Assembly (NCBI GenBank): GCA_037501455.1 | Contig: CM074856.1 | Coordinates: 99,107,001 to 99,171,000, forward strand | Direction of reading: 5' to 3' | Origin: Lantana camara | Taxonomy: Eukaryota; Streptophyta; Magnoliopsida; Lamiales; Verbenaceae | Length of the DNA stretch: 64,000 nt | Shown: positions 1 through 64,000 of the stretch, in pieces | Numbering within the stretch: the first letter of the stretch is position 1 | Layout of the letters: every line of letters starts with the position of its first letter | Program-made: the position numbers and the translations under genes | Notes under the pieces: model-generated | The model's input: only the letters and a program-made list of their open reading frames with translations | What the model was told of the DNA's origin: nothing | Databases searched by the model: none

Positions 1-13
1 TCTCGCGGCTTGA

Positions 14-340
14 CAACCCGTCCCTCAAAAGTCTCTTTCTACTTCAGAATCCATTGTCGGGATAGCAATCCACACCAACCTAGATTCAATTCATGTTAGA
101 GATGTTCTTAACAATATAACATAAAGAAAGAAACATGAAACGAGAAAAGCAGGATTGAAACTCCCTTCGAAAACCAGTTTTACGAAAGTAGAAAACTGCC
201 AGTCACAAAACCCTCGTGAAAAAATTCATCCTTCAGGATATGGACGAACGGTTTTCGCCATCTTCTTTGGTTCGATTTTTTCATTCGCTTCACGTCGGGT
301 TCAGAATCGTTACATCATCCCTTCTGATCGTTTTGCTTGA
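14..340. repeat. ~327-bp extra block inside the first copia LTR, flanked by GCTTGA repeats
   Basis: The other copia LTRs read CTCGCGGCTTGATCCCC without a break. Here the same sequence is interrupted after GCTTGA (8-13), continues with about 320 unrelated bases, and resumes after a second GCTTGA (335-340). This looks like a small insertion with a 6-bp duplication, but I recognise no terminal repeats or family. A subfamily-specific U5 segment is an alternative. No coding potential is evident. Confidence 0.45.
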
Positions 341-542
341 TCCCCACTTTTTGGTAAAGCTCGAATCTTCAAGACTTCTAACTTGAAGCTCTCTAGAGAT
401 AGTCCACCAACTTGGCTACAATCTAACTAGTAAGGATGCTAGTTCTCTAGTTAGTGTTTAGGCTTAACCTAGGGTTTCGTTTATCTTGGAGAAAGAATGG
501 TGTTCAACACATGAACCAAAAGAATTCTCTATTAGCTCTAAA

Positions 543-959
543 GGGGAGCTCGAGCTCCCCTATATATAAGAGGGGAGTGCCGATCCAAATCCTTGTTGGA
601 CAAGGATTTGGTTCCTCTCTCTCCTATTACTTGATCATCAAGTATTTTCCAACTTTGACTTTGAATTCTAATTCAAGTCAACTTTTAAGAGAGCTAAAAA
701 TATCCAAACTATTTTTGGATAATTTTATACTTTATTTATTATAAAATAAATAACTTATTTTTATCTAATTAATTAATTCATAATTAATTAACTAGATTAT
801 TTTCTCCAAAATTAGACTTTCTTTTTAATTCAAAATTAAACCAAAGTCTATTAAATAATTAACAAATTAATTATTTAATCATCACATAATCACGTGTGGT
901 ACACGTGTCGCAATGACACGTGTCCAATCACGTGAGCCACACGTGTGATTTCACACGTG
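543..959 (-). promoter_or_regulatory. Copia LTR promoter region: TATA box, start-proximal palindrome, six CACGTG boxes
   Basis: Read on the minus strand, six CACGTG boxes (954-959, 940-945, 929-934, 917-922, 902-907, 891-896) lie upstream of a TATATATA box (561-568). A perfect 18-bp palindrome follows (543-560, GGGGAGCT joined to its inverted copy). CACGTG is the G-box core bound by plant bZIP and bHLH factors; use here is inferred. The order G-boxes, TATA, palindrome is kept in all five copia LTRs of the window. Confidence 0.6.
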
Positions 960-2112
960 TGGAACCCTCTTGGCCCGATTAACTCGTTTAATCATTTTTA
1001 AGCCTTAACTCATGTAACCAAGTTGTTGTGTGTGACCCTCTAGGTTCTCAATTCAATTAGCAGTGACCCTAATTAATTAATTCACTAATTAATTAATCAG
1101 TCCACAGATTAAACGACCATAGTCTAGCAACAGGTGTTTAACCCCTAGCTGAATTGGAATGTTCGGATTCGACAGAACCTTTAAGTCATTGATTCATGTG
1201 AGATACAATCCTCCTACTTACTATCTCTCAACCAAGATCTAGGGCAAGGGAATAACCAGAACCCTAATAATCCGGTCTTAAAGCTAAGTGCATTTCATAT
1301 CCATTTGATCTCAATCCAAGAAACCCTTTTCTTGATGTCTTGATCTACTGCCTTGGCCAAGGACTCCATATGGCATATGAATGACTTACACAATAAGAGA
1401 TCACCTTGCAAAGGCAAGTGTAGGTCCTATCTTGATTCTCATTCACTTTCATGAATCACTTGTGCAGCCCCAGCATAAGCCTTGAATCAGTTGTCTAAGG
1501 CGACACCCTTTAAAGCTTATACCTAAGACTACAGAGTTAACTCATAAAGTGAGAAGGAACCTCAAGTCTAAGGATCAATTAATCACATCAATGACTCGTG
1601 AGATATTTCCTAATCTGGAAGTTTCCATTTCCTGAAATAGAAACTTCCTTTCCCATTTAGGAATATTCTCACACTGGGCACCTCAGTGAACTTACTTATT
1701 AAAGTAAGCACCCTCATGTATCACGCACGTATCAACTATACACTTTGCACCTCCATGAAACAAGGTGGTCCTTCTTAAGGGCGTGATCCCATAAGCAAGC
1801 CTTAGAGGAGTCAGGTTGACACTCCCACTGTCTGTAGGACTCATCGGCTTGGAGTATTTTACTAATCATGACTTATGTGATGTAGGGCTCGTTTCATGAA
1901 CCATTTCACCTAAATGGTAGAGTCCTAAAGTCATCAGGATTAGGGGAGTTCTCATACATGCGCACGTAATGGAAACACACAAAACACGTATTGGCATATA
2001 AAGAAGTATTTGCCTATAATCAATCGTATATTATTCAAAGATTGTCTGTGATACAAGAAAAGTCCCAAAGCAGATTACGTCGAATCGGCTTTCTAGGGCA
2101 CTATTCCTAACA

Positions 2113-2126
2113 ATCTCCCACTTGCC
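2113..2126 (-). promoter_or_regulatory. Polypurine tract of the minus-strand copia element
   Basis: The minus strand reads GGGCAAGTGGGAGAT directly before the LTR start TGTTAGG. It is the same purine-rich primer for plus-strand DNA synthesis seen in element F at 29636-29649. Confidence 0.8.
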
Positions 2127-3866
2127 CGTAAAAGCCATTTAGGTACTCTAAGTCCCATCTTCTCAAGATGCACTTTGAGAGCCTATTGACTTTGGGCGTT
2201 TCCAAAGTGGATCTGCTATATTCTCTGCTGATGTGACCCTCTTGTTTACACATCTCTTAGGAAACACCTTTTCCTTATAAAGTGATTCGTAATCACGTGT
2301 TCAGTCTCTTGGTGAGGTCTTGGTTCTCTTACTTGAGCAACCATCCATTTTATCATACAATATGATAAAGGAGTTGTTTCATGCTAGGAACTTCATCTAA
2401 CCGGTTAGATGGAGTTTCTTACCCAAACACTTAATTTAGCGTTATATAATACGACTAAGTTCTCAACTACGATAGTCGAGTTTTGCAATGTCCGTCCTTG
2501 GAACCCCCTTTCCAACACATTGCATTACCATTCTGGTAGAAGTTGTATCCTTTCAATGATTTCATAATCATCTATGTTTGATGAACGGTTACATCAAATA
2601 TCCTTCTAACAACAAGATCTTTTGGGCTCTGTAAACTAATATATATCCTCATTTCTTCTCAAGTACTCTGAGGACATCCTTTACAGAGATCTAATGACCT
2701 TCTCTGAGGTCATATTAGATTCGGCCTACTACGCTTAGTGTTGCGCCATATCTAATTTAGTACATAACTTTTCATACATTATGCACCCTTTCACTTAAAG
2801 GGATTTTGGACATTCTAACTTTCTCAAAGTTATCTTAGGACACATACTCTTCAAAAGAGATGTTCCATTGTCCATACTAAACTCCTTTTAGCACCGTGGT
2901 TATGTACTCATTTTGTGATATATTCTCTTAGATCTATCTTCTATAGATCTGAATATCGAGAATATAGGATAATCACTAAGATCTTTCATGTCAAAATGTT
3001 TCTTAAACAAGAATTGGTAACTTTCACGTCATCCTTGACATTCCTAATGAGAAGGACATCGTCTTCTAAAGAACTAAAATTGACTCTTACATCACTAACT
3101 TTCATATGTACACTCTGAGACTTATTCGACTTCTATCTGTGTCAAACGATTTGACTGTGGAATCGAATTGTATAACTCCTAGAAGCCTTTATCAATCCAC
3201 AGATTGACTTTAGGGATTTGCATACCTTATGCATACTCCCACTGAATATGAGATTTATAGAAATACTTTATTTCAGTCTCTTTCAATCTCATATTGAACA
3301 AGATAGTTCTCATATTCATTTATCATATCTCATAGTCAGAATATGAGGATATGGTAAACACAATCCAAATGGACTTTTGTATTTCAACCGCAAGAAGGTT
3401 GTAATGCTTTCCATTTACTCGAAGCTCTAGGAGCTTGATCCTATCAGGTGGATCAACCAAGGTCAAAACTCGGTTTAAGTATATGGAATCCAAATTGGAT
3501 TTCAAGGCTTGCTTACACTACTCAGATTCCAAATATGACAGTGTCTCCTCTTCAAGTAATTCCTTGGCTATCTAGGAACGCGTTCTAAACGCATCTTAAG
3601 AGAAGGGTTTTCACACGTGTACATACTCTAAAATTTGGCTAAGTTTTTATCAGATGGGCTCGTTTCTTCTATATGTGGCATAGATATTTTTCCTCAAATT
3701 TCTTTGAGGTCTTCTTGCTTGCCTTTCTTCTTCTATAGGAACGATTCCTTAGGAAAGGTACATTCCTTGAGAAAAACGACCTTTGTCTAAGGGAATTGCA
3801 GAAACGATATCCAATATCATTGCATAAACTTAAACTCATTTCAAGCTTATCTCCCACTATCCTCTT
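2127..3866 (-). pseudogene. Decayed copia pol remnant (RNase H, RT, integrase pieces)
   Basis: No long frame survives, but pieces align in order with the polyprotein of element F: the C-terminal QKMGL region near 2155; the motif region around F's RSHQRTKH near 2310; the start of RT at 3323-3505 (MKSNLDSIYLNRVLTLVD, compare F MKSEMDSMNSNQVWTLVD); and the integrase tail at 3669-3857 (MGDKLE, compare F VGDKLE). RT is shortened: the VDPPDRIK region runs almost directly into QKSIWIVFTI, skipping about 40 residues. The remnant stops abruptly at 3866, where gypsy integrase begins. Not functional. Confidence 0.8.
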
Positions 3867-4800
3867 TGTCCCACGTGCCCCGAAAATCTAATGCGCAGGC
3901 CCTGAGCATATTTTCAAGGTATTTGATTAACCTCTTGGACTGACCATCTGTCTGTGGGTACGAAGCTGTACTGAAATTGAGTTTCGAGCCCAAGTAACCT
4001 TGTAAATCTTACCACAACTTCGAAGTAAACCTCGGATCTCTGTCTGACACAATGCTAACTGGAATTCCATGGAGCTTCACGATCTCACTGTAATACATCT
4101 CGGCTAACTTGCTTACTTTATCGGACATCTGTATGGCAAGAAAGTGTGCTGACTTAGTAAGGCGATCGACAATCACCCAGATTCCATCGAGACCTCCTCT
4201 AACCTTGGGTAAGCCAGACACGAAGTCCATTGTCACTTGTTCCCACTTCCACTCTGGGATAGGCAAAGGTTGTAATAAGCCTCCCGGCTTCTGGTGTTCA
4301 GCTTTCACCTGCTGACACGTCTGACAATGCCTCACATAATTAGCAATGTCTCGTTTCATCCCATGCCACCAATAGTATTGCTTTAGATCCCGATACATTT
4401 TATTATCCCCGGGATGAATTGAATAAGCCGATTTGTGTGCTTCGTCAAGAATAATACGTTGTAGTTCCTTCGGTACACAAACTTGAGCCCTATGCCTGAA
4501 TACCCCTAATTTATCAAACCCGAACTTCGATGTTGGATCAACACGGAATCTCTCAACTTGCTTTTGAATCCACGGATCAATGGCTTGAGCCTCGATTATT
4601 CTCTATTTCAAGTCGGGTTGAATTGTGATGTTTGCAATGCGAGCCGTCAACACAACAATGTCGCTTCAATCTCTAGAATCAATCTTCAAGTTAGATATGC
4701 TAGCCTTCCCGCTTAGAGCATCCGCGACCACATTGGCTTTACCCGGATGATAATGTATAGAGCAACCGTAGTCTTCGAGAAACTCCGTCCAACAGCGTTG
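3867..4800 (-). pseudogene. Gypsy element A integrase, partial and broken
   Basis: Minus-strand integrase of a chromodomain-type Ty3/gypsy element. The readable part (4009-4398) has the end of the zinc-binding module (CQTCQQVKAEH) and the start of the DDE core (MDFVSGLPKVRGG, then IVSDRDPRFTSKLW), which would join cDNA to host DNA. It is nearly identical to B at 49446-50330. The C-terminal part, including the chromodomain, is missing because the element is cut at 3866/3867 and fused to copia sequence. Several stops lie between 4400 and 4800. Confidence 0.85.
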
Positions 4801-6072
4801 TCTCATATTCAACTCTTTTTACGTGAATAAATACTTGAGGCTCTTGTGGTCGGAATAAATCTCAAAGGAGACACCGTACAAGTAGTGACCCCATCTAGCC
4901 AATGCAAAGATGATGGCTGGAAGCTCGAGATCTTGAGTAGGATAGTTTTTCTCATGATCTTTCAGCTTTCTAGAGGCATAGGCAATTACTTTACCGTTCT
5001 GCATCAAAACACACCCTAGTCCTTCTTTTGAAGCGTCGGTGTACACTGTAAATCCCTCAGAACCTTCGGGAAGGGCTAATACTGGTGCTGAAGTTAACTT
5101 GTCCTTCAGTTGCCGAAAGCTTTCTTCACAAGCCTCATCCCACTTGAATTTTACATCCTTCTTGGTCAGTTTAGTCAATAGGCGTTCTTGGAGAAGTTGT
5201 TCACGAACCTTCGATAATACCCGGTTAAACCCAAGAAACTCCTGATTTCAGAGGCGTTCTTCGGTTGTCCCCACTGCATCACTGTTTCAACTTTACATGG
5301 ATCAACCTCCACTCCATTCCTAGACACTATATGCCCCAAGAAAGTGACTCGGTCAATCGAGAACTCGCATTTGCTAAACTTAGCAAACAATTGATGTTTC
5401 TTGAGAGTCTCCAAAACCAACTTTAGATGCTGGGCATGTTCTTCGGGGGATCTTGAATACACTAAAATATCATTGATGAATATTACCAAAAATTTGTCGA
5501 GGTATGCATCATGTCTATAAAGCCTGCTGGGGCATTAGTCAATCCAAATAGCATGACAACAAATTTATAATACCCATACCGAGTGTTAAATCCCGTCTTC
5601 GAAATGTCTTCTGTTCGAATTCTCAGTTGGTAGTACCCCTGACGAAGATCAAGCTTTGAATAGTCCTTAGAACCCTGAAGTAGGTCGAAGAGTTCCTTAA
5701 TGTGTGGGTAGGGGTACTTATTGTTGATCGTCAGCCGGTTTAACTCACGGTAATCGATAGACAATCTTAAGGTCCCATCTTTCTTCTTAACAAAGAGAAT
5801 CGGTGCGCCCCAAGGTGACATACTCGGCCGAATATATCCGCAAGATAAAAGTTCATCAAGCTGAGTTTTTAAATCTTTAAACTCTGCCGGAGCCATACGG
5901 TAGGGGGACTTTGAATAAGGCTCTACTCCCGGGTATAAATCAATCACAAACTCGATTTCTCAATCAGGAGGTAAAGATCCCAAGCTCTCAGGAAAAACTT
6001 CAAGGTAATCCTTCACTACATTCGTCTCTTCAAGATTCACTTGATCTTTTGGCCTATTTAGGAGATAGGCTA
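4801..6072 (-). pseudogene. Gypsy element A reverse transcriptase-RNase H, broken
   Basis: Three overlapping frames carry the RT-RNase H region. 5483-5947 holds the RT palm ([38 protein letters not shown]). 5175-5489 resumes at FINDILVYS, so the FIDD catalytic motif reads FIND here (one Asp lost), after a deletion of about 11 codons relative to B. 4819-5178 holds RNase H ([10 protein letters not shown], then [10 protein letters not shown]). The region ends at 6067 in YLLNRPKDQ, where element C has inserted (TSD GGCTA 6068-6072). The 5' half of the same gene continues at 38694. Confidence 0.88.
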
Positions 6073-6155
6073 TGTAACACCCCAAACGGAGGATGCTACA
6101 TCCCCCGCACTGTGACCTAGAACCAGTCATGAAATGGAAGTCCATGCCCGAATCC
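6073..6155 (-). repeat. 83-bp remnant of the 3' LTR of element C
   Basis: Matches the first 83 bases at 6986-7068 with a few differences (TGTAACACCCCAAACGGAGG start) and abuts the TSD. In minus-strand terms it is the U5 end of the 3' LTR. It is joined directly to gag at 6155/6156, so one deletion removed pol and most of the LTR. Because the remnant carries no stop in this frame, gag of C, the LTR piece and pol of A form one continuous open frame (5960-6415). Confidence 0.88.
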
Positions 6156-6790
6156 CAAGTGCTAACATTGACAGCCTGAAGAGCTCTCTGAATATCCTCT
6201 CGAAGCCCATGAAGGAAGTGACGGGCTCTGTGTGAATCAATATCAGTGATGTGGGTAGCATAGGGTGCAAGCGTCTCGAACTCTAGAATGTAGTCCTCAA
6301 CAGATCTGGATCCCTGCTTCAGCTCAGAAAACTCCTGAAGTCTGGGCTCTCGTACACTATGAGGTATAAACTTCTCGCGGAACTCATGCATGAAAGTCTC
6401 CCAAGTGAACTCCATACCACTCCTCTCAAGTCTGGATCAAACTCCCTTGAGCCAGTTAGCTGCCTGTCCCTGAATGAATCGAGCAGTACAAACAGCCCTA
6501 CCCTGAGAACTCCCTGGGCAAATCTCCCAAATACCACTGATCTCAGCTAACCACTCCTCAGCCTTGATATCATCTCCTCCAAACCACTTAGGAGGGTTGT
6601 TGTTCCGAAACTCCCTATACACAACTAAGATAGTACCATCCTGACCATCAACTCGTGGTGTCTGCTGTCTCTGATTCTGTTGTAACTGATTGAGAAGTTC
6701 CTTAACAATGTTCTCCGTATTCAGTGGTGGTGGTGAAGGCGGATTAGGCGCATCTGGTGAAGCCTCTCGGTCACGGCGTCTAGGAGGCAT
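6156..6790 (-). pseudogene. gag of element C, truncated, one internal stop
   Basis: Starts at ATG 6790-6788 with MPPRRRDREASPDAP, the basic N-terminus usual for this gypsy group. It contains the capsid-like signatures NNPPKWFGGDDIKAEEWLAE and FSELKQGSRSVEDY. The frame is open except for a TGA at 6437-6439 between LKGV and SRLERSG. It lacks the zinc-knuckle nucleocapsid, lost in the deletion at 6155. It resembles gag of A and B only moderately, so C is a different subfamily. The product would have formed the virus-like particle shell. Confidence 0.85.
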
Positions 6791-6985
6791 CCGGTAATTC
6801 AAAGATTCAAGCAATATTGATGCATGTGGATTAGTACGTGTGTATGTATACAAGTATTAGAAATAAACAAGTATTCAAGTAAATAAGTCATATAATCACA
6901 TTGTCCTATGTCGTACCAGCTAGACAAACTCGACACGACACTAGAGCTCGCTTTTGCAACCTAGAGCTCTGATACCACTTAAGGA
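6791..6985 (-). other. Short leader of element C between PBS and gag
   Basis: AT-rich, non-coding. It holds the PBS and about 175 bases up to the gag start. I see no extra reading frame here, unlike element E. Confidence 0.7.
6966..6977 (-). promoter_or_regulatory. Primer-binding site of element C (tRNA-iMet)
   Basis: Minus strand TGGTATCAGAGC, eight bases inside the LTR end. It is complementary to the 3' end of initiator tRNA-Met, the usual primer of these elements. Confidence 0.9.
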
Positions 6986-9686
6986 TGTAACACCCCAAAC
7001 GGAGGATGCCACATCCCCCGCATTGTGACCCAGAACCAGTAATGAAATGGAAGTCCATGCCCGAATCCGAATCAGAGCGAACGGGAGACAAACACACACG
7101 CTAGCCTAGGCGGATCTAACTCGACAAAACTCAGAGCGCGAAAGCAATTCAATCATTCAAACATCCAAAACAGAATAGCCGAAATATTTAAATCAACATT
7201 CAAAACAAGTGACGGGTTCAACTAGCATAGATACCTAGTCCCGAATATCAACAAGCATAACAGGTGACGGGTTCAACTAGCATAGATACCTAGTCCCGAA
7301 TATCAGATCAACATATCGTAATAATCATCAAATGCCATAAAGGGGTCGAATATGAATGCCATGCAGGGCTACAGAAAAGTAAAGTATAATCTCAAGTCTG
7401 CAAGTCAAAAAATAAGTAAAGTGTATGAAAGACAAATGCAACTAGAAAGACTAGACCGACGAAGTGCAACTCAAAGGACTCACTCCCGCCTAGCAAACGA
7501 TAACAGACCTGCAACTAAAAGTTTAAATGAGGGGTCAGTCAACTTGACCGAATGAGGGGGCTAAAGCACACCTACAATATATATATAAAGAGCATAGCAC
7601 AGAATAAAAGGATGGACTTATGAACCGGGGATAGGTGTTGCATACCAAAACATTTCAAAATAACCCAAAAAGATATAGATATAAGTTTAGAAACCATTTC
7701 TAGAAAGACCCTATCCCGATTCATAATTCCATAACAGAATAGAACACATGCTCGGCGAGTACGAGCTTCCAACCTTTACTCCTCAGAACATAAATCAAAA
7801 TAAATCCATCCTCTACACCAATGATGGAGGAGATGTACCGTCCCCATACCATCGAGAATAAACCGTCTAAAATAGACTCACCCTCAAGGGGTAGCGAACC
7901 CACAAGAGTCCTCCCCGGCCTTAGCCGAAGGCTCAAGATACCACACCTTCCCTATAGCACGGGTCGCGTGAGGATATCTCAAATGGAACTACATACAGAC
8001 TGATCCCTACCGGTCCTATACCGTTCCAGGGCTGTCTATCCCATAGCTCCTTGGATCCATAACAGAACATATCATAACATAACATACGCCAATCTTTCAT
8101 GGCAATCTCGCTACAGAATTAAAACATAACTGTTTTCCAAAATAGCTTACATATGCCTCAAAAACTGGTTTATATATTTGTATTCCTACGCGATGGAACT
8201 TTAAGCCTCATGACCTCCACCCACGAAGGACGCACGCAAAATCATAAACATATCATATTCAACACGTATGTGTCTATAGTAAGGTATACTCGCATGCATG
8301 GGTAGAAATCAGTATGTAAAGGCCATAGGTCACATAACTATACAAAATCCTAAACCTCACCTCGTAGTAGTAGAGTCTGAGAGTGTGAAGGGCCAAACAC
8401 TATAAACCTCGGGCTCACCGGCACCACCAAACTCTGTAGCAAGACATACAAAAGCCCAAACTTAGACTCTACATGAACCAAGTAAGACGCACGGCGTACA
8501 AAGTATGAATGATATGCGAAATGGAATGATGCTTATCAAGTTGGTCACAAGGGTCAATTCAAATATTCTAGTAAATCATGCAAGTAATAAAGTATTAAGT
8601 TTCAGAGATGCATTCCAAGTCATATCGGATCATACAAGTCAAGTAACTACTCAAACGAATCAAATACGCACGAAAAAGCAAGTAAAAAAGGTCACAGACG
8701 CATGGGAACGACCATTCCCATGCACAACATAGCATGGGAACGGGCCTTCCCACGCCAAGGCCTAGCGAGACTGGGAACGGCCGTTCGCAGTCCAAGCACA
8801 CATGGGAACGGTCGTTCCCATGTTCGGCCGCCAAAAACCAACCCTAGCCCGGAAGGGCCGTTCCGAGTTTAAAGCACAAACGGGAACGGCCGTTCCGGCC
8901 ATAAATCTGGAACAGAAATTGGACAGTTTCGGGAAGAAGAAGGGGAACACTAAAAATCATCAAATCAACACGAAATCTACCATAAAACATCACGAAATTC
9001 AGGTATATCATCATATAAATCATTCTCAGCATCAAAACATCAATTAATTCAAGTTTAAGAAGGTTTTTGCCCAAAATCTCAAACACCCATTTTCCTGAAT
9101 TTCAAGCTTAAACATGAAGATATGAATCCCTAGTCTTCTACACACGAATTTCCAGTAACTAAGACACATAAGGAGCATTCAAATCATCAAGGCCTGCTTA
9201 AGGAATTCAAGATCTCATCATTCAAGTTCGTACTAACAATTTCATGCCCAATCTAAGAATAGAAATGAAATACTCATCAAAAGAGATCCAAACCTTACCT
9301 TGTCTTGTGAAGGAATGAGGAATCAAAGAATATGAGCTTTTAGAATGAAAGATGGTTCAAGTCTTGATCTTCTCTTGAAGTTTCTCCATGATTCTCTTTG
9401 AGGCTAACTTGTGTGGTTTGAATTGAAATGAAAAGGAATAAAGCTATTTATATGGTGGCTAATAGTTTTAGGTCAAGGTTAGGGTTTCCAAGATATAATA
9501 TGAGGCTAAAGGCTTGAATAGGATTTGGGCTCAAATAAATGACTTTCGGTCCAGGAAGTCAAAATTAAAAGGTTTAGGGTCTAAACGGTTTCCGAAAAAT
9601 ATAAAGTAAATTCCGTTGGACCCAAATCATTGAATCAAGTCCAATAGTGGTGTCGGAATTCGAATTCGAATTCCCGAGCTCATATT
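6986..9686 (-). mobile_element. 5' LTR of element C, main part (continues at 38406-38693)
   Basis: Begins TGTAACACCCC beside the PBS and runs to 9686, where element D is inserted (TSD ATATT 9682-9686 / 38401-38405). The missing U3 start is found beyond D and ends GGGAGTCACA at 38693, giving an LTR of about 2.99 kb. A 46-bp direct repeat around AACTAGCATAGATACC occurs near 7206-7305. The palindrome cluster is at 8701-8898, and a U3 block GAGCTCGGGAATTCGAATTC (minus strand) is at 9652-9681. Short reading frames within it show no family resemblance and are not genes. Confidence 0.88.
8701..8898. other. Cluster of six GGGAACGGCCGTTCCC-type palindromes in LTR C
   Basis: Six dyad-symmetric motifs of 14-24 bp lie within 200 bp: 8701-8722, 8732-8755, 8771-8790, 8801-8822, 8850-8865 and 8881-8898. 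All are variants of GGGAACGGCCGTTCCC. 8883-8896 is a perfect 14-bp palindrome, and 8801-8822 has 10-bp arms around GT. They sit about 1.1-1.3 kb from the LTR start. Equivalent clusters with other flanks occur in LTRs S, G1, G2 and G3. Function unknown; protein-binding dyads or RNA hairpins are both possible. Confidence 0.85.
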
Positions 9687-10261
9687 TGTAACGCCCCGGC
9701 GAAGGGTAATCACATCCTACCCCGCGCTAAGGTTCTAGCTCGTATATGAAACTGACATCCATATATGCGCCGTTCCCAAAGCAAGCGGTGACGGACAAAC
9801 AACCTGGCTAGGCGGTACCTAAACAACTTGACTCAACGTGCCGTAAAGAAGCAACAGACATGCGAAAACGAGCATAAATTTTTTCAACAAACGTGTAGCA
9901 TGCAATCGGAATCAATTCATTAACGTCAATTAACAAGATCAATCACGCATCACACAGTTCAACGGGTTCAAGAGCATACAACCTGTTGAACTGTGTGATG
10001 AGTGATTGATCTTGTTAATTGACGTTAATGAATTCATTTCGATTGCATGCTACACGTTTGTTGAAAAAATTTATGCTTGCTTCCGCATGTCTGTTGCTTC
10101 TTTACGGCGCGTTGAGTCGAGTTGTTTAGGTACCGCCTAGCCAGGTTGTTTGTCCGTCACCGCTTTCTTTGGGAACGGCGCGTATATGGATGTCAGTTTC
10201 ATATACGAGCTAGAACCTTAGCGCGGGTTAGGATGTGATTACCCTCCGCCGGGGCGCTACA
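9687..10261 (+). repeat. 575-bp palindromic 5' LTR structure of element D
   Basis: Left arm 9687-9963 and right arm 9985-10261 are each 277 bp, highly similar inverted copies around a 21-bp spacer (9964-9984). The right arm is the U5 end of an LTR (ends CCGGGGCGCTACA) and is followed eleven bases later by the PBS. The left arm is the same U5 end reversed and starts exactly at the insertion boundary. U3 and R are absent, so this end has no LTR promoter. Confidence 0.92.
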
Positions 10262-10272
10262 CCCTATTTGTG

Positions 10273-10284
10273 TGGTATCAGAGC
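10273..10284 (+). promoter_or_regulatory. Primer-binding site of element D (tRNA-iMet)
   Basis: TGGTATCAGAGC on the plus strand, shortly after the LTR end at 10261. Confidence 0.9.
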
Positions 10285-11285
10285 TTAAGGTTCAAAACCG
10301 GGCTCTTGAGTCGTCTTGTGTCGGTCTAGGTCGTACGGCATAGGAATATTTGTGCATTGCATTTACTTGACTTGGCAATTTTGATTAGTTGGCATGAATT
10401 TTCTGAATTACTTGATTACATGCTCACATCTTTTAATACACTTACGCTTATGCTTTTGCTTAGATTGAATCATGCTAGGTACAATTGAATTAATTGTGTA
10501 AATGCTTTAGAATTCCTTACCTGTTAATTGACTCCTATTGAAAGATTTCATTTTCTTAAATGACAATTTTGATTGCCTTAACTGGGAATGCATGCTTATG
10601 TGCTTATAGCTTCTCCATAAGTGCTTTTAGCTTGAAATTTGTACTTGCTAGAAGCATGCTTCGAATGTTGAACCTAATGACTTGACTGCTTGCCTAATTG
10701 CTGTGGAAACTTAAGAACTACATGCTCCTTGTTACTAATATGTTAGAATTCAATTGTTTTATAATCAATTATGCTAGCACCTTACATAATTGTGTTCTTG
10801 CCTTAGATAACTTGAGCTCTCCTTGGATAACTTATTTAATTGTCTACTTGCTTTAGCAACTTACAGATTACGTGCTTTTGCACCCATTGAATTGGGTTGA
10901 CTGAACTTATGTGCTTAATTAAACATTGCGAGTATCTTATGTTGGAACTATGTACTTATGTGATTACAACAGTTTCGTAATTAAACTGCCTATAGCTTTA
11001 CATAATGCTTACTAACCATCATGCATACATACATATGCTTTAAACTGTGTGTTGTAGAGGAAATTCCATCGCAATGTCCCCCTTGAGATAGGACATGGAT
11101 GCGCAACCTATGCTCTAAGGGATACCGACATCAGTTGATTAAAGGTACGTAAAAACATGCAACGCATTTCATTTTAAATATGCAAACCTATGTGTATGCA
11201 ATTGATTCTTTTATGATGGTTATGTATGCCAAGACATGTTAGGGGTTATAGGGACTTCTCTAATGTATGTGCAAGATAGATGTTG
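10285..11285 (+). other. Leader of element D, non-coding
   Basis: About 1 kb of AT-rich DNA with many CTTAT/TGCTT-rich stretches and no credible reading frame. It precedes the hairpin array. By position it is the untranslated leader between PBS and a lost gag. Confidence 0.6.
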
Positions 11286-11552
11286 GATTCTCTCTAATTT
11301 ATGTGCTAGGGAAATGCTGGATTCTCCCTAATTTACGTGTTTGAAGGATGTTGGATTCCTTCAATTTAGGTGTTGGGAATTGTTGGATTTTCCTAACTTA
11401 GGTGTTTGAGAAATGTCGGATCTTTTCTCAAACTAGTCCTTCGGGAGATGTCGGATTCTCTTGAACTTAGGCGCTTGAGAGACGGGGTGCTCTCACTTGT
11501 GTGCTTGAGAGACGGGGTGCTCTCAATTATTTATTTGGAGACGGCATTCTCT
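11286..11552 (+). repeat. Tandem array of hairpins with constant loop in leader of D
   Basis: At least eight imperfect units of about 30-40 bp. Each is a short inverted repeat around TGTTGGAT or TGTCGGAT. Examples: 11307-11330 (TAGGGA/TCCCTA), 11341-11364 (TTGAAGGA/TCCTTCAA, 8 bp perfect), 11373-11396 (7 bp with one G-T pair), 11404-11433 (GTTTGAGAAA/TTTCTCAAAC, 10 bp), 11440-11465, 11476-11495 and 11505-11526 (TTGAGAG/CTCTCAA). Stem sequences differ between units yet stay complementary, while the loop is kept. This argues for a selected or duplicated RNA structure in the element's leader. Confidence 0.8.
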
Positions 11553-12498
11553 ACTCGTTGTTGTGCTTTGTGTTCGGTTTACTTTGGCTACGATCGAAAG
11601 TAGATGGTTTTAGAAGATGTCGAGATTCTGTAACGCCCCCACCCGTACTGGAACAAGAAGAGAGCGGCGTCTCAACCCCCGCACTGAAGCACCTCTCAAG
11701 TAATGGTGTGAGCCATCACTCAAGAAATACTCCAGTGAACGGCTGTCTAACTCAGAACTATACATGTACAACGATGTGGCTATGCAGCGGAAAATCAGAG
11801 TATTTTAAAACTTTTCAAAACATGTGCGTGATGGCATGTAACAAGCAAGAACATATAGATCGTGTAAGAGAGACTCGGCATATCAGAACATGTAACATAT
11901 TCACATATAAATACGGATACAGCAGAGTTCAAAATATCGATAACAGAGTAGCTGAAAGAGTATAACAAGGATACTCAAGTATTCAGAAACATATACAGAA
12001 ACATAAAGTGATGCAGCCATAAAACATATGCAGGACACAAAAGGAAGTAATACTAAGTCCTGACTGAAACAAAAATGACAATCTAGAGCTTCAAGATACC
12101 TCTAGACTGCGGCTGCAAGACCTGAAACCACGAGGCAAGAAAACGGGAGAGGTATTAGTCAAAAGGACTAAGTGAGGGAATACTTAAAAGAAAGTACTGA
12201 GTGATAAAGAACTTAAAGTAAAGTTCAGAACTGTTAAGTGCAATGCTTTAAAGAAGAACTTGAAACAAGTTCACTTGATAAAACTGTTTGAATGTAATGC
12301 TGTAAAAGTATGCACGTTTTAAAACACTTTCATGAATGCTATCACACGCGCACACATATGCTGTTGATGGTTCATAGTTCTTTCATAAAATGGGATAAGG
12401 GTAAAATGAACTTTTCCAGATATGAATCATCCTTTATGAAACAGAATTTTGCCCGCAAGCTAGGCTCCTCCATCCTTACTCCAGAAAAACATGATTTG

Positions 12499-12658
12499 GT
12501 AGAGCATCAGACCAGGATCAACAATAATTCCACGTATAGTAGAGTATCGGACCAAGATCAACAATAACCCCACATAAAGTAGAGCATTGGACCGAGGTCA
12601 ACAACAACTCCGCACACAGTAGACTATTGGACCAAGGTCAACAACAACTCTTACCAAC
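12499..12658. repeat. 40-bp tandem repeat, four units, in LTR of E
   Basis: Units start at 12499, 12539, 12579 and 12619 with GTAGAGYATYGGACC followed by RGGTCAACAAYAACYCC. Period is exactly 40 bp. The same array is at 33020-33179. Confidence 0.9.
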
Positions 12659-12980
12659 ACATACAAACATGCACCATCCTCCACCGGTTGTCACTCCGGG
12701 TAGCTAGCCCTAGGCGACCTGTAAACATGTAATGGGAACAGATTTGCTGTCCGTTCCCAGACAGATTGTCCTGACTTAACAAACCTCCTGTTAAAAGTCG
12801 GTGTCAATTGTCTAAGTGTGGCGGCCGGTATTGGTGATGTCGTTGGCGCACACCTCCCGAACATCACCTCCACACATAACCGCCGGGCCCAAACTGTAAA
12901 CTGTATGCTTGCATTTAAGATTAGTAGTGACCAGAGTATCACGCCAGTATGCTAACTATAACATGTGAAACTGTAACTGT

Positions 12981-13080
12981 AACATATGATGCTGTCTGTA
13001 AAACATATGATTCTGTCTGAAAACATGTGATTCTGTCTGTAAACATATGATCCTGTCTGAAAACATGTGATTCTGTCTGT
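12981..13080. repeat. 20-bp tandem repeat, five units, in 3' LTR of E
   Basis: Five 20-bp units of AAACATRTGATTCTGTCTGW, alternating CATATG and CATGTG. The 5' LTR has six units (33502-33621). Confidence 0.9.
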
Positions 13081-13860
13081 AAACTATACTTTGAAAACAT
13101 ATGCAAAACATGTAACTGTCTTTGAACAAGAATGCAGAACTTTGGAAAACAAGTGCTGGAGATCAAGGTATACTATTAAAGTATGAATGATCCTTTCAAA
13201 AGAATGTCCCGATAAAAGGGATAGTTCAAAACGAGGTTTAGCTTTGAATTTCAAAACATATGATACGATAGTATAATCGTGGTTCCAGTTGGAAAACGTT
13301 TATAACTTCACCTCACCTATAGTCACAAAAGGTAGGTAGATAGATTATACGGTGCCCTGGGGATCCCAGTGCTCAACTTTAACTCCTGTAGGTGGTGTAC
13401 TAGAGTGAGCTTAAGAACTAAGACCCACTACTAACCAAGATGCATATGAAATGCATGAAACAATGAATAAGGAACGTGTAAAGAACATGCAACACAAGAG
13501 AGTAATACCATTTAAGGTATCCAATAAAGGTAACACACAAAGGAATACGTTAAAGTGAGTTACTCTCAACGTGAGACTATGATCTTACTATAACCGAGTA
13601 AGCTTTAGTCAAGTTATGAATCCTCTCGCAAACCTTAAGTTATGAAAGAAGTCCACGAAAGAAACTCATTTTGAAAACACATTTTAGACCCTGGATATGG
13701 AAACCCTAGGTACAAATGTCTATTAGGAAAGCACAAGTTTTATTACAATTTTACTATTCAAAAGCACTATTCAAAAGTACTATTCCAGATTACTATTCAC
13801 TATTACTATTCACAATTACTATTCACATGTCGGGTCAAAGGGTCGGGTCAAACCCTTACT

Positions 13861-13941
13861 ATACACACACACCGACACGGTACACACACACACCATGCAC
13901 GGGCACACACACACACACGGCATGCACACACACACACACCC
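13861..13941. repeat. CA-rich microsatellite in LTR of E
   Basis: Interrupted ACACAC tracts separated by CGACACGG, CATGCACGGG and CGGCATG. The counterpart near 34404-34481 has different tract lengths. Confidence 0.9.
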
Positions 13942-15747
13942 TAATCAAATTATGATCTTGATTATAACCTATAGTTTCAAGTTCATGTTAATATAATCAA
14001 GTGTGATCTAGGTTAAAGGTATACCCTATGGTTAAGAGATCTAATTTAGGCATAAGATCAAGTTATGAAACACTATTCTATCTTAGGTTATAACATGTGA
14101 CACTATTAAAGTGTATAACATATGATCAAGGTACTAATCCATTAATCCATATCATATCATAAGCTCAATTCATAATTCAAGAATCATATAACAATGTGAC
14201 AACATGTCACAACATATATCATATCATATCATGAACCTTTAGGCATGTAACATGTAACAATTTAATTCAATACCAACATGTAACAAGTTGTGACATAATA
14301 AATTGTAAATCACTATTCCATTAGCTAGCATGCATGAATATAATTCAAATTCCATAATCATGCATCAATTCTCATAATATAACAATCATATCACATGATC
14401 ATAGCATATACTAGAGCAATTTATAACATATCCAAGCATATACTAAACAATTAAAGCATATAAACATATACACAAACATATCATGAAAACTATATAATAA
14501 ATGCATAAAATAAAATCCTATATGGCTTAGGGAAGACCCTAAGACCCAACCTAAACATAATATAAACATACCATAACATAAAAACATAAACTAAACTAAA
14601 ACATAACATAAAAACAAAACAAACTAACCTAGCTACAAAGGGGGGTGCCGACGGCAAAGAGGGGGAGGAGAGGGAGAGAAAGGGTATTGTTAACACAACA
14701 TTGAGCAAGGAATGAAATGCCTCTTGGCCTCTATTTATAGTTGAAGAGAAGCCCCTTACCTTGGAAACAAAATGTGGAGAAGGGCATGAGAGCAAAATGG
14801 AATAGCTTCTCTTGGAAGCTTTAGGCATATGAAGCTAAAAATGGGACTGCTGGGGGTATTTCTGTAATTTCGTTGCCCAAGACTTCAAGGATAAGTCGCT
14901 GGAAGTATAACCATTCCGACGGCAAGAAAATTACCTTCGAAACGCATATTCATTCGTCGAAATCGGATTTACCGTTTGAAAGATACATTAGTTTTAGTGA
15001 ATAAAAGTTTTGAGCTCGAAACTCAACACGAGTGAAAAACGACTTTCTAGAATGATTTTCAAATCTGGATTGTTTCCAAAATTCAAGAAATAAATCGAGA
15101 AGCGTTTTGAGTCCAAAATCGACTATAAAAACATTTTACCGTTAAAAAGTTGAAAACGTAGAGTGAATAGTAAATTCTTACGTACGAACGTACGCTTCAA
15201 AATTTCGAGCTAGGGTTTGAATCAAGAGTTGTAAAACATCTCAAAAATCTTGAAATAGCTCAAGTAGTGCAAATCCGAAGAGAAAACATTTTTCGAATGA
15301 AAACCGTTCGTAGAAGGAATAGTGAACTAGGGTTTTCAAAAACATTTTCAATAAAATAAAGTTCCAGAATAGATTTCCAAGCCAAGAATGATTTCAAAAG
15401 ACTCGTCTCGACTCAAGGATCGATTCGACTGTAACTTGGGTAGGAAAAGGTATCAGAATCAAAAGCTCATTTTTGGATGAATAGTAACTTTGGTCGATAA
15501 GTTCCAAAAATACCCTTATGGTTCAAGAAAGACTTTCTGAGCTCGGGAAACAAGTTCAAACGATTGGGAAACATGTGTGATGAACCTCTAGGGTTCGAGT
15601 AGCAATATGAACAAGGTAGGCTCGGGTTATGAATAGTAAACTATATCAAAGGTTAAGAATTCCCCCTTAAAACATGTCAGATCATATACGAGCACAAAGT
15701 TCATGTAAGAATGCAATGCATAATGATTCAAAAAGTTGGATCACGGT

Positions 15748-17274
15748 CTATAAACGCTTTACCAATGCCCTTAACTTACTATTTTCATCCAGGCCCTGTT
15801 TTGGGCTGTTACAATCACCCCTCCTTAAAGAGAATCTATCCTCAGATTCTTCCGCTGTAACCGCAAATAACTCAGGGTGATGCTTTTGCATTTTCTCTTC
15901 TGTCTCCCAGGTTGCCTCTTCTGTCCCATGTCCCTTCCAAAGGACTTTAACCAAAGGAATCTTCCTATTCCTCAGCTCTTGAAACTTTTTATCAAGAATC
16001 TTAGCGGGCTTCAAAACATAAGTCAGATCCGGTTCTAACGGTATCTCCTCTACCGACACAACCTCTGTCTCATCTGCGAAACACTTACGAAGCTGAGATA
16101 CATGAAATACATTGTGGATTCCTGTTAAACCTACCGGCAAATCCAATCTATAAGCAGTCGGTCCGACTCTCTCCAGTATCTCATACGGTCCAACATATCT
16201 CGGGTTTAACTTTCCTCCTTTTCCAATTCGGGAAAACCCTTTTCTTGGCGATGCCTTCAGAAATACCTTTTCGCCCACTGCGAATTCCAAATCCCTTCTT
16301 CGTCGATCAGCATAACTCTTCTGCCTGTCCTGGGCAGCTTTCATTCTCTGACGAATGATCTGAATCTTTTCCGTCGCTTCTCTTATCCACTTGGCAGAAT
16401 TCACTCTGATTGGTCCTTCCTCAGTACATCTTGCTTCATCCAAATCCCAGTATAACGGGGATCTACATTTTCTTCCATACAGAGCTTCATATGGAGCAGC
16501 TTTAATAGAAGCTTGATAACTATTGTTGTATGCAAACTCCACAAGAGGTAAACACTCTTTCCAACTTTCCTGGAAGTCCAAAGCGCAAGCTCTTAGCATA
16601 TCTTCCAAGTACTTAATCATCCTTTCTGATTGTCCATCCGTCTGAGGATGCGCTGCAGTACTGAAGTTCAACTTTGTTCCCATCAAAGTCTGAATTTCTT
16701 TCCACAAGTGCGACGTGAATTTCGGATCTCTGTCCGAGACTATACTGTTCGGGACTCCATGTAATCTGACAATCTCTTGCTGATACAGCTTTGCCAACGT
16801 GCTAACCTTATCCGTCGTCTTTACCGGCAAAAAGTGCGCTGACTTTGTCAATCGATCAATGATCACCCAGATACTATCTTGTCCTCCTCTGACTTTGGGT
16901 AATCCAGTGACAAAATCCATCGTGATTTGCTCCCACTTCCAAGTCGGAATTGGTAATGGTTGCAACTTCCCACTCGGTTTCTGGTGCTCAGCTTTAACTT
17001 TCTGACAAGTTAAGCACTTCTTGACATAGTTGGCTATGTCTCTCTTCATTCCATTCCACCAGAAATGCGTCTTAACATCTTGATACATCTTAGTACCTCC
17101 GGGATGTATTGTGTACTTAGTCTTATGCGCTTCGTCGAGAATCTCTTTCCTCAAAACAGTTGGTACGCATACTCGACCTTTGTACCTCAATATTCCATGT
17201 TCATCAACCTTGAACTTGGTCTCATCATCTTTCTCCTTAGATTCGAGACATTTCTTGATCCACTCGTCGTTTTT
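15748..17274 (-). pseudogene. Element E integrase with C-terminal chromodomain
   Basis: The open part (15748-17190, 480 aa) starts at MRYKGRVCVP, but the frame runs back to the stop at 17275. The zinc-binding HHCC module (HKTKYTIHPG, CLTCQKVKAEH) comes first. The DDE core follows (MDFVTGLPKVRGG, VSDRDPKFTSHLW, QTDGQSERMIKYLEDML), all three acidic residues present. Then come the GPY/F region (PRYVGPYEILERVGPTAYRL) and a chromodomain (KVLWKGHGTEEATWE), which in chromoviruses directs insertion to modified chromatin. The reading frame runs about 65 bases into the 3' LTR. Separated from RT-RNase H by a single TAG. Confidence 0.92.
15814..15828 (-). promoter_or_regulatory. Polypurine tract of element E
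   Basis: Minus strand AAGGAGGGGTGAT directly before the 3' LTR start TGTAACAGCCC. Confidence 0.85.
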
Positions 17275-19602
17275 CTATGCTTCCAACACTTGTTCTTTCA
17301 ATGGTGATATCATCACAACGTTCGCGACTCGAGCTTTAGTTATCACCTCTATTCTTTCTCTTTGATCAACCTCGGGGTTGACAGAAATCTGTGCCAAATG
17401 AACTTTCCTGCTTAGTGCATCGGCTACAACATTCGCCTTTCCTGGATGGTAATGAATAATGCAATCGTAGTCCTCCAGAAATTCCATCCATCTCCTCTGT
17501 CGCATATTCAACTCCTTCTGAGTGAATAGATATCGCAGGCTCTTATGACCAGTAAAGATCTCAAACGTAACTCCATACAGGTAATGTCTCCACTTTCCAA
17601 GAGCAAAAATTATCGCGGCTAACTCCAAATCATGTGTCGGGTAGTTAACTTCATGCGTTTTGAGTTTCCTTGATGCATACGCAATCACCTTTCCATTCTG
17701 CATCAAAACTCCTCCTAGTCCTTCTTTCGAAGCATCAGTGTAGACAGTGTATCCTTCTTTTCCTTCTGGTAACGTCAACACGGGTGCAGTTGTTAGCATC
17801 TCCTTCAATCTTTGAAAACTTTGCTCACACTTCTCAGTCCATTCAAATTTCCCTTCTTTCTTTGTCAACTTAGTGAGAGGTGTAGCTATCTTCGAGAAAT
17901 CTTTGACAAACCTCCGGTAGTAACCAGCTAATCCCAGAAAACTTCTCACTTCTGAAGGATTCTTCGGTGACTTCCAATCCATGATCGTTTCGATCTTCGA
18001 GGGATCTACTTCGATTCCAGATCCTGATATGATGTGTCCGAGAAATGTAACTCTCTCAAGCCAGAACTCACATTTACTGAACTTTACATATAGCTTGTGA
18101 TCCAGCAAAGTGCGTAACACTGTTCGAAGATGTTCAGCATGTTCCTCCGGTGTCTTCGAAAATATCAAAATATCGTCGATGAAGATTACTACAAACTTAT
18201 CGAGAAACGGCTTGAATATACGATGCGTCATATCCATGAATGCAGCTGGTGCGTTCGTCAAACCAAACGGCATTACCACAAACTCATAATGTCCGTATCG
18301 GCTGTTGAAAGCAGTCTTCGGAATATCTGCTTCCCTGATCTTCAATTGATAATACCCTTGTCTAAGATCTAACTTGGAGTAGACCTTCGATCCTTGAAGT
18401 ATATCGAACAACTCTTCAATATGAGGGAGAGGATACTTATTCTTGATCGTCATCCTGTTCAACTCCCGATAGTCAATGCATAAACACAATGATCCATCCT
18501 TCTTCTTAACGAAAAGAACAGGTGCTCCCCACGACGATGTGCTCGGTCTACCATATCCAGACTCAATCAGTTCATCCAATTGCTTCCTCAGTTCTTCCAA
18601 TTCAGCTGGAGCCATTCTGTAAGGTGTCTTTGAGTACGGCTCAGCTCCTGATATCGTCTCGATCGTAAACTCCAACTCTCGGTCAGGAGGTAACGAATCC
18701 AAATGCTCAGGAAACACATCTAGGAACTCGTTCACCACTTCCACTTCTTCGATCTTAAGTTGATCTTTCGGTCTATTTAAAAGATAAGCAACAAATCCAA
18801 TAGCTCCTTTCTGAATCAACTTCTTAGCTTCCATCGAAGAAATCACTGATAACTTCTCAACTTTCCCTTCTGATGTCCCACTTTCATCTTCTTCCAAGAT
18901 GATCTCTTTCTTGTAACAATCCAACTTAGCTCGGTACTTAGACAACCAATCCATACCAAGTATAACGTCGTATCTTATCATCGGCAACTCAATAAGATCC
19001 GTCGGGTAACAACGGGTACCAATACATGTAGGGCAGCGTTTATATACTTGATCCGTAACAAGGCAAGTTCCCAAAGGAGAACTCACTTCAAATTTATATG
19101 GCAAGTATTCAAGTGGAAACTGTAAATGCGCACATAATTTAGATGCAACAAATGAATGCGTAGCACCAGGGTCATACAAGACCTTAACTGGCATTTTAAG
19201 AATGTGCACAATCCCTTCCACAACAGACGAAGGATCAACCTCCTCCTTACCATCCAAAGCATAAGCTCTGCCTTTGACCACCGGTTTGTTCGTCGTACCC
19301 ACCACTCCTTTTCCTTTATCCTGGACCCCAAATCTCCTGATCTTGTGCGGGCAACTATCCATTTGGTGCTCAGGGGAACCACACGCGAAACACTGTCCAG
19401 CTTTCTTTCGACAGTTCTCCTCAGTGTGTCCCGTTCGGCGACAATATCGACAAACAATTTCCTCTGGACCTGGCTGAGGTGCTCTCTGCTGTTGTGGCGC
19501 CCTCTGGTACTTCTGTGGCGCTTTCTGCTTCTGTGCTTGCTGTTTTGGTGGAGCGTTCTGCTGTTGACGCTGTGGTGTTACCATTGGCCTCTTTCCAGTT
19601 CC
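17275..19602 (-). pseudogene. Element E nucleocapsid-protease-RT-RNase H
   Basis: 769-aa open frame from [10 protein letters not shown]. Two CCHC zinc knuckles at about residues 45-58 ([14 protein letters not shown]) and 65-78 ([14 protein letters not shown]). Aspartic protease DPGATHSF at 138-145. RT palm [12 protein letters not shown] about 402-413 and FIDDILIFS 468-476. RNase [12 protein letters not shown] 615-625, with HDLELAAI following. Two odd residues: FTGHKSL at 677-683 (codon 17548-17550 GGT) where A and B have SDHKSL, removing an expected catalytic Asp of RNase H; and [11 protein letters not shown] where B has [14 protein letters not shown] at 17275-17277 ends the frame. Likely inactive. 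Confidence 0.93.
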
Positions 19603-20391
19603 TTAGGGAAAAGATCCGGAAGGTCGCTTATTCCCTTGATAAGGCTTAGGGTTAGAAGGTCCTTGACGTGTAGTAGTTTTCTTGATCTCCTTGTGTGCAG
19701 CCTCAACCCTTAGCGCTCTATCAACAACCCGGTTGTAGGTCTCAATGTCCAAAGAAGCCAGTGCCAACCGAAGTTCGGGCTTCAGTCCATCAATAAACCT
19801 CTTCGTCTTGCGACGCTCATCATTCAGAATATGAGGCGCATACTTAATCAGCCTCACAAACCTAACTTCATACTCCATCACATTCATAGTTCCCTGAACC
19901 AGACTCATAAACTCAGCCTTTCGTGCATCACGAGTCACTTGAGGCGTGTACTTTTGCTGAAACTCTCTGATAAACTCATCCCAACTTCCCTCAACGTTGT
20001 TCTCAATCCACATACGCTGAACGTGCTTTCACTAATTGTATGCAGCTCCTTCCATAAGAAAAGTAGCATACCGAACTCGTTCACGATCCTCTGGGTAGAT
20101 CTCCATAGCCTCGAAAATCTTCTCAAGACTAGTAATCCAATTCTCAGCCTTTAGGTAGTTCGGTTCTCCATAGAACTTAGGTGGATTCATCCTCAGAAAC
20201 TTTTCCAATGACCTTTCATTAGGAGGATTATCTCTTGGTGCACAAGCCCTCATAAATTATCGTAGCACATCCCTTAATTCTGGAGTTCCTTCCCTTTCAG
20301 GGGGTGGCGTGACATCTCTTTGGGGTGGCGTGATCTCTCTTTGGGGTGGCAGTGGTGGTACACGATTCCGGGGTGCTCTTCTTGGTGGCAT
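19603..20391 (-). pseudogene. Element E gag (capsid region), several stops
   Basis: Start chosen at ATG 20391-20389 (MPPRRAPRNRVPPLPPQRE), the usual basic, proline-rich gypsy gag N-terminus. The same frame continues through NPPKFYGEPNYLKAENWITS and EFMSLVQGTMNVMEYEVRF to NKRPSGSFP. It is interrupted by TAA 20257-20259, a TAG-TGA pair at 20029-20034 (a WW pair in related gags) and TAA 19603-19605. Each fits a single C-to-T or G-to-A change from a sense codon, so the gene looks recently killed. The product would build the particle shell. Confidence 0.88.
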
Positions 20392-21202
20392 GTTGTTACT
20401 GAATTCATAAGCATTCGGATACATATATTCGATGCATGACATATAATGATTCACAGAATCCGTAACCACGGATTCACATTCCGACGTAGTCACACATAAG
20501 TATGAGAACAACACATTCCCATAACAACATGTCAGCAAAGATTCAAGATCTCCAAATATATCATATAATCATAAACAATTGTCAGACAACATGTAAACGG
20601 GAACAGAAGCTCGGGTAACATAGCAACATATCAGAAACATGTAAAACATATCCCAAAACATGATCAACATGTAAACGGGAACAGAACGTGTACTGTCATA
20701 TCAACAAGAACTGTAACATGGTCAGAAGTATGATCAATCTAACAACAAGAATATCAGCATGCTAACAATAAATGAAATGGCATGATCCTATCAACGGTCC
20801 TAATAGTGTCTTGAAGCAACTCTAAGACTCATACAATGACAGTTATGGAAAGCAGTAAACAGATATCCAACATAAAGCCGAAAGTGTTATAATTGTGCAA
20901 GGTTTGGTAAAATTTACTACAGGCCATATGTTAACAGTATTAATTCAAAATGGGGAGGACCCGATACTATCGAGTTGACTCCCTTACAGGCCTTACCAAT
21001 CCGTCCAACCCTGCTGAAAATAACCTAGTAGGTACCAAGTCATCTGAACCATCATCCGTGGTGCTAAAAGTCGGGGATCATCTACCAAAGCTATACATCC
21101 CCTCATCCAAAAGTCAGTCCTGAACTGTCCCGGCTATACGTCTGCCATCCATAGATAGATATATATGCGTCAGTACTATATACAGAAATCTCCCATCAGC
21201 AA
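20392..21202 (-). other. Non-coding spacer between the extra ORF and gag of E
   Basis: About 0.8 kb rich in AACATGTAAAC and AACATATCAG motifs, with no credible frame. Two copies of GTAAACGGGAACAGAA occur (about 20591 and 20671). If the element makes one RNA, gag translation would have to bypass the upstream ORF and this spacer. Confidence 0.6.
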
Positions 21203-21514
21203 TCAACCCTGATAACTGTGGTCCAAAGAACCCCTGGTGGTGTCATCAGAAACAGCAACGACCTCACCCTGTCCGTGTCCTGCTGGCTCATCTCCACCAT
21301 CATCATCATCATCAGATCCTCCATCGCCTCCATCTGACTGATCCTGCATAAGCTCGGGCTCCTGAGAGGCCTGACTGACATCCTGACCCTCGACCACCTC
21401 AACTGCCTGCTCATCTAATAAGTGATAGGTATCATACAGGCGAGCTCTCACGCGTGCACGGTAGTGCTGGTGACGCTCCATAGAGGTGTCGCGATCGACA
21501 GTCATCTGCATAAG
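21203..21514 (-). pseudogene. Extra ORF upstream of gag in element E, 3' half
   Basis: Continues in frame from 31588. It runs through MTVDRDTSMERHQHYRARVR and ends in a strongly acidic, Gly/Asp-rich tail (SDGGDGGSDDDDDGGDEPAG) before the stop at 21203-21205. Apart from the copia insertion, the 226-codon frame has no stop or frameshift, although gag-pol of the same element has several. No zinc knuckle, protease, RT or membrane segment is visible. Possible roles (RNA binding, chaperone, host-factor interaction) are guesses. Confidence 0.75.
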
Positions 21515-23467
21515 TGTTAGGAATAGTGCCCTAGAAAGCCGATTGTATATCCGCTTTGTGCTTTTCCTTATTGTAATCACAGACAATCTTTGAATGAAAT
21601 AACGAATTGAGGCAACACCTCTTTATATGCTCTTGTTTGGTATGCGTTTACTTTATCTGTGCATGTATGAGAACTCCCCTAATCCTGATGACTTTAGGAC
21701 TCTACCATTTAGGTGAAATGGTTCATGAAACGAGCCCTATATCACATAAGTCATGATTAGTAAAATACTCCAAGCCGATGAGTCCTACCGACAGTGGGAG
21801 TGTCAAGCTGACTCCTCTAAGGCTTGCTTGTGGGATCACGCCCTTAAGAAGGACCACCTTGTTTCATGGAGGTGCAAAGTGTATAGTTGATACGTGCGTG
21901 ATACATGAGGGTGCTTACTTTAACAAGTAAGTTCACTGAGGTGCCCCGTGTGAGAACATTCCTAAATGGGAAAGGAAGTTTCTATTTCAGGAAATGGAAA
22001 CTTCCAGATTAGGAAATATCTCACGAGTCACTGATGTGATTAATTGATCCTTAGACTCGAGGTTCCTTGTCACTTTATGAGTTAACTCTGTAGTCTTAGG
22101 TATAAGCTTTAAAGGGTGTCGCCTTAGACAACTGATTCAAGGCTTATGCTGGGGCTGCACAAGTGACTCATGAAAGTGAATGAGAATCAAGAAAGGACCT
22201 ACACTTGCATTTGCAAGGTGATCTCTTATTGTGTAAGTCATTCATATGCCATATGGAGTCCTTGGCCAAGGCAGTAGATCAAGACATCAAGAAAAGGGTT
22301 TCTTGGATTGAGATCAAATGGATATGAAATGCACTTAGCTTTAAGACCGGATTATTAGGGTTCTGATTATTCCCTTGCCCTAGATCTTGGTTGAGAGATA
22401 GTAAGTAGGAGGATTGTATCTCACATGGATCAATGACTTAAAGGTTCTGTCGAATCCGAACATTCCAATTCAGCTAGGGGTTAAACACCTGTTGCTAGAC
22501 TATGGTCGTTTAATCTGTGGACTGATTAATTAATTAGTGAATTAATTAATTAGGGTCACTGCTAATTGAATTGAGAACCTAGAGGGTCACACACAACAAC
22601 TTGGTTACATGAGTTGAGGCTTGAAAATGATTAAATGAGTTAATCGGGCCAAGAGGGTTCCACACGTGTGAAGTCACACGTGTGGCTCGCGTGAGTGACA
22701 CGTGTCACTGTGACACGTGTCACACATGTGTGTATATATATATATATTATATATATATTAAATAATTAATTAGTTAATTATTTAATAGACTTTGGTTTAA
22801 TTTTGAATTAAAAAGAAAGTCTAATTTTGGAGAAAATAATCTAGTTAATTAATTACGAATTAATTAATTAGATAAAAATAAGTTATTTATTTTATAATAA
22901 ATAAAGTATAAAATTATCCAAAAATAGTTTGGATATTTTTAGCTCTCTTAAAAGTTGACTTGAATTAGAATTCAAAGTCAAAGTTGGAAATACTTGATGA
23001 TCAAGTAATAGGAGAGAGAGGGACCAAATCCTTTGTCCATTAGGACTAGGTTCGGCCGCCCCTCCCCTTTCCTATATATAGGGGAGCTCATGCTCCCCTT
23101 TAGAGCTAATAGACAATTCTTGGTTCATGTGTTGAACACCTTCCCTTCTCCAAGATTAAATTAAACCCTAGGTTAAGCCTAAACACTAACTAGAGAACTA
23201 GCATCCTTACTAGTTAGATTGTGATCAAGTTGGTGGACTTTCTCTAGAGACTTCAAGTTAGAAGTTTGAAGATTCGAGCTTTACCAAAGGAGAGGGGATC
23301 AAGCCGCGAGAAGAGCGTTCTTGGGTGGCTTGAAACGCTTCAAGAAAGAACAAAAGAAAAGAAAGTTTTCTGTCTTTACGAATTTGGTTACACGATTGCG
23401 AGTTCAAGGTCCTTTTGTTAGGAAAATTTTTTAAATTCCGCTGCTTTCTGTTTCGTGTTTTCCAACA
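21515..23467 (+). mobile_element. 5' LTR of copia element F
   Basis: TGTTAGGAATAGTGCC to TTTTCCAACA. U3 carries four CACGTG boxes and a TATATATA box at 23073-23080. An AT-rich simple repeat (about 22730-22760) and repeated TTAATTAATTA tracts lie between them. The reverse-oriented solo LTRs at 42657 and 52501 are the same family. Confidence 0.96.
22663..23098 (+). promoter_or_regulatory. Promoter region of copia F: CACGTG array, TATA box, palindrome
   Basis: CACGTG at 22663-22668, 22677-22682, 22699-22704 and 22714-22719, each inside a longer dyad such as CCACACGTGTGG or TGACACGTGTCA, followed by CACATGTG. TATATATA at 23073-23080. Directly after it, GGGGAGC and GCTCCCC (23081-23098) form a 7-bp inverted repeat near the likely start of transcription. 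G-box elements are bound by plant bZIP/bHLH factors, so abscisic-acid, light or stress response is plausible but not shown. Confidence 0.65.
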
Positions 23468-23469
23468 AG

Positions 23470-23481
23470 TGGTATCAGAGC
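23470..23481 (+). promoter_or_regulatory. Primer-binding site of copia F (tRNA-iMet)
   Basis: TGGTATCAGAGC, two bases after the 5' LTR end. Confidence 0.95.
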
Positions 23482-25710
23482 CACCTCGTTAATCGTGTTT
23501 CTGATTCGTCTCAATTATTCTGAATTTGGTAGAAATTCTTAGGCTTAGATGCGAATTAGGTATTCATGAGTTCTTTTAGAAAGCCTGAAATACGAAACTG
23601 TAAATTTTTCCAGTATTTCTAAAACTGTTTTTGAAAATTATTTTAGTTGAAATTTATCAAAATCGAATTTTTTAATTTTGGATTGAATTGGTTTCGAGAA
23701 ACCTAGAGACGAAACGAGACGCGAAACAAACGCGCGGGATTGGGACGTGCCAATGTGTAGCACGCCGCCCAGCCCCTCCCGCAACCGCGCGGGAGCCATC
23801 CCGGGCGTGCTAGTCCGTCCCACAACCGCGCGGGATGCCTGCACAGCCCGCCTAGTCGCGGCCGGCGCTGCTGCGCGCGGCGCGCGCATGATGCACGCCC
23901 AGCGTGCGCACGCGAGAGGCAACTGCCGCGCGCTGTGCGTGCTGCTGGCGCGCGTCCGCGCGCGCTGCTGCGCGGCGGTGTCTCACGCGGCTGGGCCCTT
24001 TTTGGGCTCGTTTTCGTGTTTCGTGTTTTTTGTGTTTTCGGTCCTTAAAATCCCGATTTAATTTTATTTTAATTTTATCTTTTAAAATCAGTTTTGCTAA
24101 AATAAAATTATTTTAAAATTTTGATTAAATTGGGATTTTTGAGAAATTAAAGCGATTTGGATTTTGGGAAAATTATGAATTTTATTTTCTGAAAATAATG
24201 AAAGAATAAAATTATTAATTTTGGAAATTAATTGGAATTTTATTGGTTTATTGTTTTTCGGGTTTTATTGAAAAGGCTCTTGAACAAGAATTGCATCTAA
24301 GTCGTGTTTTAAGTCATTAGGACTTGAAACGAGAATTTTAATTTATTGGTTAAATTTAAATTCTTGCAAAAGCATGTTAGGTGATCATGGGTTTAGATCT
24401 ATGTATGGTTTTAATTTATGCACATGGATGGTTTAAATTGGGGTTGGAGCCCTATAGTTGCGTTTTTCAATTGAGGTTGGAGCCTCACTTATGTGCGTAC
24501 TGTTATGTGATTTATTATGTGGCTTTCCATATTACTGTTTTTGAGGCCGGGGTATGCCCCATGTAATTGTCTAAGGCCAATATGAAGATTGAGCCTTATT
24601 ACTTTATGTCTTTTTCTTTTTATTGTAATTTGAGAGTAGAGATAGGTGGTGAGGTTTTATTTTCATTTTGGAGACAATGCACCCATGGAGTAAGATGGAC
24701 CACATTCAAGTAACAAGGAGGCCATAAGTGAAGACCTCTCAAAATGTTAGGGAGGGGAATCTCAATTGTTAAATGTAATAGAGATAGGGCTCGTATTTTG
24801 TTACCGCTTTCCCTTATGTGATTTAAACTGTTTATGTGGCATGTATGATAGAACTTGTGATTGTGGAGTGGCTCCCACATATCACGCATAAGATAGGTAG
24901 AACCCATGATCATTACATGTTAGTATCATGCTAGGACATGTTATCTGTTTATGTGCTTGATTGATATGCATTTAAGTGTACTTGCATTAATCAAGACTAA
25001 TAAAATTGGATAACATATATGTTGGTGAGGTCGAACCGGACAACTCTCCGGTTGATTTGAAAATTCCCATTAAATATTAAGCTAATTTCGAACAAATAGG
25101 TGTTTAATTCGAGATGCAAATTTTGAATTAAATTCCTAGCATTCCATCAATAGGTTTTAAGTTTAGTAAGTAAAGCTAGTTATTGTCCGCGAGTCGTGGG
25201 ATAGCTAGTGGAGCTTATTAGTTCTTAGTTACCTAATTAATCATTTTAAATGATCAATATTTCGTGGTCAATTTTAGCAAGGGCGATGTCCGCGAGTCGT
25301 GGGTCGTTCGAACTAAGTTTTGGTCATGATCTTATGATTGATGGGTCTAGCTTAACGCCTAAGTAAATATGGATGTCGCACGAGTCGTGGGTCCATATTG
25401 AAAGATAGGTGATGCAAAAACAATTACTAAGAGTTCTAAAGGTGTTAGAATTGGTAAGTTGTACCTACCTAGGGTTCTTACTTAGAATGTCCGCGAGTCG
25501 TGGGTTCGAGGTAAAATGCCTAGGATCTTAGTACCCATTGGGAAACGTGTTCCTCTTAGATCTTTAGGAATTCTAGATCTTTGAAAAATAGTGGGAGCTA
25601 CATTAGATTAAAGACCTTATCTTTTGTTTATCGTTATAATTCAGCATGCTCACTAGTTCTCTGTTTTACCATTTAGGTCGTAGATTATGTGATTCTCTAC
25701 GTGTTTTGAA
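23482..25710 (+). other. Long leader of copia F with a GC-rich block
   Basis: 2.2 kb between PBS and gag without a credible gene. From about 23726 to 24000 it is very GC- and CpG-rich (CGCGCGGGA, GGCGCGCGTCCGCGCGCG) while its surroundings are AT-rich. Frames across the block (for example 23747-24061) are low complexity in Ala/Arg and not convincing. The motif GTCCGCGAGTCGTGGG or close variants recurs around 25190, 25290, 25380 and 25490, spaced about 100 bp apart. Confidence 0.6.
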
Positions 25711-26954
25711 ATGGCAACCAAAAACCCTCTTGTATCGATCCTCGAGTAAAAACAAGTTGACTGGTCCCAACTATTCTGATTGGCTGAGGAATCTAAAAAT
25801 CATTTTAGATTCTGAGAAGAGAACTTATGTTCTCTTCGAAGGGGAGCCTAGTCCCGAAGGGGAGGCTCCCACTCGGGCCGAGCGGGACGCGATTCAGAAG
25901 TGGAAGGATGATAATCTCCAAGCCCGTTGCCTTATGTTAGCTAACATGTCTCCGGACTTGCAAAGGCAACATGAGGCCATGGAATTTGCTTGGGAGATTT
26001 ACGACCACTTAGAGCAACTTTACCGCCCTCATGAACGTGTTACAAGGTATAAACACTTCAAAGGAATTGTTCCACTTGAGAATGAGGGAAGGTTCAAGTG
26101 TCCATGAATATGGACTCAAGTTTCTTGCCCTTACTGAGAAACTTGCTTCCATGGATATGCCACTGAAAGATGAGCTTTCAGTGGATTTGTTGCTAGCTTC
26201 GCTCCCACCATCATTCAACCCATTTGTCCTTAACTTCAACATGAATCATGCTGGTGCTACTGTAGCTGAGCTGATTAGTCAGCTTATGACTGCTGAAAGC
26301 ACGATCAAGAAGGACAATAAGGTTTTGATGGTGAATGCTCCATCTTCCTCTTCTGGGCCTTCTAAAGGTAAGGGCAAGAAAGCCCAAAAGAAGAAGAAGA
26401 AACCCCTTAGGCCCACTGGTGGCATTTCGAAGGGGAAGGCCCAAAAGAAGAAGCGTGATCAGAAAGAGGATGTTTGCTTCCATTGTGGTAAAGCGGGACA
26501 TTGGAGGAGAAACTGCCCAGAGTACAAGGCTACTCTAAAGAAAGGTATCTTTCTCGTTGAAGTAAATCTTTCTATTAATTCTAGTTCTTGGGTACTTGAT
26601 ACCGGTTGTGGAACTCATATCTGTAAAGATGTACAGATGCTAAGTGAAGTCCAACAACTCAAAGAAGGAGAATGTGTCTTGAAGATCGGCGATAGCTCAA
26701 ACGTTGAAGCTCGAGCTTTAGGCACAATTAGATTAGATTTAGGTAGTTTTGAGTTAGTATTAAATAAAGTCCTTTATGTACCGAGCATTATTCGTAATAT
26801 AATTTCAGTTCCAATATTAGATTGTGAAGGTTATGAAACTTATATTAAGAATGGTAAATACTTTATCAAACGGAACAACTCTTCCGTTCATATCGGTACT
26901 CTAAGTAATGGACTTTACCTAACTCAAAATATCAATATTATGAATATACAATGA
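25711..26954 (+). pseudogene. Copia F gag and protease, two frameshifts
   Basis: Start ATG 25711 (MATKNPLVSILE). An extra T at about 25747 shifts the frame to LTGPNYSDWLRNLKIIL, and a second shift near 26055 leads into ELFHLRMREGSSVHEYGLKF. Then come the gag C-terminus, a lysine-rich stretch, one CCHC knuckle (CFHCGKAGHWRRNC) and protease (SSWVLDTGCGTHICKD). The frame ends at TGA 26952-26954, a likely CGA-to-TGA change, since the same frame continues into integrase. Gag builds the particle and protease processes the polyprotein. Confidence 0.9.
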
Positions 26955-28001
26955 GAAACAAAGCGTAAGAGAGATGACAAAGTTTCAGCTCCCTTATGGC
27001 ACGCTAGATTAGGACACATTTCCAAGAACAGAATTAGCAAGATAAACACTTTAGGATCATTCTCTGAAAATGATCTCAAAGAGTTGACTTCTTGCGAATC
27101 CTGTCTCAAAGGAAAGATGTCCAAAGTTCCTTTTAAAGGAACTGTGGAACGTGCCACTAAGGTTTTGGATTTGATCCATACTGATGTTTGTGGACTGCTT
27201 AGTGTTAGCCCTAGAAACAATCATCAGTACTTCATAACCTTTACTGATGACTTTAGTCGGTATGGTTATGTATACTTAATGAAGTATAAATCTGAAGCTT
27301 TTGTGAAATTCTTAGAATTTCAAAAGGAGGTTGAGAACCAAACTAGTCACAAGATCAAAGCACTTCGATCTGATCGAGGAGGCGAATATCTTAGTGAAGA
27401 ATTCCTTAGTCATCTCAAAGATAATGGGATTATCTCTCAGTGGACTCCTCCGGGAACTCCTCAGGTTAATGGAGTTTCTGAGAGAAGGAATCGAACCCTA
27501 CTTGATATGGTTCGTTCCATGATGAGTTTCACTGACTTACCACCTTCTTTCTGGGGTTATGCCCTCGAAAGTGCAGCAAAGATTCTGAATCTAGTTCCCT
27601 CTAAGTCAGTCCCCAAGACGCCCTATGAAATGTGGCATGGTAAAATCCCTAGTTATTCTTACTTAAGAATTTGGGGTTGTCTTGCTTACGTGAAGAGGAC
27701 AGTGGGAGATAAGTTAGAATCTCGTTCTAACTTATGCTACTTTGTAGGTTATCCTAAGGAATCCATAGGATACTACTTCTATGATCAATCTGAACAAAAG
27801 GTGTTTGTTTCCAGAAATGCTACTTTTATGGAGGAACCGTTCCTTAAAGAAAAGAAAGGCAAGATCATAGAATTAGAAGAAGTACAAAGTGACCCCACAC
27901 CACCCACTGAAGAAACTTCCCACTCTGATCAATTACAACCAATCATGAATTTCGATACACATGTAAATCCTCCTCTAAGGCGTTCTGAACGCACTCCTTG
28001 A
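26955..28001 (+). pseudogene. Copia F integrase
   Basis: Same frame as gag-protease. Zinc-binding HHCC module (WHARLGHISKNR and CESCLKGKM), then the DDE core: LIHTDVCG, FTDDFSRYGYVYLMK, ALRSDRGGEYLSEEF and NGVSERRNRTLLDMVR. The C-terminal part includes VGDKLESRSNLCYFVGYPKE. The frame ends at TGA 27999-28001 between RRSERTP and QPERWYGF, again fitting CGA to TGA. Integrase lies before RT, the defining copia order. It inserts the cDNA and makes the 5-bp target duplications. Confidence 0.93.
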
Positions 28002-29633
28002 CAGCCGGAGAGATGGTATGGATTCTTCCATGAAATCTCTCAAAAGGATAATGATCCTTTAACATATGAGGAGGCACTTTCAGATTCTGACTCTGAACAG
28101 TGGATAGAAGCCATGAAATCCGAAATGGATTCCATGAACTCCAACCAAGTTTGGACCTTGGTAGATTTGCCTGATGGGGTCAAACCCATAGGTTGCAAAT
28201 GGATCTTTAAGAGAAAGCTTGGAGTTGATGGAAGCATTGCAGCCTACAAAGTAAGACTGGTTGCAAAAGGATTCACTCAGAGACCCGGCATGGATTTTGA
28301 TGAAACCTTTTCACCAGTTGCAATGCAAAAGTCTATTCGGATCATGCTTGCCATTGCTGCATATTATGACTATGAGATATGGCAAATGGATGTGAAAACT
28401 GCCTTTCTCAATAGTGACATTGACAAAGACATTTATATGGAGCAACCCATAGGTTTCACATTCAGTGGGAGTGAGCAAAAGGTTTGCAAACTCCAAAGAT
28501 CAATCTATGGATTGAAACAGGCTTCTAGGAATTGGAACATTCGATTTGATGAATCGGTCAAAGCGTTTGGATTCATCCAAATTTCGAATGAATCATGTGT
28601 GTATAGAAAGGAATTGGAGACCTCAGTGCAATTCTTAGTACTTTATGTTGATGACATCCTTCTTATTGGGAATTCGAAGGATGACATGAAAGTGACTAAG
28701 TTATGGTTATCGAACCAATTCGAGATGAAAGATCTTGGTGATGCGTCCTATATCCTTGGAATTAAAATCTATAGAGATAGATCTAGAAGGTTAATAGGAC
28801 TATCACAGTTGATGTACATTGATAAAGTATTGAAGAGATTCAATATGGAGTCAGCAAAGGTTAAGAACCTTCCTATGAGTGTAGGAACATGTCTTTCAAA
28901 GAAGATGTGTCCTAAGACTAACCTTGAGAAGGAGAGAATGACTCATACACCTTATGCGTCAGCAAAAGGTAGCATAATGTATGCAATGTTATGTACTCGA
29001 CCGGATGTGGCTTATGCACTTAGTGTAACGAGTCGTTTCCAATCTGACCCTGGAGATGGTCACTGGGCTGCCGTGAAGAATATTCTTAAGTACTTGAAAA
29101 GTACTAAAGATTTATTCTTAGTTTACGGAGGTCAGAAAGATCTTACTGTCGAAGGATACTGCGATGCAAGCTTTGCATCTGACTTAGATGATTTTAAGTC
29201 AATGTCAGGATACATTTTCTGCCTAAACGGCGGAGCAGTGAGTTGGAAGAGTTCCAAGCAGACTACCACTGCAGATTCGACCACTGAGGCCGAATACTTA
29301 GCTGCAAATGATGCACCTAAGGAAGGTGTTTGGATTAGAAACTTCATTCAAGAGTTGAATGTTGTTCCTAGCATGAAAGACCCCATTACTGTGTTTTGTG
29401 ACAACACTGGGGCGGTTGCTCAAGCAAGAGAACCAAGATCTCACCAACGGACCAAGCACATTATGAGGAAGTATCACCTAATCCGTGATATTATCAAAAG
29501 AGGAGATGTGCAAATTGAGAGGGTCACATCAGCAGAGAACGTGGCAGATCCACTTACTAAACCCCTTAGTCGAGAAGCTTTCCAAGGTCATCTTCAGAAG
29601 ATGGGACTTAGAATAGCTTCAGAATGGCTTTGA
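28002..29633 (+). pseudogene. Copia F reverse transcriptase-RNase H
   Basis: The 506-aa open part (28113-29633) begins MKSEMDSMNSNQVWTLVD and is in the frame of the upstream pieces. RT motifs: WQMDVKTAFLN (residues about 90-100), KLQRSIYGLKQASRNW and YVDDILLIG (178-186). RNase H: GYCDASFASDLDD, TEAEYLAA and VFCDNTGAV, ending KHIMRKYHLIRD and ADPLTKPLSREAF. This segment has no stops or shifts and its catalytic residues look intact. Defects are confined to gag and the two upstream TGA codons. Confidence 0.94.
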
Positions 29634-29635
29634 CG

Positions 29636-29649
29636 GGCAAGTGGGAGAT
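29636..29649 (+). promoter_or_regulatory. Polypurine tract of copia F
   Basis: GGGCAAGTGGGAGAT immediately upstream of the 3' LTR start at 29650; primer for plus-strand synthesis. Confidence 0.9.
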
Positions 29650-31587
29650 TGTTAGGAATAGTGCCCTAGAAAGCCGATTGTATATCCGCTTTGTGCTTTT
29701 CCTTATTGTAATCACAGACAATCTTTGAATGAAATAACGAATTGAGGCAACACTTCTTTATATGCTCTTGTTTGGTATGCGTTTACTTTATCTGTGCATG
29801 TATGAGAACTCCCCTAATCCTGATGACTTTAGGACTCTACCATTTAGGTGAAATGGTTCATGAAACGAGCCCTATATCACATAAGTTATGATTAGTAAAA
29901 TACTCCAAGCCGATGAGTCCTACCGACAGTGGGAATGTCAACCTGACTCCTCTAAGGCTTGCTTGTGGGATCACGCCCTTAAGAAGGACCACCTTGTTTC
30001 ATGGAGGTGCAAAGTGTATAGTTGATACGTGCGTGATACATAAGGGTGCTTACTTTAACAAGTAAGTTCACTGAGGTGCCCCGTGTGAGAACATTCCTAA
30101 ATGGGAAAGGAAGTTTCTATTTCAAGAAATGGAAACTTCCAGATTCGGAAATATCTCACGAGTCATTGATGTGATTAATTGATCCTTAGACTTGAGGTTC
30201 CTTGTCACTTTATGAGTTAACTCTGTAGTATTAGGTATAAGCTTTAAAGGGTGTCGCCTTAGACAACTGATTCAAGGCTTATGCTGGGGCTGCACAAGTG
30301 ACTCATGAAAGTGAATGAGAATCAAGAAAGGACCTACACTTCCATTTGCAAGGTGATCTCTTATTGTGTAAGTCATTCATATGCCATATGGAGTCCTTGG
30401 CCAAGGCAGTAGATCAAGACATCAAGAAAAGGGTTTCTTGGATTGAGATCAAATGGATATGAAATGCACTTAGCTTTAAGACCGGATTATTAGGGTTCTG
30501 ATTATTCCCTTGCCCTAGATCTTGGTTGAGAGATAGTAAGTAGGAGGATTGTATCTCACATGGATCAATGACTTAAAGGTTCTGTCGAATCCGAACATTC
30601 CAATTCAGCTAGGGGTTAAACACCTGTTGCTAGACTATGGTCGTTTAATCTGTGGACTAATTAATTAATTAGTGAATTAATTAATTAGGGTCACTGCTAA
30701 TTGAATTGAGAACCTAGAGGGTCACACACAACAACTTGGTTACATGAGTTGAGGCTTTAAAATGATTAAATGAGTTAATCGGGCCAAGAGGGTTCCACAC
30801 GTGTGAAGTCACACGTGTGGCTCGCGTGAGTGACACGTGTCACACACGTGTGTATATATATATATTATATATATATATTAAATAATTAATTAGTTAATTA
30901 TTTAATAGACTTTGGTTTAATTTTGAATTAAAAAGAAAGTCTAATTTTGGAGAAAATAATCTAGTTAATTAATTACGAATTAATTAATTAGATAAAAATA
31001 AGTTATTTATTTTATAATAAATAAAGTATAAAATTATCCAAAAATAGTTTGGATATTTTTAGCTCTCTTAAAAGTTGACTTGAATTAGAATTCAAAGTCA
31101 AAGTTGGAAATACTTGATGATCAAGTAATAGGAGAGAGAGGGACCAAATCCTTTGTCCATTAGGACTAGGTTCGGCCGCCCCTCCCCTTTCCTATATATA
31201 GGGGAGCTCATGCTCCCCTTTAGAGCTAATAGACAATTCTTGGTTCATGTGTTGAACACCTTCCCTTCTCCAAGATTAAATTAAACCCTAGGTTAAGCCT
31301 AAACACTAACTAGAGAACTAGCATCCTTACTAGTTAGATTGTGATCAAGTTGGTGGACTTTCTCTAGAGACTTCAAGTTAGAAGTTTGAAGATTCGAGCT
31401 TTACCAAAGGAGAGGGGATCAAGCCGCGAGAAGAGCGTTCTTGGGTGGCTTGAAACGCTTCAAGAAAGAACAAAAGAAAAGTAAGTTTTCTGTCTTTACG
31501 AATTTGGTTACACGATTGCGAGTTCAAGGTCCTTTTGTTGGGAAAATTTTTTAAATGCCGCTGCTTTCTGATTCGTGTTTTCCAACA
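29650..31587 (+). mobile_element. 3' LTR of copia element F
   Basis: 1938 bp, TGTTAGGAATAG to TTTTCCAACA. CACGTG boxes at 30798-30803, 30812-30817, 30834-30839 and 30845-30850; TATATATA at 31193-31200. It lacks one 15-bp CACGTGTCA-type unit present in the 5' LTR. Confidence 0.96.
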
Positions 31588-31961
31588 ATAAGATCTGCCT
31601 CCAGCTCAGCAATACGAGCAGCCCTCTGATCCGCAATATGAGTCATCTCTGCAGCATGCTCACGAACGATGTCCCTATCAATCTGGTACTGCAGTGACTG
31701 ATCCTGATGGCGCATAGACTCCAACCTGACCTCACGGGTCCTCTGATACTCCTGAAAGTAACCATCTCTCTCAGACTCGAGATAGTGCACAACTCTGTTA
31801 GGATAGGAATACCCAGGCCTGCCACTGTTCCTAGACCTACGCCAGGTGTAGAAACGAGTGCCTCCACGGCGAGAAACTGCCACAGTACGCGGGGCTTCAA
31901 ACTGCTCAAAGAAAGCCTCATCCATCTGCTGATTAGGATCCTGGTATGACTGAACTGCCAT
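31588..31961 (-). pseudogene. Extra ORF upstream of gag in element E, 5' half
   Basis: Begins at ATG 31961-31959 (MAVQSYQDPNQQMDEAFFEQ), about 170 bases after the PBS, and is cut at the copia insertion site. The frame joins exactly to 21509 when copia F and one TSD copy are removed, giving 226 codons plus a stop. This half has an N-terminal part rich in Arg, Gly and Tyr (SRRGGTRFYTWRRSRNSGR), then a charged, helix-prone region (VRLESMRHQDQSLQYQIDRD, AARIAELEADL) with coiled-coil character. I recognise no family. Extra ORFs at this position are known from some Tat/Ogre elements. Confidence 0.75.
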
Positions 31962-32149
31962 AGCTATACAGAAGATACCACAGATATGAAATCTTGATAA
32001 CAGAACCATGCAATCCCCAATAATCCTGTCTCGATACAATATGAGAATGATCCTGGATGCAATGCGTGAACAATCCATGATGCAACATGAGAGCAATCTA
32101 GGTTAAGTCTCTTCATACTTAACCCGATGCTCTGATACCACCTCAGAAC
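31962..32149 (-). promoter_or_regulatory. PBS and short leader of element E
   Basis: The minus strand carries TGGTATCAGAGC at 32140-32129, nine bases inside the LTR end, complementary to initiator tRNA-Met. About 170 bases of leader precede the extra ORF start at 31961. Confidence 0.9.
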
Positions 32150-33019
32150 TGTAACGCCCCCACCCGTACTGGAACAAGAGGAGAGCGGCGTCTCAACCCC
32201 CGCACTGAAGTACCTCTCAAGTAATGGTGTGAGCCATCACTCAAGAAATACTCCAGTGAACGGCTGTCTAACTCAGAACTATACATGTACAACGATGTGG
32301 CTATGCAGTGGAAAATCAGAGTATTTTAAAAATTTTCAAAACATGTGCGTGATGGCATGTAACAAGCAAGAACATATCGATCGTGTAAGAGAGACTCGGC
32401 ATATCAGAACATGTAACATATTCACATATAAATACCGATACAGCAGAGTTCAAAATATCGGTAACAGAGTAGCTGAAAGAGTATAACAAGGATACTCAAG
32501 TATTCAGAAACATATACAGAAACATAAAGTGATGCAACCACAAAACATATGCATGATACAAAAGGAAGTAATACTAAGTCCTGACTGAAACAAAAATGAC
32601 AATCTAGAGCTTCAAGATACCTCTAGACTGCGGCTGCAAGACCTGAAACCACGAGGCAAGAAAACGGGAGAGGTATTAGTCAAAAGGACTAAGTGAGGGA
32701 ATACTTAAAAGAAAGTACTGAGTGATAAAGAACTTAAAGTAAAGTTCAGAACTGTTAAGTGCAATGCTTTAAAGAAGAACTTGAAACAAGTTCACTTGAT
32801 AAAACTGTTTGAATGTAATGCTGTAAAAGTATGCACGTTTTAAAACACTTTCATGAATGCTATCACACGCGCACACATATGCTGTTGATGGTTCATAGTT
32901 CTTTCATAAAACGGGATAAGGGTAAAATGAACTTTTCCAGATATGAACCATCCTTTATGAAACAGAATTTTGCCTGCAAGCTAGGCTCCTCCATCCTTAC
33001 TCCAGAAAAACATGATTTG

Positions 33020-33179
33020 GTAGAGCATCAGACCAGGATCAACAATAATTCCACGTATAGTAGAGTATCGGACCAAGATCAACAATAACCCCACATAAAG
33101 TAGAGCATTGGACCGAGGTCAACAACAACTCCGCACACAGTAGACTATTGGACCAAGGTCAACAACAACTCTTACCAAC
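33020..33179. repeat. 40-bp tandem repeat, four units, in 5' LTR of E
   Basis: Counterpart of 12499-12658, same period and unit number. Confidence 0.9.
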
Positions 33180-33501
33180 ACATACAAACATGCACCATCC
33201 TCTACCAGTTGTCACTTCGGGTAGCTAGCCCTAGGCGACCTGTAAACATGTAATGGGAACAGATTTGCTGTCCGTTCCCAGACAGATTGTCCTGACTTAA
33301 CAAACCTCCTGTTAAAAGTCGGTGTCAATTATCTAAGTGTGGCGGCCGGTATTGGTGGTGTCGTTGGTGCACACCTCCCGAACATCACCTCCACACATAA
33401 CCGCCGGGCCCAAACTGTAAACTGTATGCTTGCATTTAAGATTAGCAGTGACCAGAGTATCACTCCAGTATGCTAACTATAACATGTGAAACTGTAACTG
33501 T

Positions 33502-33621
33502 AACATATGATGCTGTCTGTAAAACATATGATTCTGTCTGAAAACATGTGATTCTGTCTGTAAACATATGATTCTGTCTGAAAACATGTGATTCTGTCTG
33601 AAAACATGTGATTCTGTCTGT
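33502..33621. repeat. 20-bp tandem repeat, six units, in 5' LTR of E
   Basis: Six units of AAACATRTGATTCTGTCTGW against five in the 3' LTR. The one-unit gain or loss occurred after insertion. Confidence 0.9.
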
Positions 33622-36416
33622 AAACTGTACTTTGAAAACATATGCAAAACATGTAACTGTCTTTGAACAAGAATGCAGAACTTTGGAAAACATGTGCTGG
33701 AGATCAAGGTATACTATTAAAGTATGAATGATCCTTTCAAAAGAATGTCCCGATAAAAGGGATAGTTCAAAACGAGGTTTAGCTTTGAATTTCAAAACAT
33801 ATGATAGGATAGTATAATCGTGGTTCCAGTTGGAAAACATTTATAACTTCACCTCACCTATAGTAACAAAAGGTAGGTAGATAGATTATACGGTGCCCTA
33901 GGGATCCCAGTACTCAACTTTAACTCCTATAGGTGGTGTACTAGAGTGAGCTTAAGAACTAAGACCCACTACTAACCAAGATGTATATGAAATGCATGAA
34001 ACAATGAACAAGGAACATGTAAAGAACATGCAACACAAGAGAGTAACACCATTTAAGGTATCCAAGAAAGGTAACACACAAAGGAATACTTTAAAGTGAG
34101 TTACTCTCAACGTGAGACTATGATCTTACTATAACCGAGTAAGCTTTAGTCAAGTTATGAATCCTATCGCAAACCTTAAGTTATGAAAGAAGTCCACGAA
34201 AGAAACTCATTTTGAAAACACATTTTAGACCCTGGATATGGAAACCCTAGGTACAAATGTCTATTAGGAAAGCACAAGTTTTATTACACTTTTAATATTC
34301 AAAAGCACTATTCAAAAGTACTATTCCAGATTACTATTCACGATTACTATTCACAATTACTATTCACATGTCGGGTGAAAGGGTCGGGTCAAACCCTTAC
34401 TATACACACACACCCACACACACGGTACACACACACACCATGCACGGGCACACACACACACGGCATGCACACACACACACCCTAATCAAATTATGATCTT
34501 GATTGTAACCTATAGTTTCAAGTTCATGTTAATATAATCAAGTGTGATCTAGGTTAAAGGTATACCCTATGGTTAAGGGATCTAATTAAGGCATAAGATC
34601 AAGTTATGAAACACTATTCTATCTTAGGTTATAACATGTGACACTATTAAAGTGTATAACATATGATCAAGGTACTAATCCATTAATCCATATCATATCA
34701 TAAGCTCAATTCATAATTCAAGAATCATATAACAATGTGACAACATGTCACAACATATATCATATCATATCATGAACCTTTAGGCATGTAACATGTAACA
34801 ATTTAATTCAATACCAACATGTAACAAGTTGTGACATAATAAATTGTAAATCACTATTCCATTAGCTAGCATGCATGAATATAATTCAAATTCCATAATC
34901 ATGCATCAATTCTCATAATATAACAATCATATCACATGATCATAGCATATACTAGAGCAATTTATAACATATTCAAGCATATACTAAACAATTAAAGCAT
35001 ATAAACATATACACAAACATATCATGAAAACTATATAATAAATGCATAAAATAAAATCCTATATGGCTTAGGGAAGACCCTAAGACCCAACCTAAACATA
35101 ATATAAACATACCATAACATAAAAACATAAACTAAACTAAAACATAACATAAAAACAAAACAAACTAACCTAGCTACAAAGGGGGGTGCCGGCGGCAAAG
35201 AGGGGGAGGAGAGGGAGAGAAAGGGTGTTGTTAACACAACATTGAGCAAGGAATGAAATGCCTCTTGGCCTTTATTTATAGTTGAAGAGAAGCCCCTTAC
35301 CTTGGAAATAAAATGTGGAGAAGGGTATGAGAGCAAAATGGAATAGCTTCTCTTGGAAGCTTTAGGCATATGAAGCTAAAAATGGGACTGCTGGGGGGTA
35401 TTTCTGTAATTTCGTTGCCCAAGACTTCAAGGATAAGTCACTGGAAGTATAACCATTCCGACGGCAAGAAAATTACCTTCGAAACGCATATTCATTCGTC
35501 GAAATCGGATTTACCGTTTGAAAGATACATTAGTTTTAGTGAATAAAAGTTTTGAGCTCGAAACTCAACACGAGTGAAAAACGACTTTCTAGAATGATTT
35601 TCAAATCCGGATTGTTTCCAAAATTCAAGAAATAAATCGAGAAGCGTTTTGAGTTCAAAATCGACTATAAAACGTTTTACCGTTAAAAAGTTGAAAACGT
35701 AGAGTGAATAGTGAATTCTTACGTACGAACGTATGCTTCAAAATTTCAAGCTAGGGTTTGAATCAAGAGTTGTAAAACATCTCAAAAATCCTGAAATAGC
35801 TCAAGTAGTGCAAATCCGAAGAGAAAACATTTTCCGAATGAAAACGGTTCGTAGAAGGAATAGTGAACTAGGGTTTTCAAAAACATTTTCAATAAAACAA
35901 AGTTCCAGAATAGATTTCCAAGCCAAGAATGATTTCAAAAGACTCGTCTCGACTCAAGGATCGATTCGACTGTAACTTGGGTAGGAAAAGGTATTAGAAT
36001 CAAAAGCTCATTTTTGGATGAATAGTAACTTTGGTCGGTAAGTTCCAAAAATACCCTTATGGTTCAAGAAAGACTTTCTGAGCTCGGGAAACAAGTTCAA
36101 ACGATTGGGAAACATGTGTGATGAACCTCTAGGGTTCGAGTAGCAATATGAACAAGGTAAGCTCAGGTTATGAATAGTAAACTATATCAAAGGTCAAGAA
36201 TTCCCCCTTACAACATGTCAGATCATATACGAGCACAAAGTTCATGTAAGAATGCAATGCATAATGATTCAAAAAGTTGGATCACGGTCTATAAACGCTT
36301 TACCAATGCCCTTAACTTACTATTTTCATCCAGGCCCTGTTTTGGGCTGTTACAGATTCCCTCACACTGATGACACGATGCTCGAGAAGGGATCAATCAT
36401 CCAAACACTAAATAAA

Positions 36417-36811
36417 CACGAGATACGGACACTTTGAGTTCGTTGTGATGCCCTTTGGACTTACCAACGCACCCGCAGCTTTTATGGATTTAATGCACCG
36501 TGTTTTGAAGGAGTTCTTGGACAAGTTCGTTGTTATTTTCATTGATGACATCTTGGTTTTCTCTAAGTCGGTTGAGGAACACGCTCTACATCTTCGTTTG
36601 GTACTTGAGAAGCTACGTGAACACAAATTGTATGCTAAGTTTAGCAAATGTGATTTTTGGATGGATCGGGTATCATTTTTGGGATATATTATTTTCGGTG
36701 ATGGGATTTCAGTGGATCCTTCTAAGATAGAAACAATTTCTCTTTGGGAGACGGAAGAGAAGATGCGAAGATATTATTATTTTTCGATGGTAAATCTGGG
36801 GACCAGATTTC
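36417..36811 (+). pseudogene. Element D pol scrap: RT piece fused to chromodomain end
   Basis: The plus strand encodes [31 protein letters not shown] and [21 protein letters not shown], the middle of a gypsy RT with its FIDD motif intact. It then jumps to [13 protein letters not shown], the end of an integrase chromodomain, still in frame. RNase H and almost all integrase are missing. Upstream, 36360-36416 has no recognisable coding sequence. The fusion marks an internal deletion; D must depend on other elements. Confidence 0.9.
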
Positions 36812-36814
36812 TTT

Positions 36815-36827
36815 AAGGAGGGGAGGT
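36815..36827 (+). promoter_or_regulatory. Polypurine tract of element D
   Basis: AAGGAGGGGAGGT directly before the LTR start TGTGACGCCCCG, plus strand. Confidence 0.85.
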
Positions 36828-38400
36828 TGTGACGCCCCGTTTCTCGATCAAGGTATGCTTTGGTACGAGAGTGAACGATTTACTTTTCTTTGCATGAATT
36901 ATGTGAATAATATGCCTTAATTGACCGTTATGCTTGAACTTATGTGAAATATATACTTTAGATGAGTTATGTGACTATTTGATATGGTAATTATGTGTTC
37001 ATATTGTTTTCATTTGGCTTCGATGGCATGCTTCGTGTTTAATCGAAACTATGTGCTTATTTGGACATTAAAGTATAATTTAGGGACTAAATGGTAAATT
37101 TATTTTCTAAGCCTGTAAATGGACAGAAATTAATAAAATTGAGTAGATAATTTTATTACGAGTTCGTGGGTTTTTGAATCGCTCGATTTGGAGTTCGGAC
37201 GAAGAAGTTATGGCCATTTTAAGAAAAGTCAACCTTTTTATAAGACTTATGACCGAATTCCGAATTTGGCCTAATTTGAGACCCAATTTCACTTATGACC
37301 CGCTCTAATTGACCCGGTTCGTGACCCTAATAGCTGACCCAAATCCCTAAATCAGATTTTAACACCCACAAGCCATTTTACGTTATTTCACAAAGATTTA
37401 AACACAAACTCTCTCTAGCCTATTCATCTTCTGCAAGAACACCTCCAAGCATCTTCAAGAGGCAAGAGTGGAGATTGAAGCTGGGAATTCGAGACTCAAG
37501 ACCAAGTTATTCTCTTCTATTTTCACCTCTCAAGGTAAGCTTTATGTGCTACTTCCATGGTTTTATGTTCTTGAGCTTCTTGACTTGAATTTGAACTAAG
37601 GTTCTTGTATGTTGGATTGAATTCGAATTTCTTGTTGGAAATATGATTCTTGTGGTGTTAGGAACAATTTGATGTAAGTATTTCTTGATTTCATGCTTGT
37701 TTGAAGAATCCACCATTGATGACCTTTGAAGCTTTCTTGAGAAATTCTTGCATGTCTAAGATTTACTTGATTTCTTGCAATCTTGGTGTTCTTGGAGAAG
37801 ATGAATAGGCTAGAGAGAGTTTGTGTTTAAATCTTTGTGAAATAACGTAAAATGGCTTGTGGGTGTTAAAATCTGATTTAGGGATTTGGGTCAACTATTA
37901 GGGTCACGAACCGGGTCAATTAGAGCGGGTCAAAAGTGAAATTGGGTCTCAAATTAGGCCAAATTCGGAATTGGGTCAAAAGTCTTATAAAAAAGTTGAC
38001 TTTTCGTAAAATGGCCATAACTTCTTCGTCCAAACTCCAAATCGAGCGATTCAAAAACCCACGAACTCGTAATCAAATTATCTACTCAATTTTATTAAGT
38101 TCTGTCCAGTTCCAGGCTTAGAAAATAAATTTACCATTTAGTCCCTAAATTATACTTTAATGTCCAAATAAGCAAATAGTTTCGATTAAACACGAAGCAT
38201 GCCATCGAAGCCAAATGAAAACAATATGAACACATAATTACCATATCAAATAGTCACATAACTCATCTAAAGTATATATTTCACATAATTTCAAGCATAA
38301 CAGTCAATTAAGGCATATTATTCACATAATTCATGCAAAGAAAAGTAAATCGTTCACTCTCGTACCAAAGCATACCTTGATCGAGAAACGGGGCGTCACA
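36828..38400 (+). repeat. 1573-bp palindromic 3' LTR structure of element D
   Basis: Left arm 36828-37443 and right arm 37785-38400 are each 616 bp and inverted; they separate a 341-bp spacer (37444-37784). The left arm starts TGTGACGCCCCGTTTCTCG after the PPT, so it is the U3 start. The spacer continues the LTR into its R region (CTCAAGGTAAGC resembles the S and G3 LTRs). The right arm is the U3 start reversed and ends at the TSD. A transcript across it could fold into a long hairpin. Confidence 0.92.
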
Positions 38401-38405
38401 ATATT

Positions 38406-38693
38406 GGTCCCGAATGACCCAAACTCACCTAACTCAAGTTAGGCCCAAACACACAAATAGGTCCAAGTCCTATTTAAATCCAACTCCAACAATTAATTTA
38501 AATTCATCCAAGTTCCATTTTCAAGTTGTCATGCAAGAATTCATATTTCACCATTTTGGGTTTTAGTCAATTAAGTCACATTTTCAATCAAAGTTGGAAT
38601 TAAACACATAAAAGGGAAATTAAATCACATAAGTGCATAAGGTAAACTATCTCGTGACGCATACCTGCACGATTTATCGGACGGGGAGTCACA
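38406..38693 (-). mobile_element. 5' LTR of element C, U3 start beyond element D
   Basis: Continues LTR C after the ATATT duplication (38401-38405). Read on the minus strand it starts TGTGACTCCCCGTCCGATAA at 38693. The neighbouring GGCTA is the TSD of C. Confidence 0.88.
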
Positions 38694-38955
38694 GGCTATA
38701 TACCATGTAGCTCCCCTACAAACAAGTTTCTTAGTTTCGGTATGTGAAAGAAGTGGCAAAATCTTCACTCTCTCGCCTACAAATGTCGTTGTGTCCAACT
38801 TTATCTTCTTAGCATGGCAATAAATCATGGCCCGATGCTTGAATAACCAATCCATACCCTAGATGACACCATATCTGCTCATAGGCATCTCAATGAAGTT
38901 CGCTGAGTACTCACGACCCTCAATACTCACCGAAACGTCTCTAAACGGCTGGTTA
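38694..38955 (-). pseudogene. Gypsy element A protease-RT linker, between two insertions
   Basis: Encodes [20 protein letters not shown] and [16 protein letters not shown], matching B at about 51660-51900. It is cut on the right by LTR S (TSD GGTTA 38951-38955) and on the left by element C (TSD GGCTA 38694-38698), so only about 260 bases remain between two insertions. The frame is intact here, then runs into LTR C. It is the continuation of the pol pieces at 3867-6072. Confidence 0.85.
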
Positions 38956-41900
38956 TGTAACATCCCGCTCGTCCGGCCTTTCCAGGTACGCCCTCACGGG
39001 TGAGCTATGTGTGCTTTTAATTATTTAACTATGTGTTTATTATAATTTTTATGTGATATATTTGAATTACTTGAACGTATTTGACCTTATGTGATCTATT
39101 TGAACGTATTTGTTCTCTTTGTTTCGTTCTTGCTCCGTTTATGTTCGTTTTCGTTTTCGATTTTTGTGACTACGTGCTATGCGTGACTTATGTGTGTTAT
39201 GTATGTGTCTTTGCGTTTGTTACTTGCTTTTGAGTTCGTTTGTTACGGTTTTGAAAACCGTTTTATGTTTTAGGGACATAAGGGCCTAACGAGCTTTAGC
39301 GCACCTTGTGTTCCGGAAGGCGTAACTTGAGCTCGGGAATTTGGATTCGAATTCCGGAAGATGCGTTGGATTCGTAACGAAGAAAGCAAGACAAAGAATA
39401 AAGATTCATATATTTCTAAGCCCATTTGATTCCCCGTTTTTCAACCGGAACGAGCCCCTTGCGCCTTTAAGCTATCTTTTGACATATTTAAGTTTTGTGG
39501 ACCCCACTTAAACCCTAACCAAGCCTTAAACATGATCTATAACTTGAGTTAACATCCCTTTTTAGCCCTTAACCCCAAGAGAAACGATCCATTTCCTCTC
39601 TCCCCCTCAATCTCGTTCAGCTCCAAGCAAAGGAAGAAGGAAGAAACCCACTTTGGCTATTTTGAAGAGTTTGAGCTCAAATCTCCACCAAATCTTCCCA
39701 AATTCGAAAAGTAAGTTTATGATCATAATCTACACTCTCTCTTATCTCTTATATGTGGATTTGAGATGATTCCTTTGGTTGGTTCTTGAGATTTGGCAAG
39801 CATGTGAATAGTGTAGGTTGGATGAAATTGTTGATTCTTGCTTCCTTCTTAATTCTCTTGAGTTTGGGTGATAATATGTTGCTTCTATGACTTGATTCTA
39901 AGTGTTTATTGCATCTCCTTCCTTGGTAGTTGAGATAGGATTGTTTGGCCTTGGATGAATGCTTGAGAATTAGGAGATATATCTTGATGCATTCCCTCCC
40001 CTTTTCTTGCTTTGATTCTTGCATGTTTTGTGGCTGAATTTATTTCCACTTGTATGGCATGAAAATATGTTGGATTGGTGTTATTTCCTTGCATGTTATA
40101 TGTATTTTTGAAGGCATAAGAGACTCCCCAAGGCCAAATACCGAAATCCCCTGTTTTTCTCTCCCAAAAACTGAAATGTTGCTGCGTTATTTTTCAGTCT
40201 CGAACGCATGACACGGCCGTGTCATGTTTTAACTGGAAATGGACACGGCCGTTTCAAGCTCTCGATGTTGGGTCCTGATTTTATTTAAACCGGACACGGC
40301 CATGTCCGATTCCTATACGTTTTGGACGAGGCCGTGTTCAATTAGTAAGTATTGACCGGGAGGAGTTTCTTTCGTCATTTCGTTGCTTTTAGTTGATCTT
40401 GCTTGCCTCGTTTATAATGTGTATGCATGATTAACTTGTTGTATGACATGTTAAGCTTGATCTTGTGAATTTATGATTTATTCTTTGCCCTCGTTTGTGA
40501 GAAATGTTCTTGTTTGCATGTTATGTCTCTATATGACCTAATGTGGATTCATTCCATATTCTTTGCATCATAAACATACATACACATATGCCGAGCGTCT
40601 AATGTGGTTCATTTTGAGTCGAAGGTTGTCCTTTGCCTTTGTTTGCCTTTAGGTTCGTTCCTTGGCTGACGAGGTTATCTTCTAGACGTCCGTTTGCTTC
40701 CTTTGCTCCCGTTGCTTCTCGGAGGTGAGGTTTCTTTCTTTTTAGCTATTATGACCTACAACCCTAATTGTAATTTAAGCCCGCATGCGAATTATATATA
40801 TGTATAAATAAGTGTTGGATATGTATTTTGCGGGAATTGGCCCATTCGTTATTAAATCCATTGAAAAGGATTTTATATGTATATACGCTAAGTTTTGTTT
40901 ATTCGTTTTCGAAAAGGGTTGGTGTGCGTACGTGTTAAGTTTTGACAAGAAAAGCCTTTGTGTTAAGTATCCGTTTTGTGAGATATGTGTGTGAGTTCTG
41001 TGATCTGTTTGGGCCCCGGAGATTGTGGGTAAGGGAGACCCGGGACGACCATTGGGGTCGCCGGTTACGACCCCTGTGCACTTCTCCACCAACGGGAGGC
41101 TTAGTTCTCCTATACCGACGGAGCGCATTTTGGCATGGCCGTCGAAGGAATCGGGCGGGATCCCCCGGTTCATCAGTTCTGTTCTGTGGTGGGAACCGAG
41201 AGGGGCACCTCTCTTCCCCAATGGTGTAAAGGTGGGATTGTTTTATGAGTTTTGCTTTAGTCTGAGTAAGTGTGTGTGAGAACTCGTTCTCGCCGTGTTT
41301 CCGTTTATGTTTTGTATCCGATATGGTTTGCTTTATGCTTATGTATCCGATACGGTTTGTGAAACGGAGTGGACTCCTAATTTGTAAAACTTGTTAGATT
41401 TTGGCCTTTGGTCCTAACTCTTTCTTCGTATATATAGTATCACGTGTTAAACCTTTTGGAATGTAAAAACCACTCCCGGTTCATGAACATTTTCGATTTG
41501 AATATGCTTGGCTCTTATGTATACGTATGTGTGCATGTGTTAGCCCCGCACCAGGTTCTAGGACTGACCCTCGTGGCTTCTCCTCTTTTCCCCTTTGTTT
41601 TGAGCTTTGCAGGTACCCGATTTGGAGTCTGGCTATGCGGCAGTTGTCTTTCGAGTCTTGGGAGTTGTTCGAGTCTTTGTAGAGTCTTTGCATTTGCATA
41701 TTTACTTTCCCGCTTTGGTACTACGTATATTTGGTACTATGTATAAATAAGTATAAGTTATGTTCTGTAATATGAAGCTTTGAATATTCCTTTTTGGCCC
41801 GGGGTGGGCAAAGCATGTTGCTATATGTATGTCTCTTACTAAGCTTTTATATCTGTATTTGGATATGTTAGTTGATCCTGTCGCTTCCGCACTTCTGATT

Positions 41901-42065
41901 TATTTGGTTGCGCACTCTGTTCAGGGTCTAGACCGCCTAGCCTAGAGTTGATTTTTGTTTGTCACCCGTTCGCCATGGTTCGAAGCGGGAATGGAGTTCC
42001 CCTTTCGATACCCGTGTTGGACTATGGTGCGGGGGATGTGGCGCCCTCCGCTCCGGGGTGTTACA
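38956..42065 (+). mobile_element. Solo gypsy LTR S inserted in protease region of A (TSD GGTTA)
   Basis: 3110 bp, TGTAACATCCCG to CCGGGGTGTTACA, with GGTTA at 38951-38955 and 42066-42070 and no internal region, so it is a solo LTR left by recombination between two LTRs. The plus orientation follows from similarity to C and G3. U3 has GAGCTCGGGAATTTGGATTC (39329). A palindrome cluster lies at 40207-40340, about 1.25-1.4 kb from the start. The stretch about 41025-41225 resembles the right part of the other gypsy LTRs. No gene seen. Confidence 0.92.
40207..40340. other. Cluster of GACACGGCCGTGTC-type palindromes in LTR S
   Basis: 40207-40226 is a perfect 20-bp palindrome (CATGACACGG plus its inverse). 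Imperfect relatives are at 40241-40257, 40291-40308 (CGGACA/TGTCCG arms) and 40324-40340. They share the GGACACGGCCGTGTCC pattern, as the C cluster shares GGGAACGGCCGTTCCC. Confidence 0.82.
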
Positions 42066-42070
42066 GGTTA

Positions 42071-42656
42071 ACTCCCCTCCCCCCCCCCCCCCCCCATGGG
42101 GGAACTAACCACATAACAAGTAGAAGTACGCACAACAGGCAAAGTCAAAGAAGCGACTAAAGTACACGAAATAAAGGAGTGCGTGGCCCCTGGATCAAAT
42201 AATGCATATATGTTCATGCCATGAATGCATACTGTACCTTGAACAACTGCAGCAGGATCAATCTCTGCATTCTGCTCTTCGCCCTCAAGGGCATACGCAC
42301 GGGCTCGAATCAACTACCTCGACCCTCCAACCTATTGTCCTCGTTTCTTCGGGCAAGTATCAACTTTGTGGTCTGCCCGACCACAAACCAAGCATAAGCC
42401 TAAACGACGTCTACAGTCATCCCAGGTGTGGGTTGGGAGCCCACAGTGAGTACATAGTGGTCGTCCTTGTGTTGGTGGCAATGCTGGTGGAGCATTCCCT
42501 GTCATTCGGGACTTTTTCCACTGACCATTAGGGGGTTGAGCTAGCTGAAATATGGGTCTCTTACCCGTTCCTGACCCTGAACCCGATCCTGGTCGTGACC
42601 CGGAGTGAAAAGTCCTTGCTTTCACCTTCATTACCCTAGCCTCGGCCATCGAAGCC
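42071..42656 (-). pseudogene. Gypsy element A nucleocapsid and protease
   Basis: Two CCHC knuckles (CTHCGLPTHTWDDC and CLVCGRADHKVDTC) in 42332-42656, then protease in 42068-42313 ([20 protein letters not shown]). Two stops lie in frame between them (after KKRGQ). The protease runs into a tract of 17 C residues (42079-42095) that replaces a short CCTCCC in B, then into the solo LTR. The right edge at 42656 is the copia solo LTR, so gag of A is split there. Confidence 0.87.
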
Positions 42657-44592
42657 TGTTGGAATGTAGGAATCAGAAAGCAGCGGAAATTTAAAAATTT
42701 TCCAACAAAAGGATCGAAACTCGCAATCATGAATCTAAATTCGTAGAGATTAGAAACTTACTTTTCAATAATCTTTCTTGAAGCGTTTCAAGCCACCCAA
42801 GAACGCTCTTCTCGCGGCTTGATCCCCTCTCCTTGGTAAAGCTCGAATCTTTAAAAACTTCTAACTTGAAGCTCTCTAGAGATCATCCACCAACTTGACT
42901 ACAATCTAACTAGTAAGGATGCTAGTTCTCTAGTTAGTGTTTAGGCTTAACCTAGGGTTTATTTGATCTTGGAGAAAGGATGGTGTTCAACACATGAACC
43001 AAAAGAAATCATCAATCACTAAGGGGAGCTCGAGCTCCCCTATATATAGCAAAGGGAGGGGCAGCCGAACCTAGTCCTATTGGACTAAGGATTTGGTCCC
43101 TCTCTCTTATTACTTGATCATCAAGTAATTCCAAACCTTGACTTTTGAATTCTATTTCAAATCAACTTTTAAGAGAGCTAAAATATCCAAACCCCTTTTG
43201 GATAATATTATACTTTATTTATTAATAAATAAATAACTTATTTATCTAATTAATTAATTCGTAATTAATTAGATAGATTAATTTCTCCAAAACAAGACTT
43301 TCATTTTAATTCAAAATTAAACCAAAGTCTATTAAATAATTAACACATTAATTATTTAATACACAAATATATATATACACGTGTGACACACGTGTCCCCA
43401 AGGACACGTATCACTCACTTGACCCACACGTGTGATTCACACGTGTGGTACCCTTTCGGCTTGATTAACTCGTTTAATCATTTCAAAGCCCCAACTCATG
43501 TAACCAAGTTGTTGTGTGTGACCTCTAGGTTCTCAATTCAATTAGCAGTGACCCTAATTAATTAATTCACTAATTAATTAATCAGTCCACAGATTAAACG
43601 ACCATAGTCTAGCAACAGGTGTTTAACCTCTAGCTGGATTGGAATGTCTCGATTCGATAGAACCTTTAAGTAATTGATTCAAGTCAGATACAATCCTCCT
43701 ACTTACTATCTCTCAACCAAGATCTAGGGTAAGGGAATAATTAGAACCTAATAATCTGGTCTTAAAGCTAAGTGTATATCATCTCCATTTGATTTCAATC
43801 CAAGAAACCCTTTTCTTGATGTCTTGATCTACTGCCTTGGCCAAGGACTCCATATGGCATATAAATGACTTACACAATAAGAGATCACCTTGCAAATGCA
43901 AGTGTAGGTCCTTTCTTGATTCTCATTCACTTTCATGAGTCACTTGTGCAGCCCCAGCATACACCTTGAATCAGTTGTCTAAGGCGACACCCTTTAAAGC
44001 TTATACCTAAGACTACAGAGTTAACTCATAAGGTGACATGAAACCTCAAGTCTACGGATCAATTAATCACATCAATGACTCGTGAGATATTTCCTAATCT
44101 GGAAGTTTCCATTTCCTGAAATAGAAACTTCATTTCCCATTTAGGAATCTTCTCACACGTGGCACCTCAGTGAACTTACTTATGGAAGTGAGCACCCTCA
44201 TGTATCACGCACGTATCAACTATACACTTTGCACCTCCATGAAATAAGGTGGTCCTTCTTAAGAGCGTGATCCCATAAGCAAGCCTTAAAGGAGTCAGGT
44301 TGACACTCCCACTGTCTGTAGGACTCATCGGCTTGGAGTATTTTACTAATCATGACTTATGTGATGTAGGGCTTGTTTCATGAACCATTTCACCCAAATG
44401 GTAGAGTCCTAAAGTCACCAGGATTAGGGGGAGTTCTCATATATGCACAACTAAAGTAAACGCATACCAAACAAGAGCATATAAAGAAGTGTTGCCTCAA
44501 TTCGTTATTTTATTCAAAGATTGTCTGTGATTACAATAAGGAAAAGTACAAAGCGGATATACAATCGGCTTTCTAGGGCACTATTCCTAACA
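42657..44592 (-). mobile_element. Solo copia LTR in gag of A (TSD AAGCC)
   Basis: 1936 bp, reversed copia LTR (starts TGTTGGAATG, ends CACTATTCCTAACA), flanked by AAGCC at 42652-42656 and 44593-44597. No internal sequence remains. G-box array about 43378-43450; 18-bp palindrome 43023-43040 beside TATATATA. The same insertion with the same TSD is in B at 52501-54438. Confidence 0.95.
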
Positions 44593-45262
44593 AAGCCTTC
44601 GTAGTGGCCTTGGCCCAAGAGCTAACATTTGATACTGCCATAATATCTTGGATCTCGTCTCGAAGGCCTGATACAAATTGTAAAGCCTTCAACATATCAT
44701 TACTGGAAATATGTGGGGCATACGGCGCCAAACGATTGAACTCATCAATATAATCAGACACGGTCCTACCTCCTTGCTTCAAGTCAAGAAATTCTCGTAG
44801 CCTGCGATCATGCGCCACTTATGGTATTTAATTGTTCTTGAACTCTCTGACAAATATATCCCAAGTAAACTCCTCCCCGGTGGCCTGAAGTTGTACCTTA
44901 ACACTATTCCATCAATTCTTAGCTTGGCCCTGTAGGAGGAAAACCGTATATCGGGCCATTTCCTGTGGGGTGCACGGGCATACCACAAGAACACCTCAAT
45001 CTCAGCAAGCCACTGTTCAGCCTTCACATCATCCCCACCGATGAACTTGGGAGGATTATAGCTGTGAAACTCTCGATGAGCTGGTGTAATATGCCCACCT
45101 TCTTGAATTCCTGCGGGCGGAGTTTGATGACGATTGCGATTCCCAAAATTTGTGAACATCTCATTCATGAAATCCTCCCGATTGAATTGAGGTGGTAACG
45201 AACACTCGCGGTGATGTCCATGTGCGGGGCGATCGTTCACGATGTTGTTTGTTGTGAGGCAT
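44593..45262 (-). pseudogene. Gypsy element A gag, N-terminal part
   Basis: Begins at ATG 45262-45260. Recognisable blocks: PPQFNREDFMNEMF, NPPKFIGGDDVKAEQWLAE, FLDLKQGGRTVSDY and NDMLKALQFVSGLRDEIQD, ending at the copia LTR. A frameshift lies near 44975, and a stop follows FKNN near 44830. The same TAA is in B, so the gene was dead before the A/B duplication. Capsid-forming role by family. Confidence 0.85.
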
Positions 45263-45485
45263 CCTGTAAATAAAACCCTAAAAGAATGCATGTCATCATT
45301 AGAGTATGCAATGAAGTGCAACTAAATGCACCAAATATAAATGAAGTACATTCATCATGTAATTCAACAAATTAATGCACGACATCATGTTGACAATTAG
45401 TTTCCGAAGCCGTACGACCTAGACTAAAATGACACGACACTGGAGCTCCGATTTTGCAACCTAGAGCTCTGATACCACTTAAGGA
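45263..45485 (-). promoter_or_regulatory. Leader and PBS of element A (PBS 45466-45477)
   Basis: Minus strand TGGTATCAGAGC at 45477-45466, eight bases inside the LTR, as in C. The rest is non-coding leader. Confidence 0.88.
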
Positions 45486-48400
45486 TGTAACGCCCGGGAC
45501 GTTGGATCGCGATATCTCCCGCACTACAACTCAATTCATATACGAAATGGATGGACCGTATACATACTAAGCAATAGCGAACGGGAGACAAGCAAAAGAC
45601 TATCCTAACTAGGCGGAACTTAACCCTGTACCATGCAATCAAATAACAATAGAGTGCAGAAGCATAGTAAGAAAATCAACTTTTGTCAATCGAGAGCACT
45701 ATGAGTTCAACAAGATAACAAGACACCGGTCCGATCATAATATTAGCATATGGTTTCGAAACAAAACATTCAACATAGTATGTAGGATAATGTACAATAG
45801 CCCACACGGCTCAAAATAGATAGAAGTATGCTAGTGTATGCATATCAACAACACGAGTGTACAGCTAGACCTAAAACATGACTTTAGACACGACCTGACT
45901 TTTCCGCTTAGTTGAACCTGCCAAACTAAATGAAAAACGGGGAGGGATTAATCTCTAGAAGACTGAGTGAGAAAGGTAAACATAATATAGACACAAGTTT
46001 CAAGCAAGCCACAATCCACGAATAGAATTTTATAATGCAGTTCCCAAGTGGGCAAGAAAAGAGTATAGCAATATTCGGGATTAGAACATTCCGATTACAA
46101 TTAATTACAATTTCAGGCATACAGTGGCCGGGCGAGTGAGGGCAAGGATCTCCAACCATATCTCCTGACAGTGTAAAGTAAATTGATTCCAATTTAATAG
46201 TTATCAGGCATCAGTTATTACAAAGCAATCAGGAACAAGCAAGCAATCCTTTTTCCTCCAAAGTGATGGACGGGTTTGCAAGGCCCGAACCATCCAGGAC
46301 AGGACGAGCATCAGGTACATGAATCCTATGCTCGGGACTCCCATCTCCCACCAACCTCCTGGTGGAGTCAGGGTACATCTCACAGGACGGAATCCACATA
46401 AGAGCTAGCCGTCGGCCCTTGCCTTCCCGGTTTACTCATTACGCGAACCCCACGGCCCCAAGAACCGTGCAAGATAGGACTCGCCAAAACAAGACGGGTT
46501 CATGAAACCATTTTCAGGAGTTGGAAAAGGGTTTATTTTACATAAAAACATTTACCCATTTTGGAAATCGATACTAGGTACAATATACTTTTGGCTAAAA
46601 TTAGCACATAAGGGTTGTAGGGTAGTAATAGCTAGAACGAAAACCTCACCTTAATTGCTGCAAAAGGTGAGAGTGTGTGCAACCTACTCGACTTGATCCT
46701 GCTCAACTGGGGAATCACCTGTTCAAACAGGACATGACACGTGAACTTGGACTCAATCATGAACCAATTATGATACACGGCGTTAAAATAGATGTATGAT
46801 GTACGTATGCAACCAATGATATAATAACATGTTACACTTGTGCTTGAAGTATATGATTATGGATAAAACGAGCAATTAACCATCGATCAATAGCAAACGA
46901 TGGCACATAAAACATTCTCAATCACAAAGTATTCAAATGGATAATATTTGTAATGTTAAATCAATGTACTTCAGTTCGCAATTAGGTGTAAGAAAGGTTA
47001 TGCAAGTTTCAGCTTATTACACTTACGCCCCCTTATGTTTAAGGACTAACAAGACCTATAATATCGAAACAAATCAAAGCGAACAAAACTAATTTCAAAC
47101 ATTTATGAATCATAAAATATAGAAGGAATAGGTACTTGGTTAAAAATTGGAAGATAACATTCTAAGGGCAACGTGATAGCTACGTAAAATGCATGAAAAA
47201 CAAAGTTCATGAACTAATTCTCAAACAATCAGATTGTCCAGAAACTTTCTGCACGTACATCTTGTTGAAAAATTACGATATCTCATTGCTCAAAAGCTAT
47301 TTTAATGATCCGTAAAATTCTTAGTAAACTAGACATGTATAACTTTCAAATGGTAAAGGCCTCGAATTATGGATGTTTACGTATAAAGACAAATTTCAGT
47401 GTCAAAGTGGAACAAAACAACAACTCTTGTGTTGTGACACGTTTGAAAGAAAATTTTCGTTACCATATCAAACGAAGTCAAAAAATTCTGAATTTTTGTA
47501 AGTATACTCCAGACACATATAAGAACACCCCCGTAAAAAAGTTTTGGAAAATTCAAAGGTTTACTTATTCTGCTGGGGCTGCAGTTCCAGATCAGAAAAC
47601 AGGGTAAAATAGGGGACTACGGCATTTTTCGGGGTACCAAACTGTGTCGGATGAACATAAAATTTTACGAAGTGAAACCTGAATATGTGAAGAATACTCA
47701 GTTCAAACAATTTTGAAAAATAAGGTCGTATGTGTTCGGAATTCACATTCGAAGTCACTGCACAAATCATGACAGCACCATAACTCACACGTATATCCTT
47801 CCTAAACTTTCAAATTGTACAAACTCACAGAGATTCAGACTCTTTAACAGAAAAACCATCAGATTTCCTCATTCTAAAAAGCTATGATTCATGTACTTAG
47901 CCAAGAAAATTGACATATTCGTTCAAGACAACTGCTGCTTAACTTTAGGATGCAAGGTTCTAAGATTTTCATGTTTTGCTAACTTCCATCATGTTTTCGA
48001 TCATTCTCAAGTTATAAAATTCATCTATGTTGATCAAATATTATCAACTCTAACATATATTTGCAGGAACTTCATCACTCTATCAAGTTTAAATCTATCA
48101 GCACATATACATACACCATATCATCTTGTTAGATGGAGAAAGAAATCACAATGTAGATTTCTACCTGTTTTTAGCTGCTGAAATTCGAAAAGAAGGACGA
48201 GAGGAGAGCTAGTTCTGCTGCTCATGCAGTGTGTGATAGAGGGACGAGAGGAAGATGATGGTGATGTAGGTGGTCTATGGGGTGTTGGTGTGTGCCGTGG
48301 GAGATAGCCAAATGAGAATGAGAAATGGAGAAATGGAATTTTCCTTCTCTTTGTCTGATCAAATGTAAAGAATATTGGAGAAATTATCTAAAAGAATGCA

Positions 48401-48704
48401 TGGAGGCACCTTTAATGCAATTAAAAGGAGTCAGCAAATTTTTCATGTTAAATTGCTATTGAACCCCTTTTAAATTAGTATTGAAGCAGTTGTTCCCTCA
48501 AATTTGTGGATGAAATCAATTATGTCCAATTATTCTATCTTTCTTTATTTATTTTTCCGAATTATGCAAAAATTTTCACTTTAGCACATAATTTACGAAA
48601 TTAAGTTTCGTTAAATAATTAGGGTTACGGATTGTAAGTGGTGAAAACACAAATTAGACTCTCACATAAAATATACCTAATTTACGAAAATACGGGGCGT
48701 CACA
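45486..48704 (-). mobile_element. Shared middle LTR of the A/B tandem
   Basis: 3219 bp, TGTAACGCCCGGG to CGGGGCGTCACA. It is at once the 5' LTR of A (PBS on its left) and the 3' LTR of B (PPT and pol end on its right), which is the arrangement expected after LTR-LTR recombination. It matches 55332-58506 throughout. It includes a block about 46250-46510 (GTTTGCAAGGCCCGAACC) also seen in G1. No ACGGCCGT palindrome cluster is evident in this LTR. Confidence 0.92.
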
Positions 48705-50361
48705 ACCTCCTCCCCCTTAAAAGAATCTGGTCCCAGATTCCTTGCTCTGGCGGGAATAATTCTGGATGGAACTTTCTCATCTTGTCCTCAGTTTCCCAAG
48801 TAGCTTCTTCTGATTTATCGCTCCTCCACATGACCTTTACCAAGGGAATCCGTCGGTTTCTCAATTCTTGAAAATTTCTATCCATTATGCTCACTGGTTT
48901 CTGAACAAAAGTCAAATCCGATTCAAGTTGTGCTTCTTCAACTGGAAGGATTGCTGATTCATCGGGATAGTATTTTCGAAGTTGAGAGTTATGAAAGACG
49001 TTATGTATCCTAGTAAGATTTGGCGGTAGGTCCAACCGGTACGCTGTTTCACCAACTCTTTCCAAGATCTCAAAAGGACCTATGTAACGAGGGTTCAACT
49101 TTCCTCCCTTGCCAATTCGAGCGAATCCTTTTCATGGCGATGCCTTCAAGAATACATGGTCCCCAACCTCAAATTCAAGGTTCCTCCTTTGTCGGTCGGC
49201 ATAGCTCTTCTCACAGTCTTGAGCTACCTTCATGCGATGTTGTATGATCTGAACCTTCTCAATGGCTTGTTGAACAAACTTAGGGGCAACTCCCCTTTTT
49301 ACACCACCTTCCTTAGTCCATCTCCAATCCTCGAGATCGAAGAATAATGGTGATCTGCACTTCCTACCGTAAAAAGCCTCATATGGAGCCATCCCTATTG
49401 AAGCTTGGTAGCTATTGTTGTAAGCAAACTCGATCAGAGGTAGCTGTTTGTCCCACGTGCCCTGAAAATCCAATGCGCAGGCCCTGAGCATGTCTTCAAG
49501 GTATTTGATTAACCTCTCGGACTGACCATCTGTCTGTGGGTGCGAAGCTATACTGAAATTGAGTTTGGAGCCCAAGTAACCTTGTAAATCTTGCCACAAC
49601 TTCGAAGTAAACCTCGGATCTCTGTCTGACACAATGCTAACTGGAATTCCATGGAGCTTTACGATCTCACTGTAATACATCTCGGCTAACTTGCTTACTT
49701 TATCGGACATCTGCACGGTAAGAAAGTATGCTGACTTGGTAACAATCACCCAGATTCCATCGAGGCCTCCTCTAACCTTGGGTAACCCAGACACGAAGTC
49801 CATTGTCACTTGTTCCCACTTCCACTCTGGGATAGGCAAAGGTTGTAATAAGCCTCCCGGTTTCTGGTGTTCAGCTTTCACCTGTTAACACGTCTGACAA
49901 TGCCTCACATAATTAGCAATGTCTTGTTTCATCCCATGCCACCAATACTATTGCTTTAGATCCCGATACATTTTATTACCCCCGGGATGAATTGAATAAG
50001 CCGATTTGTGTGCTTCGTCAAAAATAATACGTTGCAGTTCCTTCGGTACACAAACTTGAGCCCTATGCCTGAATACCCCTGATTCATCAAACCCAAACTT
50101 CGATGTTGGATCAACACGAAATCTCTCAACTTGCTTTTGAATCCACGAATCAATGGCTTGAGCCTCAATTATTCTCTATTTGAAGTCGGGTTGAACTGTG
50201 ATGTTTGCAATGCGAGCTGTCAACACAACAATGTCGCTTCAATCTCTAGAGTCAATCTTCAAGTTAGATATGCTAGCCTTCCTGCTTAGAGCATCCGCGA
50301 CCACATTGGATTTACCCGGATGATAATGTATAGATCAATCGTAGTCTTCGAGAAACTCCGT
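48700..50361 (-). pseudogene. Gypsy element B integrase with chromodomain
   Basis: 49132-49881 holds the DDE core (MDFVSGLPKVRGG, VSDRDPRFTSKLW, QTDGQSERLIKYLEDML). 48700-49098 holds GPF/Y (PRYIGPFEILERVGETAYRL) and a chromodomain (VKVMWRSDKSEEATWE). The two are in one frame, separated by TGA 49132-49134 (ASP then stop; fits CGA to TGA in SPRKGF). Another stop lies upstream in CQTC-stop-QVKAEH. The pol stop codon overlaps the LTR: TGA at 48702-48700 is part of TGTGACG. 49882-50361 has the zinc-binding region and linker with several stops. Confidence 0.9.
48705..48717 (-). promoter_or_regulatory. Polypurine tract of element B
   Basis: Minus strand AAGGGGGAGGAGGT directly before TGTGACGCCCCG. 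Confidence 0.88.
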
Positions 50362-52158
50362 CTAACAGCGTTGTCTCATATTCAACTCTTTTTGCATGAA
50401 TAAATACTTGAGGCTCTTGTGGTCGGAATAAATCTGAAAGGAGACACCGTACAAGTAGTGACGACATCTAGCCAATGCAAAGATGATGGCTAGAAGCTCG
50501 AGATCATGAGTAGGATAGTTTTTCTCATGATCTTTCAGCTTTCTAGAGGCATAGGTAATTACTTTACCGTTCTGCATCAAAACACACCCTAGTCCTTCTT
50601 TTGAAGGGTCGGTGTACATTGTAAATCCCTCAGAACCTTCGGGAAGGGCTAATACTGGTGCTGAAGTTAACTTGTCCTTCAGTTGCCGAAAGCTTTCTTC
50701 ACAAGCCTCATCCCACTTGAATTTTACATCCTTCTTGGTCAGTTTAGTCAATAGGGCAGCGATCTTGGAGAAGTCCTTCACGAACCTTCGATAATACCTG
50801 GCTAAACCCAAGAAACTCCAGATTTCAGAGGCGTTCTTCGGTTGACCCCACTGCATTACTGTTTCAACTTTAGATGGATCGACCTCCACTCCCTTCCTAG
50901 ACACTATATGCCCCAAGAAAGTGACTCGGTGAAACGAAAACTCGCATATGCTAAACTTAGCAAACAGTTGATGTTTCTTGAGAATCTCTAAAACTAACTT
51001 TAGATGCTGGGCATGTTCTTCGGGGGATCTTGAATACACTAGGATATCATCGATGAATATTACCAAAAATTTGTCGAGGTATGGACGAAAGATTCTGTGC
51101 ATCTTGTCCATAAAGCCTGCTGGGGCATTAGTCAATCCAAATGGCATGACAACAAATTCATAATGCCCATACCGAGTGTTAAATCCCGTCTTTGAAATAT
51201 CTTCTTTTCGAATTCTCAGTTGGTAGTACCCCTGACGAAGATCAAGCTTTGAATAGACCTTAGAACCCTGAAGTAGGTCGAAGAGTTCCTCAATGTGTAG
51301 GTGGGGGTACTTATTCTTGATCGTCATCCGGTTTAACTCACGGTAATCGATACACAATCTTAAGGTCCTATCTTTCTTTTTAACAAGTAGAACCGGTACG
51401 CCCCAAGGTGACATACTCGGCCGAATATATCCGCAAGATAAAAGTTCATCAAGATGAGTCTTTAACTCTTTCAACTCAGCCGGAGCCATACGGTAGGGGG
51501 ACTTTGAATAAGGCTCTGCTCCCGGGTATAAATCAATCACAAACTCGATTTCTCGACCTAGAGGTAAAGATCCCAAACTCTCAGGAAAAACATCAAGGTA
51601 ATCCTTCACTACATCCGTCTCTTCAAGATTCACTTGATCTTTTGGCCTATTTAGGAGATAGGCTATATACCCTGTAGCTCCCCTACAAACAAGTTTCTTG
51701 GTTTCGGTATATGAAAGAAGTGGCAAAGTCTTCACTCTCTCGCCTACAAATGTCGTTGTGTCCAACTTTATCTTCTTAGCATGGCAATCAATCACGGCCC
51801 GATGCTTGAATAACCAATCCATACCCAAGATGACACTATATCTGCTCATAGGAATCTCAATGAAGTTCGCTGAGTACTCACGACCCTCAATACTCACCGA
51901 AACGTCTCTAAATGCCCGGTTTGTCTCTAAACTCCCTCCCATGGGGGAACAAACCACATAACAAGTAGAAGTACACACAACAGGCAAAGTCAAAGAAGTA
52001 ACTAAAGCACACGAAATAAAGGAGTGCGTGGCCCCTGGATCAAATAATGCATGTATGTTCATGCCATGAATGCATACAGTACCTTCAGAAATGGCAGCAG
52101 GAAAGATCTCTGCATTCCGCTCTTCGCCATCAAGGGCATATGCACGATCTCGAACCAA
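50362..52158 (-). pseudogene. Gypsy element B protease-RT-RNase H
   Basis: 598-aa open frame. Protease [15 protein letters not shown] (about residues 38-52); [60 protein letters not shown] and FIDDILVYS; RNase [16 protein letters not shown] (DP where DA is usual), HDLELLAI and [10 protein letters not shown]; ends NMRQRC. Catalytic Asp residues of protease, RT and RNase H look present. It preserves the uninterrupted sites of LTR S and element C, which makes it the reference for A. A stop at 50362 cuts it from integrase. Confidence 0.92.
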
Positions 52159-52500
52159 CTGCCTCGACCCTCCAGCCTATTGTCCTCGTTTATTCGGGTA
52201 AGTATGAACTTTGTGGTCTGCCCGACCACAGACCAAGCATAATCCTAAACGGCATCTACAGTCATCCCAGGTGTGGGTTGGGAGCCCACAGTGAGTACAT
52301 ATGGTCATCCTTGTGTTGGTGGCAATGCTGGTGGAGCATTCCCTGTCATTCAGGACTTTTTCCCCTGACCATTAGGGGGTTGAGCTAGCTGAAATATGGG
52401 TCTCTTACTCGTTCCTTAGCCTGAACCCGATCATGGTCGTGACCCGGAGTCAAAAGTCCTTGCTTTCCCATTCATTACCCTAGCCTTGGCCATCGAAGCC
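52159..52500 (-). pseudogene. Gypsy element B nucleocapsid region, frameshifted
   Basis: Clear counterpart of 42332-42656 at DNA level (both zinc knuckles can be traced around 52200-52310), but small indels break the frame. It ends at the AAGCC duplication beside the copia solo LTR. Confidence 0.75.
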
Positions 52501-54438
52501 TGTTGGAATGCAGGAATCAGAAAGCAGCGGAAATTTAAAAATTTTCCAACAAAAGGATCGAAACTCGCAATCATAAATCTAAATTCGTAGAGATTAGAAA
52601 CTTACTTTTCAATAATCTTTCTTGAAGCGTTTCAAGCCACCCAAGAACGCTCTTCTCGCGGCTTGATCCCCTCTCCTTGGTAAAGCTCGAATATTTAAAA
52701 ACTTCTAACTTGAAGCTCTCTAGAGAAAGTCTACCAACTTGACTACAATCTAACTAGTAAGGATGCTAGTTCTCTAGTTAGTGTTTAGGCTTATCCTAGG
52801 GTTTATTTGATCTTGGAGAAAGGATGGTGTTCAACACATGAACCAAAAGAAATCATCAATCACTAAGGGGAGCTCGAGCTCCCCTATATATAGCAAAGGG
52901 AGGGGCAGCCGAACCTAGTCCTATTGGACTAAGGATTTGGTCCCTCTCTCTTATTACTTGATCATCAAGTAATTCCAAACCTTGACTTTTGAATTCTAGT
53001 TGAAATCAACTTTTAAGAGACCTAAAATATCCAAACCCCTTTTGGATAATATTATACTTTATTTATTAATAAATAAATAACTTATTTTTCTAATTAATTA
53101 ATTCGTAATTAATTAGATAGATTAATTTCTCCAAAACAAGACTTTCATTTTAATTCAAAATTAAACCAAAGTCTATTAAATAATTAACACATTAATTATT
53201 TAATACACAAATATATATATATACACATGTGACACACGTGTCCCCAAGGACACGTGTCACTCACGTGACCCACACGTGTGATTCACACGTGTGGTACCCT
53301 TTCGGCTTGATTAACTCGTTTAATCATTTCAAAGCCCCAACTCATGTAACCAAGTTGTTGTGTGTGACCTCTAGGTTCTCAATTCAAGTAGCAGTGACCC
53401 TAATTAATTAATTCACTAATTAATTAATCAGTCCACAGATTAAACGACCATAGTCTAGCAACAGGTGTTTAACCCCTAGCTGGATTGGAATATCTCGATT
53501 CGACAGAACCTTTAAGTCATTGATTCATGTCAGATACAATCCTCCTACTTACTATCTTTCAACCAAGATCCAGGGTAAGGAAATAATCAGAACCCTAATA
53601 ATCTGGTCTTAAAGCTAAATGCATATCATATTCATTTGATCTCAATCCAAGAAACCCTTTTCTTGATGTCTTGATCTACTGCCTTGGCCAAGGACTCCAT
53701 ATGGCATATGAATGACTTACATAATAGGAGATCACCTTGCAAATGCAAGTGTAGGTCCTTTCTTGATTCTCATTCACTTTCATGAGTCACTTGCGCAACC
53801 CCAACATAAGCCTTGAATCAGTCGTCTAAGGCGACACCCTTTAAAGTTTATACCTAGGACTACAAAGTTAACTCATAAAGTGACATGGAACCTCAAGTCT
53901 AAGGATCAATTAATCACATCAATGAGTCGTGAGATATTTCCTAATCTGGAAGTTTCCATTTCCTGAAATAGAAACTTCCTTTCCCATTTAGGAATCTTCT
54001 CACACGAGGGACCTCAGTGAACTTACTTATGGAAGTAAGCACCCTCATGTATCACGCACGTATCAACTATAAACTTTACACCTCTATGAAACAAGGTGGT
54101 CCTTCTTAAGGGCGTGATCCGATAAGCAAGCCTTAAAGGAGTCAGGTTGACACCCCCACTGTCTGTAGGACTCATCGGCTTGTAGTATTTTACTAATCAT
54201 GACTTATGTGATATAGGGCTCGTTTCATGAACCATTTCACCCAAATGGTAGAGTCCTAAAGTCATCAGGATTAGGGGAGTTCTCATACATGCACAACTAA
54301 AGTAAACACATACCGAACAAGAGCATATAAAGAAGTGTTGTCGCAATTCGTTATTTTATTCAAAGATTGTCTGTGATTACAATAAGGAAAAGTACAAAGC
54401 GGATATACAATCGGCTTTCTAGGGCACTATTCCTAACA
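52501..54438 (-). mobile_element. Solo copia LTR in gag of B (TSD AAGCC)
   Basis: 1938 bp, same position, orientation and TSD (52496-52500, 54439-54443) as the LTR in A at 42657-44592, and nearly identical to it, so both descend from one insertion. G-boxes around 53225-53295, palindrome 52867-52884, TATATATA following. Confidence 0.95.
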
Positions 54439-55108
54439 AAGCCTTCGTAGTGGCCTTGGCCCAAGTGCTAACATTTGATACTGCCATAATATCTTGGATC
54501 TCGTCTCGAAGGCCTGATACAAATTGTAAAGCCTTCAACATATCATTACTGGAAATGTGTGGGGCATACGGCGCCAAACGATTGAACTCAACAATATAAT
54601 AAGACACGGTCCTGCCTCCTTGCTTCAAGTCAAGAAATTCCCGTAGCCTGCGATCAGGCGCCACTTGTGGTATTTAATTGTTCTTGAACTCTCTGACAAA
54701 CATATCCCAAGTAAGCTCCTCCCCGGTGGCCTGAAGTTGTACCTTAACACTATTCCACCAATTCTTAGCTTGGCCCTTTAGGAGGAAAACCGTATATCGG
54801 GCCATTTCCTGTGGGGTGCACGGGCATACCACGAAGATCTCCTCAATCTCAGCAAGCCAATGTTCAGCCTTCACATCATCCCCACCGATGAACTTCGGAG
54901 GATTATTGCCGCGAAACTCTCGATGAGTTGGTGTAATATACCCACCTTCTTGAATTCCTACGGACGGAGTTTGATGACGATTGCAATTCTCAAAATATAT
55001 GAACATCTCGTTCATGAAATCCTCCCGATTGAATTGAGGTGGTAACGAACGCTCGCGGTGATGTCGACGTGCGGGCGATCGTTGACGATGTTGTTTGTGG
55101 TGAGACAT
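54439..55108 (-). pseudogene. Gypsy element B gag, N-terminal part
   Basis: Starts ATG 55108 (MSHHKQHRQRSPARRHHRER, basic). Then PPQFNREDFMNEMF, NPPKFIGGDDVKAEHWLAE, CTPQEMARYTVFLLKGQAKN and ELTWDMFVREFKNN, a TAA shared with A, and FLDLKQGGRTVSYY up to the copia LTR. The frame is cleaner than in A. Shell protein by family; dead here because of the stop and the LTR. Confidence 0.88.
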
Positions 55109-55331
55109 CCTGTAAATAAAACACTAAAAGAATGCATGACATCATTAGACTATGCAATGAAGTGAAACTAAATGCAACAAATATAAATGAAGTACATTCA
55201 TCATGTAATTCAACAAATTAATGCACGACATCATGTTGACAATTAGTTTCCTAAGCCGTAAGACCTAAACTAACATGACACGACACTGGAGCTCCGATTT
55301 TGCAACCTAGAGCTCTAATACCACTTAAGGA
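55109..55331 (-). promoter_or_regulatory. Leader and degraded PBS of element B
   Basis: The PBS at 55323-55312 reads TGGTATTAGAGC on the minus strand, one change from TGGTATCAGAGC, again C to T. Confidence 0.85.
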
Positions 55332-58300
55332 TATAGCTCCCTGGACGTTGGATCGCCACATCTCCCGCACTACAACTCAATTCATATACGAAATGGATGA
55401 TACGTATACATACTAAGCAATAGCGAACGGGAGACAAGCAAAAGACTATCCTAGCTAGGCGGAACTTAACCCTGTACCAAGCAATCAAATAACAATAGAG
55501 TGCGGAAGCATAGTAAGAAAATCAACTTTTGTCAATCGAGAGCACTAGGAGTTCAACAAGATAACAAGACACCTGACCGATCATAATATTAGCATATGGT
55601 TTCGAAACAAAACATTCAACATAGTATGTAGGATAATGTACAATAGCCCACACGGCTCAAAATAGATATAAGTATTCTAGTGTATGCATATCAACAACAC
55701 GAGTGTACAGCTAGACCTAAAACATGACTTTAGACACGACCTGACTTTTCCGCCTAGCTGAACCTGCAAAATTAAAAGAAAAAAGGAGAGGGGTTAGTCT
55801 CTAGAAAAATGAGTGAGAAAGGCATACATAATATAGACACAAGTTTCAAGCAAGCCATAATCTCCAAACATAATTTTATAATGCAGTTCCAAGCGGGCAA
55901 GAAAAGAGTATAGCAATATTCGGGATTAGAACATTCCGATTACAATTAATTACAATTTCAGGCATATAGTGGCCGGGCGAGTGACAGTGTACAGTAAATT
56001 GATTCCAATTTATTAGTTATCAGGCATCCTTCATTACAAGGCAATCAGGAACAAGCAAGAAATCCTTTTTCCTCCAAATTGATGGATGGGTCTGCAAGGC
56101 CCGAACCATCCAGGACAGGACGAGCATCAGGTACATGAATCCTATGCTCGGGACTCCCATCTCCCACCAACCTCCTGGTGGAGTCAGGGTACATCCCACA
56201 GGACGGAATCCATACAAGAGCTAGCCGTCGGCCCTTGCCTTCCTGGTTTACTCAATACACGAACCCCAGGGCCCCAAGAACAGTGCAAGACAGGACTCGC
56301 CAAAATAGGATGGGTTCATGAAAGCATTTTCAGGAGTTGGAAAAGGGTTTATTTTACATAAAAACATTTACCCATTTTGGAAATCGATACTAGGTATAAT
56401 ATACTAGCACATAAGGGTTGTAGGTTAGTAATAGCTAGAACAAAAACCGCACCTTAATTGCTATAAAAGGTGAGAGTGTGTGCAACCTACTCGACTTGAT
56501 CCTGCTCAACTGGGGAATCACCTGTTCAAACAGGACATGACACGTGAACTTGGACTCAATCCTGAACCAATTATGACACACGGCGTTAAAATAGATGTAT
56601 GATGTACGTATGCAACCAATGATATAATAACATGTTACACTTGTGCTTGAAGTATATGATTATGGATAAAACGGGCTATTAACGATCGATCAATAGCCTA
56701 CGATGACACATAAAACATTCTCAATCACAAAGTATTCAAATAGATCATATTTGTAATGTTAAATCAATGTACTTCAGTTGGCAATTAGGTGTAAGAAAGG
56801 TTATACAAGTTTCAGCTTATTACACTTACACCCCCTTAGGTTTAAGGACAAACAAGACCTATAATATCGAAACAAATCAAAGCGAACATAACTAATTTCA
56901 AACATTTATGAATCATAAAATATAGAAGGAATAGGTACTTGGTTAAAAATTTGAAGATAACATTCTAAGGGCAAGGTGATAGCTACGTAAAATGCATGAA
57001 AACAAAGTTCATGAACTAATTCTCAAACAATCATATTGTGCAGAAAAATTCTGCACGTACATCTTCTTGAAAAATTGCGATATCTCATTGGTCAAAAGCT
57101 ATTTTAATGATCCGTAAAATTCCTCGTAAACTAGACACGTATAACTTTGAAATGGTATAAGCCTCAAATTATGGATGTTTGCGTATAACGATAGATTTCA
57201 GTGTAAAACTGGAATAAAACAACAACTCTTGTGCTGTGACACGTTTGAAAGAAAATTTTCGTTGCCATATCAAACGAAGTCGAAGAATTCTGAATTTTTG
57301 TAGGTATACTCCAGACACATATAAGAACACTCCCGTAAAACAATTTTGGAAAATTCAAAGGTTTACTTATTCTGCTCGGGCTGCAGTTCCAGATCAGAAA
57401 ATAGGGTAAAACAGGGGACTGCGGCATTTTTCGGGGTATCAAACGGAGTCGGATGAACACGAAATTTTACGGAGAGAAACCTGAATATGTGAGGAATACT
57501 CAGTTCAAACAGTTTTGAAAAATAAGGTCGTATGTGTTCGGAATTCACATTCGAAGTCACTGCACAAATCATGACAGCACCATAACTCACACGTATATCA
57601 TTCCTAAACTTTCAAATTGTACAAACTCACAGAGATTCAGACTCTTTAACATAAAAACCATCAGATTTCCTCATTCTAAAAAGCTATGACTCATGTACTG
57701 AGCCATGAAAATTGACAGATTCGTTCAAGACAACTGCTGCTCAACTTTAGGATGCAAGGTTCTAAGATTTTCATGTTTTGCTAACTTCCAGCATGTTTTC
57801 GATCATTCTCAAGTTATAAAATTCATCTATGTTGATCAAATATTATCAACTCTAACATATATTTGCAGGAACTTCATCACTCTATCAAGTTTAAATCTAT
57901 CAGCACATATATATACACCATATCATCTTGTTGAATGGAGAAAGGAATCACAACGTAGATTTCTACCTGTTGTTAGCTGCTGAAATTCAAAAAGAGGGAC
58001 GAGGGGAGAGCTAATTCTGCTGCTCGTGCGGTGTGTGATGGAGGGACGAGAGGAAGATGATGGTGATGTAGGTGGTCTATGGGGTTTTGGTGTGTGCCGT
58101 GGGAGATAGCCAAATGAGAATGAGAAATTGAGAAATGGAATTTTCCTTCTCTTTCTCTGATCAAATGTAAAAAATATTGGGGAAATTATCTAAATGAATG
58201 CACGGAGGCACGTGTAATGCAATAAAAAGGAGTCAGCAAATTTTCCATGTTAAATTGCAATTGAACCCCTTTTAAATTAGTATTGAAGCAATTGTTCCCT

Positions 58301-58506
58301 CAAATTTGTGGATGAAATCAATTATGTCCGACTATTCTATCTTTCTTTATTTATTTTTTCGAATTATGTAAAAATTTTCACTTTAGCACATAATTTACCA
58401 AATTAAGTTTCGTTAAATAATTAGGGATACGGATTGTAAGTGGTGAAAACACAAATTAGATTCTCACGTAAAGTATACCTAATTTATGAAAATGCGGGGC
58501 GTCACA
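55332..58506 (-). mobile_element. Outer 5' LTR of element B
   Basis: 3175 bp, ends GCGGGGCGTCACA at 58506. The U5 terminus is mutated (TATAGCTCCCTGG where the middle LTR has TGTAACGCCCGGG). It matches 45486-48704 along its length with small indels. Beyond 58506 lies LTR G1, into which the A/B element had inserted. Confidence 0.92.
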
Positions 58507-60520
58507 GAATGGGGACACTACACACTCACTATGCTAGGCGGGAGCTAACCCTTAAACAATTCAAGAACCAGAAATAATAAAATTAGAGTAAAAACAACAA
58601 TAGCGTAACAATTCAAAACATATAACATATATATTGAGCTTTCAAGCTCCTAAATATAATTACAAGTACCATTCAAGTATTCAATAGCCCATACGGCCTA
58701 CATATACAAAATAATACGCCCCACGTCACAATCATATACAAAATAATATGAGTGTAAGTGTGCAATACAAAAGAAAGTGCTAGACTCAAATGCAAGACAC
58801 ACATCCGCCTCGAATTCCCGCCTAGCACTCCCACAACCTGCACAAAACAACTAAAAACAAAACGGGTTCAGTCTAAAGGATACTAGTGGGTATAAAACAG
58901 GGCATAAGTATAAATATCGCAGAATTTAAACACGTTCATGCAAGTCATAATCCCATATGAAGTTTTTATGACGATTCCCAAGTGTGTAAAACAAAGAAAA
59001 AGCATCAACAGGAATACAACATCATACTCATTCATTCATTAGGCTATTCGTGAGCCCGATGAAAGGCTAAGTCTCTAATTTGCACCTTATGTAATCATTA
59101 ACATTTCATTAGGTTATCATACGCATAATCTTTTGTGCACAATCATTCGATCATTCATAATCATTCAAACACACCTTTTTCCTCCTGGTGATGGACAGGT
59201 TTGCAAGGCCCGGCCACCCAATCATTACGGCCAGTGGCGTACATGAATCCCCAAAGGCCTCAGCTCCCATTCCCCGCTAATCTCCTAGCGAAGGTCGGTA
59301 TTACTGCATTTTTGGTGGAACTAGTATACGGGGGTCATCGTCAGCCCAAGCTTCCCTGGATCACCACGTACACTAAGTCCCAGGGCCCCCATTGAGTGCA
59401 TTCAATCAATTCGCCAAAACATTCGGTAGGGATTCTTTAAAGGAAGACTTTAAGTTTGAAATCATTTACTGTAAAAAGACTCGATATATAATATACTAAT
59501 TTGGCTTAAAACTTTTCACATAAGGGATATATCGAGTAAATTTAGCTAATAGTAGAGAAACCCACCTTAACAAGCAAAAGAGATGGCACAAGAGCCTCAA
59601 AGACCGCCCTCGTCTCCGACTGGACCCAAATCTATGCAAAAGAGTTGAAGTGAGACTCAAAATGTCCACATGATATGAGATGCATAAGAAGTATAAATCA
59701 TGTTATGAAGCCATATAACGAAGTAATTCATTCAATACGTTCAATACATGAAGGTTTCATATTCAATTGTTCCATAACTTTCATAAATCATATCAAAATG
59801 AGTCAAAAACTTAATACATTAATCATAACACATATAACAACATGTATAAAAATAATATAAGTCAAAAAATGAGGCAATGAAATGAGAAAACAACACACTC
59901 ACACACAAGGATAGGGCTAACGCCTTCACAGAAAGCTAACGACCGTTAGCTAGGTCTATAAGGACTGCCTTGGGTTAACTGCCGTTAGTCACACACACAC
60001 AAGATCACTAAGCCCCATTGGGGTGGGGGGGGGGGGAGAGGGGTCAAAGATTCACCCAAGGGAGTTAACGCCCGTTAACCCCCAAAACACACTCAAGCCC
60101 TAACGAGCGTTAGGCTCCCCTGGGGTTGAATTCTTCGAAATTCAGCCCCTGATTCACCCCAAAAGCTCAACCAAGCCAACCCAACACCAAGCTAGGACAT
60201 TAAGGAAGGTTAAAACATTAAGAGTTCATGCAATTCATGCCAAGAAAGTTGTTAAAATCCAACCATAACATGAAAACAATGTAAGAGATAAGATCAAGTT
60301 CATGTTCTTCCATTTTCATTCAAATTCATCAATGGCATCTCAATAAATTCCCAATCACCAAGCAACCTAAGTCAATACAAATATAAATACATGTCTTGGG
60401 ATCAATTATCACTCATGAAGCTCACAGAAATTCCAAGGAAACAAAATTAAATCTCCAAATGAACACAAACCCTTACTATTCATCATATATATATCAAATC
60501 CTACTCAAGACTTGAAAAAT
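58507..60520 (-). mobile_element. Partial gypsy LTR G1, minus orientation
   Basis: Aligns with LTR G2 from about 60618 onward (GGGGACTCACTCACTAGCTATGC) and shares with B the block GGTTTGCAAGGCCCGG (59200). Its first 60 or so bases are absent because the A/B element inserted here; the missing edge would lie beyond the left end of A. A run of 12 G is at 60025-60036. The U3 side is lost at about 60520, where G2 starts. No genes. Confidence 0.75.
59935..60114. other. Cluster of TTAACGCCCGTTAA-type palindromes in LTR G1
   Basis: 59935-59950 GCTAACG/CGTTAGC around AC; 59975-59988 imperfect; 60064-60079 GTTAACG/CGTTAAC around CC; 60099-60114 CCTAACG/CGTTAGG around AG. All arms are perfect except the second. 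Confidence 0.85.
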
Positions 60521-62767
60521 TTAACGGCAGCGCGTGACGCCACATCCCCCACACTAAGATCCCACCCGCATATGAAATGAGTAATCTATATACATGCCAG
60601 ATCAGAGCAAACGGGGACTCACTCACTAGCTATGCTAAGCAGGAGCTAACTTTCAAAACCAATTATGCAATAAAAGAACCAAGTGCAGGTTAAAGAAACA
60701 TGAGCGGAGGCATAAATTTTCAATTTTTCAATAACATAATCAATGACCTCACAAGCTCAAATTCAATAACATTAAAGCGCTCGTTGGTGTTCCTAGTCAT
60801 AAATAACAATGCAAATAGTATGAGTCTAAGATAAAAGAAAGCTATACACGACTCCCCAAGACTCTACGGACCCGAAATCCCGCCTATCACTCCAAAACCT
60901 GCAAGAGAAACTGAAAACAAAGTCGGGTTCAGTTTTAAGAGACTGGTGGGTATAAAACAGGGCTTATTACAATAATAATACAGAAATTAAATACACACAC
61001 ATGCAAGCCATAATCCCGTACGAGGTTTTAAAATATTTCCCAAGTGGGTGAAAACAAAGAAAAAACATTTGGGATTACAACAACCAATTTCATTAATTTA
61101 TTAGGTCATTATGTGAGCCCGGCGAGAGGGGGAATTCTCCAACCTTCTCCTCGTATGTGCATTAACCATTCATTCATTTTCTTGGCGATCACACAACATT
61201 CATTCATTCGTTCATAATCATTCATAACCATGCATAATCATTTACTCCTTTTCCCTCCAGTTAGTGAACGCGTCCCTGGGTTGAGGTATACCCTCCAGCC
61301 CAACGATATTGTCCTGCACAGCTGAGCACTGGCCAGGTTTTGTTTGCGTTGATGTGTACCATCCCACGGAAAGCGTAGGGCCGGTATCGCCGTAGTTTTT
61401 GTGGAACTAGTGCACGGGATCACCGTCAGCCCATGGTTCCCCGGATAGCCACGTACACTTAGTCCCAGGGCCCCCATTATTCATTGTGTTCACTGATCTT
61501 GCCAAAGCATTTGGTAAGGATTCGTTAAAAGAATAGGGTTTAACGTTAGATCATTGACTCTCTTGGAAAGACTCGATATATATATATACATATATACATA
61601 TATATATATATCATACTTTGGCCTAAAACATTCACTTTGGATATATCGGGTCAATTACTAACTAATAGAAGAAAAACCCACCTGGCTACACCTAACCGAA
61701 CACAACCAAGAAGAACAGAAGACTTAAAGTAGCCTATGAACCCGGCACGTCTCCGCCTTGGAGAAAACTGTACAAAAGGACGATACGGTGCATACGTGAG
61801 ACTCAAGTCTACAAATAAACCATATATGATGCACGACAATGCATTAACGTGTCATGACATGCATAAGAAATAACAATGTGTTATGAAGATGTTCATGTGC
61901 ATAATTAATGCCACTTAGACACACTGAATTTCAGAGCATAACTTCAGAATTATGTCAAATCATAACATATATTCATCAATTAATATCATAAGATAAAATT
62001 AAAGGCAAAAGAAATTATTTAAAATGTCAAACGAATGTTGAAAATACACGTGCAACATCATACGTTAGCATTTACGTCATTCAAGTTCGTAGCTCGTAAA
62101 ACTTGTATTAAGTCACCCCGAAAAATTAATACAAGAAACATAACACATAATATGATATGTAAATAATACATAAGAGTCATGATCGGTGCGGGAAAAGATT
62201 TCGAAAAACATTTAAATTACAAAATGAAAATTAAGTGACAGTTGCGTACTCATGCATGGCTGCATGGAATATCATATATGAATACATGCATACATGTTGT
62301 GTATGTTGCAAATTTTGAGATTTAACAACACTTCGAACCATGCCGCATAGCCGCGCTCTTCACACCTTAAAATGTTGTGCCACCGCGCAGCTAATATAGT
62401 AGCAAATCTCGAGAATTACCGCGCGGCCTCAGCCAAAGCTAGTGTATTTTATGCACGGCCGTGCTGGGTCTTCTTCTACTAGGACAAAAAATACGCAGCA
62501 GCAACTCTATCCTTCACGTAGCAAATCAGGGTACAAGTAGCAGGTAGGAGCAGTAATACACAACATATAAGGCATAAAAATGCAGCAAATTTCAGTCACA
62601 ACTTCACACATACACAACAACAATTCATGCAGCAGCAACAACGGAAGCAAATCAGTCCCAAACTCCATGAAAGCTCACGTTGCAGCCATGGTGGATCCAC
62701 ATACACCTCATATAATTCAAATTCATGCTTATAACCAGTTCAAGGATGCAACAAGGATCATATATTT
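60521..62767 (-). mobile_element. Partial gypsy LTR G2, minus orientation
   Basis: Starts near AACGGCAGCGCGTGACGCC, the expected U5 edge, and follows the layout of G1. It is cut at 62767 by LTR G3; TATTT at 62763-62767 would be the G3 duplication, its partner being outside the window. Contains a TA-rich microsatellite (61577-61611). No genes. Confidence 0.7.
62453..62464. other. GCACGGCCGTGC palindrome in LTR G2
   Basis: Perfect 12-bp palindrome with the same ACGGCCGT core. Neighbours at 62345-62356, 62391-62399 and 62419-62427 are CCGCGC-rich but degenerate, so this cluster is decayed or smaller. Confidence 0.65.
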
Positions 62768-64000
62768 TGTGACACCCCGTTTCTTCGGCAGGCCAGGTAT
62801 GACATCACGAGAGGGTTTTTCGATGTTTTAATTTCTCTTTTCTTTTAATTTATACGTTGATTTATTTGTTCAAGTGATATTTGTGTCCTAAGTGTTTAAA
62901 TTTCACGCTTTAACTCTTGTAATTAATTTCTCCAGCTTCAATTTAATTCTCGAACTATGTGAATACGTGATATATTTGAATTATATGTTTGTGAACTTGT
63001 TTACGTGTTTATTTTATTCATTATAGTTGTTCGTTTTGGTCGGAGACCATTTCTTGATTTTTAGGATTTTAGGACAACATATATTAAGCTGGGGAATTCA
63101 GATTCGAATTTCGAAAGTGGCGTCGGACTCGTAACAAGATTTGGAAGCTAAGAAACCTATCCTTGTATTTTTCTAAGCCCATTTGGACCCCCGTATTTGG
63201 CCCGTAACGTGAGCCTCGTGCAGCTTCACCACCTTTTACGGTTTTGGCCACAACTTCCTCGTTTCTTAACCAAATGACCCGATTCTTGAGCCTAATTAAA
63301 CCTAATTTAACCCTATCGCTCATTATCCTAACCTCACATTTGAACTCAGTAGTGAAGAGGGCTAGAACCAAGAGAGAAGAAAAAGGGGGAATTTGATTCT
63401 ATTCATTTTGCAAGTTTTGGGCTCCATACATCTTCATTTCTTCTCCAAATTGAAAGGTAAGTATATGCTCTTGCTCTCCTCCTTATTTTGGTCATTTAGA
63501 GCTGTGTTTGAAGATCCAATCATGCTATGAGATTAGATGTGAATGGTTAGGGATTGTAGATTTTTGGTGAATTTCTTTCCGGATGAAGTAGGAAGTTTGG
63601 GGTTCGATTTCATGGTGTTTCTTGGACCTTTTCCTTGATTATTTATTGCTGCCTTCACACTACTTCGTTACTGTTGTTGAGTTGCAGGGGAGAGCAGTAT
63701 AACTGCTCTCATTTTTTGGGCGAAGACGGGTAACGTCTGTTACCTCGTCCATGTGTTTTGGAGGTAACGCCCGTTACCTCCGCCAGGCCTTCAAGGCTTT
63801 GTTGCTGCCTCTATTAATAGGGGTTACCACATTTGTGCATGAAAGGAGTAACCCCCGTTACCCCTTCCCCTTTGTGCTTCGTTTGTGGCTTTTTGTGACT
63901 GATCTTGTGGTGTCATTTGTTTACTCGTTTCTCATTTTGTTTTTGATTGTATTTAATTTGTCCTACCCTGATTATGATCCTTATATGCTAATGTGTTGTA
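62768..64000 (+). mobile_element. Gypsy LTR G3, plus orientation, cut by the window end
   Basis: Begins TGTGACACCCCGTTTC. U3 has AGCTGGGGAATTCAGATTCG (63088) followed by GGCGTCGGACTCGTAAC, the same order as in S. GAAAGGTAAGTATATG near 63450 corresponds to the R-region GTAAG of D and S. The palindrome cluster is at 63690-63861. The right end is outside the window. Confidence 0.82.
63690..63861. other. Cluster of GGTAACGCCCGTTACC-type palindromes in LTR G3
   Basis: 63690-63710 GAGAGCAGT/ACTGCTCTC (different core); 63729-63744 GGTAAC/GTTACC inside an outer GACG/CGTC pair; 63761-63780 GAGGTAACG/CGTTACCTC around CC; 63848-63861 GTAAC/GTTAC around CCCC. Position about 0.92-1.09 kb from the LTR start, as in C and S. 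Confidence 0.85.

Follow-up and report, generated by a model that had tools for sequence, protein, structure and literature searches.

In part of a retrotransposon clade in Lantana camara, the long terminal repeats (LTRs) carry arrays of three to seven short palindromes (dyads) that share the core ACG-NN-CGT in all arrays, bear flanks that differ between LTR families, and change in both arms together. The arrays probably lie within intron 1 of a putative leader inside the LTR. Our favored reading, which we hold tentatively, is that the array would be a DNA-level binding array for a dimeric regulatory protein, with copying between arms contributing. Because both arms change together and the place is probably intronic, simple tests could separate dimer binding, a tag on RNA and a by-product of copying.

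Dyad arrays in the window

The window, i.e., the whole 64 kb stretch of DNA analyzed here, consists throughout of nested LTR retrotransposons and comes from a genome of 1,271,175,918 bases in 378 contigs. Its LTRs and arrays are as follows.

6986..9686, minus strand: LTR C, without its 5' end; its 3' end, GGGGTGTTACA, is at 6986
6966..6977, minus strand: primer binding site TGGTATCAGAGC, adjoining LTR C
8701..8898, minus strand, which is the element's sense strand: six dyads forming the array of LTR C (8701-8722, 8733-8754, 8769-8792, 8800-8823, 8850-8865 and 8881-8898)
38956..42065, plus strand: LTR S, a solo LTR with GGTTA flanking each side
40206..40346, plus strand: dyad array of LTR S, GACACG type; of its four dyads, one pairs perfectly across ten positions and the rest are partly decayed
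45486..48704, minus strand, with a second copy at 55330-58506: LTR E, of C's clade, with exon-2/acceptor-3 signals and without a dyad array
59932..60117, minus strand: dyad array of LTR G1, TAACG type
62449..62468, minus strand: LTR G2, where one GCACGGCCGTGC dyad stands without a clear cluster
63727..63868, plus strand: dyad array of LTR G3, GTAACG type; the LTR extends past the window end

For each cluster, centers were scored by the number of complementary pairs among eight, and the counts were compared with 1000 shuffles. LTR C (8695-8905) has six centers with at least 6/8 pairs (shuffle mean 0.93) and four with at least 7/8 (shuffle mean 0.08), counts that none of the 1000 shuffles attained, and the six dyads given for 8701..8898 in a preliminary description of this DNA are thereby borne out. 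Centers with at least 7/8 pairs number two in S (reached by 3/1000 shuffles), three in G1 (0/1000) and two in G3 (4/1000). LTR G2 has one ACGGCCGT dyad and no center at 7/8 or above, and its count at 6/8 or above is matched by 17/1000 shuffles; dyads at a comparable place, which had been claimed for S, G1, G2 and G3 alike, thus form clusters in S, G1 and G3, but not clearly in G2. No such cluster was found in LTRs D and E of the window.

Core sites were also collected with pairing ignored, as any site within one mismatch of ACGNNCGT; of these, the five cluster regions hold 17 and the remainder of the window 133. Five or six of the outer pairs 5-10 are complementary at 11 of the 17 sites inside the clusters versus none of the 133 outside, although this and the other tests on the 17 window dyads are not fully blind, since the cluster regions were picked by eye as palindrome-rich. 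The CpG count of the cluster is reached by 2/248 windows of the LTR in C, 11/296 in S, 25/183 in G1, 10/214 in G2 and 20/108 in G3.

Some simpler accounts of the arrays were tried and rejected. Whole-unit tandem duplication would not suffice as their sole source, as the spacing in LTR C is irregular (32, 37, 31, 46, 32) and only about 25 nt are shared. Heat-shock-like GAAnnTTC sites do not fit, the spacing in C being 6 rather than 2. MYB-like half-sites of the form AACGG would fit C and most G1 and G3 dyads but not S or G2. Insertion preference for palindromes was rejected as well, as it is about target sites (PMC6911290), not LTR arrays.

Relatives of LTR C and affiliation of the elements

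Compared with S and G3, LTR C is short of about 310-370 bases at its 5' end, where another element cuts in at 9687. The unit abutting this cut end (9687-10261) is a 575 bp LTR-like unit which forms a single inverted repeat from end to end (93.6%) and begins TGTAACGCCCC; TGGTATCAGAGC follows it at 10273. Past the 3' end of LTR C stand TCCTTAAG and then the primer binding site. A gypsy-like pol, recognized by its Pfam domains, lies at 3862-6076 and is 94% like 49444-51669. The tie of LTR C to this pol is one of adjacency and is uncertain, because an 87-bp copy of the LTR end (6072-6158 and 6985-7071, 94%, minus strand) intervenes.

C and S are 55% alike in an alignment over 2.4 kb. S can also be aligned with G1 and G3, G1 with G2, and E with C, S, G1 and G2, and C, S, G1 and G3 are mutually alignable around the array or up to it. 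We therefore regard C, S, G1, G2, G3 and E as old relatives. The window also holds a pair of array-less LTRs, D (11629-15813 and 32150-36354, 4.2 kb, 97.6% alike, minus strand), with repeats belonging to other elements between them. The pol beside D has a chromodomain (15751-17274), the only one among the elements examined for it. Elsewhere in the window, a fold-back unit occupies 36828-38400, with 616-bp arms that are 97.6% alike and LTR-like ends TGTGACGCCCC / GGGGCGTCACA. Two 6.6-kb stretches, 42089-48704 and 51934-58506, each contain an LTR E and a G-box LTR (see below) and are 94% alike, which points to a segmental duplication.

The affiliation of the array-bearing elements is clearest in a young array-bearing insertion, whose two LTRs we call L001 and L002. 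An 1801-base piece between them is a single open frame of 600 aa, with RVT_1 at residues 109-269, RT_RNaseH at 362-456 and Integrase_H2C2 at 555-600, and this element has the Ty3/gypsy gene order of reverse transcriptase, RNase H and integrase. The clade of long-LTR elements is probably Ty3/gypsy as a whole. No Rfam match was obtained within the window, and no relatives outside this genome were found among viral contigs, genome contigs or plasmids (the last by blastn). A protein search returned, in its best 120 of 7893 matches, distant pol proteins, the species shown being flowering plants and nearly all dicots.

Occurrence of arrays in the genome

A blind sample was drawn as 20 pieces of 10 kb each, four per contig on C1-C5, with coordinates fixed regardless of motif, and an array was called where three or more core sites, each having two paired flank bases, lay no more than 120 bases apart. 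The sample contains six arrays with 27 dyads. Two (L008 and L017) are of the C type and three (L012, L019 and L024) of a GTGACAC type with mostly C- or G-rich centers; in the sense strand, these centers are G-rich in L019 and L024 and mixed or C-rich in L012. The sixth (L005) is of an AAACG type, and its outer arms pair weakly (7/24). An inner flank of CACG or CACC occurs in three of the six.

Five of the six arrays lie upstream of the exon-2 donor (described below) in LTRs of C's clade; the other, L008, aligns with C over the array, and exon 2 was not placed in it. By the neighborhood of exon 2, 11 LTR copies of the clade were recognized in the sample, one of which was dropped for having too little upstream sequence (less than 1.3 kb). 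Among the 10 copies with at least 1.3 kb upstream, five have an array and five have neither an array nor any other GC-rich dyad cluster. The excess of dyads expected at the same place in other copies is therefore seen in the six blind arrays, but half of these 10 clade copies do without one. Because arrays were sought through the ACG core, those with another core may escape these counts, except where any GC-rich dyad was sought.

Over the whole genome, the matched C-type 16-mer with a fixed center, GGGAACGGCCGTTCCC, occurs at 15,128 places and its unreversed control at none. The mixed pattern GGGAACGNNCGTGTCC, which joins the left flank of C to the right flank of S around any center, occurs at one place, so that the contrast of 15,128 to 1 is one between a single matched and a single mixed pattern. 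Strings like ACACGGCCGTGT are common in other dicot genomes.

Coupled change of the two arms

In the window, 79 of 102 cells at pairs 5-10 of the 17 core-defined dyads are complementary, against 42.7 when right arms are shuffled across dyads (reached in 0/20,000 shuffles). With the shuffling of right arms confined to dyads of the same LTR, 64/102 cells at pairs 7-12 are complementary versus 47.5 (p=5e-5). This within-LTR result persists with each LTR omitted in turn (p at most 0.0084) and after removal of the best dyad of every LTR (43/72 versus 34.0, p=0.008), and at 13 pair positions two or more Watson-Crick types occur in one LTR. The blind arrays alone give 86/162 versus about 75.5 within arrays (p=0.02), with no array significant individually.

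Pooling the window and the blind sample under one rule yields 43 dyads (16 and 27, respectively). Between arrays, pairs 7-10 are complementary in 111/172 cells against 64.4 after shuffling (0/10,000); within arrays, pairs 7-12 are complementary in 147/258 against 119.6 (0/10,000), a weaker match than that between arrays. Among the 60 exact-core sites in 264 kb (the 200 kb of the blind sample plus the window), the flank triplets are mirrored in 20, where 2.65 would be expected from the margins. Pairing declines outwards gradually; it is 0.81 at pair 7 and has dropped to 0.23 by pair 14, and the innermost pair is complementary in 0.40 of the 43 dyads.

Both arms of the dyads thus change together, as the preliminary description had proposed along with a shared core and family-specific flanks, and these points hold in the larger set. 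Dyads are in excess at this place in other copies and their arms do not diverge independently, contrary to what had been named as grounds for giving the proposal up. Its further statement that all copies within an LTR share the flank applies to the inner flank; the outer arms differ between dyads and yet mostly pair. Homogenization within the LTR, likewise, reaches the inner flank and no further.

Position of the arrays relative to putative splice signals

The following signals were placed in the window.

9445..9452, minus strand: TATAAATA in LTR C, about 150 bases ahead of donor 1
9294..9300, minus strand: putative splice donor 1 of LTR C, AGGTAAG
8361..8433, minus strand: putative exon 2 of LTR C, 73 nt, bounded by CTTGCTACAG and GTGAGG
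40653..40724, plus strand: putative exon 2 of LTR S, 72 nt
63455..63461, plus strand: putative splice donor 1 of LTR G3, AGGTAAG

Downstream of the place of the array, C, S, G1, G2 and E share an aligned acceptor, a block of 66-86 nt and a donor (GTGAGG or GTGGGT), and the last acceptor (GCAG followed by GT) lies 728-888 nt beyond the exon-2 donor in the same five LTRs. The upstream donor GTAAG is aligned in C, S and G3 and is present in L019. No TATAAATA-like box was found at the corresponding place in S and G3. Among copies elsewhere in the genome, the exon-2 donor was placed in L001, L003, L005, L012, L017, L019 and L024 and the last acceptor in L001, L003, L017 and L019. Donor 1 has a weak placement in L001 and L003 and is a few bases off in L012; it was not placed in L005, L017 and L024, and no splice signal was placed in L008.

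The array of C begins about 405 nt and ends about 590 nt past donor 1. Judging by these predicted signals, the array is probably within intron 1 of a putative leader inside the LTR. The array would not be needed for splicing as such, because E has the same exon signals without it. If the leader intron is real, it raises the question of how these elements retain an intron in an LTR that is copied via RNA.

Conservation between young subfamilies

A motif search, separate from the blind sample, yielded the LTR pairs L001/L002 and L003/L004, each about 7.3 kb apart. Since the LTRs within the pairs are 99.84% and 99.92% alike, we take them to be young insertions of two subfamilies. Identities of 99.8-99.9% also mark the LTR clade as recently mobile in this genome. 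Between the two subfamilies, the four dyads are identical at 95/96 positions and the spacers at 30/33, against 1731/2328 in the rest of the LTR. In windows of 100 columns, identity climbs over a span of several hundred bases and is highest at the array, where it is 0.94-0.96; the profile has lesser maxima of 0.93 near 2112 and of 0.87 at the start of the LTR. Constraint on the array would be the simple reading of this profile, and recombination between the subfamilies could give part of it.

Candidate explanations

If the array binds protein, a symmetric dimer would read two inverted half-sites, each made of the family flank and ACG, across an unread 2-bp center. Several such sites per LTR would drive or protect transcription from within the first intron, a role like that suggested for the Sirevirus motifs discussed below, and new flank types might spread within an LTR through duplication of dyads and copying of one arm from the other. 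Such copying would explain why pairing often extends past the shared motif. One core is kept across LTRs that are mostly 55-69% alike where they can be aligned, which pure pairing would not need, and the innermost pair is complementary about as often as in an unread spacer; a fixed core with an unread center speaks for a dimer that reads sequence. The complementary outer pairs at 11 of 17 core sites inside the window's clusters, the mirrored flank triplets, the rarity of mixed flanks, the near-identity of dyads between the young subfamilies, the balance of G-U and A-C given below and the Sirevirus precedent also argue for binding. Against it, the array would lie downstream of donor 1, whereas the Sirevirus motifs precede the TATA box. 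Outer arms that vary among the dyads of one array still pair (147/258 versus 119.6), which binding alone does not lead one to expect and which speaks for structure or arm-to-arm copying. Five of the 10 clade copies lack the array, and the conserved block is wider than the array, so recombination could explain part of the conservation. A binding array with arm copying nevertheless remains the reading to which we incline.

The main rival, which we consider somewhat less probable, is that the dyads act in the unspliced transcript as hairpins or by intermolecular pairing, with selection for self-complementarity while the flanks drift by family; such a tag would mark genomic RNA for dimerization, packaging or export, because only full-length RNA keeps intron 1. 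The splice signals on both sides of the array and the pairing of arms past the shared motif agree with this, and an intron in an LTR would presumably last only if unspliced RNA is copied; packaging of spliced RNA must be avoided according to a paper on BARE (PMC3735527). Sense-strand folding is strong in C, S and G3 (z -7.6, -6.9 and -4.3), but the antisense strand of C folds equally well (z -8.3), G1 shows no excess (z -0.9), and palindromes fold regardless, which limits the weight of such scores. Stems selected as RNA should have more G-U than A-C in the sense strand. A first count over the inner eight pairs in the window gave 8 versus 4, but a hand count over pairs 1-10 of the window dyads in the core register gave 11 versus 9, and the 43-dyad set shows no strand asymmetry (13 versus 13 of 344 cells), an equality that is weak evidence because old copies dilute the signal. 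The composition of the centers, which in the sense strand is G-rich for L019 and L024 and either mixed or C-rich for L012, and a fixed ACG core that would be superfluous for pure pairing also tell against a tag on RNA. A more specific and rather doubtful form of it is a self-recognition code, in which the intron-borne self-complementary tags would let each family pair with and package its own unspliced genomic RNA; the tag would then drift freely as long as the arms co-change, and families would diverge by swapping tags. It is unlikely that the symmetry is a by-product without benefit to the element, kept up by a copying process in which reverse transcriptase switches templates or imperfect palindromes are corrected through hairpins. 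Symmetric pairing without strand bias and its gradual outward fall are what such copying would give, but no part of the LTR is better conserved between the young subfamilies than the one that holds the dyads (95/96 versus 1731/2328), and the same core is retained across distant families. Most improbable to us is that the arrays matter mainly as small-RNA hotspots, like the palindromes of maize Sireviruses, with host silencing driving a fast turnover. An excess of small RNAs at Sirevirus palindrome clusters (PMC10760457, PMC5311732) and the variation of flanks between families fit that idea, but the near-identity of the dyads in two diverged young subfamilies is the opposite of fast escape.

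Comparison with known systems

A second array within the window offers a contrast. A G-box LTR family (21515-23467, 29650-31588, 42657-44593, 52501-54439 and 335-2113), whose members start TGTTAGGAATAGTGCCC, has an array of CACACGTGTG / GACACGTGTC dyads beside a TATA run, the copy at 29650 being short of one dyad unit. Both this array and that of C are GC-rich dyad clusters in an LTR, but in the G-box family the core CACGTG stays mostly the same and it is the flanks that differ among the dyads of a single LTR, opposite to what the array of C shows, and the G-box array looks like a plain transcription-factor array.

For the retention of an intron, the barley Ty1/copia element BARE offers a model, with a spliced and translated RNA pool separate from an unspliced and packaged one, according to PMC3735527; packaging only unspliced RNA would keep an intron-bearing genome. 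Unlike the introns proposed here, that of BARE is 104 nt long and lies in gag, not in the LTR, and the text of PMC3735527 contains no word beginning with "palindrom-".

The preliminary description knew of no described LTR module like the array of C, a statement that has to be withdrawn in view of the Sireviruses (Ty1/copia). As Bousios et al. 2010 (PMC2829016) describe them, Sirevirus LTRs carry repeated palindromic motifs that have the core CGG-CCG in common, are extended in an element-specific way, form CpG islands and precede the TATA box; the motifs are thought to be regulatory there, and classic elements are said to be without them. Palindrome clusters of Sireviruses are tied to small RNAs in PMC10760457 and PMC5311732, the former of which also speaks of further repeat arrays, some of them palindromic, in the regulatory regions of transposable elements. 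The arrays described here resemble the Sirevirus motifs in being short, CpG-rich palindromes, many per LTR, with a common core and element-specific extensions that are alike within an element. CGGCCG itself occurs in some dyads of C, S, G2, L001, L008 and L017 and in none listed for G1, G3, L005, L012, L019 and L024.

The differences from the Sirevirus motifs lie in the type of element (Ty3/gypsy, as seen in the young element), the core (ACG-NN-CGT versus CGG-CCG), the number of copies (three to seven per LTR array, counting LTR arrays only, versus at least eight per element) and the position, which here is in a putative leader intron after donor 1, and in C also after TATAAATA, rather than before the TATA box. 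The end of LTR C also departs from the Sirevirus LTR-PBS junction, CA/ATTGG-TATCAGAGC, in being followed by TCCTTAAG and then TGGTATCAGAGC. Among the matches listed in a search of open-licence literature, we found no report of such arrays in Ty3/gypsy LTRs, nor of a leader intron in such LTRs. Palindrome arrays with a fixed core and drifting, arm-coupled flanks thus extend beyond Sireviruses to Ty3/gypsy LTRs.
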